Shown here piece by piece: positions 1-64,000 of a DNA stretch of 64,000 bases (positions are counted from its first letter, which is position 1; each line of letters begins with the position of its first letter). The notes below the pieces were generated by a model, which did no database searches, had not been told where the DNA came from, and was given only the letters and a program-made list of their open reading frames with translations. This stretch comes from Ailanthus altissimus (lineage: Eukaryota; Streptophyta; Magnoliopsida; Sapindales; Simaroubaceae). The position numbers were made by a program, and so were the translations under genes. Where the stretch lies: NCBI GenBank assembly GCA_946807835.1, contig OX327703.1, positions 9,865,501-9,929,500 of the forward strand. Reading direction: 5' to 3'.

Positions 1-686
1 ATGTATTATAATTTAGGCTAAAGTTCCTAGCAAGGCTAAGAGATGAACTTTTATGTGTAGTAAATCTACTTCCATGCTTTGATTCGGTGTCAAGAGCTAT
101 AAATGTTGTAAGTTTGGTTTTGATTAAACTCTTATCTATTTTATTTTCTATAATCCAGAGGTTATAATTCTCATATCTCATATATGTTCAGTCATGCTTT
201 TCTTATGTGATTCATGTTGATTTATAATTGTTACTGGTTACATTGTTTTATATGTTAATCTTTTACTGCAATATTGTCAAAATGATATATTGTCGATCTT
301 AGATAACTTGTATAAATAACATGATGTGTGTTAATGTTTGCAAAGAGTTTAACTAAATCAAATACATGTGTTATCAAATATGCTATATATTACATACCTT
401 CCGATTGATTGTTTGGGATGTGAAACTTTCAGTTGAGTTATAAATATCGAATCAAAGTATAGAGTAGATTTATAAAGCATAATTGTGATTCTCAAAGCCT
501 TGCTTAAATCATCATAAGACATTTTTCTCAATTCATAGACAATTCTATCTCATCCGTTTAAATCAATTAACCCTTTGCTACTGCTTTAATATTTTACTTC
601 ACTAACCTATTTTGCCAAGAGCTTCCTCGTGGGATCGACACCTCAATCTATACTGCGATAGCCGCGTTATATTTTGAGCGTAAACA
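1..686 (+). repeat. Athila-family LTR, 3' part, cut by the window start
   Basis: This segment matches the 3' part of the Ath-1 LTRs (about 32050-32813 and 42990-43775) and, reversed, the Ath-2 LTRs. It ends with the shared terminus GAGCGTAAACA at 686. No primer binding site follows, so it is a solo LTR or the 3' LTR of an element lying to the left. It makes a third copy of the LOG-carrying family in or at the edge of this window. Confidence 0.85.
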
Positions 687-1842
687 AATATGTAAAAGAA
701 TATTTCTCTTTATGGTTATAGTCTTTTATTTCTTATTACATACCTCTCATATATATAGGGATCTCCCTTGGGTATTTAGAATTTGATTAGGATTAAGAAA
801 TTAGAGTTTGATTAGGATTTAAGCTAGTAGAGGGACTGCAAGACCCATGGGCTTCTTAGCTCCAACTTAAAAGGACTAGTCCTTATTATCTCATAATACA
901 CCAATTCTTCTAAGTTAACACCAAGCTATTTCACTAAAAGCCAAGGGCTGTATTTTAGTAACCTATGTTATAAAATAAAAACCCATTTAATTAAAGCTCC
1001 ATTTAATTAAATTAGGCTTGGTCTTTAGACTAACAATAACCACTTAATTGACTCTCTAATTGATGTCCATAATTAAAGTTAGGCCTTGCAAAAATGTCTT
1101 GCCTCTTTAATTACTTAATTACCCCTAAGTCACTGAATGCTCTAATGATCACTTTTAATATATCTATATTTGTAAACAAATTTACAAATAAATATTATTA
1201 TTCAATAAATAATTTATTGAATAAACTGTGGCCACAGATTCTAATGATCAAGTACTGCAAACATCTTAGGTGAACATTAATTATTAGATTCTATCTTGCA
1301 AATATATGTTCCTACGACCCATGAAATTATATCTTCAAGTTATTGAGGTTTTGACCGTTTATGTGAATCTCACTCTGTGATAACTCAAAAGATACAATGT
1401 ATGAATGTAAGTTCATTACCTGCTCAAGATTAAGATCAATCAAGCTTATTAAAGCTTTTGTGAATTAAGATCTACGACATTTAGTTAACTAGATCAAAAT
1501 TCATAGGAGTCTTGTTCAATTTATCATATACATTAGTTTCTCTACTCGAAGTCTCTACTTCAATGATCAAAGTAAATCATCCACTATAAGAAGCAGAAAA
1601 ACTACAACCTTACATAATGAAATGCCCTTTTCATTAATAGTTGTGAACATGATTTAATTTATCAAGAACTTGTGATCTATACCCTCTGTATTAGCATCAT
1701 ATGCCTAATATATAGATCACATACTTTATAAATATGGGCTTATCAATGTATGCTCAATCATATGTATGAATAAACGTTATTAATCTAATAAAATGTTATT
1801 ACACATACTTTAAGGGCATAAAATAACATAAAATGTCTAACA
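687..1842 (-). repeat. Copia LTR remnant next to Copia-1
   Basis: About 1.15 kb of AT-rich non-coding DNA that ends at 1841-1842 in CA on the plus strand. Read on the minus strand it begins TGTTAGACATTTTATG, a typical plant copia LTR start. Copia pol remnants of the same orientation follow at once. The other LTR end is not visible because the Athila LTR adjoins at 686. The pol end that should lie next to the LTR is missing, so an internal deletion or a chimeric junction is likely. Confidence 0.6.
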
Positions 1843-4440
1843 CCCAGATGTAGACTCTATATCATCTAGGTCAAACTTGAAGTCTGACTTCGTGCATTTT
1901 CTTATTTGTAAGCCATTTTCTTCATATTAGAGGAACTTATCCTTTGTACCTTCAAGGTACCTCAGGATATGTTTGACTACCATCAAATAGTGGTCACCTG
2001 AATCAGACTGAACTCGGCTTATAACTCTTACAACCAAACTGATATCAGGTCTCAAACACATCATAGTATACATCAATCTGTAAAGAGCTGATGTATTTTG
2101 TGTGTTAGACACTCTAACTTTTTCATCTTCCATCTGTAAAGACACTCTCCTTGAAAGATGAACATTATGTCTATTAATGTGAAATGATTTAGAAGAGTTC
2201 TATCAGCTTTCTAGCTCTATCTCTATAAAGCTTTATACTTAGTATAAAGAAAGCCTCTCCCAAATCTTTTATGAAGAAATTCTTACGAGTTACTTCTGAC
2301 CGATTATAACATATTGACATCATTCTTAATGACCATTATATCATCAACAAAGAGCATCAAGAAGACTATCGTGCTCCCACTGACCTTTCTAGCACACAAG
2401 ACCAGAAGTCTAGCTAGATATAAAACCTTCAGGTTGTTCCATGAATATCTCTAACTTAAGGTATCCATTTCAAAATTCCGTCATTACATCCATCTGCTAA
2501 ACTTTAAAGTCATAATATGCTGCAAGAGCTAATAAAATACTAATCAACTTTAGCATCAATATTGGTCCAAATACTTTCTGTTATTTGATTCCAGATCATT
2601 AAGGATTACCTTTCCAAAACCAATATAGAGCCTAGAAGGTCTTTACCTTCCTTCTGGCTTCCACTACCTCTTTGTAAACTCTTTACTACCAATGAGAACA
2701 ATTCCCATAGGTAGCTTAACCAAGTCTAAAACTTGATACTGATGCTTAGAGTTAATATTGTTTTAATGGATTTTTGCCGGTTCTCAAATCGATGTATAAC
2801 ATCGACTCCATATAGGTAAATGATAATTTTCTTCTACCAAGAAAACTCCAAGTTCATCTTCAGGTATCATCCATACCTAAAAGGTGACCTAGATATCCTT
2901 TCCAATCATTTAGAGGTGTACTAGAAGGTCACTGTTTAATTGAGCCTAAGTTCTCATGCTTAGTTTATTGATTTCTAGATTGACTTCACTAAGATCAATC
3001 TTTCTATAATTCCCACGATTCATGAGAAACTATTCCTTAAGGATAGCGGTCTACTGAGAAACGAACACACTTTGCTACTCTAAATCATAGAACTAGTATC
3101 CTATTGAATTCATAGGATACACAATGAACCTATACATGTACCTCTTAAGTGTTGTTATCCTGCTGAGTAACTCTTACAAAACAAGATACCCTGCTACGTA
3201 ACTCTTATGTAAGCAAGACAACCCTAAGTTTTCACTTATTTAAGATACGACTTCCTTCATTTATGTATCACATACGAAATAGAAGGAACAACTTCTAATG
3301 GAACTTTACTTAATAAGCAACTGTATTTGGAGCATATTCTCACAGATATAGAGCGGTAACACTCATTATCAATTAGACCATATCTAATAAAGTCCAATTC
3401 CTCCTCACCAAAACATCATTATGTTGTAGAGTACCGGGAGGACTATAATGAGGGAGAATCTCATTCTTCCTTAAATAAACGAGGAACTTGCTGTTAATAT
3501 ACTTACTACCTCGATCTAATTGAAAGGTGTAATATACATTATGGTATGTTTGGTCATCTTTATGAATATATTGTTTCTAAACTGGTTAAGTCTTTATGAT
3601 TAGATTAAAAATCTAACCAACCTTAACCAGATGGATAAGCGTCTCACACTTATATAACCTAAACTTATATACCATTGCTCCGTTTCATTTAAGGATTCTG
3701 ATCTACAGACATTTCTAATTGTATTTAATGTCCATTTATTAACTGACATTTAGCTAATAAAATATCATACTTATTATGAATACAACAGTTGTATTGCATA
3801 CAAGAAGTAAGTCAAGTTGCCCAACAACTTGGACCTGTAAGAAATCACCATTTCTTACTCTTAACTTTACTTCTACAAGCTGTAATATTCAAGTCTCTCT
3901 CAATCCCTGTAACATATTGCAGCTATGAGAGGGACATACAGCATCTCATACCTAGCTTGAACTTGTATCAAATGCCCTAGAAAGGTCTATGTTTGTCAAA
4001 CATAAACCTGTAGTAGTCTTCCTAACAATTATAAGGCTTCTAGGGTAATTGAATTTCCAATACCCAACCTTACTGTAGTGGAAACACTTTCTATCTACAC
4101 GTTCTCTTATTGATCTTTGGATAAAGGTTTCCTCTGAGGATTTATCTTGGGTATTTTCCTCATCTTCTTCTCTTTACACATCTAGACTTACCAGATATAC
4201 TTGGAGTAAAAGATTACACCCTTAATAAAGAGGGTCACACCCCTTCTATTCAAATCCTCTTAAGAGGTATTATCAAAATTACCTTACGGCAAACTCTGAT
4301 CAACAATAAATCAAATATCTTTTGAATTCAGAATACTTTTAAGATTCATCCACCAATCAGAGTAATTCCTAGTACCCTAGAGTTGGACTGTATCAACTAT
4401 ACACACTAACTGGTTTGCAGTGGCCATTAGACTTGACAGG
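1843..4440 (-). pseudogene. Copia-1 gag-pol remnant (broken)
   Basis: Heavily decayed Ty1/copia polyprotein, read from right (gag) to left (RNase H) on the minus strand. Recognisable pieces are an RT to RNase H segment at 1927-2145 with the landmarks CLRPDIS and LRYLEGTKDKF, the RT active-site region near 2330-2380 (F-V-D-D), integrase remains at about 2900-3600, and a GAG-pre-integrase segment near 3600-3700. Much of it aligns by eye with Copia-2 (26900-30340). Many stops and frameshifts interrupt every domain, so no product is expected. The RNase H end is joined directly to the LTR at 1842, with the last ~400 bases of a normal pol missing. Confidence 0.75.
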
Positions 4441-5523
4441 CCAAAATAAGGGGAGATGTGAGTGGAATGGTTATTAAATCGCTAATAAACATTTTAAATT
4501 ATGGGTATACTAATTATACATTTCGATTTAAAATGCCCTCCCACTGCTTTACATAATCCCGGTAATCTCTCAAATGGGAAGACGATAGTTTAAACTCTTT
4601 TAAACGAAACAGTGGGAAGTAGATCCCATTGAAATTTACTCGGGCCTCACGCTATAGTAATATTGGCCTTTGTAAACCCAACAGGTAGACTACATTTGTC
4701 AATTGCATCTCATGCAACTCTTACCACTTGATCCTGAATACACCTTATCCTCACGCTGTAGCAATATTAGGTAAGTATATTCCAGATTAACTTGTAAATA
4801 ATCAAATATATGCTACCGATACTACCCTCACGCTGTAGCAATATTGGGCAATACTTTTGCATAGTCTAATCTCATGTTTAACCTGTATAGTCCAAGCCCA
4901 ACCGACCAAGTCTCTCACATTATAGCAATATTAGGAAAAGACCAACGTGACTCATCTAACACCGTATTGACAAGACAGATCAGAATAAAATATTATCTCA
5001 TAATATAATATTCTTCAATCTTATTAAGAGATATTTTTGTATCCTTGGTCTCTATTCTCCTAGGAATGGTGATTCTCAATTAATCAATTTTTCTATGTAA
5101 GCACAACTAATCCCCACCAGTAGGGCTTCCATTGGGGTTACCAATACAGAAAAATTAATTTTGATTTATAATGCAGACCGATAACTCGTTATCACTGCAT
5201 CTCATAAACCCTAATTTATAATGTAGACTGATAAGTTTTATCACTACATCTCATAAATCTACACGTGCAAAATTAATTTTCAAACACTGTTCAAAATCAC
5301 TGTAACTATGAACTACAAAAAAAAAAAAAAAAACTGTTGATGTGAAACTGTTCAAGTGAACAGTATGCTGCCGCGGCGCCAGCCCCTTGGCGCTACAGTG
5401 CCCAGTACTTTCCCTTTGGCATACCCATTTTAACACTTGAAACGCACCATTTATACTAGGCCTTTTGCATCCATTCACTCACACAACACTCAAATATGTC
5501 CTAAATGGCTTTGATACCATTTT
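4441..5523 (-). other. Copia-1 5' leader with a four-fold repeated motif
   Basis: Non-coding leader between gag and the 5' LTR of the minus-strand Copia-1. A roughly 22-base motif (plus strand CTCACGCTGTAGCAATATT) occurs at about 4647, 4753, 4828 and 4915. A 45-50 base unit is tandemly doubled at about 5165-5258. There is an A17 run near 5318 and a GC-rich tract near 5365-5415. The same leader architecture recurs in Copia-2 (30390-31270) and Copia-B (46300-46560). No ORF of note. Confidence 0.6.
5508..5519 (-). other. Primer binding site, initiator tRNA-Met type (Copia-1)
   Basis: The minus strand reads TGGTATCAAAGC, close to the plant copia site TGGTATCAGAGC. It lies 4 bases inside the LTR boundary at 5524. 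Confidence 0.75.
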
Positions 5524-6162
5524 TGTCAGGGATCTAATACATATGTTGTATGCATGTGTTATTGTGTCTATTGCCTAAAATACGTATCTTATACATATTT
5601 AAACGCGACGGAAGAGTAAATCATGAAATAAACATAATAAATAAATATATTAATTATATTAATATATTAGTAAAGGTTGAGAACTCACTTTAACGTGTAA
5701 TGTTATACACATATTTTTTTCAGAGTTTGCATGGATACCAACTCGTAGGCAGTTCTAGTCACCAACACAGTGGGCTTGGTGAGTTAGAACAGCAGCTCTA
5801 TACACAGCACTGGATTTAACTCTTAAACCCCAAAATGGCCGGATGTGCTTTCATCAATTTCTCTAAAAGGATAAGAAATGGAGAGTTTGAAGTAATCCAC
5901 CATTGCTTCAAATAAAACCATAGAGAAAAATGAAACAATTTCATTTTTTCTTCCTTTCCTTCGGTTTCTTTTTCTTTCTCTTTTCTCTCCATTTTCGTTT
6001 CTTTTTCTCTCGGCCAAAATGGCCAACGCCCATCCAAACTCATCTCTCTCTCTTTATAAATATATATATGTATATATCTAATATATGTAAAATAATAATA
6101 TAATAATATAATATGAATAATGGGTGCCAACTATTTGGCACCAAAAATATAATATTATATCA
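5524..6162 (-). repeat. Copia-1 5' LTR, truncated
   Basis: It starts (plus strand) TGTCAGGGATC just beyond the primer site. It is the reverse complement of the LTR end at about 49500-50169, sharing the segment on the GGGCTTGGTGAG side (5770-5780 versus 49905-49915). The LTR stops near 6162, where a SINE and unrelated copia sequence begin. Lysine-rich or hydrophobic reading frames in here are low-complexity artefacts. Confidence 0.7.
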
Positions 6163-6366
6163 GGCTGATGGGTACAAAGACGAACCTCTAAAAGCCTATA
6201 AAGCCTCCATGGAGATGGGGGCGGGGGTTCGATTCCTTGGGGGTACAGGTAACCTGAACTGGTTGTGTGGGTGCGCCAGTGCCTGACTAATGGTGACTAG
6301 TGGGGGATGGTGATCCTAGTGCTGGTTGGACTAAAAGGTCAATAAGCACCACACAGCCTAACACTA
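6163..6366 (+). mobile_element. tRNA-derived SINE copy
   Basis: It contains an A-box-like GCTGATGGGTAC near 6164 and a perfect pol III B box GGTTCGATTCC at 6226-6236, about 50 bases apart as in tRNA-derived SINEs. It shares its body with copies at 20963-21137 (reverse) and 21221-21415. The 3' end (CACACAGCCTAACACTA) matches the ends of the others. It lies exactly at the junction between the Copia-1 LTR and a plus-strand copia pol fragment. Confidence 0.7.
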
Positions 6367-6374
6367 ATATACTA

Positions 6375-7060
6375 TATACATCAGCCAGAGTTAGCTTGAT
6401 GTATGCTATGTTATGTATGAGACCCAGATTTGGATGGTTGTAAGTGTTAAGAGCCGGTATCGGTCTGATCCAGGTAATGACCATTAAAAGACCATGAAAC
6501 ATGTATAAAAGAACTGAGAGGTACAAAGGATAAGTTTTTTATTTATGAAGAAAGTTAATTACATGTGAGAGGATACACAGACTCAAACTTTCAATCTAGT
6601 CAAGATGATAAAAAATCTACATCTGGTTTTGTAATTTTTTAAAATGATACTACAATTAGTTGAGAATGCAATTTAGATATCCACAGTTGATTCTACCTTG
6701 GAACCAAAATATGTTGTAGCTTGAGAAGCCTGTAAAAGAAGTTCTGTGGATATTCAAGTTACTTGCAAAGCTTAGAATAGTTCCAAGCTCAGTGGATCCT
6801 ATCCCACTATAATGTAACTATAACGAGGCAAATGTTCAAGCAAAGAAGCAAAACGGTACACCAAAATTCTGATCATGTGGACTTTGAATACCACAAAATT
6901 AGAAAGTTCTTGGCTATTAAAGATGTAACAGTATCTAGGATACATTTTTGGCATAATGTAGTGAACTCACTCAGGCCTTAACTTTTAGGGGGTTTGAAAA
7001 ACACCTAGAGTCGATAGATATGAGATATCATCTTTAATGGAACTAAAGCAAGTTGAACTT
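6375..7060 (+). pseudogene. Copia RT/RNase H 3' end (broken)
   Basis: Plus-strand remnant of the last part of a copia pol. It begins in RT (residues like SLMYAMLCMRP near 6390-6425), passes the copia RT to RNase H linker (RGTKDKF-like near 6510) and ends in RNase H (KKSTSGF-like near 6610, then a segment like ADVFTK-WHNVV near 6900-6975). Several frameshifts and stops are present. It runs directly into a purine-rich tract and the LTR at 7061, so it is the 3' end of a 5'-truncated element. Confidence 0.75.
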
Positions 7061-9178
7061 TGTTAGATATAGTATTTACATGCTATTTCAATATTGTATA
7101 AATATTAATTATTTAATATTTATACAATAAATATTTTGAATAAAATCGTTAATATTAAATAATATATGGTAAGATGTTTGAACGTTTCAGACATTGTATG
7201 ATCGGAAAGAGTTCAGATCTGGTTTAAAGGAGTTCAGATCAGTACTAAGAATTAGCAATGCTAAGAGTTATAAATATTAAGAGTTAGCACTGCTAAGAGT
7301 TAGCAGGTTATAAGAATTAGCGAAATCTAAAGAATTAGAGCCTTATCTAAAATAGGACAAAAATCTGAGAATATATTAGTAATGACATAATTGCAATAAG
7401 TCACAAATAGTGCTAGGAAATGTCATTTACAAGTATGTTATTAAACTTTATGTTCCTGATCTATTTTCACTGATGCAGGTTTGTCGACGAAGACTTTATT
7501 ATATATAGATCAGCATTTATCTATATTCGGATGGTCTAGATAGCTAGTCTTAGCAAACCATGAGTTTAATGGAAGCTGGTATAGGGAAATGGGTATTCAG
7601 TAAGGATTGGATACTGAACAGGCTCAATGAGGACCTCTAATAGACATCCCGTAAAGCCATCAATAGAAGGTCTTTTCTGAGTAGTATTCATTATCCTTTG
7701 ACCTGAGTATCACAATGGGCTTATGAGTGATCTACCATACTTAGGTTCCACACATATCAGAGGCCTTTCATGGTCTGACCACTGGGTGTCGCTAGGTATA
7801 ATTTGATGCTCACAGATCCGATGTGTGTAGATATAGGATCTATAGCTCATATTGGTGAATTATATTTTCTAATACTTTAATATTTTTTTTTTCAGGAAGT
7901 CTTATGGCCATAAGCATAAAACCTAAGAAAGAGTTTTTCGTGAGATAAGTAATATCACAAAAGTGTTCACAAATATTATTTATAGGACTATGAATCTAGA
8001 GATAAGTTCATGGTCGAGCAAATGGAGACTTGATGGTGATTATCTATGCCTCCGCTTTTTTAAGATATAAGTGACAGAGGAATTATACGAATATATATTA
8101 ACCTCAACTTATATGGTTCAATGCACCATTCTATAATATCCGTAAGGTGTGTGTAGGGTATTGTTTACGAACTTACGAAAGAGTTCTGTAAGAAAAATAA
8201 GTGTGAACCTAGGAAGTCTCACAATATGACGTATACTCGTTGAGCACTAGAGTAGCGCATTGAGTCGAATGGTTCGATCTAGGAAGATTTTGGAAATTAG
8301 GAATTGTTTTAAGTTCTCTAAAAAAGCTAGCAGGGTTTAAATGTTAAGCCTAGAAGCTTGACAAGTGGCTAGTGATAATTGATCACTTACCACCACCCCA
8401 CGTTGCCAATTTATCAAAACAAAGGCATGATTGATGCCTTAAATAGTTGGCAAAGGCAATTTCACCACTTCACTTAAATGGCCTTTCGACAACAATAGTA
8501 TTCAACCACTATAAAAGTAAAAGGCCACCTCTTATATGAATTGCCACACTTGATATTTAAAGGGCACATGTCCTTTATCAAATAGGAGGTGTAAATTGAA
8601 AAGTGTTTGTGCAATTTAAAAGTGCATTTGAAAAAATGTGTATGTGTGGTATTCAGCCATGAAGAATAAACAAATTGTTATAGTTACAATTGGTGTATTT
8701 AAAGGTTACTATATTACAAATTGTTTACACTATAAAGTGGCCTTAAGTTTAATGTAAATTCGGCAAGGTTTTGTTAAGCATTGTAAGAGTTACAAAACAG
8801 TTAGGTAAAAGAAAAATACAAAAAGAAAATAGTTTTCTTTCTTTCTTCTTTAACTAACTGAGAGACGAAAATAATAAAACCAAAGAGTTGCTTCAATTCT
8901 AGCTAAATTAAATGCTACTATTTTAGCTCCACAATCCCACAGATGTTGTGTACTAGAATTGCTCGCGGGATTACTTCAGGGTGAACTTTGGTAACAGAGA
9001 ATACCCTGAATCATCTTCAAGGGTAATTTCTAATCTCATTAGTGTAATGTGTCTTATATTCAATATGTGTATATTGCAATAAGAAATTAGATTTCCTTTT
9101 TTCGTTGCATTAATTTGTATGAGACATGCAATAATTAAAATTAAAAATTACAATATACACACTTGCACCCTACGAACA
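7061..9178 (+). repeat. Copia 3' LTR (about 2.1 kb)
   Basis: It starts TGTTAGATATAG after a degenerate polypurine tract (AAGCAAGTTGAACTT) and ends near CCTACGAACA. It shares long stretches with the reverse complement of the Copia-2 LTRs and with the LTR at 50645, including the repeated AGTTCAGATC and TAAGAGTTAGC segments. The length matches Copia-2 LTRs (2203 and 2290 bp). No primer site follows, in keeping with a 3' LTR. The 216 bases from 9179 to 9394 hold nothing I can name. Confidence 0.75.
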
Positions 9179-9394
9179 ACACACTAATAATTTTAATAGT
9201 CATATTTTCTTATGCGGCACAATTTGATAACCGTTTAAACACTTATGCCAGGTAGGCCTAAGGTTTACATATCAAGAACACTTCATTACCAAGACTCAAC
9301 AATTAAAAACTGAGGAAATGTTCTTGGGTTGAGCATTGTCATAAAGTTTTCTTTACCAATAAGTTAATACTAAAAACTAACGGACTCTTGTTCT

Positions 9395-10858
9395 TAATGG
9401 GTGTATTTTATACTTGTTATTTTCACTTTCTTAGGCTTAGCATTTGTTCATTTTAAGTATAATTTTTAGTTTTTTTATGTACGTTATTATTATTTTTTTG
9501 TTTTGAGCCAATGAAGCTATCTAGGATTAAAATCCAAAAAGAACAAAGCAAAAATATAAAATTTAAATCAAACCTTATGTCACAACCCCAAAAATCAAAC
9601 TACAATGTTGGAGATGCCAAAAGAATCAAATTTAGGCAGAAAAGCAAGGTTATATCACTAGGAATTAGCACCACAATAATAGAATTAACTATTGTACTGC
9701 TACAGTACCTAGAATAGTACTAGAACATGTTAACAGAAAGTTAGCGCTGCAATGCTAGAAATAAGCACTATAATGCTAGGTGTGGTAGAAAGTGAGCATT
9801 GTGGTGCTATGAAGCTGATGTCGTGGTTGAAGAATTTATTAGTTTAATGTCACAACATTGGGAAGCTAAAGCCATAAAGCTAGACATTGGAAAAAAAAAC
9901 CCTAGTCTGACTTGAACTCGAAGTAGTTCCCAAACTTGAAGATGAAAGCCTTTAAATAGAGGACAAAAAGCCTATTTCAAGGGACTAGAACAAGAAAGGA
10001 GTGAAAGCTATATAGAGAATAACTTTTTAGGAGTTTAGAGCAAACTTTGGTTGAATCAAAGAGAGAAAATCAAGAAAGAAGATATTAAAGGCAGAAGAAT
10101 TCAGAGCATCATAGCTTTGCATCTTTACTCTTTATCTTTCTTAGTTTATATTATCTCTATGATGTTAAACTTAGTATCCTCTATAACGTTTTATTTCATT
10201 ATGAGCCAAATTCTTTATCTAGGTTTTAATTTGAACTCAATATGCAGCTTGAATTGATTTACTTTCCCTTAGTTTATAAAGTTAATGATGAATTATTCAT
10301 TATATTATGTGTTTAATACTTCTAACTATTTGATCACTAATTAGACCGATTTGGAAATCTTAATGAACTTGGAAAAGAGAGTTTTTTTGTTGGCATTGAA
10401 TAAATTGATATATAATCATTGTGTAAAAGCTTTAAGTTTTGTGGAAGATAAGTATTTACTTATATGGCACAGATAACTAATTAGGTAAGGTATTTTTACT
10501 TGACCATAAAAAATGGCTTATAAAGATATTAGGTTTCTTGGTTAACAATTCATTATGATGGATTAAATTAAGGGGAGTAATTAAGATTCAAGTCAAGTAT
10601 TAAAGGATAATTATAATCTTAGACTTTTTTTATATTAGTGAATTTATCGTTGTTTTTCTTTCTCTTTTGCTTGTTTTTGTTTATTATTTAGTTTAGATTT
10701 TATTCTTTTGAGTTGCTAATGGTTGAATAAGAATAAGAAGATAAAATTTTAGTACTTAACGAATTTATTAATAATTGGTCATGGGAATGATATTATACTC
10801 ATTTTTATATTTTACTTATTTGCGATAATGTGCAGTTGCATCTTTTAATCATACAACA
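9395..10858 (+). repeat. Gyp-A 5' LTR
   Basis: It begins TAATGGGTGTATTTTATAC (TG mutated to TA) and ends CATACAACA. It aligns over its length with 16664-18130. It contains a GC-richer tract at about 9720-9830 with recurring GCGCTGCA-like words, of the kind seen in other LTRs and leaders of this window. Short reading frames inside (for example 9511-9717 and 10051-10257) have no counterpart in the other LTR and are not genes. Confidence 0.88.
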
Positions 10859-10864
10859 AGGTTT

Positions 10865-10882
10865 TGGCGCCGATCTCGGGGA
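10865..10882 (+). other. Primer binding site, tRNA-Asp type (Gyp-A)
   Basis: TGGCGCCGATCTCGGGGA lies 6 bases after the LTR end. It differs at three positions from the site in Ath-2 (TGGCGCCGTTGCCGGGGA). Confidence 0.8.
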
Positions 10883-11112
10883 ATTATTTATTATTTTTGT
10901 TAATACTAGTATCAATTTATCTTATTCTTAATTTAAACCTTTCTATTTTTGTTTTATAGTTACTGTTACCTTTTTTAATTTTACAATTACTTTTTAGCCG
11001 TTTAAGCAACGTTCAAGAAGTTTTGAATTAGTTTTTTTTTTATATAGATATTGAGCAAACCTTGAGAAGAATTCATCAAGAAAGAAATTAAATTCAACAT
11101 GAATAATATATA

Positions 11113-14100
11113 ATGGCCAATCAGAATTAAGATGAAGAACAGAGATCACTACGATACTATGCAATTCCAAATTTTTATGGCATTCATTCTAGCTTTCAGA
11201 CCTGCCATTAATGCCAATAACTTCGAAATCAAATTGAGCATGATCTAGATGCTAAAAGATTTGGTGCAATTCAGTGGACTGCCTAATGATGATCAAAATG
11301 AGCACATTATGAATGTCTTGGAAATTTGTGATATGATTAAATACAATAGTCTTAGATGATGCCATTTTACTTTGGTTATTTCCTTTTTCATTGCAGGACA
11401 AAGTAAAGAGTTGATTGATATCATTATCATTGAGTTCTATTATAACATGGGATGAATTGGGCTAGAGAACTTTAGCAAGGTTCTTCCTACTAGCCAAGAC
11501 AACAAAGGTAAGGAACATCACTTCCACTGTGCAGTATAATTTGGAGTCCTTTTATAAAGCATGGGAGAGATTCAAGGATTTGCTAAGAAAGTGTCCAAAA
11601 TGGCTGCTTATGCAAACCTTCTATAATAGATTGTTAGGTCACTTGAAAACAATTGTAAATGTTGCAGCAGAGGTGCATTAATGAATAACTCTACTGATGA
11701 GGCTTATGACCTATAAGAAGAGATGGCTTCCAACAACTATCAATGGCCATCTGAAAGAGTAACTTTAAGAAAACTCATCGGTATTGATGATATCGAAGCA
11801 CTTACTTCATTAGTTGCACAAGTTAAGTTGCTGTCAAAGAAATTTAATGCTATTGGAGTAAATATTGTGAAGAGCTAAATTGTTACTTGTAATTAGTGTA
11901 GAGACAACCATAAAAATGGCCAATGCTTAGAATTAGCATAATATATTGGACACTTTAATAAACAGTAAAACAACCCCAACTCAAAATTCTACAATCCAAG
12001 GTAAAGGAATTATTATAACTTCTTATAGAGTAATAATCAAGGACAATCATCGCAGCTTATGAACCTTTCTGGATTGCCATCATAACCACAACATCAAAAT
12101 GAGAAGAAGTCAGCTTTAGAAGATATGTTGATGCAATATATGAAGTAGATAGATGTTATTCTACAGAGCCAAGCAACTCTTCAGCAAAGCTAAGTAGCTT
12201 TACTATTAACTTAAGAAATTCAAGTGGTTACCTAGCCACTTCTATAAATAATCATCCATGAGGATCTCTACTTAGCAACACGAAAGTCAATCCAAGAGGG
12301 GATGTAAAACACTATAAAGCTATTGCATTAAAAAGTGGAAAAGAAGTATCTAATGTTACTGAGAAGCCTTGATTAAAAGAGATCCCCCATGAAAAGGAAT
12401 TAAAGGTTGAAGAGAATGAGCAAGTCCCAAAAGAGAAATAAAGCATGAAGAAAAAGAACGACTTGACTCTTTACAATCCACCACCTTCGTTCCCTTAATG
12501 TCTTCATAAGTAGAAACTTGATAAGAAGTTCTCTAAACTCTTAGAGGTATTCAAAAAGCTGCATATTAACATTCTTTTTTTTTATTCATTAAAGAAAATG
12601 TCAAGTTATATTAAGTTCATGAAATACATCTTATCAAAGAAAAGAATACTAGAAAATTTTAGGACAGTTGCTTTAACAGAAAAGTGCAGTGTCATTTTAT
12701 ATAAGAAACATCTGCCAAACCTTAAGGATCTAAGGAGCTTCACCATTTTATGCACCATTGGGAACCAATTCTTTAGTAAAGCTATATGTGACTTTGGAGC
12801 CAATATTAATCTAATGTCATTGTCCATATATAAAAAGCTGGGCTTGGTGGAAGTGATAGGGGTTAAATAAGTCTAATATTTTCATCTTCGAATAGTAATA
12901 CTTATTTGTTGAAATTAAGATTATTTGACTTTTTTATGTATTTTATTGTTATTTTGTAAGTTTGGAGTCAATGGAGAAAATAGAGATGAAAATCTAATGA
13001 AAATAAGCTAAAACCATCAACTGCTACTATAGTACTTTGCCATAATACCAGTGCCACAGCACCCAGAAATGAGCGTTGTGCCGCTTAAAATAGTGTGTAC
13101 AACACCTCATCGCCCAAAATCCAACACCACGGCATTGTGTGAACAGTAACTCGTGAACAATAATTTTAATCTAACTTGTATTTAATGTTTTACCCTAATT
13201 GGAAGACATAAACCAATAAATTGAAGATCAAAAACTCTAATTCAAAAAATCAAGAGAAGAGAGAGAAAGAGTAATTTTTTAAGGATTAAGAAAACTAGAA
13301 GATTAGAGACTGCAGAAAAATTAGTTTAATCTCTTCAACTATTTTTCTTTCTAATTTTCTAAGATTTTCATTATGTTAATCTTGATAAGCTCTAGAACTC
13401 TTTATTTTACTATTACCTAAGTTTTTATTTCTAGAGTTATACTATTGAACCTAATATTTAATTAGATTTCATTAATATTTAGTTTATGAACTTAATACAT
13501 ATAATTGATTCATTCTATCTTTATTTTAATACTTTCACTATACTTTATCAATATTTTGAATTATTAAGGAACTATGATGAACTTGCCAAAGGGATTCATA
13601 TGTTTAGCCTATGATAGTTTGATGCATGATAATAAGGTAACAACTATAAGTTCTATATAGGATAGACATATACCTAGATGCCATATATGGTATGATTTGG
13701 ACTTGGTCTTAATAATTACATTCTATTTAGATTACCATAGATATATAGGTAGTTGTTAGAATATGTAATATAGTCACTTGACCATCGACAAAGGTTTGTG
13801 ATGAGATTAGTGTCTAAGCCAATTAATTCGTATTAAGTGATTAACTAGGAGGTTAATAAATCTAATAAAATATTAAAAGATGAGCTATATCCTAGATTAT
13901 TAGTAATTTGTGATTTTAATCCTTTGTTTATTTAAGTTTTAGGTTAATTACTTAATTTTCAGATTATAGTTTTCTGGATATAAGTAAAGTAGGTATAATT
14001 TATGTAATTGATTGATAGAAATAGATCGCATAGTCCCTGTGGGGATGATAACTTGGACTTAAATTCAATATTACTTGATATGATAGTGTGCACTTGTGCT

Positions 14101-14400
14101 TAGTCATTGTAGCATCAATCAGGAAGCAAAGCTAACCAATGTTACACTGCAACTTGATAATTAATCACTTACTATTGAAGAGGTATAATTGAGGATGTGC
14201 TTGCAAAGATGGATACATTTATCTTCCCAAAAAGTTTCATTACTCTTGATATAGAGGAAGATTATGAGATTCCAATTATTCTTGGGGGACCATTCTTGGC
14301 CATGGGCAGAGCACTCATAGATGTGCAAAAGAGGGACCTTACAATGAGAGTTCAAAACTAAGAGGTCACTTTTAAGGTTTTTAAAGCAATGAAATTCCCA
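11113..14400 (+). pseudogene. Gyp-A gag-protease remnant, split by a solo LTR
   Basis: Decayed Athila-type gag and protease. An ATG at 11113 opens a gag broken by many stops; the pattern NNFEIK...GLPN-D is visible near 11218-11295. The protease active-site region is clear at 12780-12835 (D-F-G-A-N-I-N-L-M, matching the family pattern D-x-G-A-S). A 1.27 kb solo LTR splits the protease at 12854-14121. The frame resumes at about 14127 and ends in the protease flap region (ILGGPFLAMGRALID, about 14277-14322). No RT motif follows. Confidence 0.75.
12854..14121 (+). mobile_element. Solo gypsy LTR inside the Gyp-A protease, target duplication GGAAG
   Basis: It starts TGATAGGGG and ends CATCAATCA, flanked by a perfect duplication GGAAG (12849-12853 and 14122-14126). 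Removing one duplication restores continuity of the protease reading frame, which proves an insertion. At 1268 bp with LTR termini and no coding content, it is a solo LTR left by recombination. It has a GC-richer repeat tract at about 13050-13140. Its ends resemble those of the solo LTR at 52061-53037. Confidence 0.85.
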
Positions 14401-16663
14401 AATAAGACTAAAGATATTTTAGCATTAATTTGATGGATAGTGAGGTCAAAGACACTCTTAGCAAGAATTATGTTAAAGACCTACTTGAAGACGTTGTGGT
14501 TAATAGGACTAATGGGGACATACAAGAGGTCGAGGAATATATAAACTTTATGAAAGCTTCTCCTTGAGTTGATAGAACAAGAATCCAACTGGAACCAAGA
14601 CATCAATTGTGTAGCATAAAAAATATGGGGAAAGAAGACTAAAAGGTGATATGATAAGAAAATGTTAGAGTAACAATTCAATCTAGGCCAGCAGAGATTA
14701 CTCTACCATTCAAGATTAAATTTTTTTTTTCAGAAAAGCTTAAATTAAAAAGGTTGGAGCCACTACTTAGGTGTTTTCTTATGGAGTTGTGGAAGTTCAA
14801 GACAAGAATTCAAAGGGCTTTCAAAGTTAGCAGACATCGATTTAAGAAAAATCTCAGAAGAAAGATTGATCAGGCAAAGTGCTCCATCACTTTATTCAAA
14901 CCTCCATGAAAAGCAAAGACGTCAAGTTAATGACATTAAATCAAATGCTTTTTGAGAGGTAACTTGAGTAAATTATTTTTATTTTTGTATTTTTCTTGCT
15001 ATATAGTAATTTTGAGAAAATAGCAAGTCAGCTCCTAATCTTAGGCTACAGTGCCAAGAAGTTAGAAAACCAGAGGTGCAAGGCCCAAGACTAGGGCTAC
15101 AACACCAACTCAAGTAGAAATTGAGCCCCCAAGTCAATACCTTAGCGTCGTGGTGCCAAGAAGCCAGGGCTGTGATGCTAAAAGTTGGAAAGAGAGCCAA
15201 ATTACCAAGTCTCAGCATTGCAACAATGAAGTCACACCAACTTATCTAGCCTATGGCCTCTGAAAAAATGATAGCAACGATGATGATCTAGTTAAGATGG
15301 CAGATGATTGAGTTTGCCTATCTACTGTCAAGAAAGTGTTATATTCTTATCTATTTCTATTGAGGAAATATCAATCTTAAGTTTAGGGGAAGAAAATATT
15401 TCTTTGTGTTAATTTTTTGCCTTTTGTCTTATCTATCAACTTTGCATGCTTTTTTTTTTCTATTTTATATTTTGCATGTCGATTTTTTCTAGTTAGTTGT
15501 TAGTTTTAAGATTTGTATGATGATTAATAGTCAATGATAAAAACTAGAAACATGATTGTGGTTGTTATAATTTTTTGGAAAATGATAGATGTTACATTTA
15601 TTTTAATGTTTGAACCTAATTTCAAGTTTTGCCTTATTTGTGATTCCTTGAATACATTAAGCACATAAGTTAAGATCGTTTAGTTTTTTTGCTACTTAGA
15701 GATCATTTATGAATAACAAGGACATATAAAGTCTCACATATTCTAGAACTTATTTGATTAACACTCGAGGCAAAATCCTATGTCATATATAATTAAGGAA
15801 ATGATTTTCAACTATGTTTAGACTGTTTAAGCCTTTCGAAGCTATCCTGAGTATTTTATCCAATAGTTACCCACTTTGAGCTTAATGACTATTTTTCTTT
15901 ATTAAACACACCCATACCTTATGATTTAAATAAAAATTTCTTTATAACACCCTTTCACACCATAAGCATAGTGATCTTGTTAGAACGTTTTTGGAATTTT
16001 TTAAACTTATGGGAAGGAGTGAAATAAAGAGCAGTTATAGGCTTTTGTTGTGTTTTGAAGAAGGGTTGAAAGATTCAAAGTTTAAGGATATAGTGGCTTG
16101 AAGTTCATTTAAAAAAAAAGAAGAAAAAAATATGGATAAAGTTTATTATACTCCTAGCTTAGAAAAAAAAAAGATAAAATAATGAAGAACAAAGTAGACA
16201 AAAGGAGTAGAAATTAAGTTTGGTGTGAATTAAGCTAAATTGTATCTATTTTATCCTACCTTCACCCTAGCCATATATTACAAGCTGAATAAAGCCCTAT
16301 TTGATCCTTAATTATATGTCCACCTATATTAGTAGAGAGTGGTATAAAAAGCAAGCATATGAAATGTGAATAAAAATCTTGTAGAAACAAAAGTTTGACT
16401 TGTATGTATAAACTAATCTGGGTCTAAATGATTAATAAGACTAACTATACATACACATACCAAGTGAATCACATATGGGGTAAAACGAGTGTTTGGATTG
16501 GTATATTAAACATTTTTGGTATTTAGAGTTCTACATGAGTTATAAACTTTGTGCAATCAGTGCAAAAGATGTTAATATATTAACCAACCCGTTATTTCTT
16601 TTTCTAGGTTTTAGTTTCCTCTCTTTGCTTGAGTACAAGCAAATTGTTAAGTTTAGGGGAGTT
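14401..16663 (+). other. Gyp-A 3' non-coding interior; pol missing
   Basis: This 2.2 kb lies where a full Athila element has RT, RNase H and integrase. I see none of their motifs (no FMDD, no DDE spacing) in any frame, only short decayed coding-like stretches to about 14960. A GC-richer repeat tract lies at about 15040-15230, followed by AT-rich sequence. A polypurine tract AGTTTAGGGGAG (about 16650-16661) abuts the 3' LTR. Confidence 0.65.
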
Positions 16664-18130
16664 TGATGGGTGTATTTTATACTTATTATTTTTGCTTCCT
16701 TATGCTTAACATTTGGTTATTTTAAGCACAAGTATTAGATTTTTTTTTTATGTGTTTTATTGCTATTTTATAGGTTTATAGTCAACAGAGTTATTTGGGA
16801 TAAAAATTAGAAGAAACAAAAACAAAAATATAAAATGTGGGATCAAATCTCAACGTCATATCCCTTAAAGTAAAGCTGCAATATTGGAGACACCAAAACA
16901 AGAAAATTTGGATAGAAACTCAAAGTTGCAGTGCTGGAATAGTATATGCTATAGTACCTGGAATAGTGTTGACAGAAAGTTAGTGCTATAGCACTAAGCA
17001 TGTCAAAAAGTGAGCGCTACGCTGCTTTGAAGCCAAGTTTATGGTGGTGGAGTTTATTGGGCCAATACCACAACACTGGAAGCTAAGGCCGCAATTCTAG
17101 ACATTGGAAAAGGAAACCTTAATCTGACTTTAACTTGAAATATTTCCAAACTTGAAAACAAAAGCCTATAAATTGGAGACGAAAAGCCTATTTCAAGGGA
17201 CTACAACAAGAAAGGAGAGAGAGAAGTTTAGAGCAAACTTTTGGTGAATCAAAGAGAGAAAATCAAGAAAAGAATATATTGAAGATTGAAGAATTCGAGC
17301 ATCATATCTTTGCTTTTTTGTTTTCCCTCTTTATCTTTCTTAGTTTTATATTATCTCTAAGATGTTGAACTTAATGTGCTTGAAAACTCTTTATTTCATT
17401 ATGAGCTGATATTTGTTTTATCTACACTTATAATTTGAACTCAGTATATGGCTTGAATTAATTTACTTTCCCTTAATTTATGAAGTCAATAATGAATTGT
17501 TCATTCTATACTGTGCTTAATGCCTCTAATTACTTGATTACTAATTAGATTGATTTGGAAATCTTAATGAACTTGGAAAAAGAGAGTTATGGATTAGCCT
17601 TGAATAGATTGATATATGATTATTGCATAAAAACTTTGAGTTTCACGTGAGATATGAATATACTTACATGGCATATATAATTACGTTTAGAGAACTTATT
17701 CTTAATGAATCTTGCTTTAATCTAATTATCATAGGAATATAGATAATAGATTAGGTGAGATATTTTCACTTAACCATTGGAAGAGGCTTGTGAAGATATT
17801 AGGTTTCCTGATTAACAATTCATATTGATGAATTAAATTAAGAAGAGTAATTACAATTCAAATGAAGTATTAAGGAATAATTGCAATTCTAGACTTTTTA
17901 ACATTGGTAAATTTATCATTGTTTTTCTTACTATTTTCTACTTTTGTTTTCTTTTATTATTTAATTTAGATTCTCTTTGATTGAGTTATTAATCGTTTGA
18001 ATAAGAATAAGAAGACATAATTTTAGTACTTAACTTGTTTAGTAATAATTGCATGTGGGAAAGATACTCTACTCTTTGTTATATTACTTGTTTGTAACAA
18101 TATACACTTGCGTTTCCCAATCACATAACA
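16664..18130 (+). repeat. Gyp-A 3' LTR
   Basis: It starts TGATGGGTGTATTTTATAC and ends CACATAACA. It is the partner of 9395-10858, with 1467 versus 1464 bp, and is followed by the target duplication GTTCT. Confidence 0.88.
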
Positions 18131-18242
18131 GTTCTCCCCTGGGATTTCAACCCATGGCCTATTTCTTTTAATGGTTAGTTCAACCTACGAACTTTGGACG
18201 AACCAGATTCTCAGGCTTGATTGGACCTCTCATAAATAATAT
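18131..18242 (-). other. Possible tRNA-like SINE fragment
   Basis: On the minus strand there is a B-box-like GGTTGAAATCC (near 18139-18150) preceded by GGTTGAACTAACC. This could be a second, older tRNA-derived SINE cut by the Gyp-A insertion. Only one short copy is seen, so the call is weak. Confidence 0.3.
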
Positions 18243-18412
18243 TGTGTAAAGTGTGTGGGACCCACCAACACTTGGTCCACCAGCTGGATGACACCTAAAA
18301 GTCACTGGCGTCCCAACACACAATTCTTAGGTTACCTGCAGGGGGTGTGAGTGGTGTGCCAGTTGATACTCTGGTGGACCCAAGGTGTTGGGTGAGCTCC
18401 ATACGCTCTTAC
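18243..18412. repeat. Foldback composite of SINE 3' ends, copy 1
   Basis: Left half: SINE 3' part in reverse orientation (GTGTGTGGGACCCACCAACA...). Right half: SINE 3' end in forward orientation (...GGTGGACCCAAGGTGTTGGGTGAG). The halves meet at CTGCAGGGGGTGTGAGTGGTG. The two arms can pair over about 60 bases. The same composite with the same junction recurs at 21419-21590. An A-rich tail follows. Confidence 0.65.
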
Positions 18413-19510
18413 AAAAAAAAACAAAATAAAATACCATTCAAATGAACTTAGTCTTAATCTAGGCTAAATGAGAAAATACTTTCTCATCATTAAGAAATAT
18501 CTTAAGGCTTACCATTAACAAATGCCATTCATTTATATTTATCTTATCATTTAATTAATATTAAATAAATAATTTAATCATATTAAATCATGGTAGAAAC
18601 ACATGCCAATTTAAATAAATAAATAATTGTTTGATTTCAATTTAAATAATAATATCATATATTATTATTATTATTTTATTCAATAAACATTTTAATGAAT
18701 AAAATAATGATATTATTGTCTAACAAATAAGGTCATTTTGGTAATTTCTAAATCAAACAATAATTGGCTCATATGTGCCATGTGTCAACATCCCATTGGT
18801 CAACAACTAATTGTTAACAAATTGATGTACTTAACTCTTAAGTCTTGACACATGTCCGGTCTGCTAGAATTTTCTAGATCGAACTATTTAATCTAGTATG
18901 CTGCTCCAATGCATAACAAGTACACTTCATATTACGGAACTCTAGCTCCACTCTCAATTTGTCAAACAAAACTATTTTGTGAGTCCGAGATTGATACCAT
19001 ATACACACATCATAGATATTACAAATTAGTGCAGTAGACCATACAAGTTCAAGTCATAATGCATACGTATAATCCTTCCGTCAATCATATCCTGGAAGAG
19101 CAAGGATATAGATCACTACCATTAAATTCCTATGTGCTCATCCGTGAACTTATCTCCAGACACGTATCTTAATAAATAATACATGCAAACACTTTTACAA
19201 TATTATTTAACCCTGTAGGAAACTCTTTTCCTGGGTTTGTTGCTTATGGCCATAAGACTTTCTAAGATACAGTCTCTGAGCATCCGAATATATTAACTCA
19301 TCCATGTGAGCTGACGGATTCCAATCTGTACACACCGGACTCTATAAGCATTGAACCATACCTAGTGACACCCAGCAGTCACACCATGAAAGATCTATGA
19401 CATGTGTGAAAACAAAGTACGATGGATCACTCACAAGCCCACTATGGTACTCAAGTCAAAAGACCATGTATAGTACTCAACTTGAAAAGGCCTTTCATTG
19501 ACGGCTTCTT
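18413..19510 (-). repeat. Copia-2-type LTR, middle part
   Basis: It aligns in the same orientation with about 24855-25932 of the Copia-2 LTR, for example the AAACACATGCCAATTTAAATAA and GAAACTCTTTTCCTGGGTTTG stretches. Neither LTR end is present. It begins right after the foldback composite and stops at 19506-19510, where a plus-strand copia LTR end begins. Confidence 0.75.
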
Positions 19511-19512
19511 TG

Positions 19513-20580
19513 TTTTCTTTATCTCCAATTAAATTAGCCATGGGAGCTTTGAATTTTTCCTTTATAATTCAAGTATTGAATAATACAAAGCTAAGTTCAT
19601 TGCTTAAATATAGTTTAAGAGTTAAACTATAGATTAAAAGTTAATCCAAATGGTTTAAATGTTAAACCAGTGCTAGAAAATTATAGCTGCTATTCTAGCG
19701 ACTCAAGCTCACCTCGTTGAGTCCTAGAATTGCCAACAGGTCCATTTCTGATAGTACTCCTACTTAAATTGTACCAAAGGCTTGCAGGGTGATTATTCTC
19801 AACTTTGGTATTAATATGATTAATATGTATTTAATTTCATTAATGTAATAAAATATAAAATTTATTGTGTTCATTCTTTAGGAAATTAGATTTCCAGCTC
19901 CCGCTATATACATGTTTATGTATGAGATGCATGTATTATAAATATACGTGAATTTTATGTGATGAACATAAACTACATGCATAAACTCAATACGATTTTG
20001 AATCGAAACACCACACCCATAAAATGGTATTAGAGCATTTTGTGGTGTTGATTGGGTGATTTAGAGTGTTGGAGATACGTTTGGTGAAGTCCTGGTGTTG
20101 AAATGGGTGCATTTCAAGTATTTAAATGGGAATACCAAGGTGAAAAACATTGGGATGCTATGGCTTTGACTCTAGTACTGTAGCACTGAGGCCTTTCAAG
20201 CTTTAGCACCGTGATGCTGAGGCTACTGGCTTCCAGTGTCACAGCGCTGATAGCCTAGAACTGCAGTACTAACGTTGGTCACACCAAAAAATTAATTTTA
20301 AGTAATAAAAGTTATCAGTTTGGATTATAATATGGGATTATTTTTCTCTGTGCTGGTAACCACAATGGAAGCCCTACTGGTGGGGATTAGTTGTATTTGC
20401 ACAGAAATAAATTACTAATTGAGAATTAACTCCTCGTGAGATGGGACCCAATATTTCAAAAAACTCTCTTAATCAGATTAAATAGTATTACATTATTAGA
20501 TAATATCTTACTTGATCCATCTTGTCAATACGATGTTAGACGGGTCACATCAGTCATTTTTCAATATTGCCCAATATTAT
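19513..20580 (+). mobile_element. Copia-B type LTR end plus 5' leader, copy U1
   Basis: Plus-strand copia 5' piece. An LTR end runs to 20019 (ACCACACCCA) and a primer site lies at 20025-20036. The leader then contains a GC-rich repeat tract (20155-20280) and the segment with ACAATGGAAGCCCTACTGG. It is broken at 20580 by a Copia-2-type LTR. The segment 23425-24259 is a second copy with the identical break point, so the two are a duplication made after that insertion. Confidence 0.7.
20025..20036 (+). other. Primer binding site, initiator tRNA-Met type
   Basis: TGGTATTAGAGC lies 5 bases after an LTR end. It differs by one base from the usual copia site TGGTATCAGAGC. Confidence 0.75.
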
Positions 20581-20962
20581 TGTGAGTGATTTTAAACCTA
20601 TGGTGTATGCACGTGGGTTTGTGTCTATCATTCAAATATAGCATATGTACCACATACATACATGCGTTGCGGATGAGCGGAATATAAATTACTTAATGAT
20701 AAACACAATGAACTTTTACATGTTATCTCATAAAAGTAAATACATCAAGATTGAGAATTAGTACCTTGTTAAGCCTTTGGTATATGGTTGAACAAAAGTA
20801 CCCGCCTTAAAGCAACTCATTCACAATTCTATTTCCTCAACACGGTGGGCTTGAGGAAGCTAAAATAGTAGCTTTTCCAGTAAATGATTCAATTCTTGAA
20901 TCCTTGTTTCTACCTTGTAGTACGAGTGACCAAAAATAGAAGGAAAAATAGAAGAAGTATTT
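20581..20962 (-). repeat. Copia-2-type LTR, first 380 bases (plus-strand left end)
   Basis: It starts TGTGAGTGATTTTAAACC and aligns with 24260 to about 24642. It is preceded by ATTAT, the counterpart of the ATTGT flanking Copia-2 at 24255-24259. It is cut at 20962 by a reverse SINE. Confidence 0.8.
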
Positions 20963-21205
20963 TGTTAGAGTGTGTGGGACCTATTAATACCTTGGTCCAC
21001 TAGCTAGATGACACCTCAAAGCCACTGGCGTCCTAACACATAAATCTCAATTTACCTGCACCCCTAAGGAATTGAACCCCCACACTATCTTATGGAGGCC
21101 TTATAGGCCTCTTCGTCCTTGTACCCATCAGGCTAACCTGAGAATTATATGTTAAGATGCCAGTGGCTCTAAGATGTCATCAAACTGGTGGAGCTATTTG
21201 TTAGT
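20963..21205 (-). mobile_element. SINE copy (reverse) with an inverted 3' half attached
   Basis: 20963-21137 is a complete SINE in reverse. Its 3' end is at 20963 (TGTTAGAGTGTGTGGGACC on the plus strand), its B box GGTTCAATTCC is the reverse complement of about 21068-21078, and its A-box region lies near 21121-21137. 21138-21205 repeats the SINE 3' half in forward orientation (GATGCCAGTGGCTCTAAG), giving another foldback. Confidence 0.7.
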
Positions 21206-21220
21206 TAGTCCTATACATGC

Positions 21221-21415
21221 TAACCCAGCCCAATGGGTACAATCATCAAACCTTAAAGGCCTATAAGGGATGAGATCCTAGGTTCGACATTAGTTGGGGG
21301 CGTAGGTGACCTGTGGATTCTGTGTGTGGTGCGACAGTAGGAACTGAGGTGTCAGCCACTGGTTGGACCAAGGTATTAATGAGCTCCACCACAGTCTTTC
21401 AAAAAGGCAAACCTT
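21221..21415 (+). mobile_element. SINE copy (forward)
   Basis: It has an A-box-like AGCCCAATGGGTAC near 21227-21240 and a decayed B box GGTTCGACAT at 21281-21290, then the family body (GGGGGCGTAGGTGACCTG) and the 3' part (GGTTGGACCAAGGTATTAAT). Confidence 0.65.
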
Positions 21416-21418
21416 TTT

Positions 21419-21590
21419 GTTAGAGTGTATAGGACCCACCAACACCTTGGTCCACCAGCTGGATGACACCTTAGAGCCACTGGCATCTCAACACATAATT
21501 CTCAGGTTATCTGCAGGGGGTGTGAGTGGTGCGCCAGTTGATACCCTAGTGGACCCAAGGTGTTGGATGGGCTCGACACTCTTACATATT
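21419..21590. repeat. Foldback composite of SINE 3' ends, copy 2
   Basis: Same structure and same internal junction as 18243-18412: reverse SINE 3' part, CTGCAGGGGGTGTGAGTGGTG, then forward 3' end. The reading frames over it are artefacts. The bases 21591-21756 after it hold nothing I can assign. Confidence 0.65.
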
Positions 21591-21756
21591 GTAGATGTTT
21601 TGGCCTCCTCGTTAGAATGTTCTAAAGCTGCATGAGGTGATGGCTTTAAAGTTATAACACTAAATAATAAACCCTTTGTAGTCAATAATAATTGGTATAA
21701 ATCGAGCAGGACATTGGTATTCCCATTAAGATCGAGCACCCTTGTTAAGTATGAGC

Positions 21757-23420
21757 ATTGATGAGTGCATTTATATCTATCGTCATAATCTCCTAAACTT
21801 GATAATTACTCAATTTAAATAAAAATATATTTTTCAATGTACATAAATGTTATTTTCTAGGTTTCAGGTTAATTGAACTATTTTGGGCTAAAAGCCAAGG
21901 AAAACACGCGAAAATATCAAGTTCTAGATATAACCGACGATAGTAACAATAACTACGAGCATTGTGGCACTGTTTTAGGCCCGTGATTAATGCGAGCTAT
22001 TTGAGGATTCAGTGTCAAGAGGTTCAAGCCAACAATTTTGAATTGAAGCCAACCCTTATCAATATGGTGCTACAAAATCAATATAGGGGATTGCCAAGTG
22101 AGGATCCAAATGCTTATTTTGCTATTTTTTTTAGGTTTGTAACACTATTAAGATGATCAGAGTTATGAAGGTTGTTATTCACCTATGCTTGTTCCCATTC
22201 TCTCTCATAGACAAGTCAATGAGATGGCTCCAATCTTTGCAATTGGGAAGTATTGTAATATGGGAAGAGCTTGCAAAAAAATATTATTACCAAGTTCTTT
22301 CCACCATCTAAGACTTCACAATTTGGAGAAGAGATATCTCAATTTTAACAAATGGACTTCGAGCCAATTTATGAATCTTGGGAGCGATTCAGGAATCTGA
22401 TTTGAAAGTCCCCCAACATAGATACCAAGTTTAGTTCCAAATTAAAAATTTCTACAATGTATTTAATGGCCAAATGAGGATTATTGTTAACGCAGTGGCG
22501 GGTAGTACTTTGATGTCAAACACCGTAGAAGAAGCTCAAATTTTGTTGGAAGAAGTGGCTTATAACAACTATCAATGGTCTAATGAGAGGTCCATTGTGA
22601 GAAAGGGACTAGAGTATATGAAGTTGGTCCCATTGTTGCACTTTCAGCCTAAGACTCCGCCTTGGCAAATTAAATTTCTGCACTAAATGCTAGAAAGGCT
22701 TCAATAAGTAAATATCCAATGATGGTAGCAAACATGTCTTATACTTGTGAAGGGACTTATTTGAAACAAGTCCAATATGTCAACAACCAAAACTTCAACA
22801 ATTAGAGTAACAACGTACCTACACATTATCATCTAGAGCTCTGAAATCATGAGAGTTTCTCTTATCATAATACAATGAATGCTCTATAATTGTCATTGGG
22901 GTTTAATCAACCAATAGTTGAGAAGAAACCCTCATTAGAAGATATCTTGTATACCTTTATTAGTGAGACAAGAGATAGGTTCAACAAAGATGAGGCCCGA
23001 CTTAACAACATCAAGACACATTGCACTAAAATGAATGCAACATTAAAGTTACTAAAGGTGCAAGTTGGCCAACTTACCAATGCAATCAAGGATTAATCTT
23101 CTGGCAAGTTTACAAGTGACACGGAGGATACTTTAAGGGAGTAATGTAAAGTCGTCACTCTTAAAGGTGAAGGAAGTAAAAGTTACGAGGCAAAACGTGT
23201 TGAAGATTAAGAGGAAGAAGTTGTTATGGAACCATCCAATGTGAATTCAAAGCCTAGCTCAATTATTTTTGGACAACCCTTCTATCATTACTCCACTATT
23301 GCCATATTGTCCACACTTCTACAAAAAGTAGTTAGATACAATTTTATAAATTCCTTAAAGCTTTTAAGAAGATTTATATAAACATTCCTTTTGTTGAAGC
23401 TTGAGAGCAAATGCTTTGAA
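21757..23420 (+). pseudogene. Athila-like gypsy fragment: LTR start joined to gag
   Basis: It begins TGATGAGTGCATTTATATC like other Athila-type LTRs of the window, but after about 200 bases it jumps into gag. This points to a deletion of most of the LTR and leader. Gag features: NNFELKPTLINM...GLPSEDPNAYF (22037-22110), and near 22915-23095 a coiled-coil-like stretch ending LKVQVGQLTNAIKD, typical of the gag C-terminus. It continues in decayed form to NIPFVEA (about 23395) and stops at the copia sequence near 23425. Frameshifts and stops occur throughout. Confidence 0.7.
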
Positions 23421-23424
23421 TTTT

Positions 23425-24259
23425 ATTTTCTTATCTCCAATTAAATTAGCCATGGGAGCTTTGAATTTTGCATTTATAACTCAAGTATTGAATAATACAA
23501 AGCTAAGTTCATTGCTTAAATATAGTTTAAGAATTAAACTATAGTTTAAGAGTTAATCTAAATGGTTTAAATGTTAAACTAGTACTAGAAAATTATAGCT
23601 GTTATTCTAGCGACTCAAGCTCACCCCGTTGAGTCTTAGAATTGCCAACAAGTCCATTTCTTACAGTACTCCTGCTTAAATTGTACCAAAGGCTTGCAAG
23701 GTGATTATTTTTAACTTTGGTATTAATATGATTAATATCTATTTAATTTCATTAATGTAATAAAATACAAAATTTATTGTGTTCATTGTTTAGGAAATTA
23801 TATTTTCAGGCTTCAGCACTATTTAACACTGGGACGCTATGGCTTTGACTCTGGTGCCGTAGCACTGAGGCCTTCCAAGCTTTAGCACAGCGACGCTAAG
23901 GGTACTAGCTCCCAACGTCATAGCGCTGATAGCCCAGTGCTGCAGTGCTGACGTTGTTCACTCAAAAAAATTAATTTTAAGTAATAAGAGTTATTAGTTT
24001 GCATTATAAATTGGGATCATTTTTCTCTGTGCTAGTAACCACAATGGAAGCCCTACTGGTTGGGGTTAGTTATATTTGTACAAAAATAAATGACTAATTG
24101 AGAATCACTCCCTCGTGAGATGAGACTCAATATTTCAAAAATCTCTCTTAATCAGATTAAATAGTATTACATTATTAGATAATATCTTACTTGATCCATC
24201 TTGTCAATACGATGTTAGACGGGTCACATCAGTCATTTTTCAATAGTGCCCAATATTGT
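23425..24259 (+). mobile_element. Copia-B LTR end and 5' leader, copy U2 (left flank of Copia-2)
   Basis: Second copy of the unit at 19513-20580, with about 240 bases around the LTR end and primer site deleted (join near 23808). It keeps the GC-rich tract (23820-23960) and leader, and is broken at 24259 by Copia-2. The leader resumes on the far side at 46297, which shows that Copia-2 is inserted in this element. Confidence 0.75.
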
Positions 24260-26462
24260 TGTGAGTGATTTTAAACCTATGGTGTATGCACGTGGGTTTG
24301 TGTCTATCATTCAAATATAGCATATGTACCACATACATACATGCGTTTCGGATGAGCGGAATATAAATTACTTAATGATAAACACAATGAACTTTTACAT
24401 GTTATCTCATAAATGTAAAACACATCAAGATTGAGAATTAGTACCTTGTTAAGCCTTTGGTATATGGTCAAACCGGAGTACCCACCTTGAAGCAACCCGT
24501 TCACAATTCTAGTTCCTTAACACAGTGGGCATAAGGAAGCTAGAATAGTAGCTTTTCCAGCAAATGATTCAACTCTTAAATTCTCGTTTCTACCTTGTAG
24601 TATGGGTGATCAAAATGGAAGAGGAAAAATAGAGAGAATGTGTTTTTGTGCTCTCAACCCTTGAGAGAATTTTTTAACACTTAGCAAAATTTACTTCTCT
24701 CTCATACATAACCCTTTGGCCGAATTTTCCTTGATTAATTGAGCAACATATTGCTCTTTTATTTATTTATTATTTTCTTTCATTTTCTCACATAATGCTA
24801 TCCATTATCTTGGTCAATTTTGCCATTAGTGTTTTGTTTACAATAAACCAAATGAAAATAAAATAAAATAAAAAATTATTTAAATGAACTTGGCCTAAAT
24901 TTAGTCCAAATGAGAAAATACTTTCTCATTATTAAGAAACATCCTAAGGCCTACCATTAATAAATTTCACCTATTTATACTTATTATATCATTTAATTAA
25001 TACTAAGCAAATTATTTAATTATATTAAATCATGGTAGAAACACATGTCAATTTAAATAAAAAATTAATTGTTTTATTTCAATTTCAAAATAATATCATA
25101 TATTATTATTATTTTATTCAATAAACATTTTAATGAATAAAATAATGATACTATTTGTTCAACAAATAAGGTCATTTTTATAATTTCTAAATCAAACAAT
25201 AATTGGCCCACAATGTGCCATGTGTCATTATTCCATTGGTCAACAACTAATTGTTAAATAATTGATGTACTTAACTCTTAAGTCTTGACACGTGCATGAC
25301 CAGAAGGAAACCAAAGCAAATGTCTGGTCTGCTAAAATTTTCTGGATCGAACTATTCAATCCGGTATGCTGCTCCAGTGCACAACGAATACATTTCATAT
25401 TGTGCGATTCTCTAAGTCCACTCCTGATTTATCAAACAGAACTATTTTGTGAGTCCAAGATCGATGCCTCACACACACGCCATAGCGTATACGTATAATC
25501 CTTCTGCCAATTATATCCTGGAAGAGCAGGGATATAGATCACTACCGTTAAATCCTTATGTGCTCATCCATAAACTTATCTCCAGACACGTATCTTAATA
25601 AACAATATATGCAAACACTTTTACAATATTGTTTAACCCTGTAGGAAACTCTTTTCCTGGGTTTGTTGCATATGGCCATAAGACTTTCTAAGATATAGTC
25701 TCTGAGCATCTGGATATATAACTCATCCAGGTGAGCTGACGGTTCCATATTTGTACACACGGACTCCATAAGCGTTGGACCATATCTAGCAACACCCAGC
25801 AGTCACACTATGAAAGGTCCGTGACATGCGTGGAACCAAAATATCATGAATCAGTTATAAGCCCACTGTGGTACTCAGGTCAAAGGACCACGTATACTAC
25901 TAAACTCGAGAGGACCTTTCATTGACGGCTTCATAGGATGTCTATTGGGGTCCTCATTGAGTCTGTTCAGTATTCAGTCCTTACTGAACACCTATATACT
26001 ATACGAACTTCTAGTAAGCCCATGGTCAGCTAAGAATAACCATCTATGTAAAAGGATTCCACTGTCAACTATGTTATTACTAATGTATTTTATATTTTAA
26101 AATAAACTTGCATAATAATATTTCTTAGCACCTATTACAACTCTTGCAACTATGTTATTACTAATGTATTCTCAGGTCTTCATACTGTTACAGACAAGGT
26201 TCTAACTCTTAGACTTCACTGATTAATATAACATACTAACTCTTTAGCATCTATAGTTTTCAATGGTGTTAACTCTTAGCATTGATCTAACCTTCTTTAG
26301 ACCAAATCTGAACCCTTTCAAATTATATAATGTTTGTAGCGTCATAAGCATTGAACCATTTAATAATAGTAATTAGCGATTTAACAAATAATGAACTGTA
26401 TAATATTATAAAATAAAATATTCATACAATAATAGGATGGCACGTGAGCACAAATCTCAACA
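24260..26462 (-). repeat. Copia-2 3' LTR
   Basis: On the plus strand it runs TGTGAGTGATTTTAAACC to CACAAATCTCAACA. It abuts the polypurine tract (minus strand AGCAAGTGGGAGTT, about 26463-26476). It is a close relative of 44007-46296. Confidence 0.88.
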
Positions 26463-29400
26463 AACTCCCACTTGCTCTAGTGTCATTCATAGTGGTATTT
26501 AATACCCATAGACTCCACGTGTTTCTCAAACACCTTTGAAGTTAAGGCCTTAGTCAGTAGGTCTACTACATTATTTACAGAGTCAACTCCATAAATTATT
26601 ACATCTCCCATAACTAAGATTTCTCGAATTATTTTGTATTTCCTATTCACATGCTTAGATCTCTGGTGAGCTCTTGGCTCTTTTTCTTGTGCAATGGCTC
26701 TGTTGTTGATTCAAAATAAAGGGATAGGATCCATCGAGCTTAGGACAATCCCAAGCTCGGTGACAAACTTGCGTATCTACACTGCTTCCTTTGCTACATC
26801 AGAGACTGCAATATATTCCGCTTCAGTTATTAAATCAGCTATGGATCCCTATTTAGTGCTCTTCCAACTCACTGTAGCACCGTTGAGGATAAATACATAT
26901 CCAGGTGTAGACTTTCTATCATCTACATCAGAGCAAAATTCTGAATTTGTGTATCCCTTAACCTACAAATCACTTTCTCCGTAAATGAGAAACTTGTCTT
27001 TGTACCCTTAAGGTATTTGAGGACATGTTTGACTGTCATCCAATGGCTATCACCTGGATTAGATTGATACCAGTTAGTAACACTTATAACTATGCTAATG
27101 TTAAGTCTCTTGCACATCATAGCATACATCAAGCTGCCTACAACTGATGCATATGGCATCTTAGACATTTTAACTCTTTCATCTTTCATATGAGGAGACA
27201 TTCTCCTCGAAAGAGGAATGTCATGTCTGAAAGGTACATTAGTTGCTTATAGTTAGTAAAATTGTACCTTTCAAGGACACTATTGATGTATGATGATTGA
27301 GAGAGTCCTATCAGCTTCCTAGCTCTATCTCTATAAATCTTTATACCCAGTATATAAGAAGCATCTCCTAAGTCTTTCATTGAGAAATTTTTGTTTATAT
27401 AACTCTTGACTGATTGTAACATATTGATATCATTCCTAATGATCAATATGTCATCCACGTAGAGAATTAAGAAGACAACCATACTCCCACCGACTTTTTT
27501 ATACACACATGGTTCCTCGTCATTTTTTATGAAACCAAATTCTTTTATTACCTCATCAAAATGAAGGTTTCAACTCCAGGAAACCTACTTAAGCCAATAA
27601 ATGGACTTCTTTAGTTTGCACACTAAACATATGGATTGGCTGGATGCAAAATCTTTAAGCTGTTCTATGTATATCTCTTCCTCGAAATATCCATTCAGGA
27701 ATGCCATCTTTACATTCATCTTCCATATCTCATAGTCATAATTTACAGCAATAGCCAATAAAATTCGTATTGACTTCAATATCGCTACTGATGCAAAGGT
27801 TTTCTCATAATCGATCCGAGATCATTGAGAATAACCTTTGGAACCAGTTCGGCTTTGAAGGTCTCTACCTTTCCATCGAAACTATTCCTTCAAGAAGTTT
27901 AACCAAGTCTTATACTTGATTGTGATGTATTGTGTCAATTTTGAATTTCATGGCTTTTTGCCATTTTCCTAAGTCAATGTCTAACATCGCATCCTTATAG
28001 GTTAAAGGATCGAGTGCTTCTACTAAGAACACTCTAAGTGCACCTTCAGGCATCTAAACATACCTATTAGGTGGCCTGGACATCCTTTTAGAATTACGTG
28101 GAAGGTGTGTTAAAGGTATTCCGCTCAATTGATTTTGAGGTTCCATCTCGGTTTCATGCTCGCTTTGATTGGCTTCATTAAGTACAATCTTTCTAGAACC
28201 TCCACGATTAATGAGAAACTTTTTCTCAAGGAAAGTGGAATATTGAGAAACAAACACATTTCGCTCCTCGAGATCATAGAATTAGTATCCCATTGAATTC
28301 TTGGGATACCCAATGAACCGGTACTTGTACCTTTTGGGTGCAAGTTTATCCTCTTGCATAACTTTTACGTAAGTAGGACAACCCTAAATTTTAAAGTATT
28401 TAAGACTTGGTTTCTTTCCATTCAACATATCATGTGGAGTGGTTGGAACAGCATTAGATGGAACTTTGTTCAATATATGAGCAACAGTTTCCAGAGTATA
28501 ACCCCAAAGATATTCAGGTAGATCGGTGAAGCTCATCATCGATCGGACCATATCTAATAAAGTCCAATTCCTTCTCTCTAACACACCATTATGTTGTAGA
28601 GTACCTAGAGAATTATACTAAGCTAGAATCCTATTCTCCTTTAAATAATCAAAAAATTCATTACTTATGTACTCACCGCCTCGATCTGATCGAAGGAATT
28701 TGACATACATACCGGTTTGTTTCTCTACTTCAAGTCTTGAACTCTTTCAACTTTTCAAAGATTTCTGACTTGTGTTTCATAAGAAGCATATACTTGTATC
28801 GTGATAAATTATCGATAAAGGTAACAAAGTATCGAAATCCATCCATTGTAGCATAATTCATTGGACCACATATATCACTATGTATTAGTTCTAATAAATC
28901 AGTGGCATAATGTCTAACACCAGTGAATAGATATTTAGTCATTTTTCCTTAAATACAAGATCACAAACTGGGGAAGGTTCTATGGTCAGATCAGGTATTC
29001 GACCATCCTTAACTAGATGGGTTAGGTGTCTCACACCTATATAACCCAATCTCATGTGCCACAATTCAGTATCATTTAAAGCTTCTGTACTATTAATAAT
29101 GCTACCTTGTATATTCATGACATTTCTCATTGTATTCAAAATATAATGCCCATTAATTAATTGACACTCAGCTAATAAAACATCAAATATATCATATAAA
29201 CATAAAGAGCAGTTCTTAATATATATATATATATGATACCTTTCACTGTCAAGTACAGAAAGAGAGATAATCTATCTGATCATAGTAAACACAAAATAAC
29301 AGTTATGAAGTATAATAGTTTTATTACAAGGGAGAATCAAATCATAATGTCCTACAGCCTCGACCCATAGGATATCATCATTTCCTACTCGAAGCTATAT

Positions 29401-30342
29401 CTCTCCCGGTTGTAGCAATTTAACTTCTTTCAGACCCTACAACATATTGCAGATGTGAGAAAGACTTGCAGTATCTAATACCCAGCCAATACTAGCATTA
29501 AATGCTAAAAAAATGTTAATATTATGAAAGATAATACCTGAGGGAGTCTTCTTCACAATGGCAAGATATTTGGGGCAGTTGCGTTTCCAATGCCCATCCT
29601 CACAACAATGAAAGTATTTGCCTTTTGCTTTTGGTTTCTCCAGTAGCTTGGATATCTGTCGCCACTGAGGATCCATCTTGGGTGTTTGCCTCACCTTTCT
29701 TTTTTTCTTCCCTTTGGACTTCCCAGAAGCTCTCAGGGTCAAAGAGGAAGCACCATGAATAAGGAAGGCCGAGCCTCCTTTATGTATGTCCTCGTCCACT
29801 ATCTTCAGCATATTGTGAAGATCAGCATAAGTAGGGGTCATTCCTTACATATTGAAGTTCATGATGAACTGTGTATATGACCTAGGCAGTGAGTGGAGAA
29901 TCAAACTGTTCCTCAAGTTATAACTCAAAGAGATGTCCATGACTCAAGCCTCTCAATTGATCCTATCATCTTGAGAACATGAGGACTTATTGGACTGCCC
30001 TCAAGGAGCTTTGCCTAAACAGCGATTTGGCAACCCTATACTGCTGGTACTGTCTATGCGGATATGCTCCCTCTGCAGCTCAGTAGACATAGAGGCGAGG
30101 ATGTACGACTTAACTTTTAAATCGTCATCAAACCATTTCTTATATGTCACTTTTTCTTCCTCGGCGGCATTCTCAGAAACACCTCTAGGTATCTTTTGGT
30201 CAATAACATATCCCAATCTTTTCGAATCCAAAATAATTCTGAGATTCATGTACCAGCCAGAGAAATTCTCAGCATCTTTGAGCTGGTGTGCATCCAGTAT
30301 ACGCACCAAGGGATTCGAAGATGACATCCTTGTCTTACACAA
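26463..30342 (-). pseudogene. Copia-2 gag-pol (broken)
   Basis: Complete domain order for Ty1/copia, read right to left. Gag N-terminus 30342-30001 (SGWYMNLRIILDS...); CCHC knuckle at about 29640-29590 (C-x2-C-x4-H-x4-C in CCEDGHWKRNC, its first Cys decayed); protease VLDTAS near 29470; GAG-pre-integrase 29139-28939 (ELWHMRLG); integrase 28942-28384 (ELIHSDICGPM, later ERRNWTLLDMVRSMM); RT 27779-27186 with MAFLNGYFEEEIY and the catalytic Y-V-D-D; RNase H from 27200 down. Stops and frameshifts split it into at least nine open pieces, so no functional polyprotein can be made. The plus-strand frames over it are shadows. Confidence 0.88.
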
Positions 30343-31272
30343 GTCAAATAAAATAACATTAATAGATGTAAGCGAAAAATATCATTAAATCGCTAATAAT
30401 ACATTTTAAATCATGGGTATAACATTTATACATTTTTTATTTTAAAATGTCGTCCCACTATTTTACATAATCCCTCTAATCTTTCAAAATGGGATAACGA
30501 CAGTTTAAACTATACAGCGGGAAGTAGTCCCTATTGGCATTTTACTTGGGCCTTATACTGTAGTGATCTAGGCCTTTATAAACCCAACAAGTAGACAACT
30601 TTTATCAATTTCATCTTATGCAACTCCTACTCTTAATCCTAATACACCTTATCTGCACACTGTAGCGATCTAGAGTAAGTTTATTCCAAATTAAGTTGTC
30701 AATTATCAAATATGTGCTACCGATACTGCCCGTACACTATAGCGATCTAAGGCAATACTTTCGCATATATTTGCCTCATCTCATGTTTAACCGGTATAGT
30801 CTAAATCATACAGACCAAATCCCTCACACTGTAACAACTTGGGAAAGACCGATATAATACAACTAACACCGTACTGACAAGATGGATCAATAATAAAATA
30901 CTATCTCATAATATAATATTGTTCAATAATTAAGAGATATTTTTACTCATTTGTTTTAGTAACACAAAGACTTAATCCCCATCTCGTGAGGAGGTAATTC
31001 TCAATCAAACATTAAGTTTTTTGTAAGAATAACTAACCCCCACCAGTAGGGCTCCCATTGTGTTTACCAACAAAAAAATAATAAAAATTTTAAATATAAT
31101 TAGAGTGAGTATCGTTGGTGCCATAGTGCTGGGTTCACTCAACATCCAGCACTACGGTGTTGGAGGTCACACCTCTAGCGTTGCAGCGTCAGGGCTTGGA
31201 GGCCCCTCAGTGCTACAGCACTCAGCGCCTGGCACTATGATGCGAATTCAAGGAAATCGGTACTTAAGCACC
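30343..31272 (-). other. Copia-2 5' leader, gag-proximal part
   Basis: Non-coding. It has four diverged copies of the leader motif seen in Copia-1, at about 30551, 30656, 30728 and 30824 (plus strand ACACTGTAGCGATCTA-like), with nearly the same spacing. A GC-rich tract lies at 31110-31250. It is interrupted by Ath-1 at 31273. Confidence 0.6.
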
Positions 31273-32813
31273 TAATGAACACATTAAAATGAAAATTTAT
31301 TAAGCGATTCAGTCACCATTTAATGTCATTAATTTTTGCATTTTTGTATTTTTAGGCTTTACATAAAGTGTTGTCCTTAAATTATAATTAATGAATGTTA
31401 TTTGTACAAGTTTAGGTATAATAGACTTAACTCTCAATGTAGAAATCAAAATGAAGATATTTTTGAACTTGAAGTAACATGACTCAATCTTACACAAACT
31501 TCAAGAACAGTTAAAAAGCCAAATCCAACATGTTATGGGCCAAAAAGTGAGATACAATAGAATTGGGTTACAAGTTCCGCTCAGCTTGACCCAACTCACG
31601 TATTTGGACCATATTTCACAAAATACATACCCAATTGGTATAATTCTTGAAGTTATACAATATTGCCTTAATTGCAACAACTCTTATGTTGATGGTAAAA
31701 TCCAAATCAGTCGTTATCATGGACCAAATTGTACTACAAATGGGTAAAAGGGTTGTTGGCCGAAATCTGACATATCTTTGGCATTTTGCCTATATCTCAT
31801 TGGATACTCATCCAATTTGCATGAACCTGGTGGCTATAGAAAGAAGAGACAAAATAATACAACTTTTATGTCTACCAAAAAAGCTACACCGGTCATTTCC
31901 ATTATCAAATAGGTGCTATAATCGGATGAACGAGTGGTTGGCCTAAATTATTGAAGATTGAAGTCACACTAAACATATATCCATTCATTGCCTATATAAG
32001 GACACTCTTAGGATGTTTTTAACATTAGAAAATTATGTCAAGATTTATTCTCTTTAACATACATTGTAAGTTAGGCTAGAGTTTTTGGCAAGGCTAATAG
32101 ATGAACTTTTATGTGTAATAAATTTACTTCTATACTTTGATTCTTTGTCAAGAGCTATAAATATTTGTAAGTTTGTTTGTGCTTCAACTCTTATCTAGTA
32201 TTTTTTCTATAATCCAGATGTTATAATTCTCATGTTTCATATATTTTTAGTCATGCTTTCTTTTTGTGATTCTTGTTGAATTATAACTGTTATTAGATAA
32301 ATTATTTTACATGTTAATCTTTTACTGCAATATTGTCAATGGATATATTATCGATCTTGGATAACATGTAACGACAATAATTGTTTGATATTCAAGTTGA
32401 TCTTTTATTGTAATATTGTCAAAATGATATATTTTCGATCTTAGATAACTTGTATAAATAAACATGGTTTGTGTTAATGTTTGCAATGAGTTTAGTCATA
32501 TCAAATACATGTGTTATCAAATGTGCTGTATTTTACATATCTTCTGATTGATTGTTTGGGATGTAAAACTTTCAATTGAGTTATAAACATTGAATCAAAG
32601 TGTAGAGTATATTTATAAAGCATAATTGTGATTCTTGAAGCTTTGCTTAAATCATTATAAGACTTTTTCCTTAATTCATACACAATTCTATCTCATCCAC
32701 TTAAACTAATTAGTTAGTTTTCTCCTTGCTACTGCTTTAATATTTTTAATTCACCGTGGGATCGACACCTCAATTTATATTGCGATAGCCGCATTACATT
32801 TTAAGCGTAAACA
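31273..32813 (+). repeat. Ath-1 5' LTR
   Basis: It starts TAATGAACACATT (from TGATGAACACATG) and ends AAGCGTAAACA. It aligns along its length with 42211-43775, with 1-686 and with the Ath-2 LTRs. Reading frames inside it are not conserved between copies. Confidence 0.88.
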
Positions 32814-32818
32814 AAATA

Positions 32819-32836
32819 TGGCGCCATTGCAGAGGA
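32819..32836 (+). other. Primer binding site, tRNA-Asp type (Ath-1, decayed)
   Basis: TGGCGCCATTGCAGAGGA begins 6 bases after the LTR. Three changes from the Ath-2 site are visible. Confidence 0.8.
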
Positions 32837-33702
32837 GGCACACTAAGTGAAAGTAGGTTGCGTTTATCAATACTAAAGCGGTAACTTTGTACATTTTCTT
32901 TTCTTTGTAAAATTTTAGTTTTTAAATTTATTTTATTGTTCATGGTTGGTTTTATCACCTAACTTATTTTATCTTCTTTAGTTAATTTATTGTATTTTAT
33001 TTTATTTTAATGGCTAGTTCTACTGCCTAATTAGTTCATTTTCTTTTATTTATTTATTATATTTCGCACTTTATTTTCTTTTATTTATTATTGTACTTTA
33101 TTTTATTTTATTTATTTATCATACCTTGTACTTTATTTTATTTTGTTTATTGCACTTTATTTCCTTTATTTATTTATTGCATTTTATTTCTTTAGTTAAT
33201 TTGTTGTATTTTTATTTTAATAGTTGATTCTACCCCTAACTTATTTTATTTATTTATTGCACTTTATTTTATTTTATTTATTTATTACACTTTATTTTAT
33301 TGTATTTATTTATTACACTTTATTTTTTTTATTTATTTATTGCACTTTTTTCTTCCTTTATTTATTTATTGTACTTTGCAATTCATTTTCTTTTATTTAG
33401 TTATTGCACTTTATTTTCTTTTATTGATTTATTGTACTTTGTAATTTATTTTCTTTTATTATTTATTGTACTTTGCATTTTTTTTATTTATTGCACTTTT
33501 TTCTTTTATTTATTTATTGTACTTTTCATTTATTTATTGTACTTTACAATTTATTATCTTTTGTTCATTTATTGTATTCTATATTTATATTTAATGGTTG
33601 GTCTTACTACCTAACTCATTTCTATTTCTTGTTGTATTTTATTTCACTTCTTAATTTTCCTTGAGAATTTCCTTCATTAAATTTTTTTTTTTGTTAAGAT
33701 GT
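32837..33702 (+). repeat. Ath-1 leader minisatellite
   Basis: About 0.8 kb of TTTATTTATTGCACTTTATTTT-like repeats broken by an interspersed unit of the type GGTTGGTTTTATCACCTAAC (near 32943, 33010, 33220 and 33594). The same organisation, with six such units, is in the Ath-2 leader. Hydrophobic reading frames here (33300-33664) are translations of the repeat, not genes. Confidence 0.7.
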
Positions 33703-36700
33703 ATGCATTAACTTAGAGACAAACGAGAAAGATTTGTGAAAGAAGTATAACTAGAACCATCACTACAATTTGTAAGGAAAGAGAATTTACCATCTAGTTC
33801 ATGTTGTAATTCCAACACAATGAGCCAACACGAGGACAACCACGTTAGGACTCTAAAAGATTACCTGCATCTTACTCGCACAACCACACCATCATACATT
33901 ATATTTTCACCTAACACACCATATTCAGATTTTAAACCTAGAATGATACAACTTCTGTCTACTTTTCATGGTCTAGATAGTGAAAATCTTTATGTACATG
34001 TTAGGGAATTTGAAGAGGTAATTGCTACCTTCCTTAGCCAACTTGAAGCCGCAGACACTATTAGGCTTAAATTTGTCCCTTTTTCTTTAAAAGACAAAGA
34101 AAAATAGTTGACTATACTCTTTGAGGCTGAGGTCTATTGGAACTTGGGTAGAAATGACCCCAAGCATTTTTCAATAAATACTTCCCACAACATAAAACTA
34201 ATGGCTGGAAAAGACAAATTTCTTACTTCTCCCAAAATGACAGGAAAACCTAATATCAAGCTTGGGAAAGGTTTAAAGAGTTGTTAAATTTGTGCCCTCA
34301 CCATGGGTATGACAATTGGCGTTTGGTTAGCTTATTTTATGAGGGACTCACAATTAGAGAATGCCAATTTGTTGAGATTATGTGTAATGGGGAGTTTCTT
34401 TACAAAGATCCTCAGGAAGCCATAGAATTCCTTAATGACTTAGCCGAAAAAACCCATACATGGACTAGACCTAGCGCTACTAAAAGCACAAATAGGTCTT
34501 GACCTAGTGACATTTTTCATCTTAGGGAAAAGGATAGCCTTAAAGCCTAGTTAGAGGTCTTAACTAGGTAATTAGAGGCTTTGAAAACTAAAGATAGAAG
34601 GGTCACTCATACAGTTGTTAGGGTTGAGTCACATGATGTTTGTTTTGTCTATGGAGGAGCGGAACACTTAGCTTAGGATTACCACACTTATAGTGAGATG
34701 AGAGGGATATATGAGGAATAATGTAATGCCTTAAGGATATACAAGAAGCCTTATTCACCCTACTCTGAAACCTATAATTCTAGCTAGAGAAACCACCCAA
34801 ACTTTGGTTGGAAATCTGATTAACAAGCTAACAACCATTGGAAGCAAGAACAAGCACCCAAGTCTTATGGTGCACCTCAATATAATGGACGACCAGTCAA
34901 GAGTCCTTTAGAGGATACATTACAAGCATTTATAGAGGCACAAAGTAAGACTAATAAAAATTTTGAAATAATTTTTACACAGGTTGTAGACAAAAACAAA
35001 GAAATCAAGAGCCAAATCACTTAGCTGACGAGTGCCTTAACTGTACAAGAGCAAGGTAAGTTTCCATCTCAACCTCAATCTAATTCAAAAGGACAATACA
35101 TGGCACAAGCGTCTGCTTCTTATATATAAAATTTCAAAGAAGTCAATGCCATTACTACTCAAAATGGTAAGATTGTGAGTGAGCCTACTTCTCTAACTAA
35201 CACATCTATAAGTAGTAAAGAGGTCCTCATTGAAAAAGAGGCCACAATGGATAAAGTGCCCGAAAATAAGTTTTCAATCCTAGTGCCTTTTCCTCAAGCT
35301 CTTCAACCTGTTGAGAAAAATTCAAAAAATCAAGGTAAAATTTTAGAACATTTGAAACAAGTTAAGATTAATCTTCCCTTGTTACACTTGATTAAGCAGG
35401 TTCCAACTTATGCCAAAGTCATCAAGGATCTATGCGTTATAAAAAAAATACCATGCAAAGAAAATTACATTTTTGGAAATACAGGTAAGTGTAGTGATTG
35501 AACAAAAGACACCACCCAAGTATAAAGACCCAAGATGTCCCACAATCTCCTACCAAATTATGACATATGAGTTTGGTCAAGCTTTATTGGACTTAAGAGC
35601 AAGTGTAAATTTAATGCCTTATTCTATTTACTTGAAATTAGGACTTGGTGAGATTAAACTTACATCTGTAGTCCTACAATTAACTGACTGGTCGATCAAG
35701 AAACCACGAGAAATAGTAGAAGCTATTTTGTTACAAATTGATAAATTTTACTACCCTGTCAATTTTCTTGTTTTGGATACTTCTTTTGTGGTTAACATAG
35801 AGTCTAAAATCCCTCTTATTTTTGGAAGGCCTTTTCTTGTCACTTCTAACGCTCTTATTAATTACAGAAATTGTCTAATAAAATTATCTTTTGGGAATAT
35901 GACTCTTGAAGTGAATATATTCTATATTGGCAAACAACCACGAGAGAAAGATGAATGTTATCATTCATATATAATAGACACACTTGTAGTGGAAGAAGAT
36001 TATAAAAATTATAGCTCTGATTCTTTGGAAAACCTTCTTAATTTTGATTTTAAAGAATTGTGTTATCCTGATGAAACAACTAATGTGTTTAGTATTTTTG
36101 ATTCGTAGGATAAAAGGACTCGATTTCGGCAGCCACGCTATGAAGAATTGCCACGAGAGAAGGAGAGACCAAAACCATCAAACCTCGAGACACCATAAGT
36201 TGAGCTTTCTCTACTACCCAAAGGTTTAAAACACGCATTCTTAGGACAAGGTAATACCTTTCCTATCATTATTTCTTCTGCACTTAGTGCCGAACAAGAG
36301 AAAAAAATGATAAAATTATTAAAAGAACATAAGTCTGCACTAAGTTGGACCATAGCTGATATTAAAGATATTTCTCCATTAATATGCTCTCATAGAATTC
36401 ATTTAGAGGAAGGTGCCCAACTTCGTAAGAACCCACAAAGAAGACTTAACCAAACAATGAAAGAATTAGTGAAGAAAGAAGTCTTGAAACTATTAGATGC
36501 GGGTATAATCTACCCAATTTCTAATAGTTAATGGGTAAGTCCAACTCAAGTAGTGTCTAAGAAATCTAGGGCTATTATTGTAGAAAATGAGAATGGGATA
36601 CCTGTTTCAACTAGGGTAGTAAGCGGTTGATGAATGTGCATTAATTATAGAAAATCAAACACAGCCACCAAAAAAGACTGTTTTCCATTGCCTTTTATCG

Positions 36701-39170
36701 ACCAAATTTTAGAATATGTAGCTAGACATTCAGTTTATTACTTTCTTGATGGGTATTCAGGTTATTACTAGATTGAGATAGCTATAGAAGATCAAGAAAA
36801 TACCACTTTTACATGTCCTTTTGGTACTTATGCTTTTCGTAGAATGCCATTTGAATTATGTAATGCACCGACTACTTTTCAATGTTGTATGCTGAGTATT
36901 TTCTTTGATATGGTTGAAAAATGAATGGAAGTTTTTATGGATGATTTGACTATTTTTGTAGTTCTTTTTATTCATGTTTACTTAACTTAAAAGCTATTTT
37001 GAGTAGGTGTGAAGAAAAAGGACTTGTGCTAAATTGGGAGAAATGTCACTTCATGGTATCTTAAAGGATCGTCTTGGGTCATATTGTATCTGAAAAATGA
37101 TAGAGGTTGACAAGGCAAAAATTGAATTAATCTCTAAATTAGCTACACCTAAAACGGTAAAAGATGTCCGAATCTTTTCTTAAACATGCTGGATTTTACA
37201 GATACAAATGTTTTATACCATATCTAGATCATTTTGTAACCTTTTGCTAAAAGATGTTGAATTTACATGGACATAAGAGTGTGAGGAGGCATTCCAAACA
37301 CTTATTACCAAACTCACCGTCGTTCCTATCATATAATCACCGGACTGAAACCTCTCATTTGAAATTATGTGTGGTGCAAGTAATTATGCTGTAGGAGCAG
37401 TTCTTCGGCAATAAAGAGAAGGAAAATCGTTTGTTGTTTATTAGGCTAGTAGGACTTTGAAGGATCCTCAGATGAATTAAACTACTATTGAAAAAGAACT
37501 ACTAGAAATTGTTTTTGCCTTAAATAAATTTCATTCTTATTTGATTGGTTCACCTATTATTGTTTTTACTAACCATGCGGCCTTTAAGTACCTTCTTTCT
37601 AATAAGAATACTAAAGCTTATTTAATTAGGTGGATTCTTCTTTTGCAAGAATTTGATCTAACCATCAAAGACAATAAGGGTGTTGAAAATGTTGTTGCTG
37701 ATCATTTATCCTGCCTTGAGTTCACTGACTCCACTAATTTGCCACCCATTCAAGATGATTTCCCTGATGAACATCTTTTCACTATAAGCTAAATACGTTG
37801 GCACATACATATCGTAAATTATTTGGTTTGTGTTAAACTTTCATCTAACTAGAGTACACAAATAAGCGTAAGTTCTTGGTTGAGCTATGTAATTTTTATT
37901 GGGATGATCCATATCTTTTCAAATATTGTCCTGACTAAATTATGAGATGTTGTATTCCTAAAAGTGAAGTTTCTAGTGTCTTAAATTTTTGTTATAGTAC
38001 TGCTTATGGCAGCCATTTTTCTACGAAAAAGACAACCGTAAAATTTTTATAATGTGGTCTTTACTAGCCCACTTTGTTGAAAGACACTAATAATTTTTGT
38101 CATTCCCGTGAAAGATGTCAAAAGTTAGGTACTGTATCTCGAAGACATATGATGTCTCTTAACCCTATTCTTGTTATTGAGATATTTGATTTTTAGAGTA
38201 CCGATTTTATGGGTCTTTTTTCCTCATCTTTTGGCTAGCTTTACATCATTTTAGCTGTTGACTTTGCATCAAAATGGGTGGAGGTTGTAGCTTATTGTAC
38301 TAATGATAACACAACTGTGGTAAAATTCTTAAAAGAAAATGTTTTATCTAGGTATGGTACACCATTTGTCATCATTAGTGACCAAGGAATACATTTCTGT
38401 AACCGTTCTTTTGAAGCTTTAGAAAAGACTGTTAACTCGAATCGCAAAAAAATGGACTGTCATTTACCTATTTTGGAAAAGACTTGGCAAGCTTAAACAG
38501 ATCATTGTGTAACCTTCACAAAGTTTCTACTGCATACCATCTACAGAAAAATGGACAAGCCGAGCTAGCAAATATAGAGGTTAAACAGATTTTGGAAAAG
38601 ATTGTTAACTCGAATCGCAAAGATTGGTCTTTATGCCTTTTTGATGCACTATAGGCATATCGCACTACATACAAAACCATCTTAGGAATGTCTCCATACT
38701 AGCTTATCTATGGGAAAGGTTGCCATTTACCTATTGAGCTATAGCATAAAGCTTACTAGGCTGTCAAAGCTCTTAACTTTGATTTGAGTACTGCAAGTCT
38801 TCAAAGAAAGTTACAATTGTTAGAAATAGAAGAGCTATAAAATGATGCATATGACAACTCCAGGATTTACAAAGCTAAAATGAAAGCAGTTCATGAGAAA
38901 CAGATCTCAAGGAAACACTTTGAGCCAAATCAACGGGTTTATTTTTATGATTCTCGATTACATTTACACCCTGAAATGTTGAGATCTCGATGGACTAGTC
39001 CATTTATGGTAAGACATATTTTTCCTAATAGTGCTGTCAAAATCGAAGACTCCACTAATGACAAAATTTTCAAAGTGAATGGACAACGGCTGAAAAACTA
39101 TGTGGAAAAGGTAGACTACTCTATATACCTAAACGAGATCCCTCTTATGGATCATGTCTATCATGCCTGA
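33703..39170 (+). pseudogene. Ath-1 gag-pol (broken)
   Basis: Athila polyprotein remains in order: gag (33703-34500 onward, e.g. STFHGLDSENLYVHVREFEEV), CCHC knuckle region near 34640-34690 (damaged), protease 35570-35640 (D-L-R-A-S where the family has D-L-G-A-S), RT from about 36300 ([10 protein letters not shown]) with the FMDD box near 36935, RNase H to about 37700 (VADHLS), integrase 38090-39170 (ISDQGIHF; chromatin-side end LYLNEIPL-like). More than twenty stops and several indels are visible. Part of the integrase catalytic core (around 38430-38530) is rearranged, with a repeat of the KTVNSNRK segment. It cannot make enzymes. Confidence 0.88.
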
Positions 39171-39396
39171 TCAGGTTCAATCTATCTGTACTATATTTTA
39201 TATTTTGTCTATATTTTATCTTTTGACTTTTTTTTTATTTTTTTTATTTTGCTTTTATTTTTTTTCGTATTTTATTTTATTTTTTTATTTTTCTTTTTTA
39301 TTCATTGTGATTGTATTTCTCAGTCAAGTAGCGGATACGGTACTCCGTGACTATTAAAGTCGGTTCCTCAGTTCCCTAAGAATTGTCCCTTAAACC

Positions 39397-39932
39397 ATGC
39401 TAACCTTAAAAACCGTTTTCCTTCATTGCCTCAAAATACTCTATTTACGATTTACAAAGCACGGTGCGAAAAACTAAGGATATTAATGTTGAGTAATATC
39501 CTTGCGGATATTCGTTGGTTAATCGAAGCCAAAGTAATATTATCTAGTGAGTCTGCAAATGATTTTGTTTCTTTTATGCCTGGTCTTGGAAGAAGCTCTT
39601 ATGCCAAAAGGCGATGAGCAAAAATGTTACAAGTCTATCACAAATGTGTTCGATGGAATTCCAACCGAAGTTATCGTTCTTTAGGATTTACATCTAGAAA
39701 TCGAGAAGATAAAATTTAGTTCATTAAGGATGGACTAAGTAAGGAGTCTTTGGATGATATCCTATTGACTCTTGAGATGCATCCCTATAGGTTCGTGCAA
39801 CATGAACTTCTCGATTTATGAAATAAATTCAAAAATGAACATCAACGATACATTCTTAGGAATTTGACTCTAAAAAACCCTGTTTGCCAATTTTTAAGAA
39901 AATTGGATGGGAAGCCTATCCTCGACCTATAG
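39397..39932 (+). pseudogene. NABP-like basic Cys-rich gene, Ath-1 copy (broken)
   Basis: Counterpart of the 182-residue ORF at 56872-57420, in the same place after integrase. The 5' end is altered, so the start region is out of frame. A stop follows the basic stretch GRSSYAKRR (39585-39617). Of the four cysteines of the Cys-rich motif, two are replaced (C to Y and C to S), and several later stops occur. It ends at TAG 39930-39932. The presence of the same gene here shows that it was part of the retrotransposon before the copies split. Confidence 0.75.
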
Positions 39933-40191
39933 AGGGTGTTTAAGCTATTACTGGACGTAAAACCAGAGGAAAATGTGAGCCACAATCACAACTACCTGTA
40001 AATATATATGTGTTTTAATTTCAAACTTATTTTATTTTATAAATAATAGGGCTACTCATATTGATGTCTTAAATTCAAATCTTTTGGTTAAATAATGCAT
40101 GTAGGTCATTTGTTTAAATTTTTGTGGTTTATTTTTAAATCTCTTATAACAAACTGTCGTGTTACCAAAATCTTGTTATCATGTGGTACTC

Positions 40192-40199
40192 TATAAATA
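40192..40199 (+). promoter_or_regulatory. TATA box upstream of the Ath-1 LOG pseudogene
   Basis: TATAAATA ends 53 bases before the ATG at 40252. Ath-2 has the same box at exactly the same distance. Confidence 0.55.
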
Positions 40200-40251
40200 T
40201 AGCACCTCATTTTCTTCATTTTTATATATTGAGATAAAGGTGAGTGTAGAT

Positions 40252-40807
40252 ATGGAGGAAACCTCAGTTCGACAATTTTGAAATATATATGTATTTTTTG
40301 GATCTAGTCCTGGAGAAAATAAAGTGTTTGTAGAGGTAGCAAATAATCTAGAAAAAGTATTAACTGCAAGAAAAATCCATTTGATTTATAGAGTGGGTAG
40401 CCTTTGGTTAATGAGGTGTGTGTTAATAGCTGCACATTTAGGAGGAAGTCAAGTTTTAGGTATTATTCCTAAAGTTTTTAGCCGTGGAAAACCTGACTGG
40501 AAAAATAATAGGAGAAGAATTACGAGTCTTATCCATGCATGAACGTATAGCTAGAATACTTTACTATGCAGATGCTTTTATTGCTTTACCAGATGGTTTT
40601 AGTACCTTGGAAGAAAATTTTCAAATTGCCTCTTGGACCCAGCTGAATATCCACCGAAAAACTATAATCCTCATTTCTGCTACCAATACAGATGAATTGA
40701 TTGACAAATTATAGGCAGTTATCTACGAACCTAACCCAACAATAACTCGGATCAATTGGTCAGTGGGCCATAACAAGCGACAATTGGATCTAACACTTCG
40801 TTTGTAA
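40252..40807 (+). pseudogene. LOG-family cytokinin-activating enzyme gene, Ath-1 copy (broken)
   Basis: Decayed copy of the LOG ORF at 55908-56555. Visible are the N-terminal FGSSPGENKVFVE, the middle HLGGSQVLGIIP, the MHERIAR helix and a C-terminal tail ending LDLTLRL. Damage includes a stop near codon 10, a frameshift near 40485, loss of the glycine-rich loop (YGGGS has become YRVGS), and an active-site motif changed to PDGFSTLEE. An internal deletion of about 31 codons follows NIHRK (near 40660). It is non-functional. Placement and order match Ath-2 exactly. Confidence 0.9.
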
Positions 40808-42210
40808 ATTTTTCTTTGTTTTATTTATTTATTAGTATCCTCATTTTAGTTTATATTTGCTTAATTGTCTCTCAGGTTTATTTCTTTTGAATAACTGGCA
40901 TTTTAGGTAATGCCTTCTATACTTTATCTTTTTTTATTTAAACATTTAAAATAATGTTTCATCTAGTTTGGGGGAGGATAGTAGACAAAAGTTGTATTTT
41001 GCATTCCAAAAAAAAATTCAAAAAAAAAAGAGAGATAATAGGGTCTGACATTTGATTAAAATGGCAGAGTAAATAGTTCATTCTTAAACTCTTGACACGC
41101 ATTCTATGTCAAATTAGATTAAGAATGATAAAGTAAGGAGTTTTATTTTTAACTTTTGAAACTTATTTTAACTAACTTGTTGTTATTTTGTTTTATATTT
41201 CATGCATTGTTGTTTATTGCTTGTAGTCTTGATAATTCTTGTATAAAGGAAGTTGTTTTTCTATCTAGGTATGATTTCAAAATTGTTTAAGTTGAGTCAC
41301 GGTTTCTATTTAGGTTACTAAAGAATGACTGTTGAAACATTTTTTAACATAATCCTAAGCCTTATGGTAAGATGGATGATTCAATTTATATAGCCAAGAG
41401 AATTCTCATGTTTAAGTATATATTTTTCTAATCTCACATATCTTTTTTGAGTAAGTGAAAATATTGATAAAATAGCTTATGAACCTTCTTGATCCTTTGA
41501 ATTGGTTAATTTTTATTTAAATTGATATTATTTGAATTAAGGAATAAATTGGTTGCATTTGTGTATAATATATTTTAGTGAGAAACTTTTGTAATGCATT
41601 TATATTTATTTTGTAATGCTTCCTTGTATTCTTCCAAAAAAAAAAGAGAGAAAGCAAAATACCAATAAAAAATTAGAAAGAAAAAAAGAAGAATCAATTC
41701 AATTTAATAAAGTCTTCATTCAATTTTAGAAGACAAATATTTTGTAAGGCAGGTTTCTTACCAAACTATATTGGTATTATTCTCACAACACAATTGAAGT
41801 CCTAAAGCTGGTAAAAGTCAAGAATGATTGATTTCTAAACGATTAATTTTCTTATCTTTACATCAATGTTAGTTTGTATGTCTATCCTTAAAATTGACTT
41901 TTTCTTGAGTGCTTAACTGTTTTCCAACTCCATAAAAGAAATCCTAACATTTTAAACAGTCATACACTTGTGAGGATATAAAGTTGAGGTTTTTACTTAG
42001 AGAAATTCTCAAGGCTATATTTGTTGTGGTTTATGAAAAGATGGTTACGGCTCAGTTCACACACACACAATTTTTTAAAGTAATAATTGAAAAAACCATA
42101 ATAGCAATAGTGATCTTGAACTGATTTTTTGTTTGAAATGCTTAGGTAGTTTTGCATATTTTATTTACGCTTGAATTGCTAGAGACTAGCAATAAGCTGG
42201 TTGGGGGCTG
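40808..42210 (+). other. Ath-1 3' untranslated interior with two polypurine tracts
   Basis: Non-coding and AT-rich. A purine-rich GGGGGAGGATAG preceded by TTT lies at about 40967-40981, and the polypurine tract TTGGGGGCTG (42201-42210) abuts the 3' LTR. The region aligns with Ath-2 54532-55907 reversed, including both tracts. No ORF is conserved. Confidence 0.65.
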
Positions 42211-43775
42211 TGATGAACACATGAAAATGCATATTTATTAAGAGATTCAATCACCATTTAATATCACTAATTTTATCATTTTTGTATTTTTAGCTTGAAA
42301 TAAAGTGTTCTCTTTAAATTGTGATTAATGAATATTATATATACAGGTTTAGGTAAAATGGACGTAACTTTCAATGTAGAAATTGAAATGAATTTTTTTT
42401 GAACTTGGAGTAACATGACTCAATCGTACACAAACTTGAAAGAACAACTGAAAAGCCAAATCCAACATGTTATGGGCCAAATAGTGAGATACAATAGAAC
42501 TGGGTTATACGTTTCGCTCAGCTTGACCCAACTCAAGTATTTGGACTGTATTTCACAAAATTAATACCCAATTGATATAATACCTGTAGCTGTGCAATAC
42601 TGACTTAATTATTAACAACTCTTATGTTGATGATAAAGTTCAAATCAGCCGTTATCACGGACCAAATTGTATTACAAATGGGTAAAAAGGTAATTGGCTA
42701 AAATCTGATATATCTTTGAAATTTTTCCCATATCTCATTGGATACTCATCCAATTTACATGAACCTGGTGGCTATGGAAAGAAGAGACAAAATACTACAA
42801 CTTTCATGTTGACTAAAAAGGCTACATCGGGCATTTCCATTATTAAAAAGGTGCTGCAATTGGGTGAACAAGTGGCTGGCCTAAATTATTGAAGATTGAA
42901 GTCACACTAAACATATTTCCATTCATTGCCTATATAAGGACACTCTTAGGACATTTGTTACATTAGAAAATTCTTTCATATTTTTTTATCTTTAACATGT
43001 ACTGTAAACTAGGCTATAGTTCTTAACAAGGCTAAGAGATGAACTTTTATGTGTAGTAAACCTACTTCTATACTTTGATTCTTTGTCAAGAGCTACAAAT
43101 GTTTATAAGCTTGTTTGTGCCTAAACTCTTATCTAGTATTTTTCTATAATTCAGAGGTTATAATTCTCATATTTTATATATTTACAGTCATACTTTCTTT
43201 ATGTGATTCTTGTTGAATTATAATTGTTATTGGTTACATTGTTTTACATGTTAATCTTTTACTGCAATATTGTCAATCGATATATTGTTGATCTTGGATA
43301 ATATGTAAAGATAATAATTGTTTGATATTCAAGTTAATCTTTTACTGTAATATTATCAACATGATATATTGTCGATCTTAGATAACTTGTATAAATGAAC
43401 ATGGTTTGTGTTAATGTTTGCAAAGAGTTTAGTCATATCAAATACATGTGATATCAAATGTGCTGTATTTTACATATCTTCTGATTAATTGTTTCGGATG
43501 TGAAACTTTCAATTGAGTTATAAATATTGAATCAAAGTGTAGAGTAGATTTATAACGCATAATTATGATTCTCGAAGTCTTGATTAAATCATCATAAGAC
43601 TTTTCCCTTAATTCATAAATAATTCTATCTCATCCACTTAAACCAATTAGTTAATTTTCTCCTTGCTACTACTTTAATATTTTTACTTCACCAACCTATT
43701 TTGCCAAAAGCTTTCTCGAGGAATTGACACCATAATCTATATTGCGATAGCCATATTATATTTTGAGCATAAATA
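42211..43775 (+). repeat. Ath-1 3' LTR
   Basis: It starts TGATGAACACATG and ends GAGCATAAATA (CA decayed to TA). It is the partner of 31273-32813. Confidence 0.88.
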
Positions 43776-44006
43776 ATGCCCAGCACCTATCGCTGCAGCG
43801 CTAGCGCTTGGAAGCCCTAGCGTCACGACACCAACTACCCAGTCCTATGGCGCTGAGCACTTATGGCCATAGTGCTCCGATGCTCTCTGATTTCGGTATA
43901 CCCATTACAATAACTTGAAATGTACATTTTAAGCACCGAACATTACCAACAACAATTTTGCACTCAAAATACCCAATATCAACTCAAATAAGTTCTGATA
44001 CCATTT
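43776..44006 (-). other. Copia-2 5' leader, LTR-proximal part, with primer site
   Basis: It resumes the Copia-2 leader after Ath-1. A GC-rich tract with GCGCTAGCGCT-like words lies at 43785-43885. The minus-strand primer site TGGTATCAGAAC is at 43992-44003, four bases from the LTR. Confidence 0.75.
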
Positions 44007-46296
44007 TGTGAGTGATTTTAAACCTAGGATGCATGCATGTGGGTTTGTGTCTATCATTCAAATATAGCATATGTATCACATATATACATGCACAACGGAT
44101 GAGCAGAATATAAATTACTCAATAATAAACACAAATGAACTTTTACATGTTATCTCATAAATGCAAAATACATCAAGATTGAGAATTAGTACCTTGTCAA
44201 GCCTTTGGTACATAATTGAATCGGAGTACCCCCCTTACAGTAACCCGTTCACAATTCTAGTTTCTCAATATAGTGGGGTTAAGGAAGCTAGAATAACAGC
44301 TTTTCCAATAAAGGATACAACTCTTAAATCCTTGTTTCTACCTTGTAGTATGGGTGACCAAAATAGAAGATAAAAATGGAGAGAATGTGTTTTTGTGCTC
44401 TTAACCCTTGAGAGAATTTTCTAACACTTAGCAAAATTCACTTCTCTCTTACACAAAACCCTTTGGCCGAATTTCCTTGATTAATTGAGCAACATATTGC
44501 TCTTTTATTTGTTTATTATTTTCTTCATTTTTTCATCTAATGGCATCCATTATCTAGGTCAATGTTTGCCATTAGTGTTTTGTTTACAATAAACCAAATA
44601 AAAACAAAACAAAATAGAAAATCATTTAAATGAACTTGGCTTAAATTTAGGCTGAATGAGAAAATATTTTCTCATTATTAAGAAATATCTTAAGGCCTAC
44701 CATTAACAAATTTCACCCATTTATACTTATTATATCATTTAATTAATACTAAACAAATGATTTAATAATATTAAATCATGGTAGAAACACATACCAATTT
44801 AAATAATAATATCATATATTATTATTATTATTTTATTCAATAAACATTTTAATGAATAAAATAATGATATTATTTGTCCAACAAATAAGGTCATTTTGGT
44901 AATTTCTAAATCAAATAATAATTGTCCTACAATGTGCCATGTGTCAATATCCCATTGGTCAACAACTAATTATTAACTAATTGATGTACTTAACTCTTAA
45001 GTCTTGACATGTGCATGACCGGAGGGAAACCGATTTAAATGTCCAGTTTGCTAGAGTTTTCTGGATTGAACTATTCAATCTGGTACGTTGCCCCAGTGCA
45101 CAATAAATACATTCATATTGTGGAACTCTCTAGGTTCACTCTCTATTTGTCAAACAGAACTATTTTGTGTCCGAGATTGATGCCCCATGCAAATGTCATG
45201 GATATTACAAATCAGTGCAATAGACCATACAAGTTAAAGTCATAGCACATATGTATAACCCTTCTGCCAATTATATCCTGGAAGAGCAGGGATATAGATC
45301 ACTACCGTCAAATTCCTATGTGCTCATCTATAAACCTATCTCCAGACACGTATCTTAATAAACAATATATCCAAACACTTATACAATATATTTCCTACAG
45401 AGTTAAACAATATCCAAACACTTATACAATATTGTTTAACTCTGTAGGAAACTCTTTTCCTGAGTTTGTTGCTTGTGGCCATAAGACTTTCTAAGATACA
45501 GTCTCTGAGTATCCAGATATATAACTCCTCCATATGAGCTGACGGATTTCATATCTGTACACACTAGACTCCATAAGTATCGAACCATACTTAGCGACAC
45601 CAAGCAGTCACACCATAAAGGTTGATGATATGAGTGGAACCAAAGTATTATTGATTACTTATAAGCCCATCGTCGTACTCAGGTTAAAGGATCACGTATA
45701 CTACTCAACTCGAGAGGACCTTCCATTGACGGCTTCATGAGATGTCTATTGGGGTCCTTGTTGAGTCTATTCAATATTCAGTCCTTACTTAACACTTGTA
45801 TGTTATACAAACTTTTAGTAAGCCCATGGTCAGCTAAGAACAACCATCTAGGTATAGTATACACTGGTCTATGTAAAGGGATTTTACCGTCAGACCTGCA
45901 TTGGTGAATTAAGACGAGGAACATATAATTTGATAATAGACTTGCATAACAACATTTCTTATGACCTATTGCAATTCTTGCAACTATGTTCTTACTAATG
46001 TATGTCAGGTCTTTGTACCGTCACAGACAAGATTCTAACTCTTAGACTTCACTGATTAATATAACATGCTAACTCTTTAGCATCTATAGTTTTCAGCGAT
46101 GTTAACTCTTAGCATTGATCTAAACTTCTGTAGACTAAATCTGAACCCTTTCAGATCATATAATGTCTGTTGTGTCACAAGCATTGAACCATTTAATAAT
46201 AGTAATTAGTGATTTAACGAATAATGAACTGTATAAATATTATAAAATAAAATATTCATACAATAATGGGATGGCACGTGAGCACAAATCTCAATA
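44007..46296 (-). repeat. Copia-2 5' LTR
   Basis: On the plus strand it runs TGTGAGTGATTTTAAACC to CACAAATCTCAATA (final CA decayed to TA). It carries a local duplication of about 60 bases near 45360-45440 (the CAAACACTTATACAATAT repeat), which accounts for much of its extra length over the 3' LTR. Confidence 0.88.
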
Positions 46297-47072
46297 ATTA
46301 CTGCACATCAGGGTAGTATCAGTAACATATATTTGATAATTGACAAGTTAATTTGGAATACACTTACCTAATATTGCTACAACGTGAGGATAAGGTGTAT
46401 TTAGAATCAGAAATAAGAGTTGCATGAGATGCAATTGACAATAGTTGTCTACTTGTTGGGTTTACAAAGGCCTAGATTGCTACAGTGTGCGGTTTGAGTA
46501 AAATACCAATGGAATCTACTTCTCATTATATAGTTTAAAAAGTTTAAATGTCATTATCCCATTTGAGAGATTATATGGATTATATAAAGTAGTGAGAGGG
46601 TAATTTAGATTAAAAAATACATAATATTTATACTCATGATTTAAAACGTTATTTATTAATAATTTGAAATGTTCTATTACACATCTCCTTATTTGTCTTA
46701 TAGAGATTGGATACTTGTCTTATAGAGATAATATAAGTATAAGAAATCCGTTAGTATACTTGATTAATGCACATTAACTATTTGGTATCAAAAATTTTTT
46801 GATTTGCTTATTAATTTATGAATAGTTCTAAATTCAAAAAAATTAGATGTATTACTTGATATATCCAAACCACAGATAGAGAATAGTCACAACGGAAAGT
46901 GTTTCTACTGTGATAAAGTTTGAAATAGTAAGTGTTATTATTCAAGGCACTTTGACTAAGAATAGATAGATCCCTTAGATATCTATTTATCAAACATTGA
47001 TATTTCAAGAGCATATGATGCTGAAGAGGGTATGAGATACCCTCTGTCCTTCTCATATCTGTAAGCAGTTAC
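46297..47072 (+). pseudogene. Copia-B leader and gag piece (right flank of Copia-2)
   Basis: Continues in plus orientation the leader broken at 24259. Diverged leader motifs (TAATATTGCTACAACGTGAGG at 46362-46382 and later) are present. A decayed gag tail then has a zinc-knuckle-like stretch (KCFYCDKV near 46895-46922). It ends at 47072, where a solo copia LTR is inserted. Confidence 0.6.
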
Positions 47073-50000
47073 TATTAAGGTCGCTGCTTACGTGCCATCG
47101 GTGAATATACATATACTTGTGTATTTATACAAGTGTACATTCTCATTAAATCGTTTATACCCATATATATGGTATTATGCATGTAACGTTGCAGACATTA
47201 TAGATCTGAAGGAGTTCAGATAATATCTAAAAGAGTTTAGATAAGAGCTCATAGTTAGCCATTGATAAGTGCATTTTATATATGATATTATATCTCTCTT
47301 AATTTGATAATTGCTTATTTTGAATGTGAATTTATGGATTTTTATATATATTTATTTTATTTTGTAGGTTTCAAGTTAATGGAGCTATTTGGGATGAAAA
47401 TTCAAAAAAACAAGGCAAAGACCAAAAATACTACAGTGTAATAAATAGTATTGGGTGAACAGCATCGGGTGTACAGTGCTGATACAGTGACAGAAATAGT
47501 GTTTGGTGCTCAGGCGCCAAAACTGGCAGAATGCTTGGCGCCCGGTCACCACCACCTGTTTTAATCCCCTTTTTCTTGCCCTAATTTGAAACCTATAAAT
47601 ACTACTCTTTAGCCATTTTTCACACAATCAAAGGGACGCACAAAATTTGTAAAAGAGATCAAGGCTTAAGCTCACATTTGAAGAGAAGAAATGATGTCTC
47701 CAAGGTTTCTTTAGCATCATTAAAGACATTTGAAGGATTGAAACCTTAGAAACATCCCTAAATTCGGTTTTCTCTTTCATTCCTTTGTATTCTCTCTTTT
47801 GTTTAAATTTTCAACTTTGAATAATGTTTGTATCTATGAATTTCTTGATAATTTTAGTTATGATTAAATTTTTATGTGATCAAACTTGAATTCTAAAGCT
47901 TGATGTAGTTTTATTTTTATGATTTTTGGATGATTTAGTTTATTTTCGTGTAATCTATTTATGTTTCTCTATGCTTAGTGCTTCCGATTGATTGGAAAAT
48001 GAATTGGTTGTTGTGGATTTATGGATTGATGCTTGGGAAAGCTTGACCCATTTATTGGATTTGGGAGAAACATAGCCTTAGATTGTTATTGAGTTGGGAG
48101 GCTAATAACACTTAGGGATATCAACTTAGTTGTATATACATATTATCTCATTCGGCAGTCGGGAGAGGAAATGAGATTAATCATACACCCTGGACGAATG
48201 AATGTATAAAATTGGTTGTTGATCACTAATGACAAAGACCATAGGAACAATAGAGGGAAACCAAGTCCTTAGAACCCTATTGCCATAGATCTCTCATGTC
48301 TTTAATTTACCAAGTTATTTAGTTTTAAGTTACTTTTAATTCAATAATTCATTTTACCTTTTAGATTAACCTAGATAAAGTTAGGTTGTCAACATTATAG
48401 TACTTAGCATTAATTTAGGACACAATTCTCGTGGAAATGATACTCACTCATCACTTTATTACTTGCTCACGATCCGCGCACTTGCGGTTACAAATTCGCG
48501 TGTGTATAATTTTATGAATAGCCACGCTGAGACATATAATTGGTAAATACTAACACAGCTAAGTGTTAGCTGGTTATAATACTCAGCAGATCCAAGAGTT
48601 GGAGCCTTGTCTGTAATGGGACATAGACTTGGGAATATACCAGTAACTGTATAGTTGCAAGAGTTGCAATTGGGTGCTAGAAATTGCTAGTTGCGCAAGT
48701 ATGTTCTCAAATAATTGTCCCTGATCTATTTCTGCCAATGCGAGTTTGTCGGTGGATATCTTTTTATATAGATAAGCATATATCATACTTATAGGGCATA
48801 GATGGTTGTTCCTAGTGGACTGTGAGTTTGGAGCTCGTATTGACATATGGGTATCCAATTAGAACTAAATATAGGACAGACTCACGAGGGCCTCCGATAG
48901 ACACCCAATGTAAAGCCACCAACGGAGGGTCCTCTCGAGTTGAGTAGTATACGTTGTCCTTTGACTTGAGTGTCATGATGGGCATGTAAGTGATTCACCA
49001 TACTTTGGTTCTACGATGACTATACATATGCGTTATAACCTCAGCTTGTATGGTTCAACGTGCTAATTTGTATATTTGTGACGTGTGTGTGAGGCATTGC
49101 TCACGGACTCATGGAATAGTTCCATTTGATGAATCGGGCGTAGGACCTAGGAAGTCCCGTGATTTGGAGTGTACTCAGTGTGCACTAGGGCAACGTGCCG
49201 AATTAAGTGTTTAATCCAGCAATATTCAGTACTACCACAAGAATGCATGTGTGTCTGTATTTAAGTGTTAAATACAATAATTAGTTAATAATTATTATTT
49301 ACTAATTATATTATGACATGTAGCGCATTGTGGACCCTCGATTGAGTTTACCTAAGTGCAGGTTTGGTGGGACCCACTAGGGGTAAACTTGGTAACTATT
49401 TATGAGGGGCAAAATGGTCATTTTATACTTTGATTATTTAATGGTTAAATAATTAAAATATCTATCTTATTTTATTATATAATATATTATTTTATTATAT
49501 TATATTATATTTTTTATAAGATATTATATATATAATAATATTATATTTTGGGTTGGCACTCATTAGTATTATTTTATTATTATTATATAATATATATTAT
49601 ATTATTATATTAGATATATATAAAGAGAGAGAGATGAGAAAATAATTTGTGAAAGTGTGTGTTGGTGGCAAAAATTTGGCCGATAAAGAGAAAGAAGAAA
49701 TGGAGAGGAAGAAGAAAAAGAAAAAGAAGAAAAAAAATAGAAAAATAAAATTGTTTCATTTTTCTTTATGCTTCCAATTGAAACAATGGTAGATTGCTTC
49801 AAAATTTTCATTTCTTATCCTTTTGGAGAAAAGGATGAAAAACACACACTGGCCATTTTGGGGATTAAGAGTTAATCCTATGCTGGATATAGGGCTGTTG
49901 TTCTAGCTCACCAAGCCCACCATGTTGGTGACTAGAACTGCCTGCGAGTTGGTCTCCATGCAGACTCCAGGGATATACGTGTATAACGTTACACATTTTG

Positions 50001-50169
50001 ATGAGTTCTCTATCCTATAAATATATTAATGCGATTAATATATTTTATTTATTGTGTTTATTACAAGTTTCACGCTTTCGTCAGACTTAAATATGTATTT
50101 GATATGTATTTAGGCAATAGACACAATTGCACATGCATATACCCACGTGTCTTAGATCCTCCGCCAACA
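47073..50169 (+). mobile_element. Solo copia LTR, target duplication GTTAC, with a nested gypsy LTR
   Basis: It starts TATTAAGGTCGCTGCTTACG (from TGTTGAG...) and ends CTCCGCCAACA. It is flanked by a perfect GTTAC duplication (47068-47072 and 50170-50174). Excluding the nested gypsy LTR it is about 1.83 kb. It is related to the LTRs at 7061, 50645 and, reversed, 5524. Frames in the AT-rich part (49605-49811) are artefacts. Confidence 0.82.
47263..48520 (+). mobile_element. Solo gypsy LTR nested in the solo copia LTR
   Basis: It starts TGATAAGTGCATTTTATATATG like the Athila-type LTRs and ends ATGAATA. The flanks are GCCAT (47258-47262) and GCCAC (48521-48525), a target duplication with one change. 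The copia LTR sequence is continuous across it when compared with 50820-50860. A GC-richer tract lies at 47455-47550. Confidence 0.72.
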
Positions 50170-50174
50170 GTTAC

Positions 50175-50644
50175 ATGATTTGAGTATATGTCTGGGTGAA
50201 TAGAATAAATAGTAGTTTAGGAACTTTGAATAACAATAAATTATGGCGCATAAGATTAATTCATGTAGTCGTGAGATGACTATCCCATCTGGTTAAGGTT
50301 GGTTAGATACTTAATCTGACTATAGAACCTTAGTATGAATTCTGAATTCAAGGGAAGATGACTAAATCTTAGCATAGGTATTTGACACCAAGCCACTAAT
50401 TTATTGGAACTGGTACATAGTGATGTATTTAGTCCAATGAATCATGCTACTAAGGGTGTATTTCTATACTTCATTGTCTTTATAGTGATTTGTCAAAATA
50501 CATACATATGTTTTTGGGAAACACAAAATGGAAAATTTTGAAGTGTTCAAAAGGTTCGGACTAAGAAGTAGAGAAATAAACCTTTATATATATTGAATGC
50601 CTTCAATTAGATTGAGAAAGTTTATACATAAGTAGTATATTCAC
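50175..50644 (+). pseudogene. Copia-B GAG-pre-integrase/integrase fragment
   Basis: It continues Copia-B after the solo LTR. Decayed residues resemble the GAG-pre-integrase domain (SHLVKVG near 50295) and the integrase N-terminus (LELVHSDVFSPMN-like near 50405-50440), matching Copia-2 28800-29140 reversed. It ends abruptly at the next LTR, so most of pol is missing. Confidence 0.65.
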
Positions 50645-51127
50645 TGTTGGAATTTGTGCTTACGTGTCATCCTATTATGTATGAATATTTGTTTAATATT
50701 TATACTAGTATTATTATTTTAATAAATCGCTAATTATATTTATATATAGTAAGATGCTTGTAACGTTTCAGACATTGTACGATCTAAAAAAGTTCAGATC
50801 TGGTCTAAAAGAGTTCAGATCAGTGCTAAGAATTAGCAACGCTGAGAGTTATAAATGCTGAGAGTTGGCACTGATAAGAGTTATCAGGTTATAAGAGTCA
50901 GCGATATCTAAAGAGTTAGAGCTTTGTCTAAAATGGGACAAAGACCTAAGAATATATTAGTAATGACATAATTGTAAAGAGTTGCAAATAGTGCTAAAAA
51001 ATATCATTATGCAAATATGTTCTCAAATATTATGTTCATGATCTATCTTCACTAATACTGGTCTGTCAATGAATACCTTTATAAATATATAGATTGGTGT
51101 ATGTCTATATCTGGATGGTCCAGATTG
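50645..51127 (+). repeat. Copia LTR start (truncated)
   Basis: It starts TGTTGGAATTTGTGCTTACG and follows the LTR at 7061-7560 to GGATGGTCCAGATTG. Unrelated sequence follows. It is either the 3' LTR of Copia-B after an internal deletion or a separate fragment. Confidence 0.65.
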
Positions 51128-51995
51128 TCATACACGTGTATAGTAACGTGTATGTTTGAAGTGAAAAAAAAAAAAAATAGGAAATTTTAGGAAATTAGTT
51201 TGGGTAATCAGATTTATACCCAGTGGGTTAAGGGGTAATAGTTTTACGATATTAGAATATTTAGATTTTAATATTTATAATACATATCGGTACTAATGAT
51301 GTATTTTTACACCCTATGATATAAGAGGTGTGTTGATAGCGGGTAGATCTCAGAATCCAAATCCAGCTCAGGATTAGCGCACTTTTGTGAGTGGATAACT
51401 ATATATATTTTATATGTTTTTAATGCAGCCAATTATGATTTAATTGCGCGTTATCAGATTTAATTATGATTTATTTTAGACAGAAAAATATTTATACTAT
51501 TTAGTATATTCAGAAATATTTTAGAATTTATTACAGTACAGTTTATAATTATGTTCAGTACAGAAATAATTATTTCAGAATAATTATGGTCATGATATTA
51601 TACTGTAGTAGTTTTTGAACCACCATATGCATACCCTCCCCTTTAATGTAGTTGCTCTGCACATGCGTTAGACCAGTTTAGTTTGCTCTGCTTGAGCGAT
51701 GTAACATTCCGCCGGGTTAGACCAGCTTAGATCCCCCGCTCTGCCTGTGCATGAGTTACTCCGCCAGGTTAGACCAAAATGTCCCCGGGTACAAGTTTGG
51801 TGTGGTTTTCAGTATATATATGTAGTACATGTTTCCAGAGCTATGTTACATATATTCAGCTTGATAATAGATTTTATGATAATTTGCGCTTTCAAATTTT
51901 CAGATCCCAATATTATGTCATGATTTTAATTTCAGCACAGATTTTATGACAGTTCATACTTTCAGTACAAGTTAATAGATTACTCAGTATACAGT
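51128..51995 (+). other. Unclassified LTR-element remnant
   Basis: No coding content. An A14 run lies near 51164. The word GTTAGACCAG or a close variant recurs three times (near 51668, 51715 and 51768), each close to a CTCTGC or CCGCC word. The style recalls LTRs of chromovirus-type gypsy elements, but no LTR end, primer site or ORF confirms this. It is cut at 51995 by Ath-2. Confidence 0.35.
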
Positions 51996-54531
51996 TGTTT
52001 ACGCTCAAAATATAACGCGGTTATCGCAGTATAGATTGAGGTGTCGATCCCACGAGGAAGTGATAAGGGCAAATTTGTCATATATTTTCTCATGTTTTTA
52101 TTATTGATATTTTATGGTTTTATGAGAATAGATGGCTATTTATGTGCATTATTGTTATTTATAGGGACTTGAACAAAATTTAAAGAAAGAACGCAAAAGG
52201 AGCGAAAACAGGGACTAAAATGCAAAGTTTTCAAATTATGAGTCCAGTGCCCCAGCGCCACAAGTATTGTCGCCCCAGCGCTGAAATAGTGATCGAAATA
52301 AGAAAAACGACCTGCTTAAGTTGCGTCTAGCGCCCCAGCGCCAAAGAGTCACCGCACCAGCGACGATTTATCGCCCCAGCGCTATCAACATACTGCGCCA
52401 GCGGTGAAGCCGTTTTCATGCAGCGCCCCAGCGCCAAGATATGGTGAATGAGTTGGTAATATTATTGATAAACTCGGAAGAGGAATCATAATATTTAGAC
52501 CTAGGTAATTTGATGCATGATTGTAGAGTAACATTCAATGTTGCATATGCAAGTTTCAACTTAGGATAGGAATATACCTAATTGGCATGTATGATCAATA
52601 AGACCTAATCTTAATAAATCTTAATTTATTACAAGTACCATAGGAATATAGGTATTTGGTAAATTAGGGTATACTTGCATGACCTTGGAAGAGGCTTGTG
52701 AATACATTAGTGTCTTGATCAATAATAAAGACTAAGTGAGTTAGATATTAGAGGATTAATCATTAAAAAGTATATTGAGGGATAATATTAATCCTAGGTT
52801 TTCTCTACGTTGTTATCTTTAAATCTCATCGCATTGTGTTTTTACTTTTATATTTTCTACATTCATTCTTGAATTTTTATTTTTCTGAATAATTATTAGG
52901 AAGACATAATTTTAGTAATTGGTTAATAAGAAGAAATTATCCCTGTGGGTTCGACATCCGACTTATTTAGTCTCTTTATTACTTGCATACGATAGTGTAT
53001 GCTTGCACTTAATTTATGATATAGAATTATCGCATCAGGAAGCTCTTGGCAAAATAGGTCAGTGAAGTAAAATATTAAAGCAGTAGCAGAGGGTTAATTG
53101 ATTTAAACGGATGAGATAGAATTGTCTATGAATTGAGGAAAATGTCTTATGATGATTTAAGCAAGGCTTTGAGAATCACAATTATGCTTTATAAATCTAC
53201 TCTATACTTTGATTCGATATTTATAACTCAACTGAAAGTTTCACATCCCAAACAATCAATCGGAAGGTATGTAATATATAGCACATTTGATAACACATGT
53301 ATTTGATTTAGTTAAACTCTTTGCAAACATTAACACACATTATGTTATTTATACAAGTTATCTAAGATCGACAATATATCATTTTGACAATATTGCAGTA
53401 AAAGATTAACTTGAATATCAAACATTTATTGCCCTTACATGTTATCCAAGATCGACAATATATCAAATTGACAATACTGCAGTAAAAGATTAACATATAA
53501 AACAATGTAACCAGTAACAATTATAAATCAACATGAATCACATAAGAAAAGCATGACTGAACATATATGAGACATGAGAATTATAACCTCTGGATTATAG
53601 AAAATAAAATAGATAAGAGTTTAATCAAAACCAAACTTACAACATTTATAGCTCTTGACACCGAATCAAAGCATGGAAGTAGATTTACTACACATAAAAG
53701 TTCATCTCTTAGCCTTTCTAGGAACTCTAGCCTAAATTACAATACATGTTAATGAGAATAAAAGAAGAGAGAATTATCTCTTACAAATTTCCTAAGGGTC
53801 TCCTTATATAGGCAATGAATGGACATATGTCATGGATGACATCAATCTTCAATAATTTTAAGCCAATAACTCGTGTATCCACTTGCAGCATGTTTTTGAT
53901 AATGTAAATGATCAATTCAGCTTCTATAGCCGACATGAAAGTTGTATAATTTTGACTCTTCTTTCCATAGGCACTGATTTCATGCAAATTGGATGAGTAT
54001 CCAATGCGATATGAGCGAAATTCCAAAGATACATCAGAATACGGCCAACAACCATTTTACCCACTTGCAATGCGATTTGGTCCATGATAACGGCTGATTT
54101 GGACTTTACCATAAACATACGAGTTGTTGATAGTTAAGTCAGAAATTCACAGCTTTAAGAATTATACCAATTGAGTACGTATTTTGGGAGATACGGTCCA
54201 AATACATGAGTTGGGTCAAGCTGGGTAAGAGTTGTAGTCCGATTCTGTTGTATCTCAATTTTTGGCCAATAACATGTTGGATTTGGCTTTTCCACTATTC
54301 TTCAAATTTGTGTAAGATTGAGTCATGTTGCACCAGGTTCAAGAATTTCTTCATTTCGATTTCTACATTGAGAGTTATGTCCAATTCACCTAAACCTGTC
54401 CAAATAACATTCATTAATCACAATTTAAGGAGAACACTTTATTTCAAGCTAAAAATACAAAAAATAGTAAAATTAGTGACATTAAATGGTGATTGAATCT
54501 TTTAACAACATGCATTTTCATGTGTTCATCA
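51996..54531 (-). repeat. Ath-2 3' LTR, interrupted by a solo LTR
   Basis: Plus-strand ends are TGTTTACGCTC (51996) and TGTTCATCA (54531). Without the 977 bp insertion and its target duplication it is about 1554 bp, like the Ath-1 LTRs (1541 and 1565). The opposite LTR is only partly inside the window. Confidence 0.9.
52061..53037 (+). mobile_element. Solo gypsy LTR in the Ath-2 LTR, target duplication GGAAG
   Basis: A 977 bp insertion starting TGATAAGGGC and ending TATCGCATCA, flanked by GGAAG (52056-52060 and 53038-53042). The uninterrupted sequence is seen at 63890-63920. It carries at least six copies of a GCGCCCCAGCGCC-like word between 52247 and 52436 in an otherwise AT-rich sequence. 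It has no coding content. It inserted after Ath-2, so it is the youngest datable event here. Confidence 0.9.
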
Positions 54532-55907
54532 TAGCCCCCAACCAGCTTATTGCTAGTCTCTAGCAATTCAAGCGTAAATAGAATATGCAAAACTACCTAA
54601 GCACTTCAATCAAAACGTCAGTTCGAGATCACTGTTGCTATCATGGTTTTTTCAATTACAACTTCCATAATTTGTGTGTGTGTGAACTAAGCCATAACCA
54701 TCTAACCACAAACCACAATAGATATAGCCTTGAGAATTTCTCCAAGTAAAAGCCTCAACTCCATATCCTCGCAGGTGTATGACTGTTTAAAAGGTTAGGA
54801 CTTCTCTTATGGAGTTGGAAAACAGTTAAGCACTCAAGAAAAAGTCAATTTTAAGGACAGACATATAAACTAACATTGATCCGAAGATAGGAAAATTATT
54901 TGTTTAAAAATCAATTATTCATATCATACGTCAACTTTAGAACTTTAATTGGCTTGTGAGAATAATACAATTATAACTTGGTGAGAAAACTGTTTTACAA
55001 TATATTTGTCTTCTAAAATTGAATGAAGACTTTATTAAACTCAATTGCTTCTTTTTTTTTCTTTCTTGTTTTTGGTATTTTTGTGTTTTTTTTTTTTTTT
55101 TTTGTATTTTTGAAGAATACAAGGAAGCATTACAAAGGTTTCTCACCAAATTATATTATGCACAAATGTAACCAACTTATCCCTTAATTCAAATAATATC
55201 ATTCTAAACAAAAATTAACCAATTCAAAGGATCAATGAAGGTTCATAAGCTGTTTTCTCAACCTTTCCACTTACTCACAAAAGATATGTGAGATTAGAAA
55301 AATATATACTTAAACATGGGAATTCTCTTGGCTATATAAATTGAATCATCTATCTTACCACAAGGCTTAGCATTGTACTCAATCATATTTTGGAAGTCAT
55401 TCTTTAGTAACCTAGATAGAAACAGTGACTCAACCTAAATAATTCTGAAATCATACTTAGGCAGAAAAGCAAATTCCTTTATACAAGAATTACCAAGACT
55501 ACAAGCAGTAAACGACAATGCATGAAATATAAAACAAAATAACAAAAAGTTAGTTAAAATGCATTTCAAAAGTTAGTACTAAAACTCCTTACTCTGCCAT
55601 TCTAATTTGACCTAGAATGCGTCTCAAGAGTTCAAGAATGAACTCTTTACTCTGCCATTTTAATCAAATGTCGGACCACAAATTTTTTTTTTTTGGCAAA
55701 ATGCAACGTATGAAAATGCAACGTATGTCTACTATCCTCCCCCCAAACCAGATGAAACATTGTACTCAATGTTTAAATAGAAAGAGATAAAGTATAGGAG
55801 ACATTACCTGAAACGCCAGTTATTTGAAAGAAACAAACCTGAGAGACACTTAAGCAAATATAAACTAAAATGATGGTGCTGATAAATAAATAAATAAAAA
55901 GAAAAAT
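54532..55907 (-). other. Ath-2 3' untranslated interior with two polypurine tracts
   Basis: Non-coding. The polypurine tract (minus strand GGTTGGGGGCTA) abuts the LTR at 54532-54543. A second purine tract (minus strand TTTGGGGGGAGGATAG) lies at 55732-55749, about 160 bases after the LOG stop. Both are conserved in Ath-1. Confidence 0.65.
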
Positions 55908-56555
55908 TTACAAACGAAGTGTCAGATCCAATTTTCGCTTGTTAAGGCCCACTGACCAATCGATCCGAGTTATTGCTGGGTCAGGTTCGTAGGTAACTGC
56001 CTGTAATTTGTTAATCAATTCATCCGCCTCAGTAGCAGATACCAGGATCTGTCGCGCCGAATGTGAAATAAAATTCTGTTCCACAGCTTGATCAAGAAAA
56101 CAAAGTAAGTAATCAAAATAGTTATTAACATTCAACAAACCTATGGGTTTTCGGTGAATATTCAGTTGGGCCCAAGAGACAATTTGAAAAATTTCTTCCA
56201 AGGTACCAAAACCACCTGGTAAAGCAATAAAAGCGTCTGCATTGCAAAGCATTCTGGCTATACGTTCATGCATGGATGAGACTCGTAATTCTTCTCCTAT
56301 TGTTTTCCCGGCTAGGTTTCCCACGGCCAAAGCTGTAGGAATAATACCTAAAACTTGACTTCCTCCTAAATGTGCAGCTGTTGACACACACCCCATTAGC
56401 CCAAGGCTACCTCCTCCATAAATCAAATGAATTTTTCTTGCAGCTAATGTTTTTCCTAGATTGTTTGCTGCTTCTACGAACACTTTACTCTCCCCAGGAC
56501 TAGATCCACAAAATACACATATATTTCGAAATTGTCGAACTTGGGTTTCCTCCAT
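55908..56555 (-). CDS. LOG-family cytokinin riboside 5'-monophosphate phosphoribohydrolase carried by a retrotransposon
   Basis: A complete 215-residue LONELY GUY (LOG) protein. LOG enzymes cleave ribose 5'-phosphate from cytokinin nucleotides to release active free-base cytokinin, usually in cytosol and nucleus. Seen here: Rossmann-like N-terminus with FCGSSPG (15-21), glycine loop YGGGSLGLMG (46-55), MHER (95-98) giving the catalytic Arg98, and the hallmark PGGFGTLEE (113-121) with Glu121, then WAQLNIHRKPIGLLN (128-142). Length is normal for the family (about 210-220). The Met at 56555 is chosen because homology starts there and a TATA box lies 53 bases upstream; the frame stays open for 23 more codons upstream. 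No introns, whereas plant LOG genes normally have several. It lies between integrase and the 3' LTR on the element's coding strand. No stop or missing motif is seen, so activity is plausible but inferred. The C-terminal 25 residues (after YEPDPAITRIDW) are not typical of LOGs I know. Confidence 0.93.
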   Translation of the reverse strand: MEETQVRQFRNICVFCGSSPGESKVFVEAANNLGKTLAARKIHLIYGGGSLGLMGCVSTAAHLGGSQVLGIIPTALAVGNLAGKTIGEELRVSSMHERIARMLCNADAFIALPGGFGTLEEIFQIVSWAQLNIHRKPIGLLNVNNYFDYLLCFLDQAVEQNFISHSARQILVSATEADELINKLQAVTYEPDPAITRIDWSVGLNKRKLDLTLRL

Positions 56556-56607
56556 ATCTACTCTCACCTTTATCTCAATATATGAAAATGAAGAAACTGA
56601 GGTGCTG

Positions 56608-56615
56608 TATTTATA
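56608..56615 (-). promoter_or_regulatory. TATA box of the retrotransposon-borne LOG gene
   Basis: The minus strand reads TATAAATA, ending 53 bases before the ATG at 56555. Transcription starting about 25-30 bases downstream would give a leader of roughly 25 bases. The box and its spacing are identical in Ath-1. It may be a transplanted or evolved internal promoter that makes LOG expression independent of the LTR. Confidence 0.55.
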
Positions 56616-56871
56616 GAGTACCAAATGATAACAATGGTTATGGTAACCCGACAGTTTGTCAAAAGAGAGTTAAAAATAAAACACAAAAAATTTAAACATA
56701 ATGACCCACATGCATTATTAAACAAAAAGATTTGAATTTAAGATATCTACATGAGTAGCCCTACTATTCATAAAGTAAAGTTTGAAATTAAAACACATGT
56801 ATTTACAAGTAGTTGTGATTGTGGCTCACATCTTCCTCTGGTTTTACGTCCAGTAACGGCTTAAACGCCCT

Positions 56872-57420
56872 CTATGGGTCGGGGATAGGCTTCCCATCCA
56901 ATTTTCTTATAAATTGGCAAACAGGGTCTTTTAGAGTCAGATTCCCGAGACTATACCGTTGATGTTCATTTTTGAATTTGTTCCATAAATCGAGAAGTTC
57001 ACGTTGCACGAGCCCACAGGGATGCGTCTCAAGAGTCAATAGGATATCATCCAAAGACTCCTTACTCAGTCCATCTTTAATGAACTGAATTTTGTCTTCT
57101 CGATTTTTAGATACGAATCCTAAAGAACGACAACTCCAATTACAATTCCATCGAGCACATTTATGACAGACTTGTAACCTTTTTGCTCGTCGCCTTTTGG
57201 CATAAGAGCTTCTTCCAAGACCAGGCATATGAGAAACAAAATCATTTTCAAACTCACCAGACAACCGAACCTTAGCTTCAATTAACCAACGAAGGTCCAC
57301 AGGGATATTACCCAACATCAATAGCCTGAGTCTTTCACACCGTGCTTTGTAAATCTTAAGTAGAGCATTTTGAGGAAATGAAGGAAAACATTTTTTAAGG
57401 TTGGCAAGAATGCGATCCAT
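56872..57420 (-). CDS. Basic Cys-rich protein resembling carlavirus-type nucleic-acid-binding proteins
   Basis: A 182-residue ORF starting at ATG 57420, 249 bases after integrase and 316 bases before the LOG ATG. The core is a strongly basic stretch GLGRSSYAKRRRAKRL (67-82) followed directly by a Cys cluster C85-x2-C88-x4-C93-x3-C97, and then IQFIKDG (111-117). This order (G-x-S-x-Y-A-[KR]-[KR]-R-R-A, then a C-x2-C finger, then a hydrophobic F-I-x-x-G) is the pattern of the small nucleic-acid-binding proteins of carla- and vitivirus-like plant RNA viruses. In those, the second cysteine pair is spaced more widely, so the match is not exact. The N-terminal 60 residues are helical-looking; the C-terminal 65 (LDDILLTLETHP...KPIPDP) I do not recognise. 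Nuclear or RNA binding is inferred from the basic patch. An alternative is a diverged retroelement accessory protein. Confidence 0.6.
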   Translation of the reverse strand: MDRILANLKKCFPSFPQNALLKIYKARCERLRLLMLGNIPVDLRWLIEAKVRLSGEFENDFVSHMPGLGRSSYAKRRRAKRLQVCHKCARWNCNWSCRSLGFVSKNREDKIQFIKDGLSKESLDDILLTLETHPCGLVQRELLDLWNKFKNEHQRYSLGNLTLKDPVCQFIRKLDGKPIPDP

Positions 57421-57669
57421 TTTGAAAGAAAGAAAAGAGATGAATGCACAGTTTGAGGGACAGTTTTTTAGGGAATTGAGAAACCGACTTTAATAGTCAC
57501 GGAGTACCGTATCCGCCACTTGACCGGGAAATAAAATCACACTGAAGAAAAAATAAAAAGAAGAAAATAAAGTAAAATAACATGTGCAAGAAAATAAAAG
57601 CAAAAATAGAAAGTCAAAAGATAAAACATAGACAAGATATAAAATATGGTACAGATAGATTGAACCTGA

Positions 57670-58692
57670 TCAATCACGATAGACAGGATCTACAAGAGGG
57701 ATCTCGCCTAGGTACATAGAGTCGTTTACCTTTTCCACGTAGCTTTTTAGCCGCTGTCCATTCACTTTGAAAGTCCGTCCATCAGTGGGGTCTTCTATTT
57801 CAACAACACCATTAGGAAAAACATGTCTTACCATAAATGGACCAGTCCATCGAGATCTCAACTTTCCAGGGTGTAAATGCAATCGAGAATCATAAAGATA
57901 GACCCGTTGATTTGGCTCAAAGTGTTTCCTTGAGATCTGTTTATCATGAGCTACTTTCATTTTAACTTTGTAAATTCTGGAGTTGTCATATGCGTCATTT
58001 CGTAGCTCTTCTATTTCTGACAATTGTAACTTTCTCTGGAGACCTGCAGCATTCAAATCAAAGTTAAGGGCTTTGACAGCCCAATAAGCTTTATGTTCTA
58101 GCTCAACAGGTAAATGACAAGCTTTCCCATAAACAAGCCAGTATGGAGACATTCCTAAGATGGTTTTGTATGCAGTGCGATATGCCCATAATGCATCAGA
58201 AAGGCGTAGAGACCAATCTTTGCGATTCGGGTTAACCGTTTTTTCTAAAATCTGTTTAACCTCTCTATTTGCTAGCTCGGCTTGTCCATTTGTCTGTGGA
58301 TGGTATGCAGTGGAAACTTTGTGAAGAACACCATACCTGCGCATCAAAGCTTCAAAAGAACGATTACAAAAATGTGTTCCTTGGTCACTAATGATGACAC
58401 GTGGCGTACCGTACCTAGATAACACATTTTCTTTTAAGAATTTTACCACAGTTGTATTATCATTAGTACGACAAGCTACAGCCTCCACCCATTTTGATAC
58501 ATAGTCAACAGCTAAAAGGATGTAAAGATAGCCAAAAGATGAAGGAAAAGGACCCATAAAATCGATACCCCAACAGTCAAATATCTCGATAACAAGAATA
58601 GGGTTAAGAGGCATCATATTTCTTCGAGATAAAGCACCTAACTTTTGACATCTTTCATAGGAACGACAAAAATTATTAGTGTCTTTGAACAA
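57670..58692 (-). CDS. Ath-2 integrase part of pol
   Basis: 340 codons of Athila integrase, which inserts the cDNA into the genome. It has the N-terminal zinc-finger Cys half (C9, C15; a Tyr at 12 where relatives usually have Cys), the catalytic triad D44 (GIDFMGPF), D103 (ISDQGTHF) and E139 (NGQAE), and a C-terminal domain ending with the Athila-type [12 protein letters not shown] region (about 309-320). It is split from the RT frame by a single nonsense codon at 58699-58701 (TAG where Trp is expected). The zinc-finger His half (CHSAACGGH) is on the RT side of that stop. The catalytic core itself looks intact. Confidence 0.9.
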
Positions 58693-58698
58693 AGTGGG

Positions 58699-60141
58699 CT
58701 AATAAAGACCACACTGTAAAATTTTCACAGCTGTCTTCTTCATAGAAAAATGGCCACCGCAAGCAGCACTATGGCAAAAATTTAAGACATTAGAAACTTC
58801 ACTTTCAGGAATGCAACGTCTCATGATTTGGTCAGGACAGTATTTGAAAAGATATGGATCATCCCAATAAAAGTTATGTACCTTAACCAAGAACTTACGC
58901 TTATCTTGTGCACTCCAGTCAGATGGAAGTTCACCACAAACCAAATAATTTACGATATGTGCATACCAAGGTATTTTGCTTATAGCAAAAAGATGTTCAT
59001 CTGGAAAATCGTCTCGAATGGGTGGCAAATCAGTGGAGTCAGTGAACTCAAGGTGGGATAGATGATCAGCAACAACATTTTCAATGCCTTTCTTATCTTT
59101 GATGGTTATATCAAATTCCTGCAAAAGAAGAATCCACCTAATTAAACGGGCTTTAGCATCCTTCTTAGAAAGAAGGTACTTAAGGGCTGCGTGGTCAGTA
59201 AAAATAACAATAGGTGAACCAATCAAATAAGAACGAAATTTATCTAAGGCAAAAACAACAGCTAATAGTTCTTTTTCAGTAGTGGTGTAATTCATTTGAG
59301 CATCATTCAAAGTCCTACTAGCATAATAAACAACAAAGGGTTTTCCCTCCCTCCGTTGCCCAAGAACTGCTCCTACAGCATAATTACTTGCATCACACAT
59401 AATTTCAAATGGGAGGTTCCAATCCAGTGATTGCATGATAGAAGCGGTGGTGAGTTTGGCAATGAGTGTTCGGAATGCCTCTTCACACTCTTGTGTCCAT
59501 GTAAATTCTGCATCTTTTAGAAAAAGGTTACACAATGGTCTAGATATGGCAGAAAAATTTTGTATAAACCTTCTGTAAAAGCCAGCGTGTCCAAGAAAAG
59601 ATCGGACATCTTTTACCGTTTTAGGTGTAGGTAATTTAGAGATTAATTCAATTTTTGCCTTGTCAACCTCTATCCCTCTTTCAGATACAATGTGCCCCAA
59701 AATGATTCCTGAAGATACCATGAAATGACGTTTCTCCCAATTTAGCACAAGTCCTTTTTCTTCACACCTACTCAAAACAGATTTCAAGTTAAGTAGGCAT
59801 AAATCAAAAGAATTACCAAAAACAGTCAAATCATCCATAAAGACTTCCATGCATTTTTCAACTATATCAGAGAAAATACTCAACATGCAACGCTGGAAAG
59901 TAGCTGGTGCATTACATAATCCAAATGGCATTCTACGAAAAGCATAAGTACCAAAAGGGCATGTAAAAGTAGTTTTTTCTTGATCTTCTATAGCTATCTC
60001 AATCTGGTAATACCCTGAATACCCATCAAGAAAGCAATAAAAAGAATGTCCAGCTACACGTTCTAAAATTTGGTCGATAAAAGGCAATGGAAAATAGTCT
60101 TTCCTAGTGGCTGTGTTTAACTTTCTATAATTAATACACAT
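58699..60141 (-). CDS. Ath-2 reverse transcriptase and RNase H part of pol
   Basis: 480 codons from the first Met, with the frame open further upstream. RT: INYRKLN at the start, [11 protein letters not shown] (37-47), catalytic FMDD (101-104), then [12 protein letters not shown] (149-160). RNase H: D250 (CDASNYAVG), E291 (TEKELLAVV), D316 ([10 protein letters not shown]), D359 (VADHLS). The residue pattern is that of the Athila lineage of Ty3/gypsy. It ends at a nonsense codon (58699) just before integrase; the RT N-terminal part is in the preceding frame because of a one-base deletion near 60260. Motifs needed for both activities are present. Confidence 0.92.
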
Positions 60142-60236
60142 TCTCCAACCACTTACTACCCTAGTTGGAACAGGTATCCCATTCTCATTTTCAACAACAG
60201 TAACCCCAGATTTCTTAGGAACTACTTGAGTTGGAC

Positions 60237-62624
60237 TTACCCATTGACTATCAGAAATTGGTAGATTATACCTGCATCTAATAGTTTCAAGACCTCTTTC
60301 TTCACTACTTCTCTCATTGTTGGGTTAAGTCTTCTTTGTGGGTCTCTACGAGGTTGGGCACCTTCCTCTAAATGAATTCTATGGGAGCATATCAATGGAG
60401 AAATACCTTTAATATCAGCTATGGTCCAACCTAGTGCAGACTTATGTTCTTTTAACAATTTTATCAATTTTTCCTCTTGTTCAGCACTAAGTTCAGAAGA
60501 AATGATGATAGGAAAGGTATCACCTGGTCCCAAGAATGCGTGTTTCAAACCTTTAGGCAGTGGAGAAAGATCAACTTGTGGTGTCTCGAGGTTTGATGGT
60601 TTCAGTTTCTCCCTCTCTCGTGGCAACTCTTCAAAGTGTGGCTGCCAAAATCGAGTCCCTTTGTGCTGTGAGTCAAAAATACTAAACACATCAGTTGTTA
60701 CATCAAGATAATACATTTCTTCAAAATCAAAATTGAGAAGGTTTTTCGAAGAATCATAGCCATAATTTTTATAAGCTTCCTCTGCTACAAATGTGTCTAT
60801 CATATATGAATGATAGCACTCGTCTTCTTCTCGTGGTTGTTTGCCAATGTTGAAAATGTTCACCTCAAGAGTCATATTCCCAAAAGATAATTTCATTAGA
60901 CCATTTCTGCAATTAATAAGAGCGTTAGCAGTGGCTAGAAAAGGTCTCCCCAAAATAAGAGGGATTTTTGACTCCATGTTAACAACAGAATGAGTATCTA
61001 AAACAAAAAAATCAACAGGGTAGTAAAATTTATCAATTTGCAACAAAACATCTTCTACTATTCCCCGTGGTTTCTTGATTGATCGGTCAGCTAATTGTAG
61101 GACTACAGATGTTGGTTTAATCTCACCAAGTCCCAACTGCAAGTAAATAGAATAAGGCATTAAATTTACACTTGTTCCTAAGTCCAATAAAGCTTGACCA
61201 AACTCATGTGTCCCAATTTGGAAGGAGATTGTGGGACATCCTGGGTCTTTATACTTGGGTGGTGTCTTTTGTTCAATCACTGCACTTACCTGTTCTGCCA
61301 AAAATGCAGTTTTCTTCACATGGTGTTTTCTTTTGATAGTACATAAATCCTTGATGACTTTGGCATAAGTTGGAACCTGCTTAATCAAATGTAACAAGGG
61401 AAGATTAATTTTAACTTGTTTCAAATATTCTAAAATCTCACCTTGAATTTCTAAATTTTTTCCAACCGATCGAAGAGCTTGAGGAAAAGGCACTGGGATT
61501 GAAAACTTATTTTCGGGCTCTTTTTCCATTGTGGCTTCTTTTTCAAGGGGGGCGTCTTTACTACTCGTAGATGTGTTAATTTCAGGAGTAGACTCACTTA
61601 CAATCTTACCACTTCGAGTAGTAATGGCATTGACTTCTTTGAGATTTTGAACATCAGAAGTAGAAGCTTGTGCCATGAATTGTCCTTTCGGATTGGATTG
61701 AGGTTGAGATGGAAACTTACCTTGCTCTTGTATAGTTAAGGCACTGGTCAACTTTGTGATTTGACTCTTGATTTCTTTGTTTTCGTCCACCACCTGTGCA
61801 AGAATTATTTCAAATTTTTGATTAGTCTTACTTTGTGCCTCCATAAATGCTTGTAATGTATCCTCTAAAGAACTCCTAGTTGGTCGTGCATTATATTGAG
61901 GTGCAACATAAGACTTGGGTGCTTGTTGTTCTTGTTTCCATTGGTTGTTGGCTTGTTGGTCAGATTTCCAACTGAAATTTAGGTGGTTTCTCCAGCTAGG
62001 ATTATATGTTTCAGAGTAGGGTGAATAAGGCTTCTTGTACATCCCTAAGGCATTACATTGTTCCTCATATATCCCTCTCATCTCACTATACGTGGGACAA
62101 TCCTGAGCTAAGTGTTCCGCTCCTTCACAGACAAAACAGACATCGTGTGACTCAACTCTAGCAACCGTGTGGGTGACCCTTCTATCTTTAGTTTTCAAGG
62201 CCTCTAACTCCCTAGTTAAGACCTCTAATTGGGCTTTGAGGTTATCCTCTTCCCTAAGATGGAAACCTCCATTGGGTCGTGACCTATTTGTGCTTTCAGT
62301 AATGCTAGGTCCAATCCATGTATGGGCTTTTTCGGCTAAGTCATTAAGGAATTCTATGGCTTCCTCAGGATCTTTGTGAAGGAACTCCCCATTACACATC
62401 ATCTCAACAAATTGGCGCTCTCTAATTGTGAGTCCCTCATAGAAATAACTAACCAAGCGCCAATTTTCATACCCATGGTGAGGACACAGATTTAACAATT
62501 CTTTAAACCTTTCCCATGCTTGATATAAGGTTTCACTGTCTTTTTGGGAGAAGGAAGAAATTTGTCTTTTCAGGCCATTAGTTTTGTGTTGTGGGAAGTA
62601 TTTATTGAAAAATGCTTGGGTCAT
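60237..62624 (-). CDS. Ath-2 gag C-terminal part, protease and RT start
   Basis: 795 codons. Retrotransposon gag domain (1-105, e.g. [17 protein letters not shown]), CCHC zinc knuckle C163-x2-C166-x4-H171-x4-C176 that binds the RNA genome, a low-complexity Gln/Asn-rich linker (205-345), protease with active site D481-L-G-T-S (family D-x-G-A-S), then [16 protein letters not shown], and the beginning of RT ([21 protein letters not shown] near 745-765). It ends early at 60237 after a one-base deletion near 60260 puts RT in another frame. It is joined upstream to the gag N-terminus by a nonsense codon at 62628-62630. Confidence 0.9.
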
Positions 62625-62630
62625 TTTTTC

Positions 62631-63080
62631 CTAAGTTCCTATAGACCTCGGCCTCAAAGAGTATAGCCAACTCTTTGCTTTATCTTTCAAAGAAAAAGGG
62701 AAAAATTTAAGTCTAACAGTGTCTATGGCTTCAGGTTGGCTATGGAAGGTGGAAATTACCTCTTCAAATTCCCTAACATGTACATAAGGATTTTCATTAT
62801 CTAGACCATGAAAAGTGGAAAGAAGTTGTATCATTCCAGGTTTAAAATCCGAATGTGGTGTGTTAGGTGGAAATATAATACATGATGGTGTGGCTGTGCG
62901 AGTAGGATGCAAGTAATCTTTTAGAGTTCTAACGGGGTTTTCTTCGTGTTGGCTCATTGTGTTAGAATTACAAGATGAACTAGAAGGTGAATTCTTTTCA
63001 CTTACAAATTGTGGGAGTGGTTCTAGTTCTAGTTCTAGTTCTCTCACAAATCTTCCTCGTTTGTCTCTAGGTCGATGCAT
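62631..63080 (-). CDS. Ath-2 gag N-terminal part
   Basis: 149 codons, starting at the ATG at 63080 (MHRPRDKRGRF) with the Athila gag segment STFHGLDNENPYVHVREFEEV (about 90-110) and SLKDKAKSWLYSL. It ends at TAG 62628-62630; the same frame continues two codons later at the Met of the next ORF, so a single Trp-to-stop change splits gag. A short RELELELEP repeat lies at residues 13-21. Confidence 0.88.
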   Translation of the reverse strand: MHRPRDKRGRFVRELELELEPLPQFVSEKNSPSSSSCNSNTMSQHEENPVRTLKDYLHPTRTATPSCIIFPPNTPHSDFKPGMIQLLSTFHGLDNENPYVHVREFEEVISTFHSQPEAIDTVRLKFFPFSLKDKAKSWLYSLRPRSIGT

Positions 63081-63818
63081 ACATCCTAATTTTTTTTTTA
63101 GGAAAGAAATGCTTAAGGAAAATTAAGAAGTGGAATAAACACAACAAGAAATAGAAATAAGTTAGGTGGTAAGACCAACCATGAAATATAAATACAATAA
63201 CTAAACAAAAGACTATAAAATACGAAAAAGTACAATAAATAAATAATAAAAAGAAAATACAATAAGTAAATAAATAAAAGGTTAGGCGGTAGAACCGGCC
63301 ATAAAAAGAAAATACAACATATTAACTAAAGAAAATAAATTGCAATAAATACGTAAAAGAAAATGAAAATAAAGTACAATAAAAAAAAGTGCAATAAATA
63401 AATAGAGTACAATAAGAAATAAAGAAACTAAGTTAGGCGGTAGAACCAGCCACAAAATAAAAAATACAACAAATGAACTAAAAAAATAAAGTATAATAAA
63501 TAAATAAAAGAAAGTGAACGAAGTTAGGCGGTAAAACCAGCCATTAAAAAAAAGTGCAATAAATAAACTAAAGAAAATAAAGTGCAATAAATAGATAAAA
63601 GAAAATAAACTAATTAGGCGGTAAAACCAGCCATTAAGATAATATAACATATAACAAATTAACTAAAGAAAATAAAATAAATTAGGTGGTAGAACCAACC
63701 ATGAATAATAAATAAATTACAACAAAGGAAATAAAACTAAGATTTTACAAAGAAAAGAAAATGTACAAAGTTACCACTTTAGTATTTATAATCGCAACCG
63801 ACTTTCGCTTAGTGTGCC
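63081..63818 (-). repeat. Ath-2 leader minisatellite
   Basis: Untranslated leader with six copies of a 22-base unit (plus strand TTAGGCGGTARAACCRGCCAT) near 63163, 63282, 63433, 63525, 63614 and 63682. They are separated by AAATAAATAAAAGAAAATAAAGTGCAAT-type repeats. The hydrophobic frame at 63282-63650 is a translation of the repeat. Confidence 0.75.
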
Positions 63819-63836
63819 TCCCCGGCAACGGCGCCA
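63819..63836 (-). other. Primer binding site, tRNA-Asp type (Ath-2)
   Basis: The minus strand reads TGGCGCCGTTGCCGGGGA, the standard Athila primer site, starting 7 bases from the LTR end. Confidence 0.9.
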
Positions 63837-63842
63837 AATTTT

Positions 63843-64000
63843 TGTTTACGCTCAAAATATAACGCGGCTATCGCAGTATAGATTGAGGTGTCGATCCCAC
63901 GAGGAAGCTCTTGGAAAAATAGGTCAGTGAAGTAAAATATTAAAGCAGTAGCAAAGGGTTAATTGATTTAAACGGATGAGATAGAATTGTCTATGAATTG
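63843..64000 (-). repeat. Ath-2 5' LTR, 3' end only
   Basis: The last 158 bases of the LTR, cut by the window end. It matches 51996-52060 plus 53043-53135 and, reversed, the end of 1-686. Confidence 0.9.

What the first reader, a model, noticed from the sequence alone, without database searches (positions are those of the whole stretch)
55908..56555. An intact cytokinin-activating LOG gene is cargo of an Athila-type retrotransposon
Directly seen: a 215-residue ORF with all LOG hallmarks (FCGSSPG, YGGGS loop, Arg in MHER, PGGFGTLEE) on the coding strand between integrase and the 3' LTR. Known: LOG enzymes release active cytokinin and promote cell division; Athila elements usually carry an envelope-like ORF or no ORF here. 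Inference: a replicating element that carries a hormone-activating enzyme could raise local cytokinin in cells where it is active, for example meristem or germline-forming tissue. I know of no described retrotransposon with a LOG gene.
Basis: partly seen in the sequence, partly recalled or inferred. Interest (0 to 1): 0.93.

Follow-up and report, generated by a model that had tools for sequence, protein, structure and literature searches.

The report
Hormone-activating gene carried by jumping genes
A tree's retrotransposons carry, in many copies, an intact gene for an enzyme of the kind that switches on the growth hormone cytokinin; such carriage was reported before, but here the gene keeps its own promoter, shows signs of selection, has also entered a second unrelated element, and in its original element sits beside a plant-virus-like gene.

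Summary
Confirmed: window 55908-56555, minus strand, is an intact 215-aa LOG (cytokinin-activating family) gene between integrase and 3' LTR of an Athila-type element in Ailanthus altissima. It is not unprecedented: LOG-like (YgdH) domains in Gypsy elements of Citrus and Populus are in print (PMC9289625, citing Steinbauerova 2011).

What the calls add: (1) 1747 genome-wide matches to the PGGFGTLEE pattern, reversed control 0. (2) Sampled element LOGs form one clade inside the plant LOG tree and lack the introns of host LOG genes, pointing to one old capture from spliced mRNA. (3) Between-family dN/dS 0.11-0.37. (4) TATAAATA lies 60-73 nt before the LOG ATG in 13 of 13 aligned copies although flanks have diverged. 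(5) TATA+LOG also sits antisense in an abundant element without gag-pol whose LTR pairs are near-identical; its within-family dN/dS is 0.19. (6) Athila copies also carry a conserved ORF of the carlavirus nucleic-acid-binding family (members include silencing suppressors and one proliferation-inducing transcription factor).

Likely role: the element makes active cytokinin so that its host cell keeps dividing. Expression, enzyme activity and effect are untested. New variant of a known kind.

The parts
55908..56555 (-). LOG-like ORF, 215 aa, intact, no introns
   Evidence: lacks the six introns seen in 10 of 21 host LOG loci
56608..56615 (-). TATAAATA box 60 nt upstream of the LOG ATG, putative own core promoter
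   Evidence: present 60-73 nt before the ATG in 13 of 13 aligned copies of all families; one further locus (L022) was dropped because it has no ATG at that place
56872..57420 (-). 182-aa ORF of the carlavirus nucleic-acid-binding (cysteine-rich) protein family: basic motif plus C-x2-C-x4-C-x3-C
   Evidence: PF05515 32.8 bits (cut-off 23), PF01623 30.5 bits (cut-off 20.9); 59-sequence alignment
57670..58692 (-). integrase ORF
   Evidence: PF00665 E 4e-17
58699..60141 (-). reverse transcriptase and RNase H ORF; in this copy gag-pol is split into separate ORFs
   Evidence: PF00078, PF17917, PF17919
60237..62624 (-). gag (and downstream) ORF
   Evidence: PF03732 E 5e-11
63820..63836 (-). primer-binding site TGGCGCCGTTGCCGGGG (tRNA-Asp type, recalled as typical of Athila)
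63843..64000 (-). part of the 5' LTR inside the window; it continues to the equivalent of 65396 in L009
54532..54543 (-). polypurine tract next to the 3' LTR (GGTTGGGGGCTA)
   Evidence: sequence printed
53029..54531 (-). 3' LTR, about 50 bp shorter at its 3' end than the 5' LTR
31275..43776 (+). older copy of the same family; its LOG (about 40252-40807) is decayed

Best explanation
The ORF is a real accessory gene of an Athila-type LTR retrotransposon. SHOWN here: intact LOG ORFs in many copies; sampled element LOGs form one clade nested among host LOG genes; no introns; purifying selection between families; a TATA box kept 60-73 nt before the ATG; a virus-type zinc-finger ORF just upstream; the TATA+LOG cassette also present, antisense, in a second element family without gag-pol that transposed very recently. 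INFERRED: LOG was captured once from a spliced host LOG mRNA, is transcribed from its own promoter, and makes free cytokinin bases from cytokinin nucleotides in the cell where the element is active. This would favour cell division and meristem identity, so that new insertions are made in, and passed on by, dividing lineages that lead to gametes. Because even an element that must borrow gag-pol keeps the gene under selection, the benefit probably falls on the cell carrying the copy (more daughter cells) rather than on the transposition machinery.
For: LOG family and motifs. 1747 PGGFGTLEE pattern matches, control 0. Layout integrase - NABP - LOG on one strand in 7 of 9 and, of 12 Athila-type loci taken in genome order, in 11 of 12 (7 of 7 family 3, 4 of 5 family A). 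Clade of sampled element LOGs: SH-aLRT 99.9, UFBoot 100, branch 0.64, nested with host loci L015/L024/L029/L034 at 100/100 (42 sequences). Six shared intron positions in 10 of 21 host loci, none in element LOGs. dN/dS A-3 0.11-0.15, A-2 0.19-0.27, 3-2 0.31-0.37. Within family 2: 42 synonymous, 27 nonsynonymous, 0.19; LOG differs by 0.8-1.8% between copies whose spacer differs by up to 6.8%. TATA: 12 of 12 identical sites between WIN, L059 and L057 against 85/194, 86/194 and 98/179 upstream. Family 2: TSDs CATGA and CTTAT, LTR differences 2/2725 and 1/2855, PBS and PPT on the strand opposite to LOG in 2 of 2 copies, no gag-pol frame on either strand. Precedent that plant viruses raise cytokinin: geminivirus AC2/C2 (PMC8062710, passages).
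Against: No RNA, enzyme or phenotype data. The NCBIfam equivalog for cytokinin LOG (NF058542) scores 117 against a cut-off of 300. PMC11593424 (passages) reports that some plant LOGs mainly make the riboside and that activity does not follow phylogeny. The clade sits on a long branch and family 2 has YGGGNRGLMG in place of YGGGSxGLMG; two open family-2 copies have further changes in conserved motifs (L054, L056). Within family 3 the changes look near neutral (27 synonymous, 70 nonsynonymous, 0.77, p 0.15), as in dead copies. Selection counts within a family share one reference copy and are not independent. The first tree gave the whole clade with Xanthoceras only 0.48 support. The conserved TATA is not proof of transcription.
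Confidence: 0.55

Rival explanations
1. LOG serves the element by another chemistry: as a nucleotide phosphoribohydrolase it alters nucleotide pools or destroys adenine-nucleotide immune signals, so that host defence against the element is blunted. Cytokinin would be incidental.
For: The protein also matches the SLOG cluster family LDcluster4 (PF18306). It has diverged on a long branch and lost YGGGS in family 2. Its neighbour belongs to a family with RNA silencing suppressors.
Against: PGGxGTxxE and MHER are kept in the family proteins compared; no evidence of another substrate here.
Confidence: 0.15
2. Passive cargo: LOG was captured once and hitch-hikes; the low dN/dS only reflects ancestry from a few master copies.
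For: Within family 3, and in the older family-A copies, changes approach neutrality; window copy B is decayed.
Against: Between-family dN/dS 0.11-0.37 at dS 0.47-2.07 means the reading frame was kept through long periods of replication, including in family 2 without gag-pol (0.19); the TATA box is kept as well.
Confidence: 0.12
3. Host-level use: the copies, or some of them, act as ordinary host LOG genes and the host rather than the element selects for them.
For: Intact ORF plus a TATA box looks like a small gene.
Against: Copy number (1747 motif matches) and their place inside elements with LTR pairs, PBS and, in two family-2 copies, TSDs; copies decay once old.
Confidence: 0.05
4. Chance or assembly artefact: a host LOG fragment lying inside an element.
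For: None found.
Against: Many dispersed copies with the same flanks and target-site duplications.
Confidence: 0.01

Closest known systems
LOG-like (YgdH / LOGL4) extra ORFs in Athila/Gypsy elements of Citrus and Populus (Steinbauerova et al. 2011, recalled; PMC9289625 section 12)
   Same: LOG domain as an extra ORF in a plant Ty3/Gypsy element; order (Sapindales for Citrus) and Populus overlap with the relatives found here.
   Different: From what I could read there: no mention of the neighbouring NABP-type ORF, of an own promoter, of selection tests or of an antisense copy in an element without gag-pol. The 2011 paper itself was not readable.
Phalaenopsis Gypsy elements with a functional AlkB m6A demethylase (PMC9289625)
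   Same: Host-type enzyme fixed as an accessory gene of a Gypsy element.
   Different: RNA demethylase, activity shown in vitro; here a hormone-pathway enzyme, activity not shown.
Grande gene transcribed from its own promoter (title seen in the reference list of PMC7264820)
   Same: Accessory gene near the 3' end with its own promoter.
   Different: Encodes a nuclear protein of unknown type, not an enzyme of hormone activation; here the promoter is inferred from sequence only.
Carlavirus cysteine-rich / nucleic-acid-binding proteins such as chrysanthemum virus B p12 (PMC12172455 passages; PMC7588395 abstract start in search listing)
   Same: Basic motif followed by a cysteine motif; Pfam PF05515 and PF01623 above cut-off.
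   Different: The element ORF is longer (182 aa), the cysteine spacing (2-4-3) is its own, and no function has been tested.
Geminivirus AC2/C2, which raises cytokinin by inhibiting adenosine kinase (PMC8062710 passages)
   Same: A plant mobile genetic parasite that favours cell cycling through cytokinin.
   Different: Acts by inhibiting a host enzyme; here an activating enzyme would be encoded directly.

Membership tests
Plant LOG (cytokinin riboside 5'-monophosphate phosphoribohydrolase) | PGGxGTxxE motif and LOG domain over the whole length | tested here: met
Plant LOG (cytokinin riboside 5'-monophosphate phosphoribohydrolase) | Score above the cut-off of the NCBIfam cytokinin-LOG equivalog | tested here: not met
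   NF058542 117.4 bits, cut-off 300; the subfamily model TIGR00730 is passed
Plant LOG (cytokinin riboside 5'-monophosphate phosphoribohydrolase) | Nested among plant LOG genes in a tree | tested here: met
Plant LOG (cytokinin riboside 5'-monophosphate phosphoribohydrolase) | Releases free cytokinin base | not testable with these tools
   needs an enzyme assay
Athila (Ty3/Gypsy OTA clade) | gag, RT-RNase H, integrase in Gypsy order between LTRs | tested here: met
Athila (Ty3/Gypsy OTA clade) | No second (archaeal) RNase H, which marks Tat (PMC6317226 passages) | tested here: met
   no second RNase H family reported in the three gag-pol ORFs scanned
Athila (Ty3/Gypsy OTA clade) | tRNA-Asp type primer-binding site | tested here: met
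   TGGCGCCGTTGCCGGGG at 63836-63820; that this is the Athila type is recalled
Athila (Ty3/Gypsy OTA clade) | Position in an RT/INT phylogeny | not tested
   no reference set of Athila domains was used
Carlavirus nucleic-acid-binding protein family | Pfam PF05515 and PF01623 above curated cut-off | tested here: met
Carlavirus nucleic-acid-binding protein family | Same fold | tested here: inconclusive
   model pLDDT 62.6; no BFVD match at E<=0.001, though 30 of 39 weak matches are flexivirus-type proteins
Carlavirus nucleic-acid-binding protein family | Silencing suppression or transcription activation | not testable with these tools
   needs an assay
Non-autonomous LTR retrotransposon (family 2) | LTR pair, TSD, PBS, PPT, no gag-pol | tested here: met
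   two copies examined, L057 and L056; no gag-pol frame in L057 on either strand

The most novel reading that the evidence does not exclude
LOG with its TATA box is a portable promoter-plus-gene cassette that moves between unrelated plant LTR retrotransposons, and together with the carlavirus-type zinc-finger ORF it forms an element-encoded growth and anti-silencing module: the zinc-finger protein blunts silencing or switches on host growth genes, LOG supplies active cytokinin, and the cell carrying a fresh copy outgrows its neighbours, so that the element gains by cell-lineage drive towards the gametes.
Probability: 0.25. Interest if true: 0.88.

Novelty: new variant of a known kind. Interest (0 to 1): 0.62.

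Why it matters
Why LTR retrotransposons keep extra genes is an old open question. Here is a gene of well-known family, kept under selection with its own promoter through deep divergence and moved to an element that has no gag-pol, so the question 'what does it do for the element' becomes directly testable by enzyme assay, promoter assay and RNA-seq. If LOG is active, a genome with more than a thousand copies also carries a large hidden reservoir of cytokinin-activating genes. The pairing with a virus-type silencing-suppressor family suggests that plant retrotransposons and RNA viruses share tools.

Tried and rejected
Tried without result: viral-contig scans with LOG and with the NABP ORF (13 and 7 pattern stretches, no confirmed relative). 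Pfam on the 411-aa frame of family 2: no family at E<=1; protein search with its 386-aa part: one relative, 94% identical, so it stays unidentified. Fold search with the NABP model: no significant match. Genome-wide counts per family by pattern could not be obtained: the request was unanswered each time; family shares rest on a hand sort of the first 100 listed places (61 family 2, 22 family A, 17 family 3). LTR dating: a pair was found for 2 of 5 further family-A copies tried (L044/45, L046/47); none in the stretches fetched for L040/41, L042/43, L048/49.

Considered and rejected: 'LOG carriage is new' (in print); 'NABP is the usual Athila envelope' (it matches a viral nucleic-acid-binding family instead); 'family 2 is an Athila deletion derivative with LOG in sense' (no LTR similarity to family A; PBS and PPT lie on the other strand). 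Corrected on re-check: the TATA distance of L067, printed as 53, was measured from an upstream ATG; it is 61, so the range is 60-73. A notebook line that all nine element-type loci show integrase-NABP-LOG overstates; it is 7 of 9. That family 2 is chromovirus (Tekay/Del)-like is only a recalled impression from the LTR ends and is not claimed as tested.

Full report
IDENTITY OF THE GENOME. The window is G000:C21:9865501-9929500 of a 939 Mb assembly in 37 contigs. I take the source to be Ailanthus altissima drAilAlti1.1.

THE OBSERVATION. The LOG ORF is real, on the minus strand, 56555-55908, 215 aa. It matches PF03641, TIGR00730 and Arabidopsis At2g37210, and falls below the cut-off of the NCBIfam cytokinin-LOG equivalog (117 against 300). 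The element on that strand has gag (PF03732), RT-RNase H, integrase, a tRNA-Asp type PBS at 63836-63820 (the type is recalled), and LTRs that differ at 24 of 1503 sites (K 0.016). Its gag-pol is split into separate ORFs, while LOG and the ORF upstream of it are whole. The second copy in the window is older (LTR K 0.126) and its LOG is decayed.

THE NEIGHBOUR. Between integrase and LOG lies a 182-aa ORF above the curated cut-offs of two Pfam families of viral nucleic-acid-binding proteins, PF05515 and PF01623. A protein search gave 539 relatives at E<=0.001 among 644 candidates; the 120 listed rows all carry PF01623 and include Populus, Xanthoceras, Acer and Rhamnella. In 59 aligned relatives C88 and C93 are invariant, C85 and C97 are at least 90% conserved, and a basic stretch precedes them. 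The structure model is poor (pLDDT 62.6) and the fold search has no match at E<=0.001, yet 30 of its 39 weak matches are flexivirus-type silencing suppressors or nucleic-acid-binding proteins (the method also uses sequence). Between families A and 3 this ORF is constrained (dN/dS 0.18-0.19). Carlavirus members include chrysanthemum virus B p12, described as a silencing suppressor and a transcription factor that induces hyperplasia (PMC12172455 passages; PMC7588395 abstract start in the listing). Paper searches for such an ORF in retrotransposons listed none that I recognised; absence in print is claimed for those searches only.

COPY NUMBER AND FAMILIES. The pattern for PGGFGTLEE has 1747 exact matches, control 0; since host LOG genes have an intron within this motif, nearly all should be element copies (inference). 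A hand sort of the first 100 listed places by codon spelling gives 61 family 2, 22 family A (the window's) and 17 family 3. Twenty loci were fetched from that list, chosen by spelling in genome order. Family 3 (7 loci): integrase, NABP and LOG on one strand in 7 of 7; LOG about 66%, NABP about 75%, integrase about 69% identical to the window for intact members. Family A (5 loci): the same in 4 of 5. Family 2 (8 loci): LOG about 60% identical, no NABP or integrase within 2.3 kb upstream in 8 of 8. Of 33 matches to YGGGS[IV]GLMG, 30 were fetched: 9 element-type (7 with integrase and NABP) and 21 host loci.

ORIGIN. Ten of 21 host loci show the same six introns; seven are cut by the fetched stretch and show three or four; four are odd or broken (L019, L020, L031, L039). 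Element LOGs have no introns. In a maximum-likelihood tree of 42 sequences (a chosen part of those at hand) all element or element-like LOGs form one clade (99.9/100) nested with host loci L015, L024, L029 and L034 (100/100), on a branch of 0.64. An earlier FastTree run with 84 sequences agreed but gave the clade with Xanthoceras 0.48. The clade holds proteins of Xanthoceras, Reevesia, Diplodiscus, Pterospermum (one cluster of 327 members), Populus, Paulownia and Melia. That these sit in elements is not shown; it is suggested by cluster sizes and by three pairs of LOG and NABP hits whose contigs have the same length and source type (8723, 4511, 2128 bases). The simplest reading is one capture from spliced mRNA long ago; horizontal transfer is not excluded.

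SELECTION. Pairwise dN/dS of intact LOG ORFs: A-3 0.11-0.15 (synonymous sites near saturation), A-2 0.19-0.27, 3-2 0.31-0.37 (11 sequences chosen for open frames). Against one reference copy, with broken copies included: family 2, 42 synonymous and 27 nonsynonymous, 0.19, p 2e-11; family A, 78 and 131, 0.51, p 4e-6; family 3, 27 and 70, 0.77, p 0.15. The copies share a reference and ancestry, so the p-values overstate. Family 3 behaves as dead copies should. In family 2, LOG differs from L057 by 0.8-1.8% in five copies, the spacer by 6.6-6.8% in four of them and 1.7% in L055.

PROMOTER. TATAAATA lies 60-73 nt before the LOG ATG in 13 of 13 aligned copies of families A (with its older relatives), 3 and 2; L022 was dropped for lack of an ATG. 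The 12-nt block around it is identical between WIN, L059 and L057 (12 of 12), while the sequence upstream agrees at 85/194, 86/194 and 98/179 sites, and between TATA and ATG at 23/51, 24/46 and 44/59. I read this as a functional core promoter; no transcript was examined.

A SECOND CARRIER. Family 2 is a 9.2-kb element (C1:20256871-20266113 for L057) with 2.7-kb LTRs, differing at 2 of 2725 sites in L057 and 1 of 2855 in L056, and perfect 5-bp TSDs (CATGA, CTTAT). Its 3.8-kb interior has LOG, a 411-aa frame without known relatives beyond one near-identical protein (dN/dS 0.47), and no gag-pol frame on either strand. PBS (TGGTATCAGAGC) and polypurine tract lie on the strand opposite to LOG in both copies, so LOG is antisense. 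Its LTR has no similarity to that of family A. Nucleotide similarity to family 3 starts 71 nt before the ATG, just outside the TATA box, and runs to the stop codon (80%), with a further 98 bp downstream in L064 (not in L010). So promoter and gene moved, or were kept, together; a captured LOG mRNA would not have contained the TATA box (inference).

HOW IT WORKS. Known biochemistry: LOG releases free cytokinin from its nucleotide; in PMC11593424 (passages) some plant LOGs mainly yield the riboside instead, so activity must be measured. Viruses use the pathway: geminivirus AC2/C2 raises cytokinin response (PMC8062710 passages). I infer that LOG expressed from its own promoter promotes division of the cell in which the element sits. 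A trans-acting enzyme would help every copy alike; selection on a gag-pol-less element suggests a benefit tied to the carrying cell, for example more descendants in a meristem. This step is the least supported.

PRIOR ART AND VERDICT. PMC9289625 (abstract, passages and section 12 read) reports YgdH/LOG in Gypsy consensuses of two Citrus species and, without its filter, Populus trichocarpa, citing Steinbauerova et al. 2011, which was not held. The 2026 review on gene capture (PMC13317346) does not contain 'cytokinin' or 'Athila'. The finding is therefore a new variant of a known kind: known carriage, with selection, promoter, viral-type partner and second carrier added.

Noticed in passing
56556-56575 (minus strand), just before the LOG ATG: A GGTGAG motif like a 5' splice donor precedes the ATG in most aligned copies of all three families; unexplained.
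   Followed up: no
G000 C1:24780265/24786744, C1:26416833/26423428, C2:4158190/4164638; family A C1:28385331/28396184, C3:33583065/33593891: LOG copies recur about 6.5 kb (family 2) or 10.85 kb (family A) apart, which fits interior plus one LTR: tandem arrays sharing an LTR.
   Followed up: no
L057:589-1749: 386-aa ORF in family 2 without Pfam match, one known relative (94%), mild constraint.
   Followed up: partly
window 1-691: A further LTR end of the same family, 97% identical in inverted orientation to the LTR of the window's element.
   Followed up: no
L019, L020, L039 (C13:29.68-29.75 Mb): A cluster of host LOG loci with stops or missing parts, probably pseudogenes of a local duplication.
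   Followed up: no
P0135 and P0166: NABP clusters with 566 and 315 member sequences from ENA, suggesting very high copy number of this ORF in other, unnamed plants.
   Followed up: no
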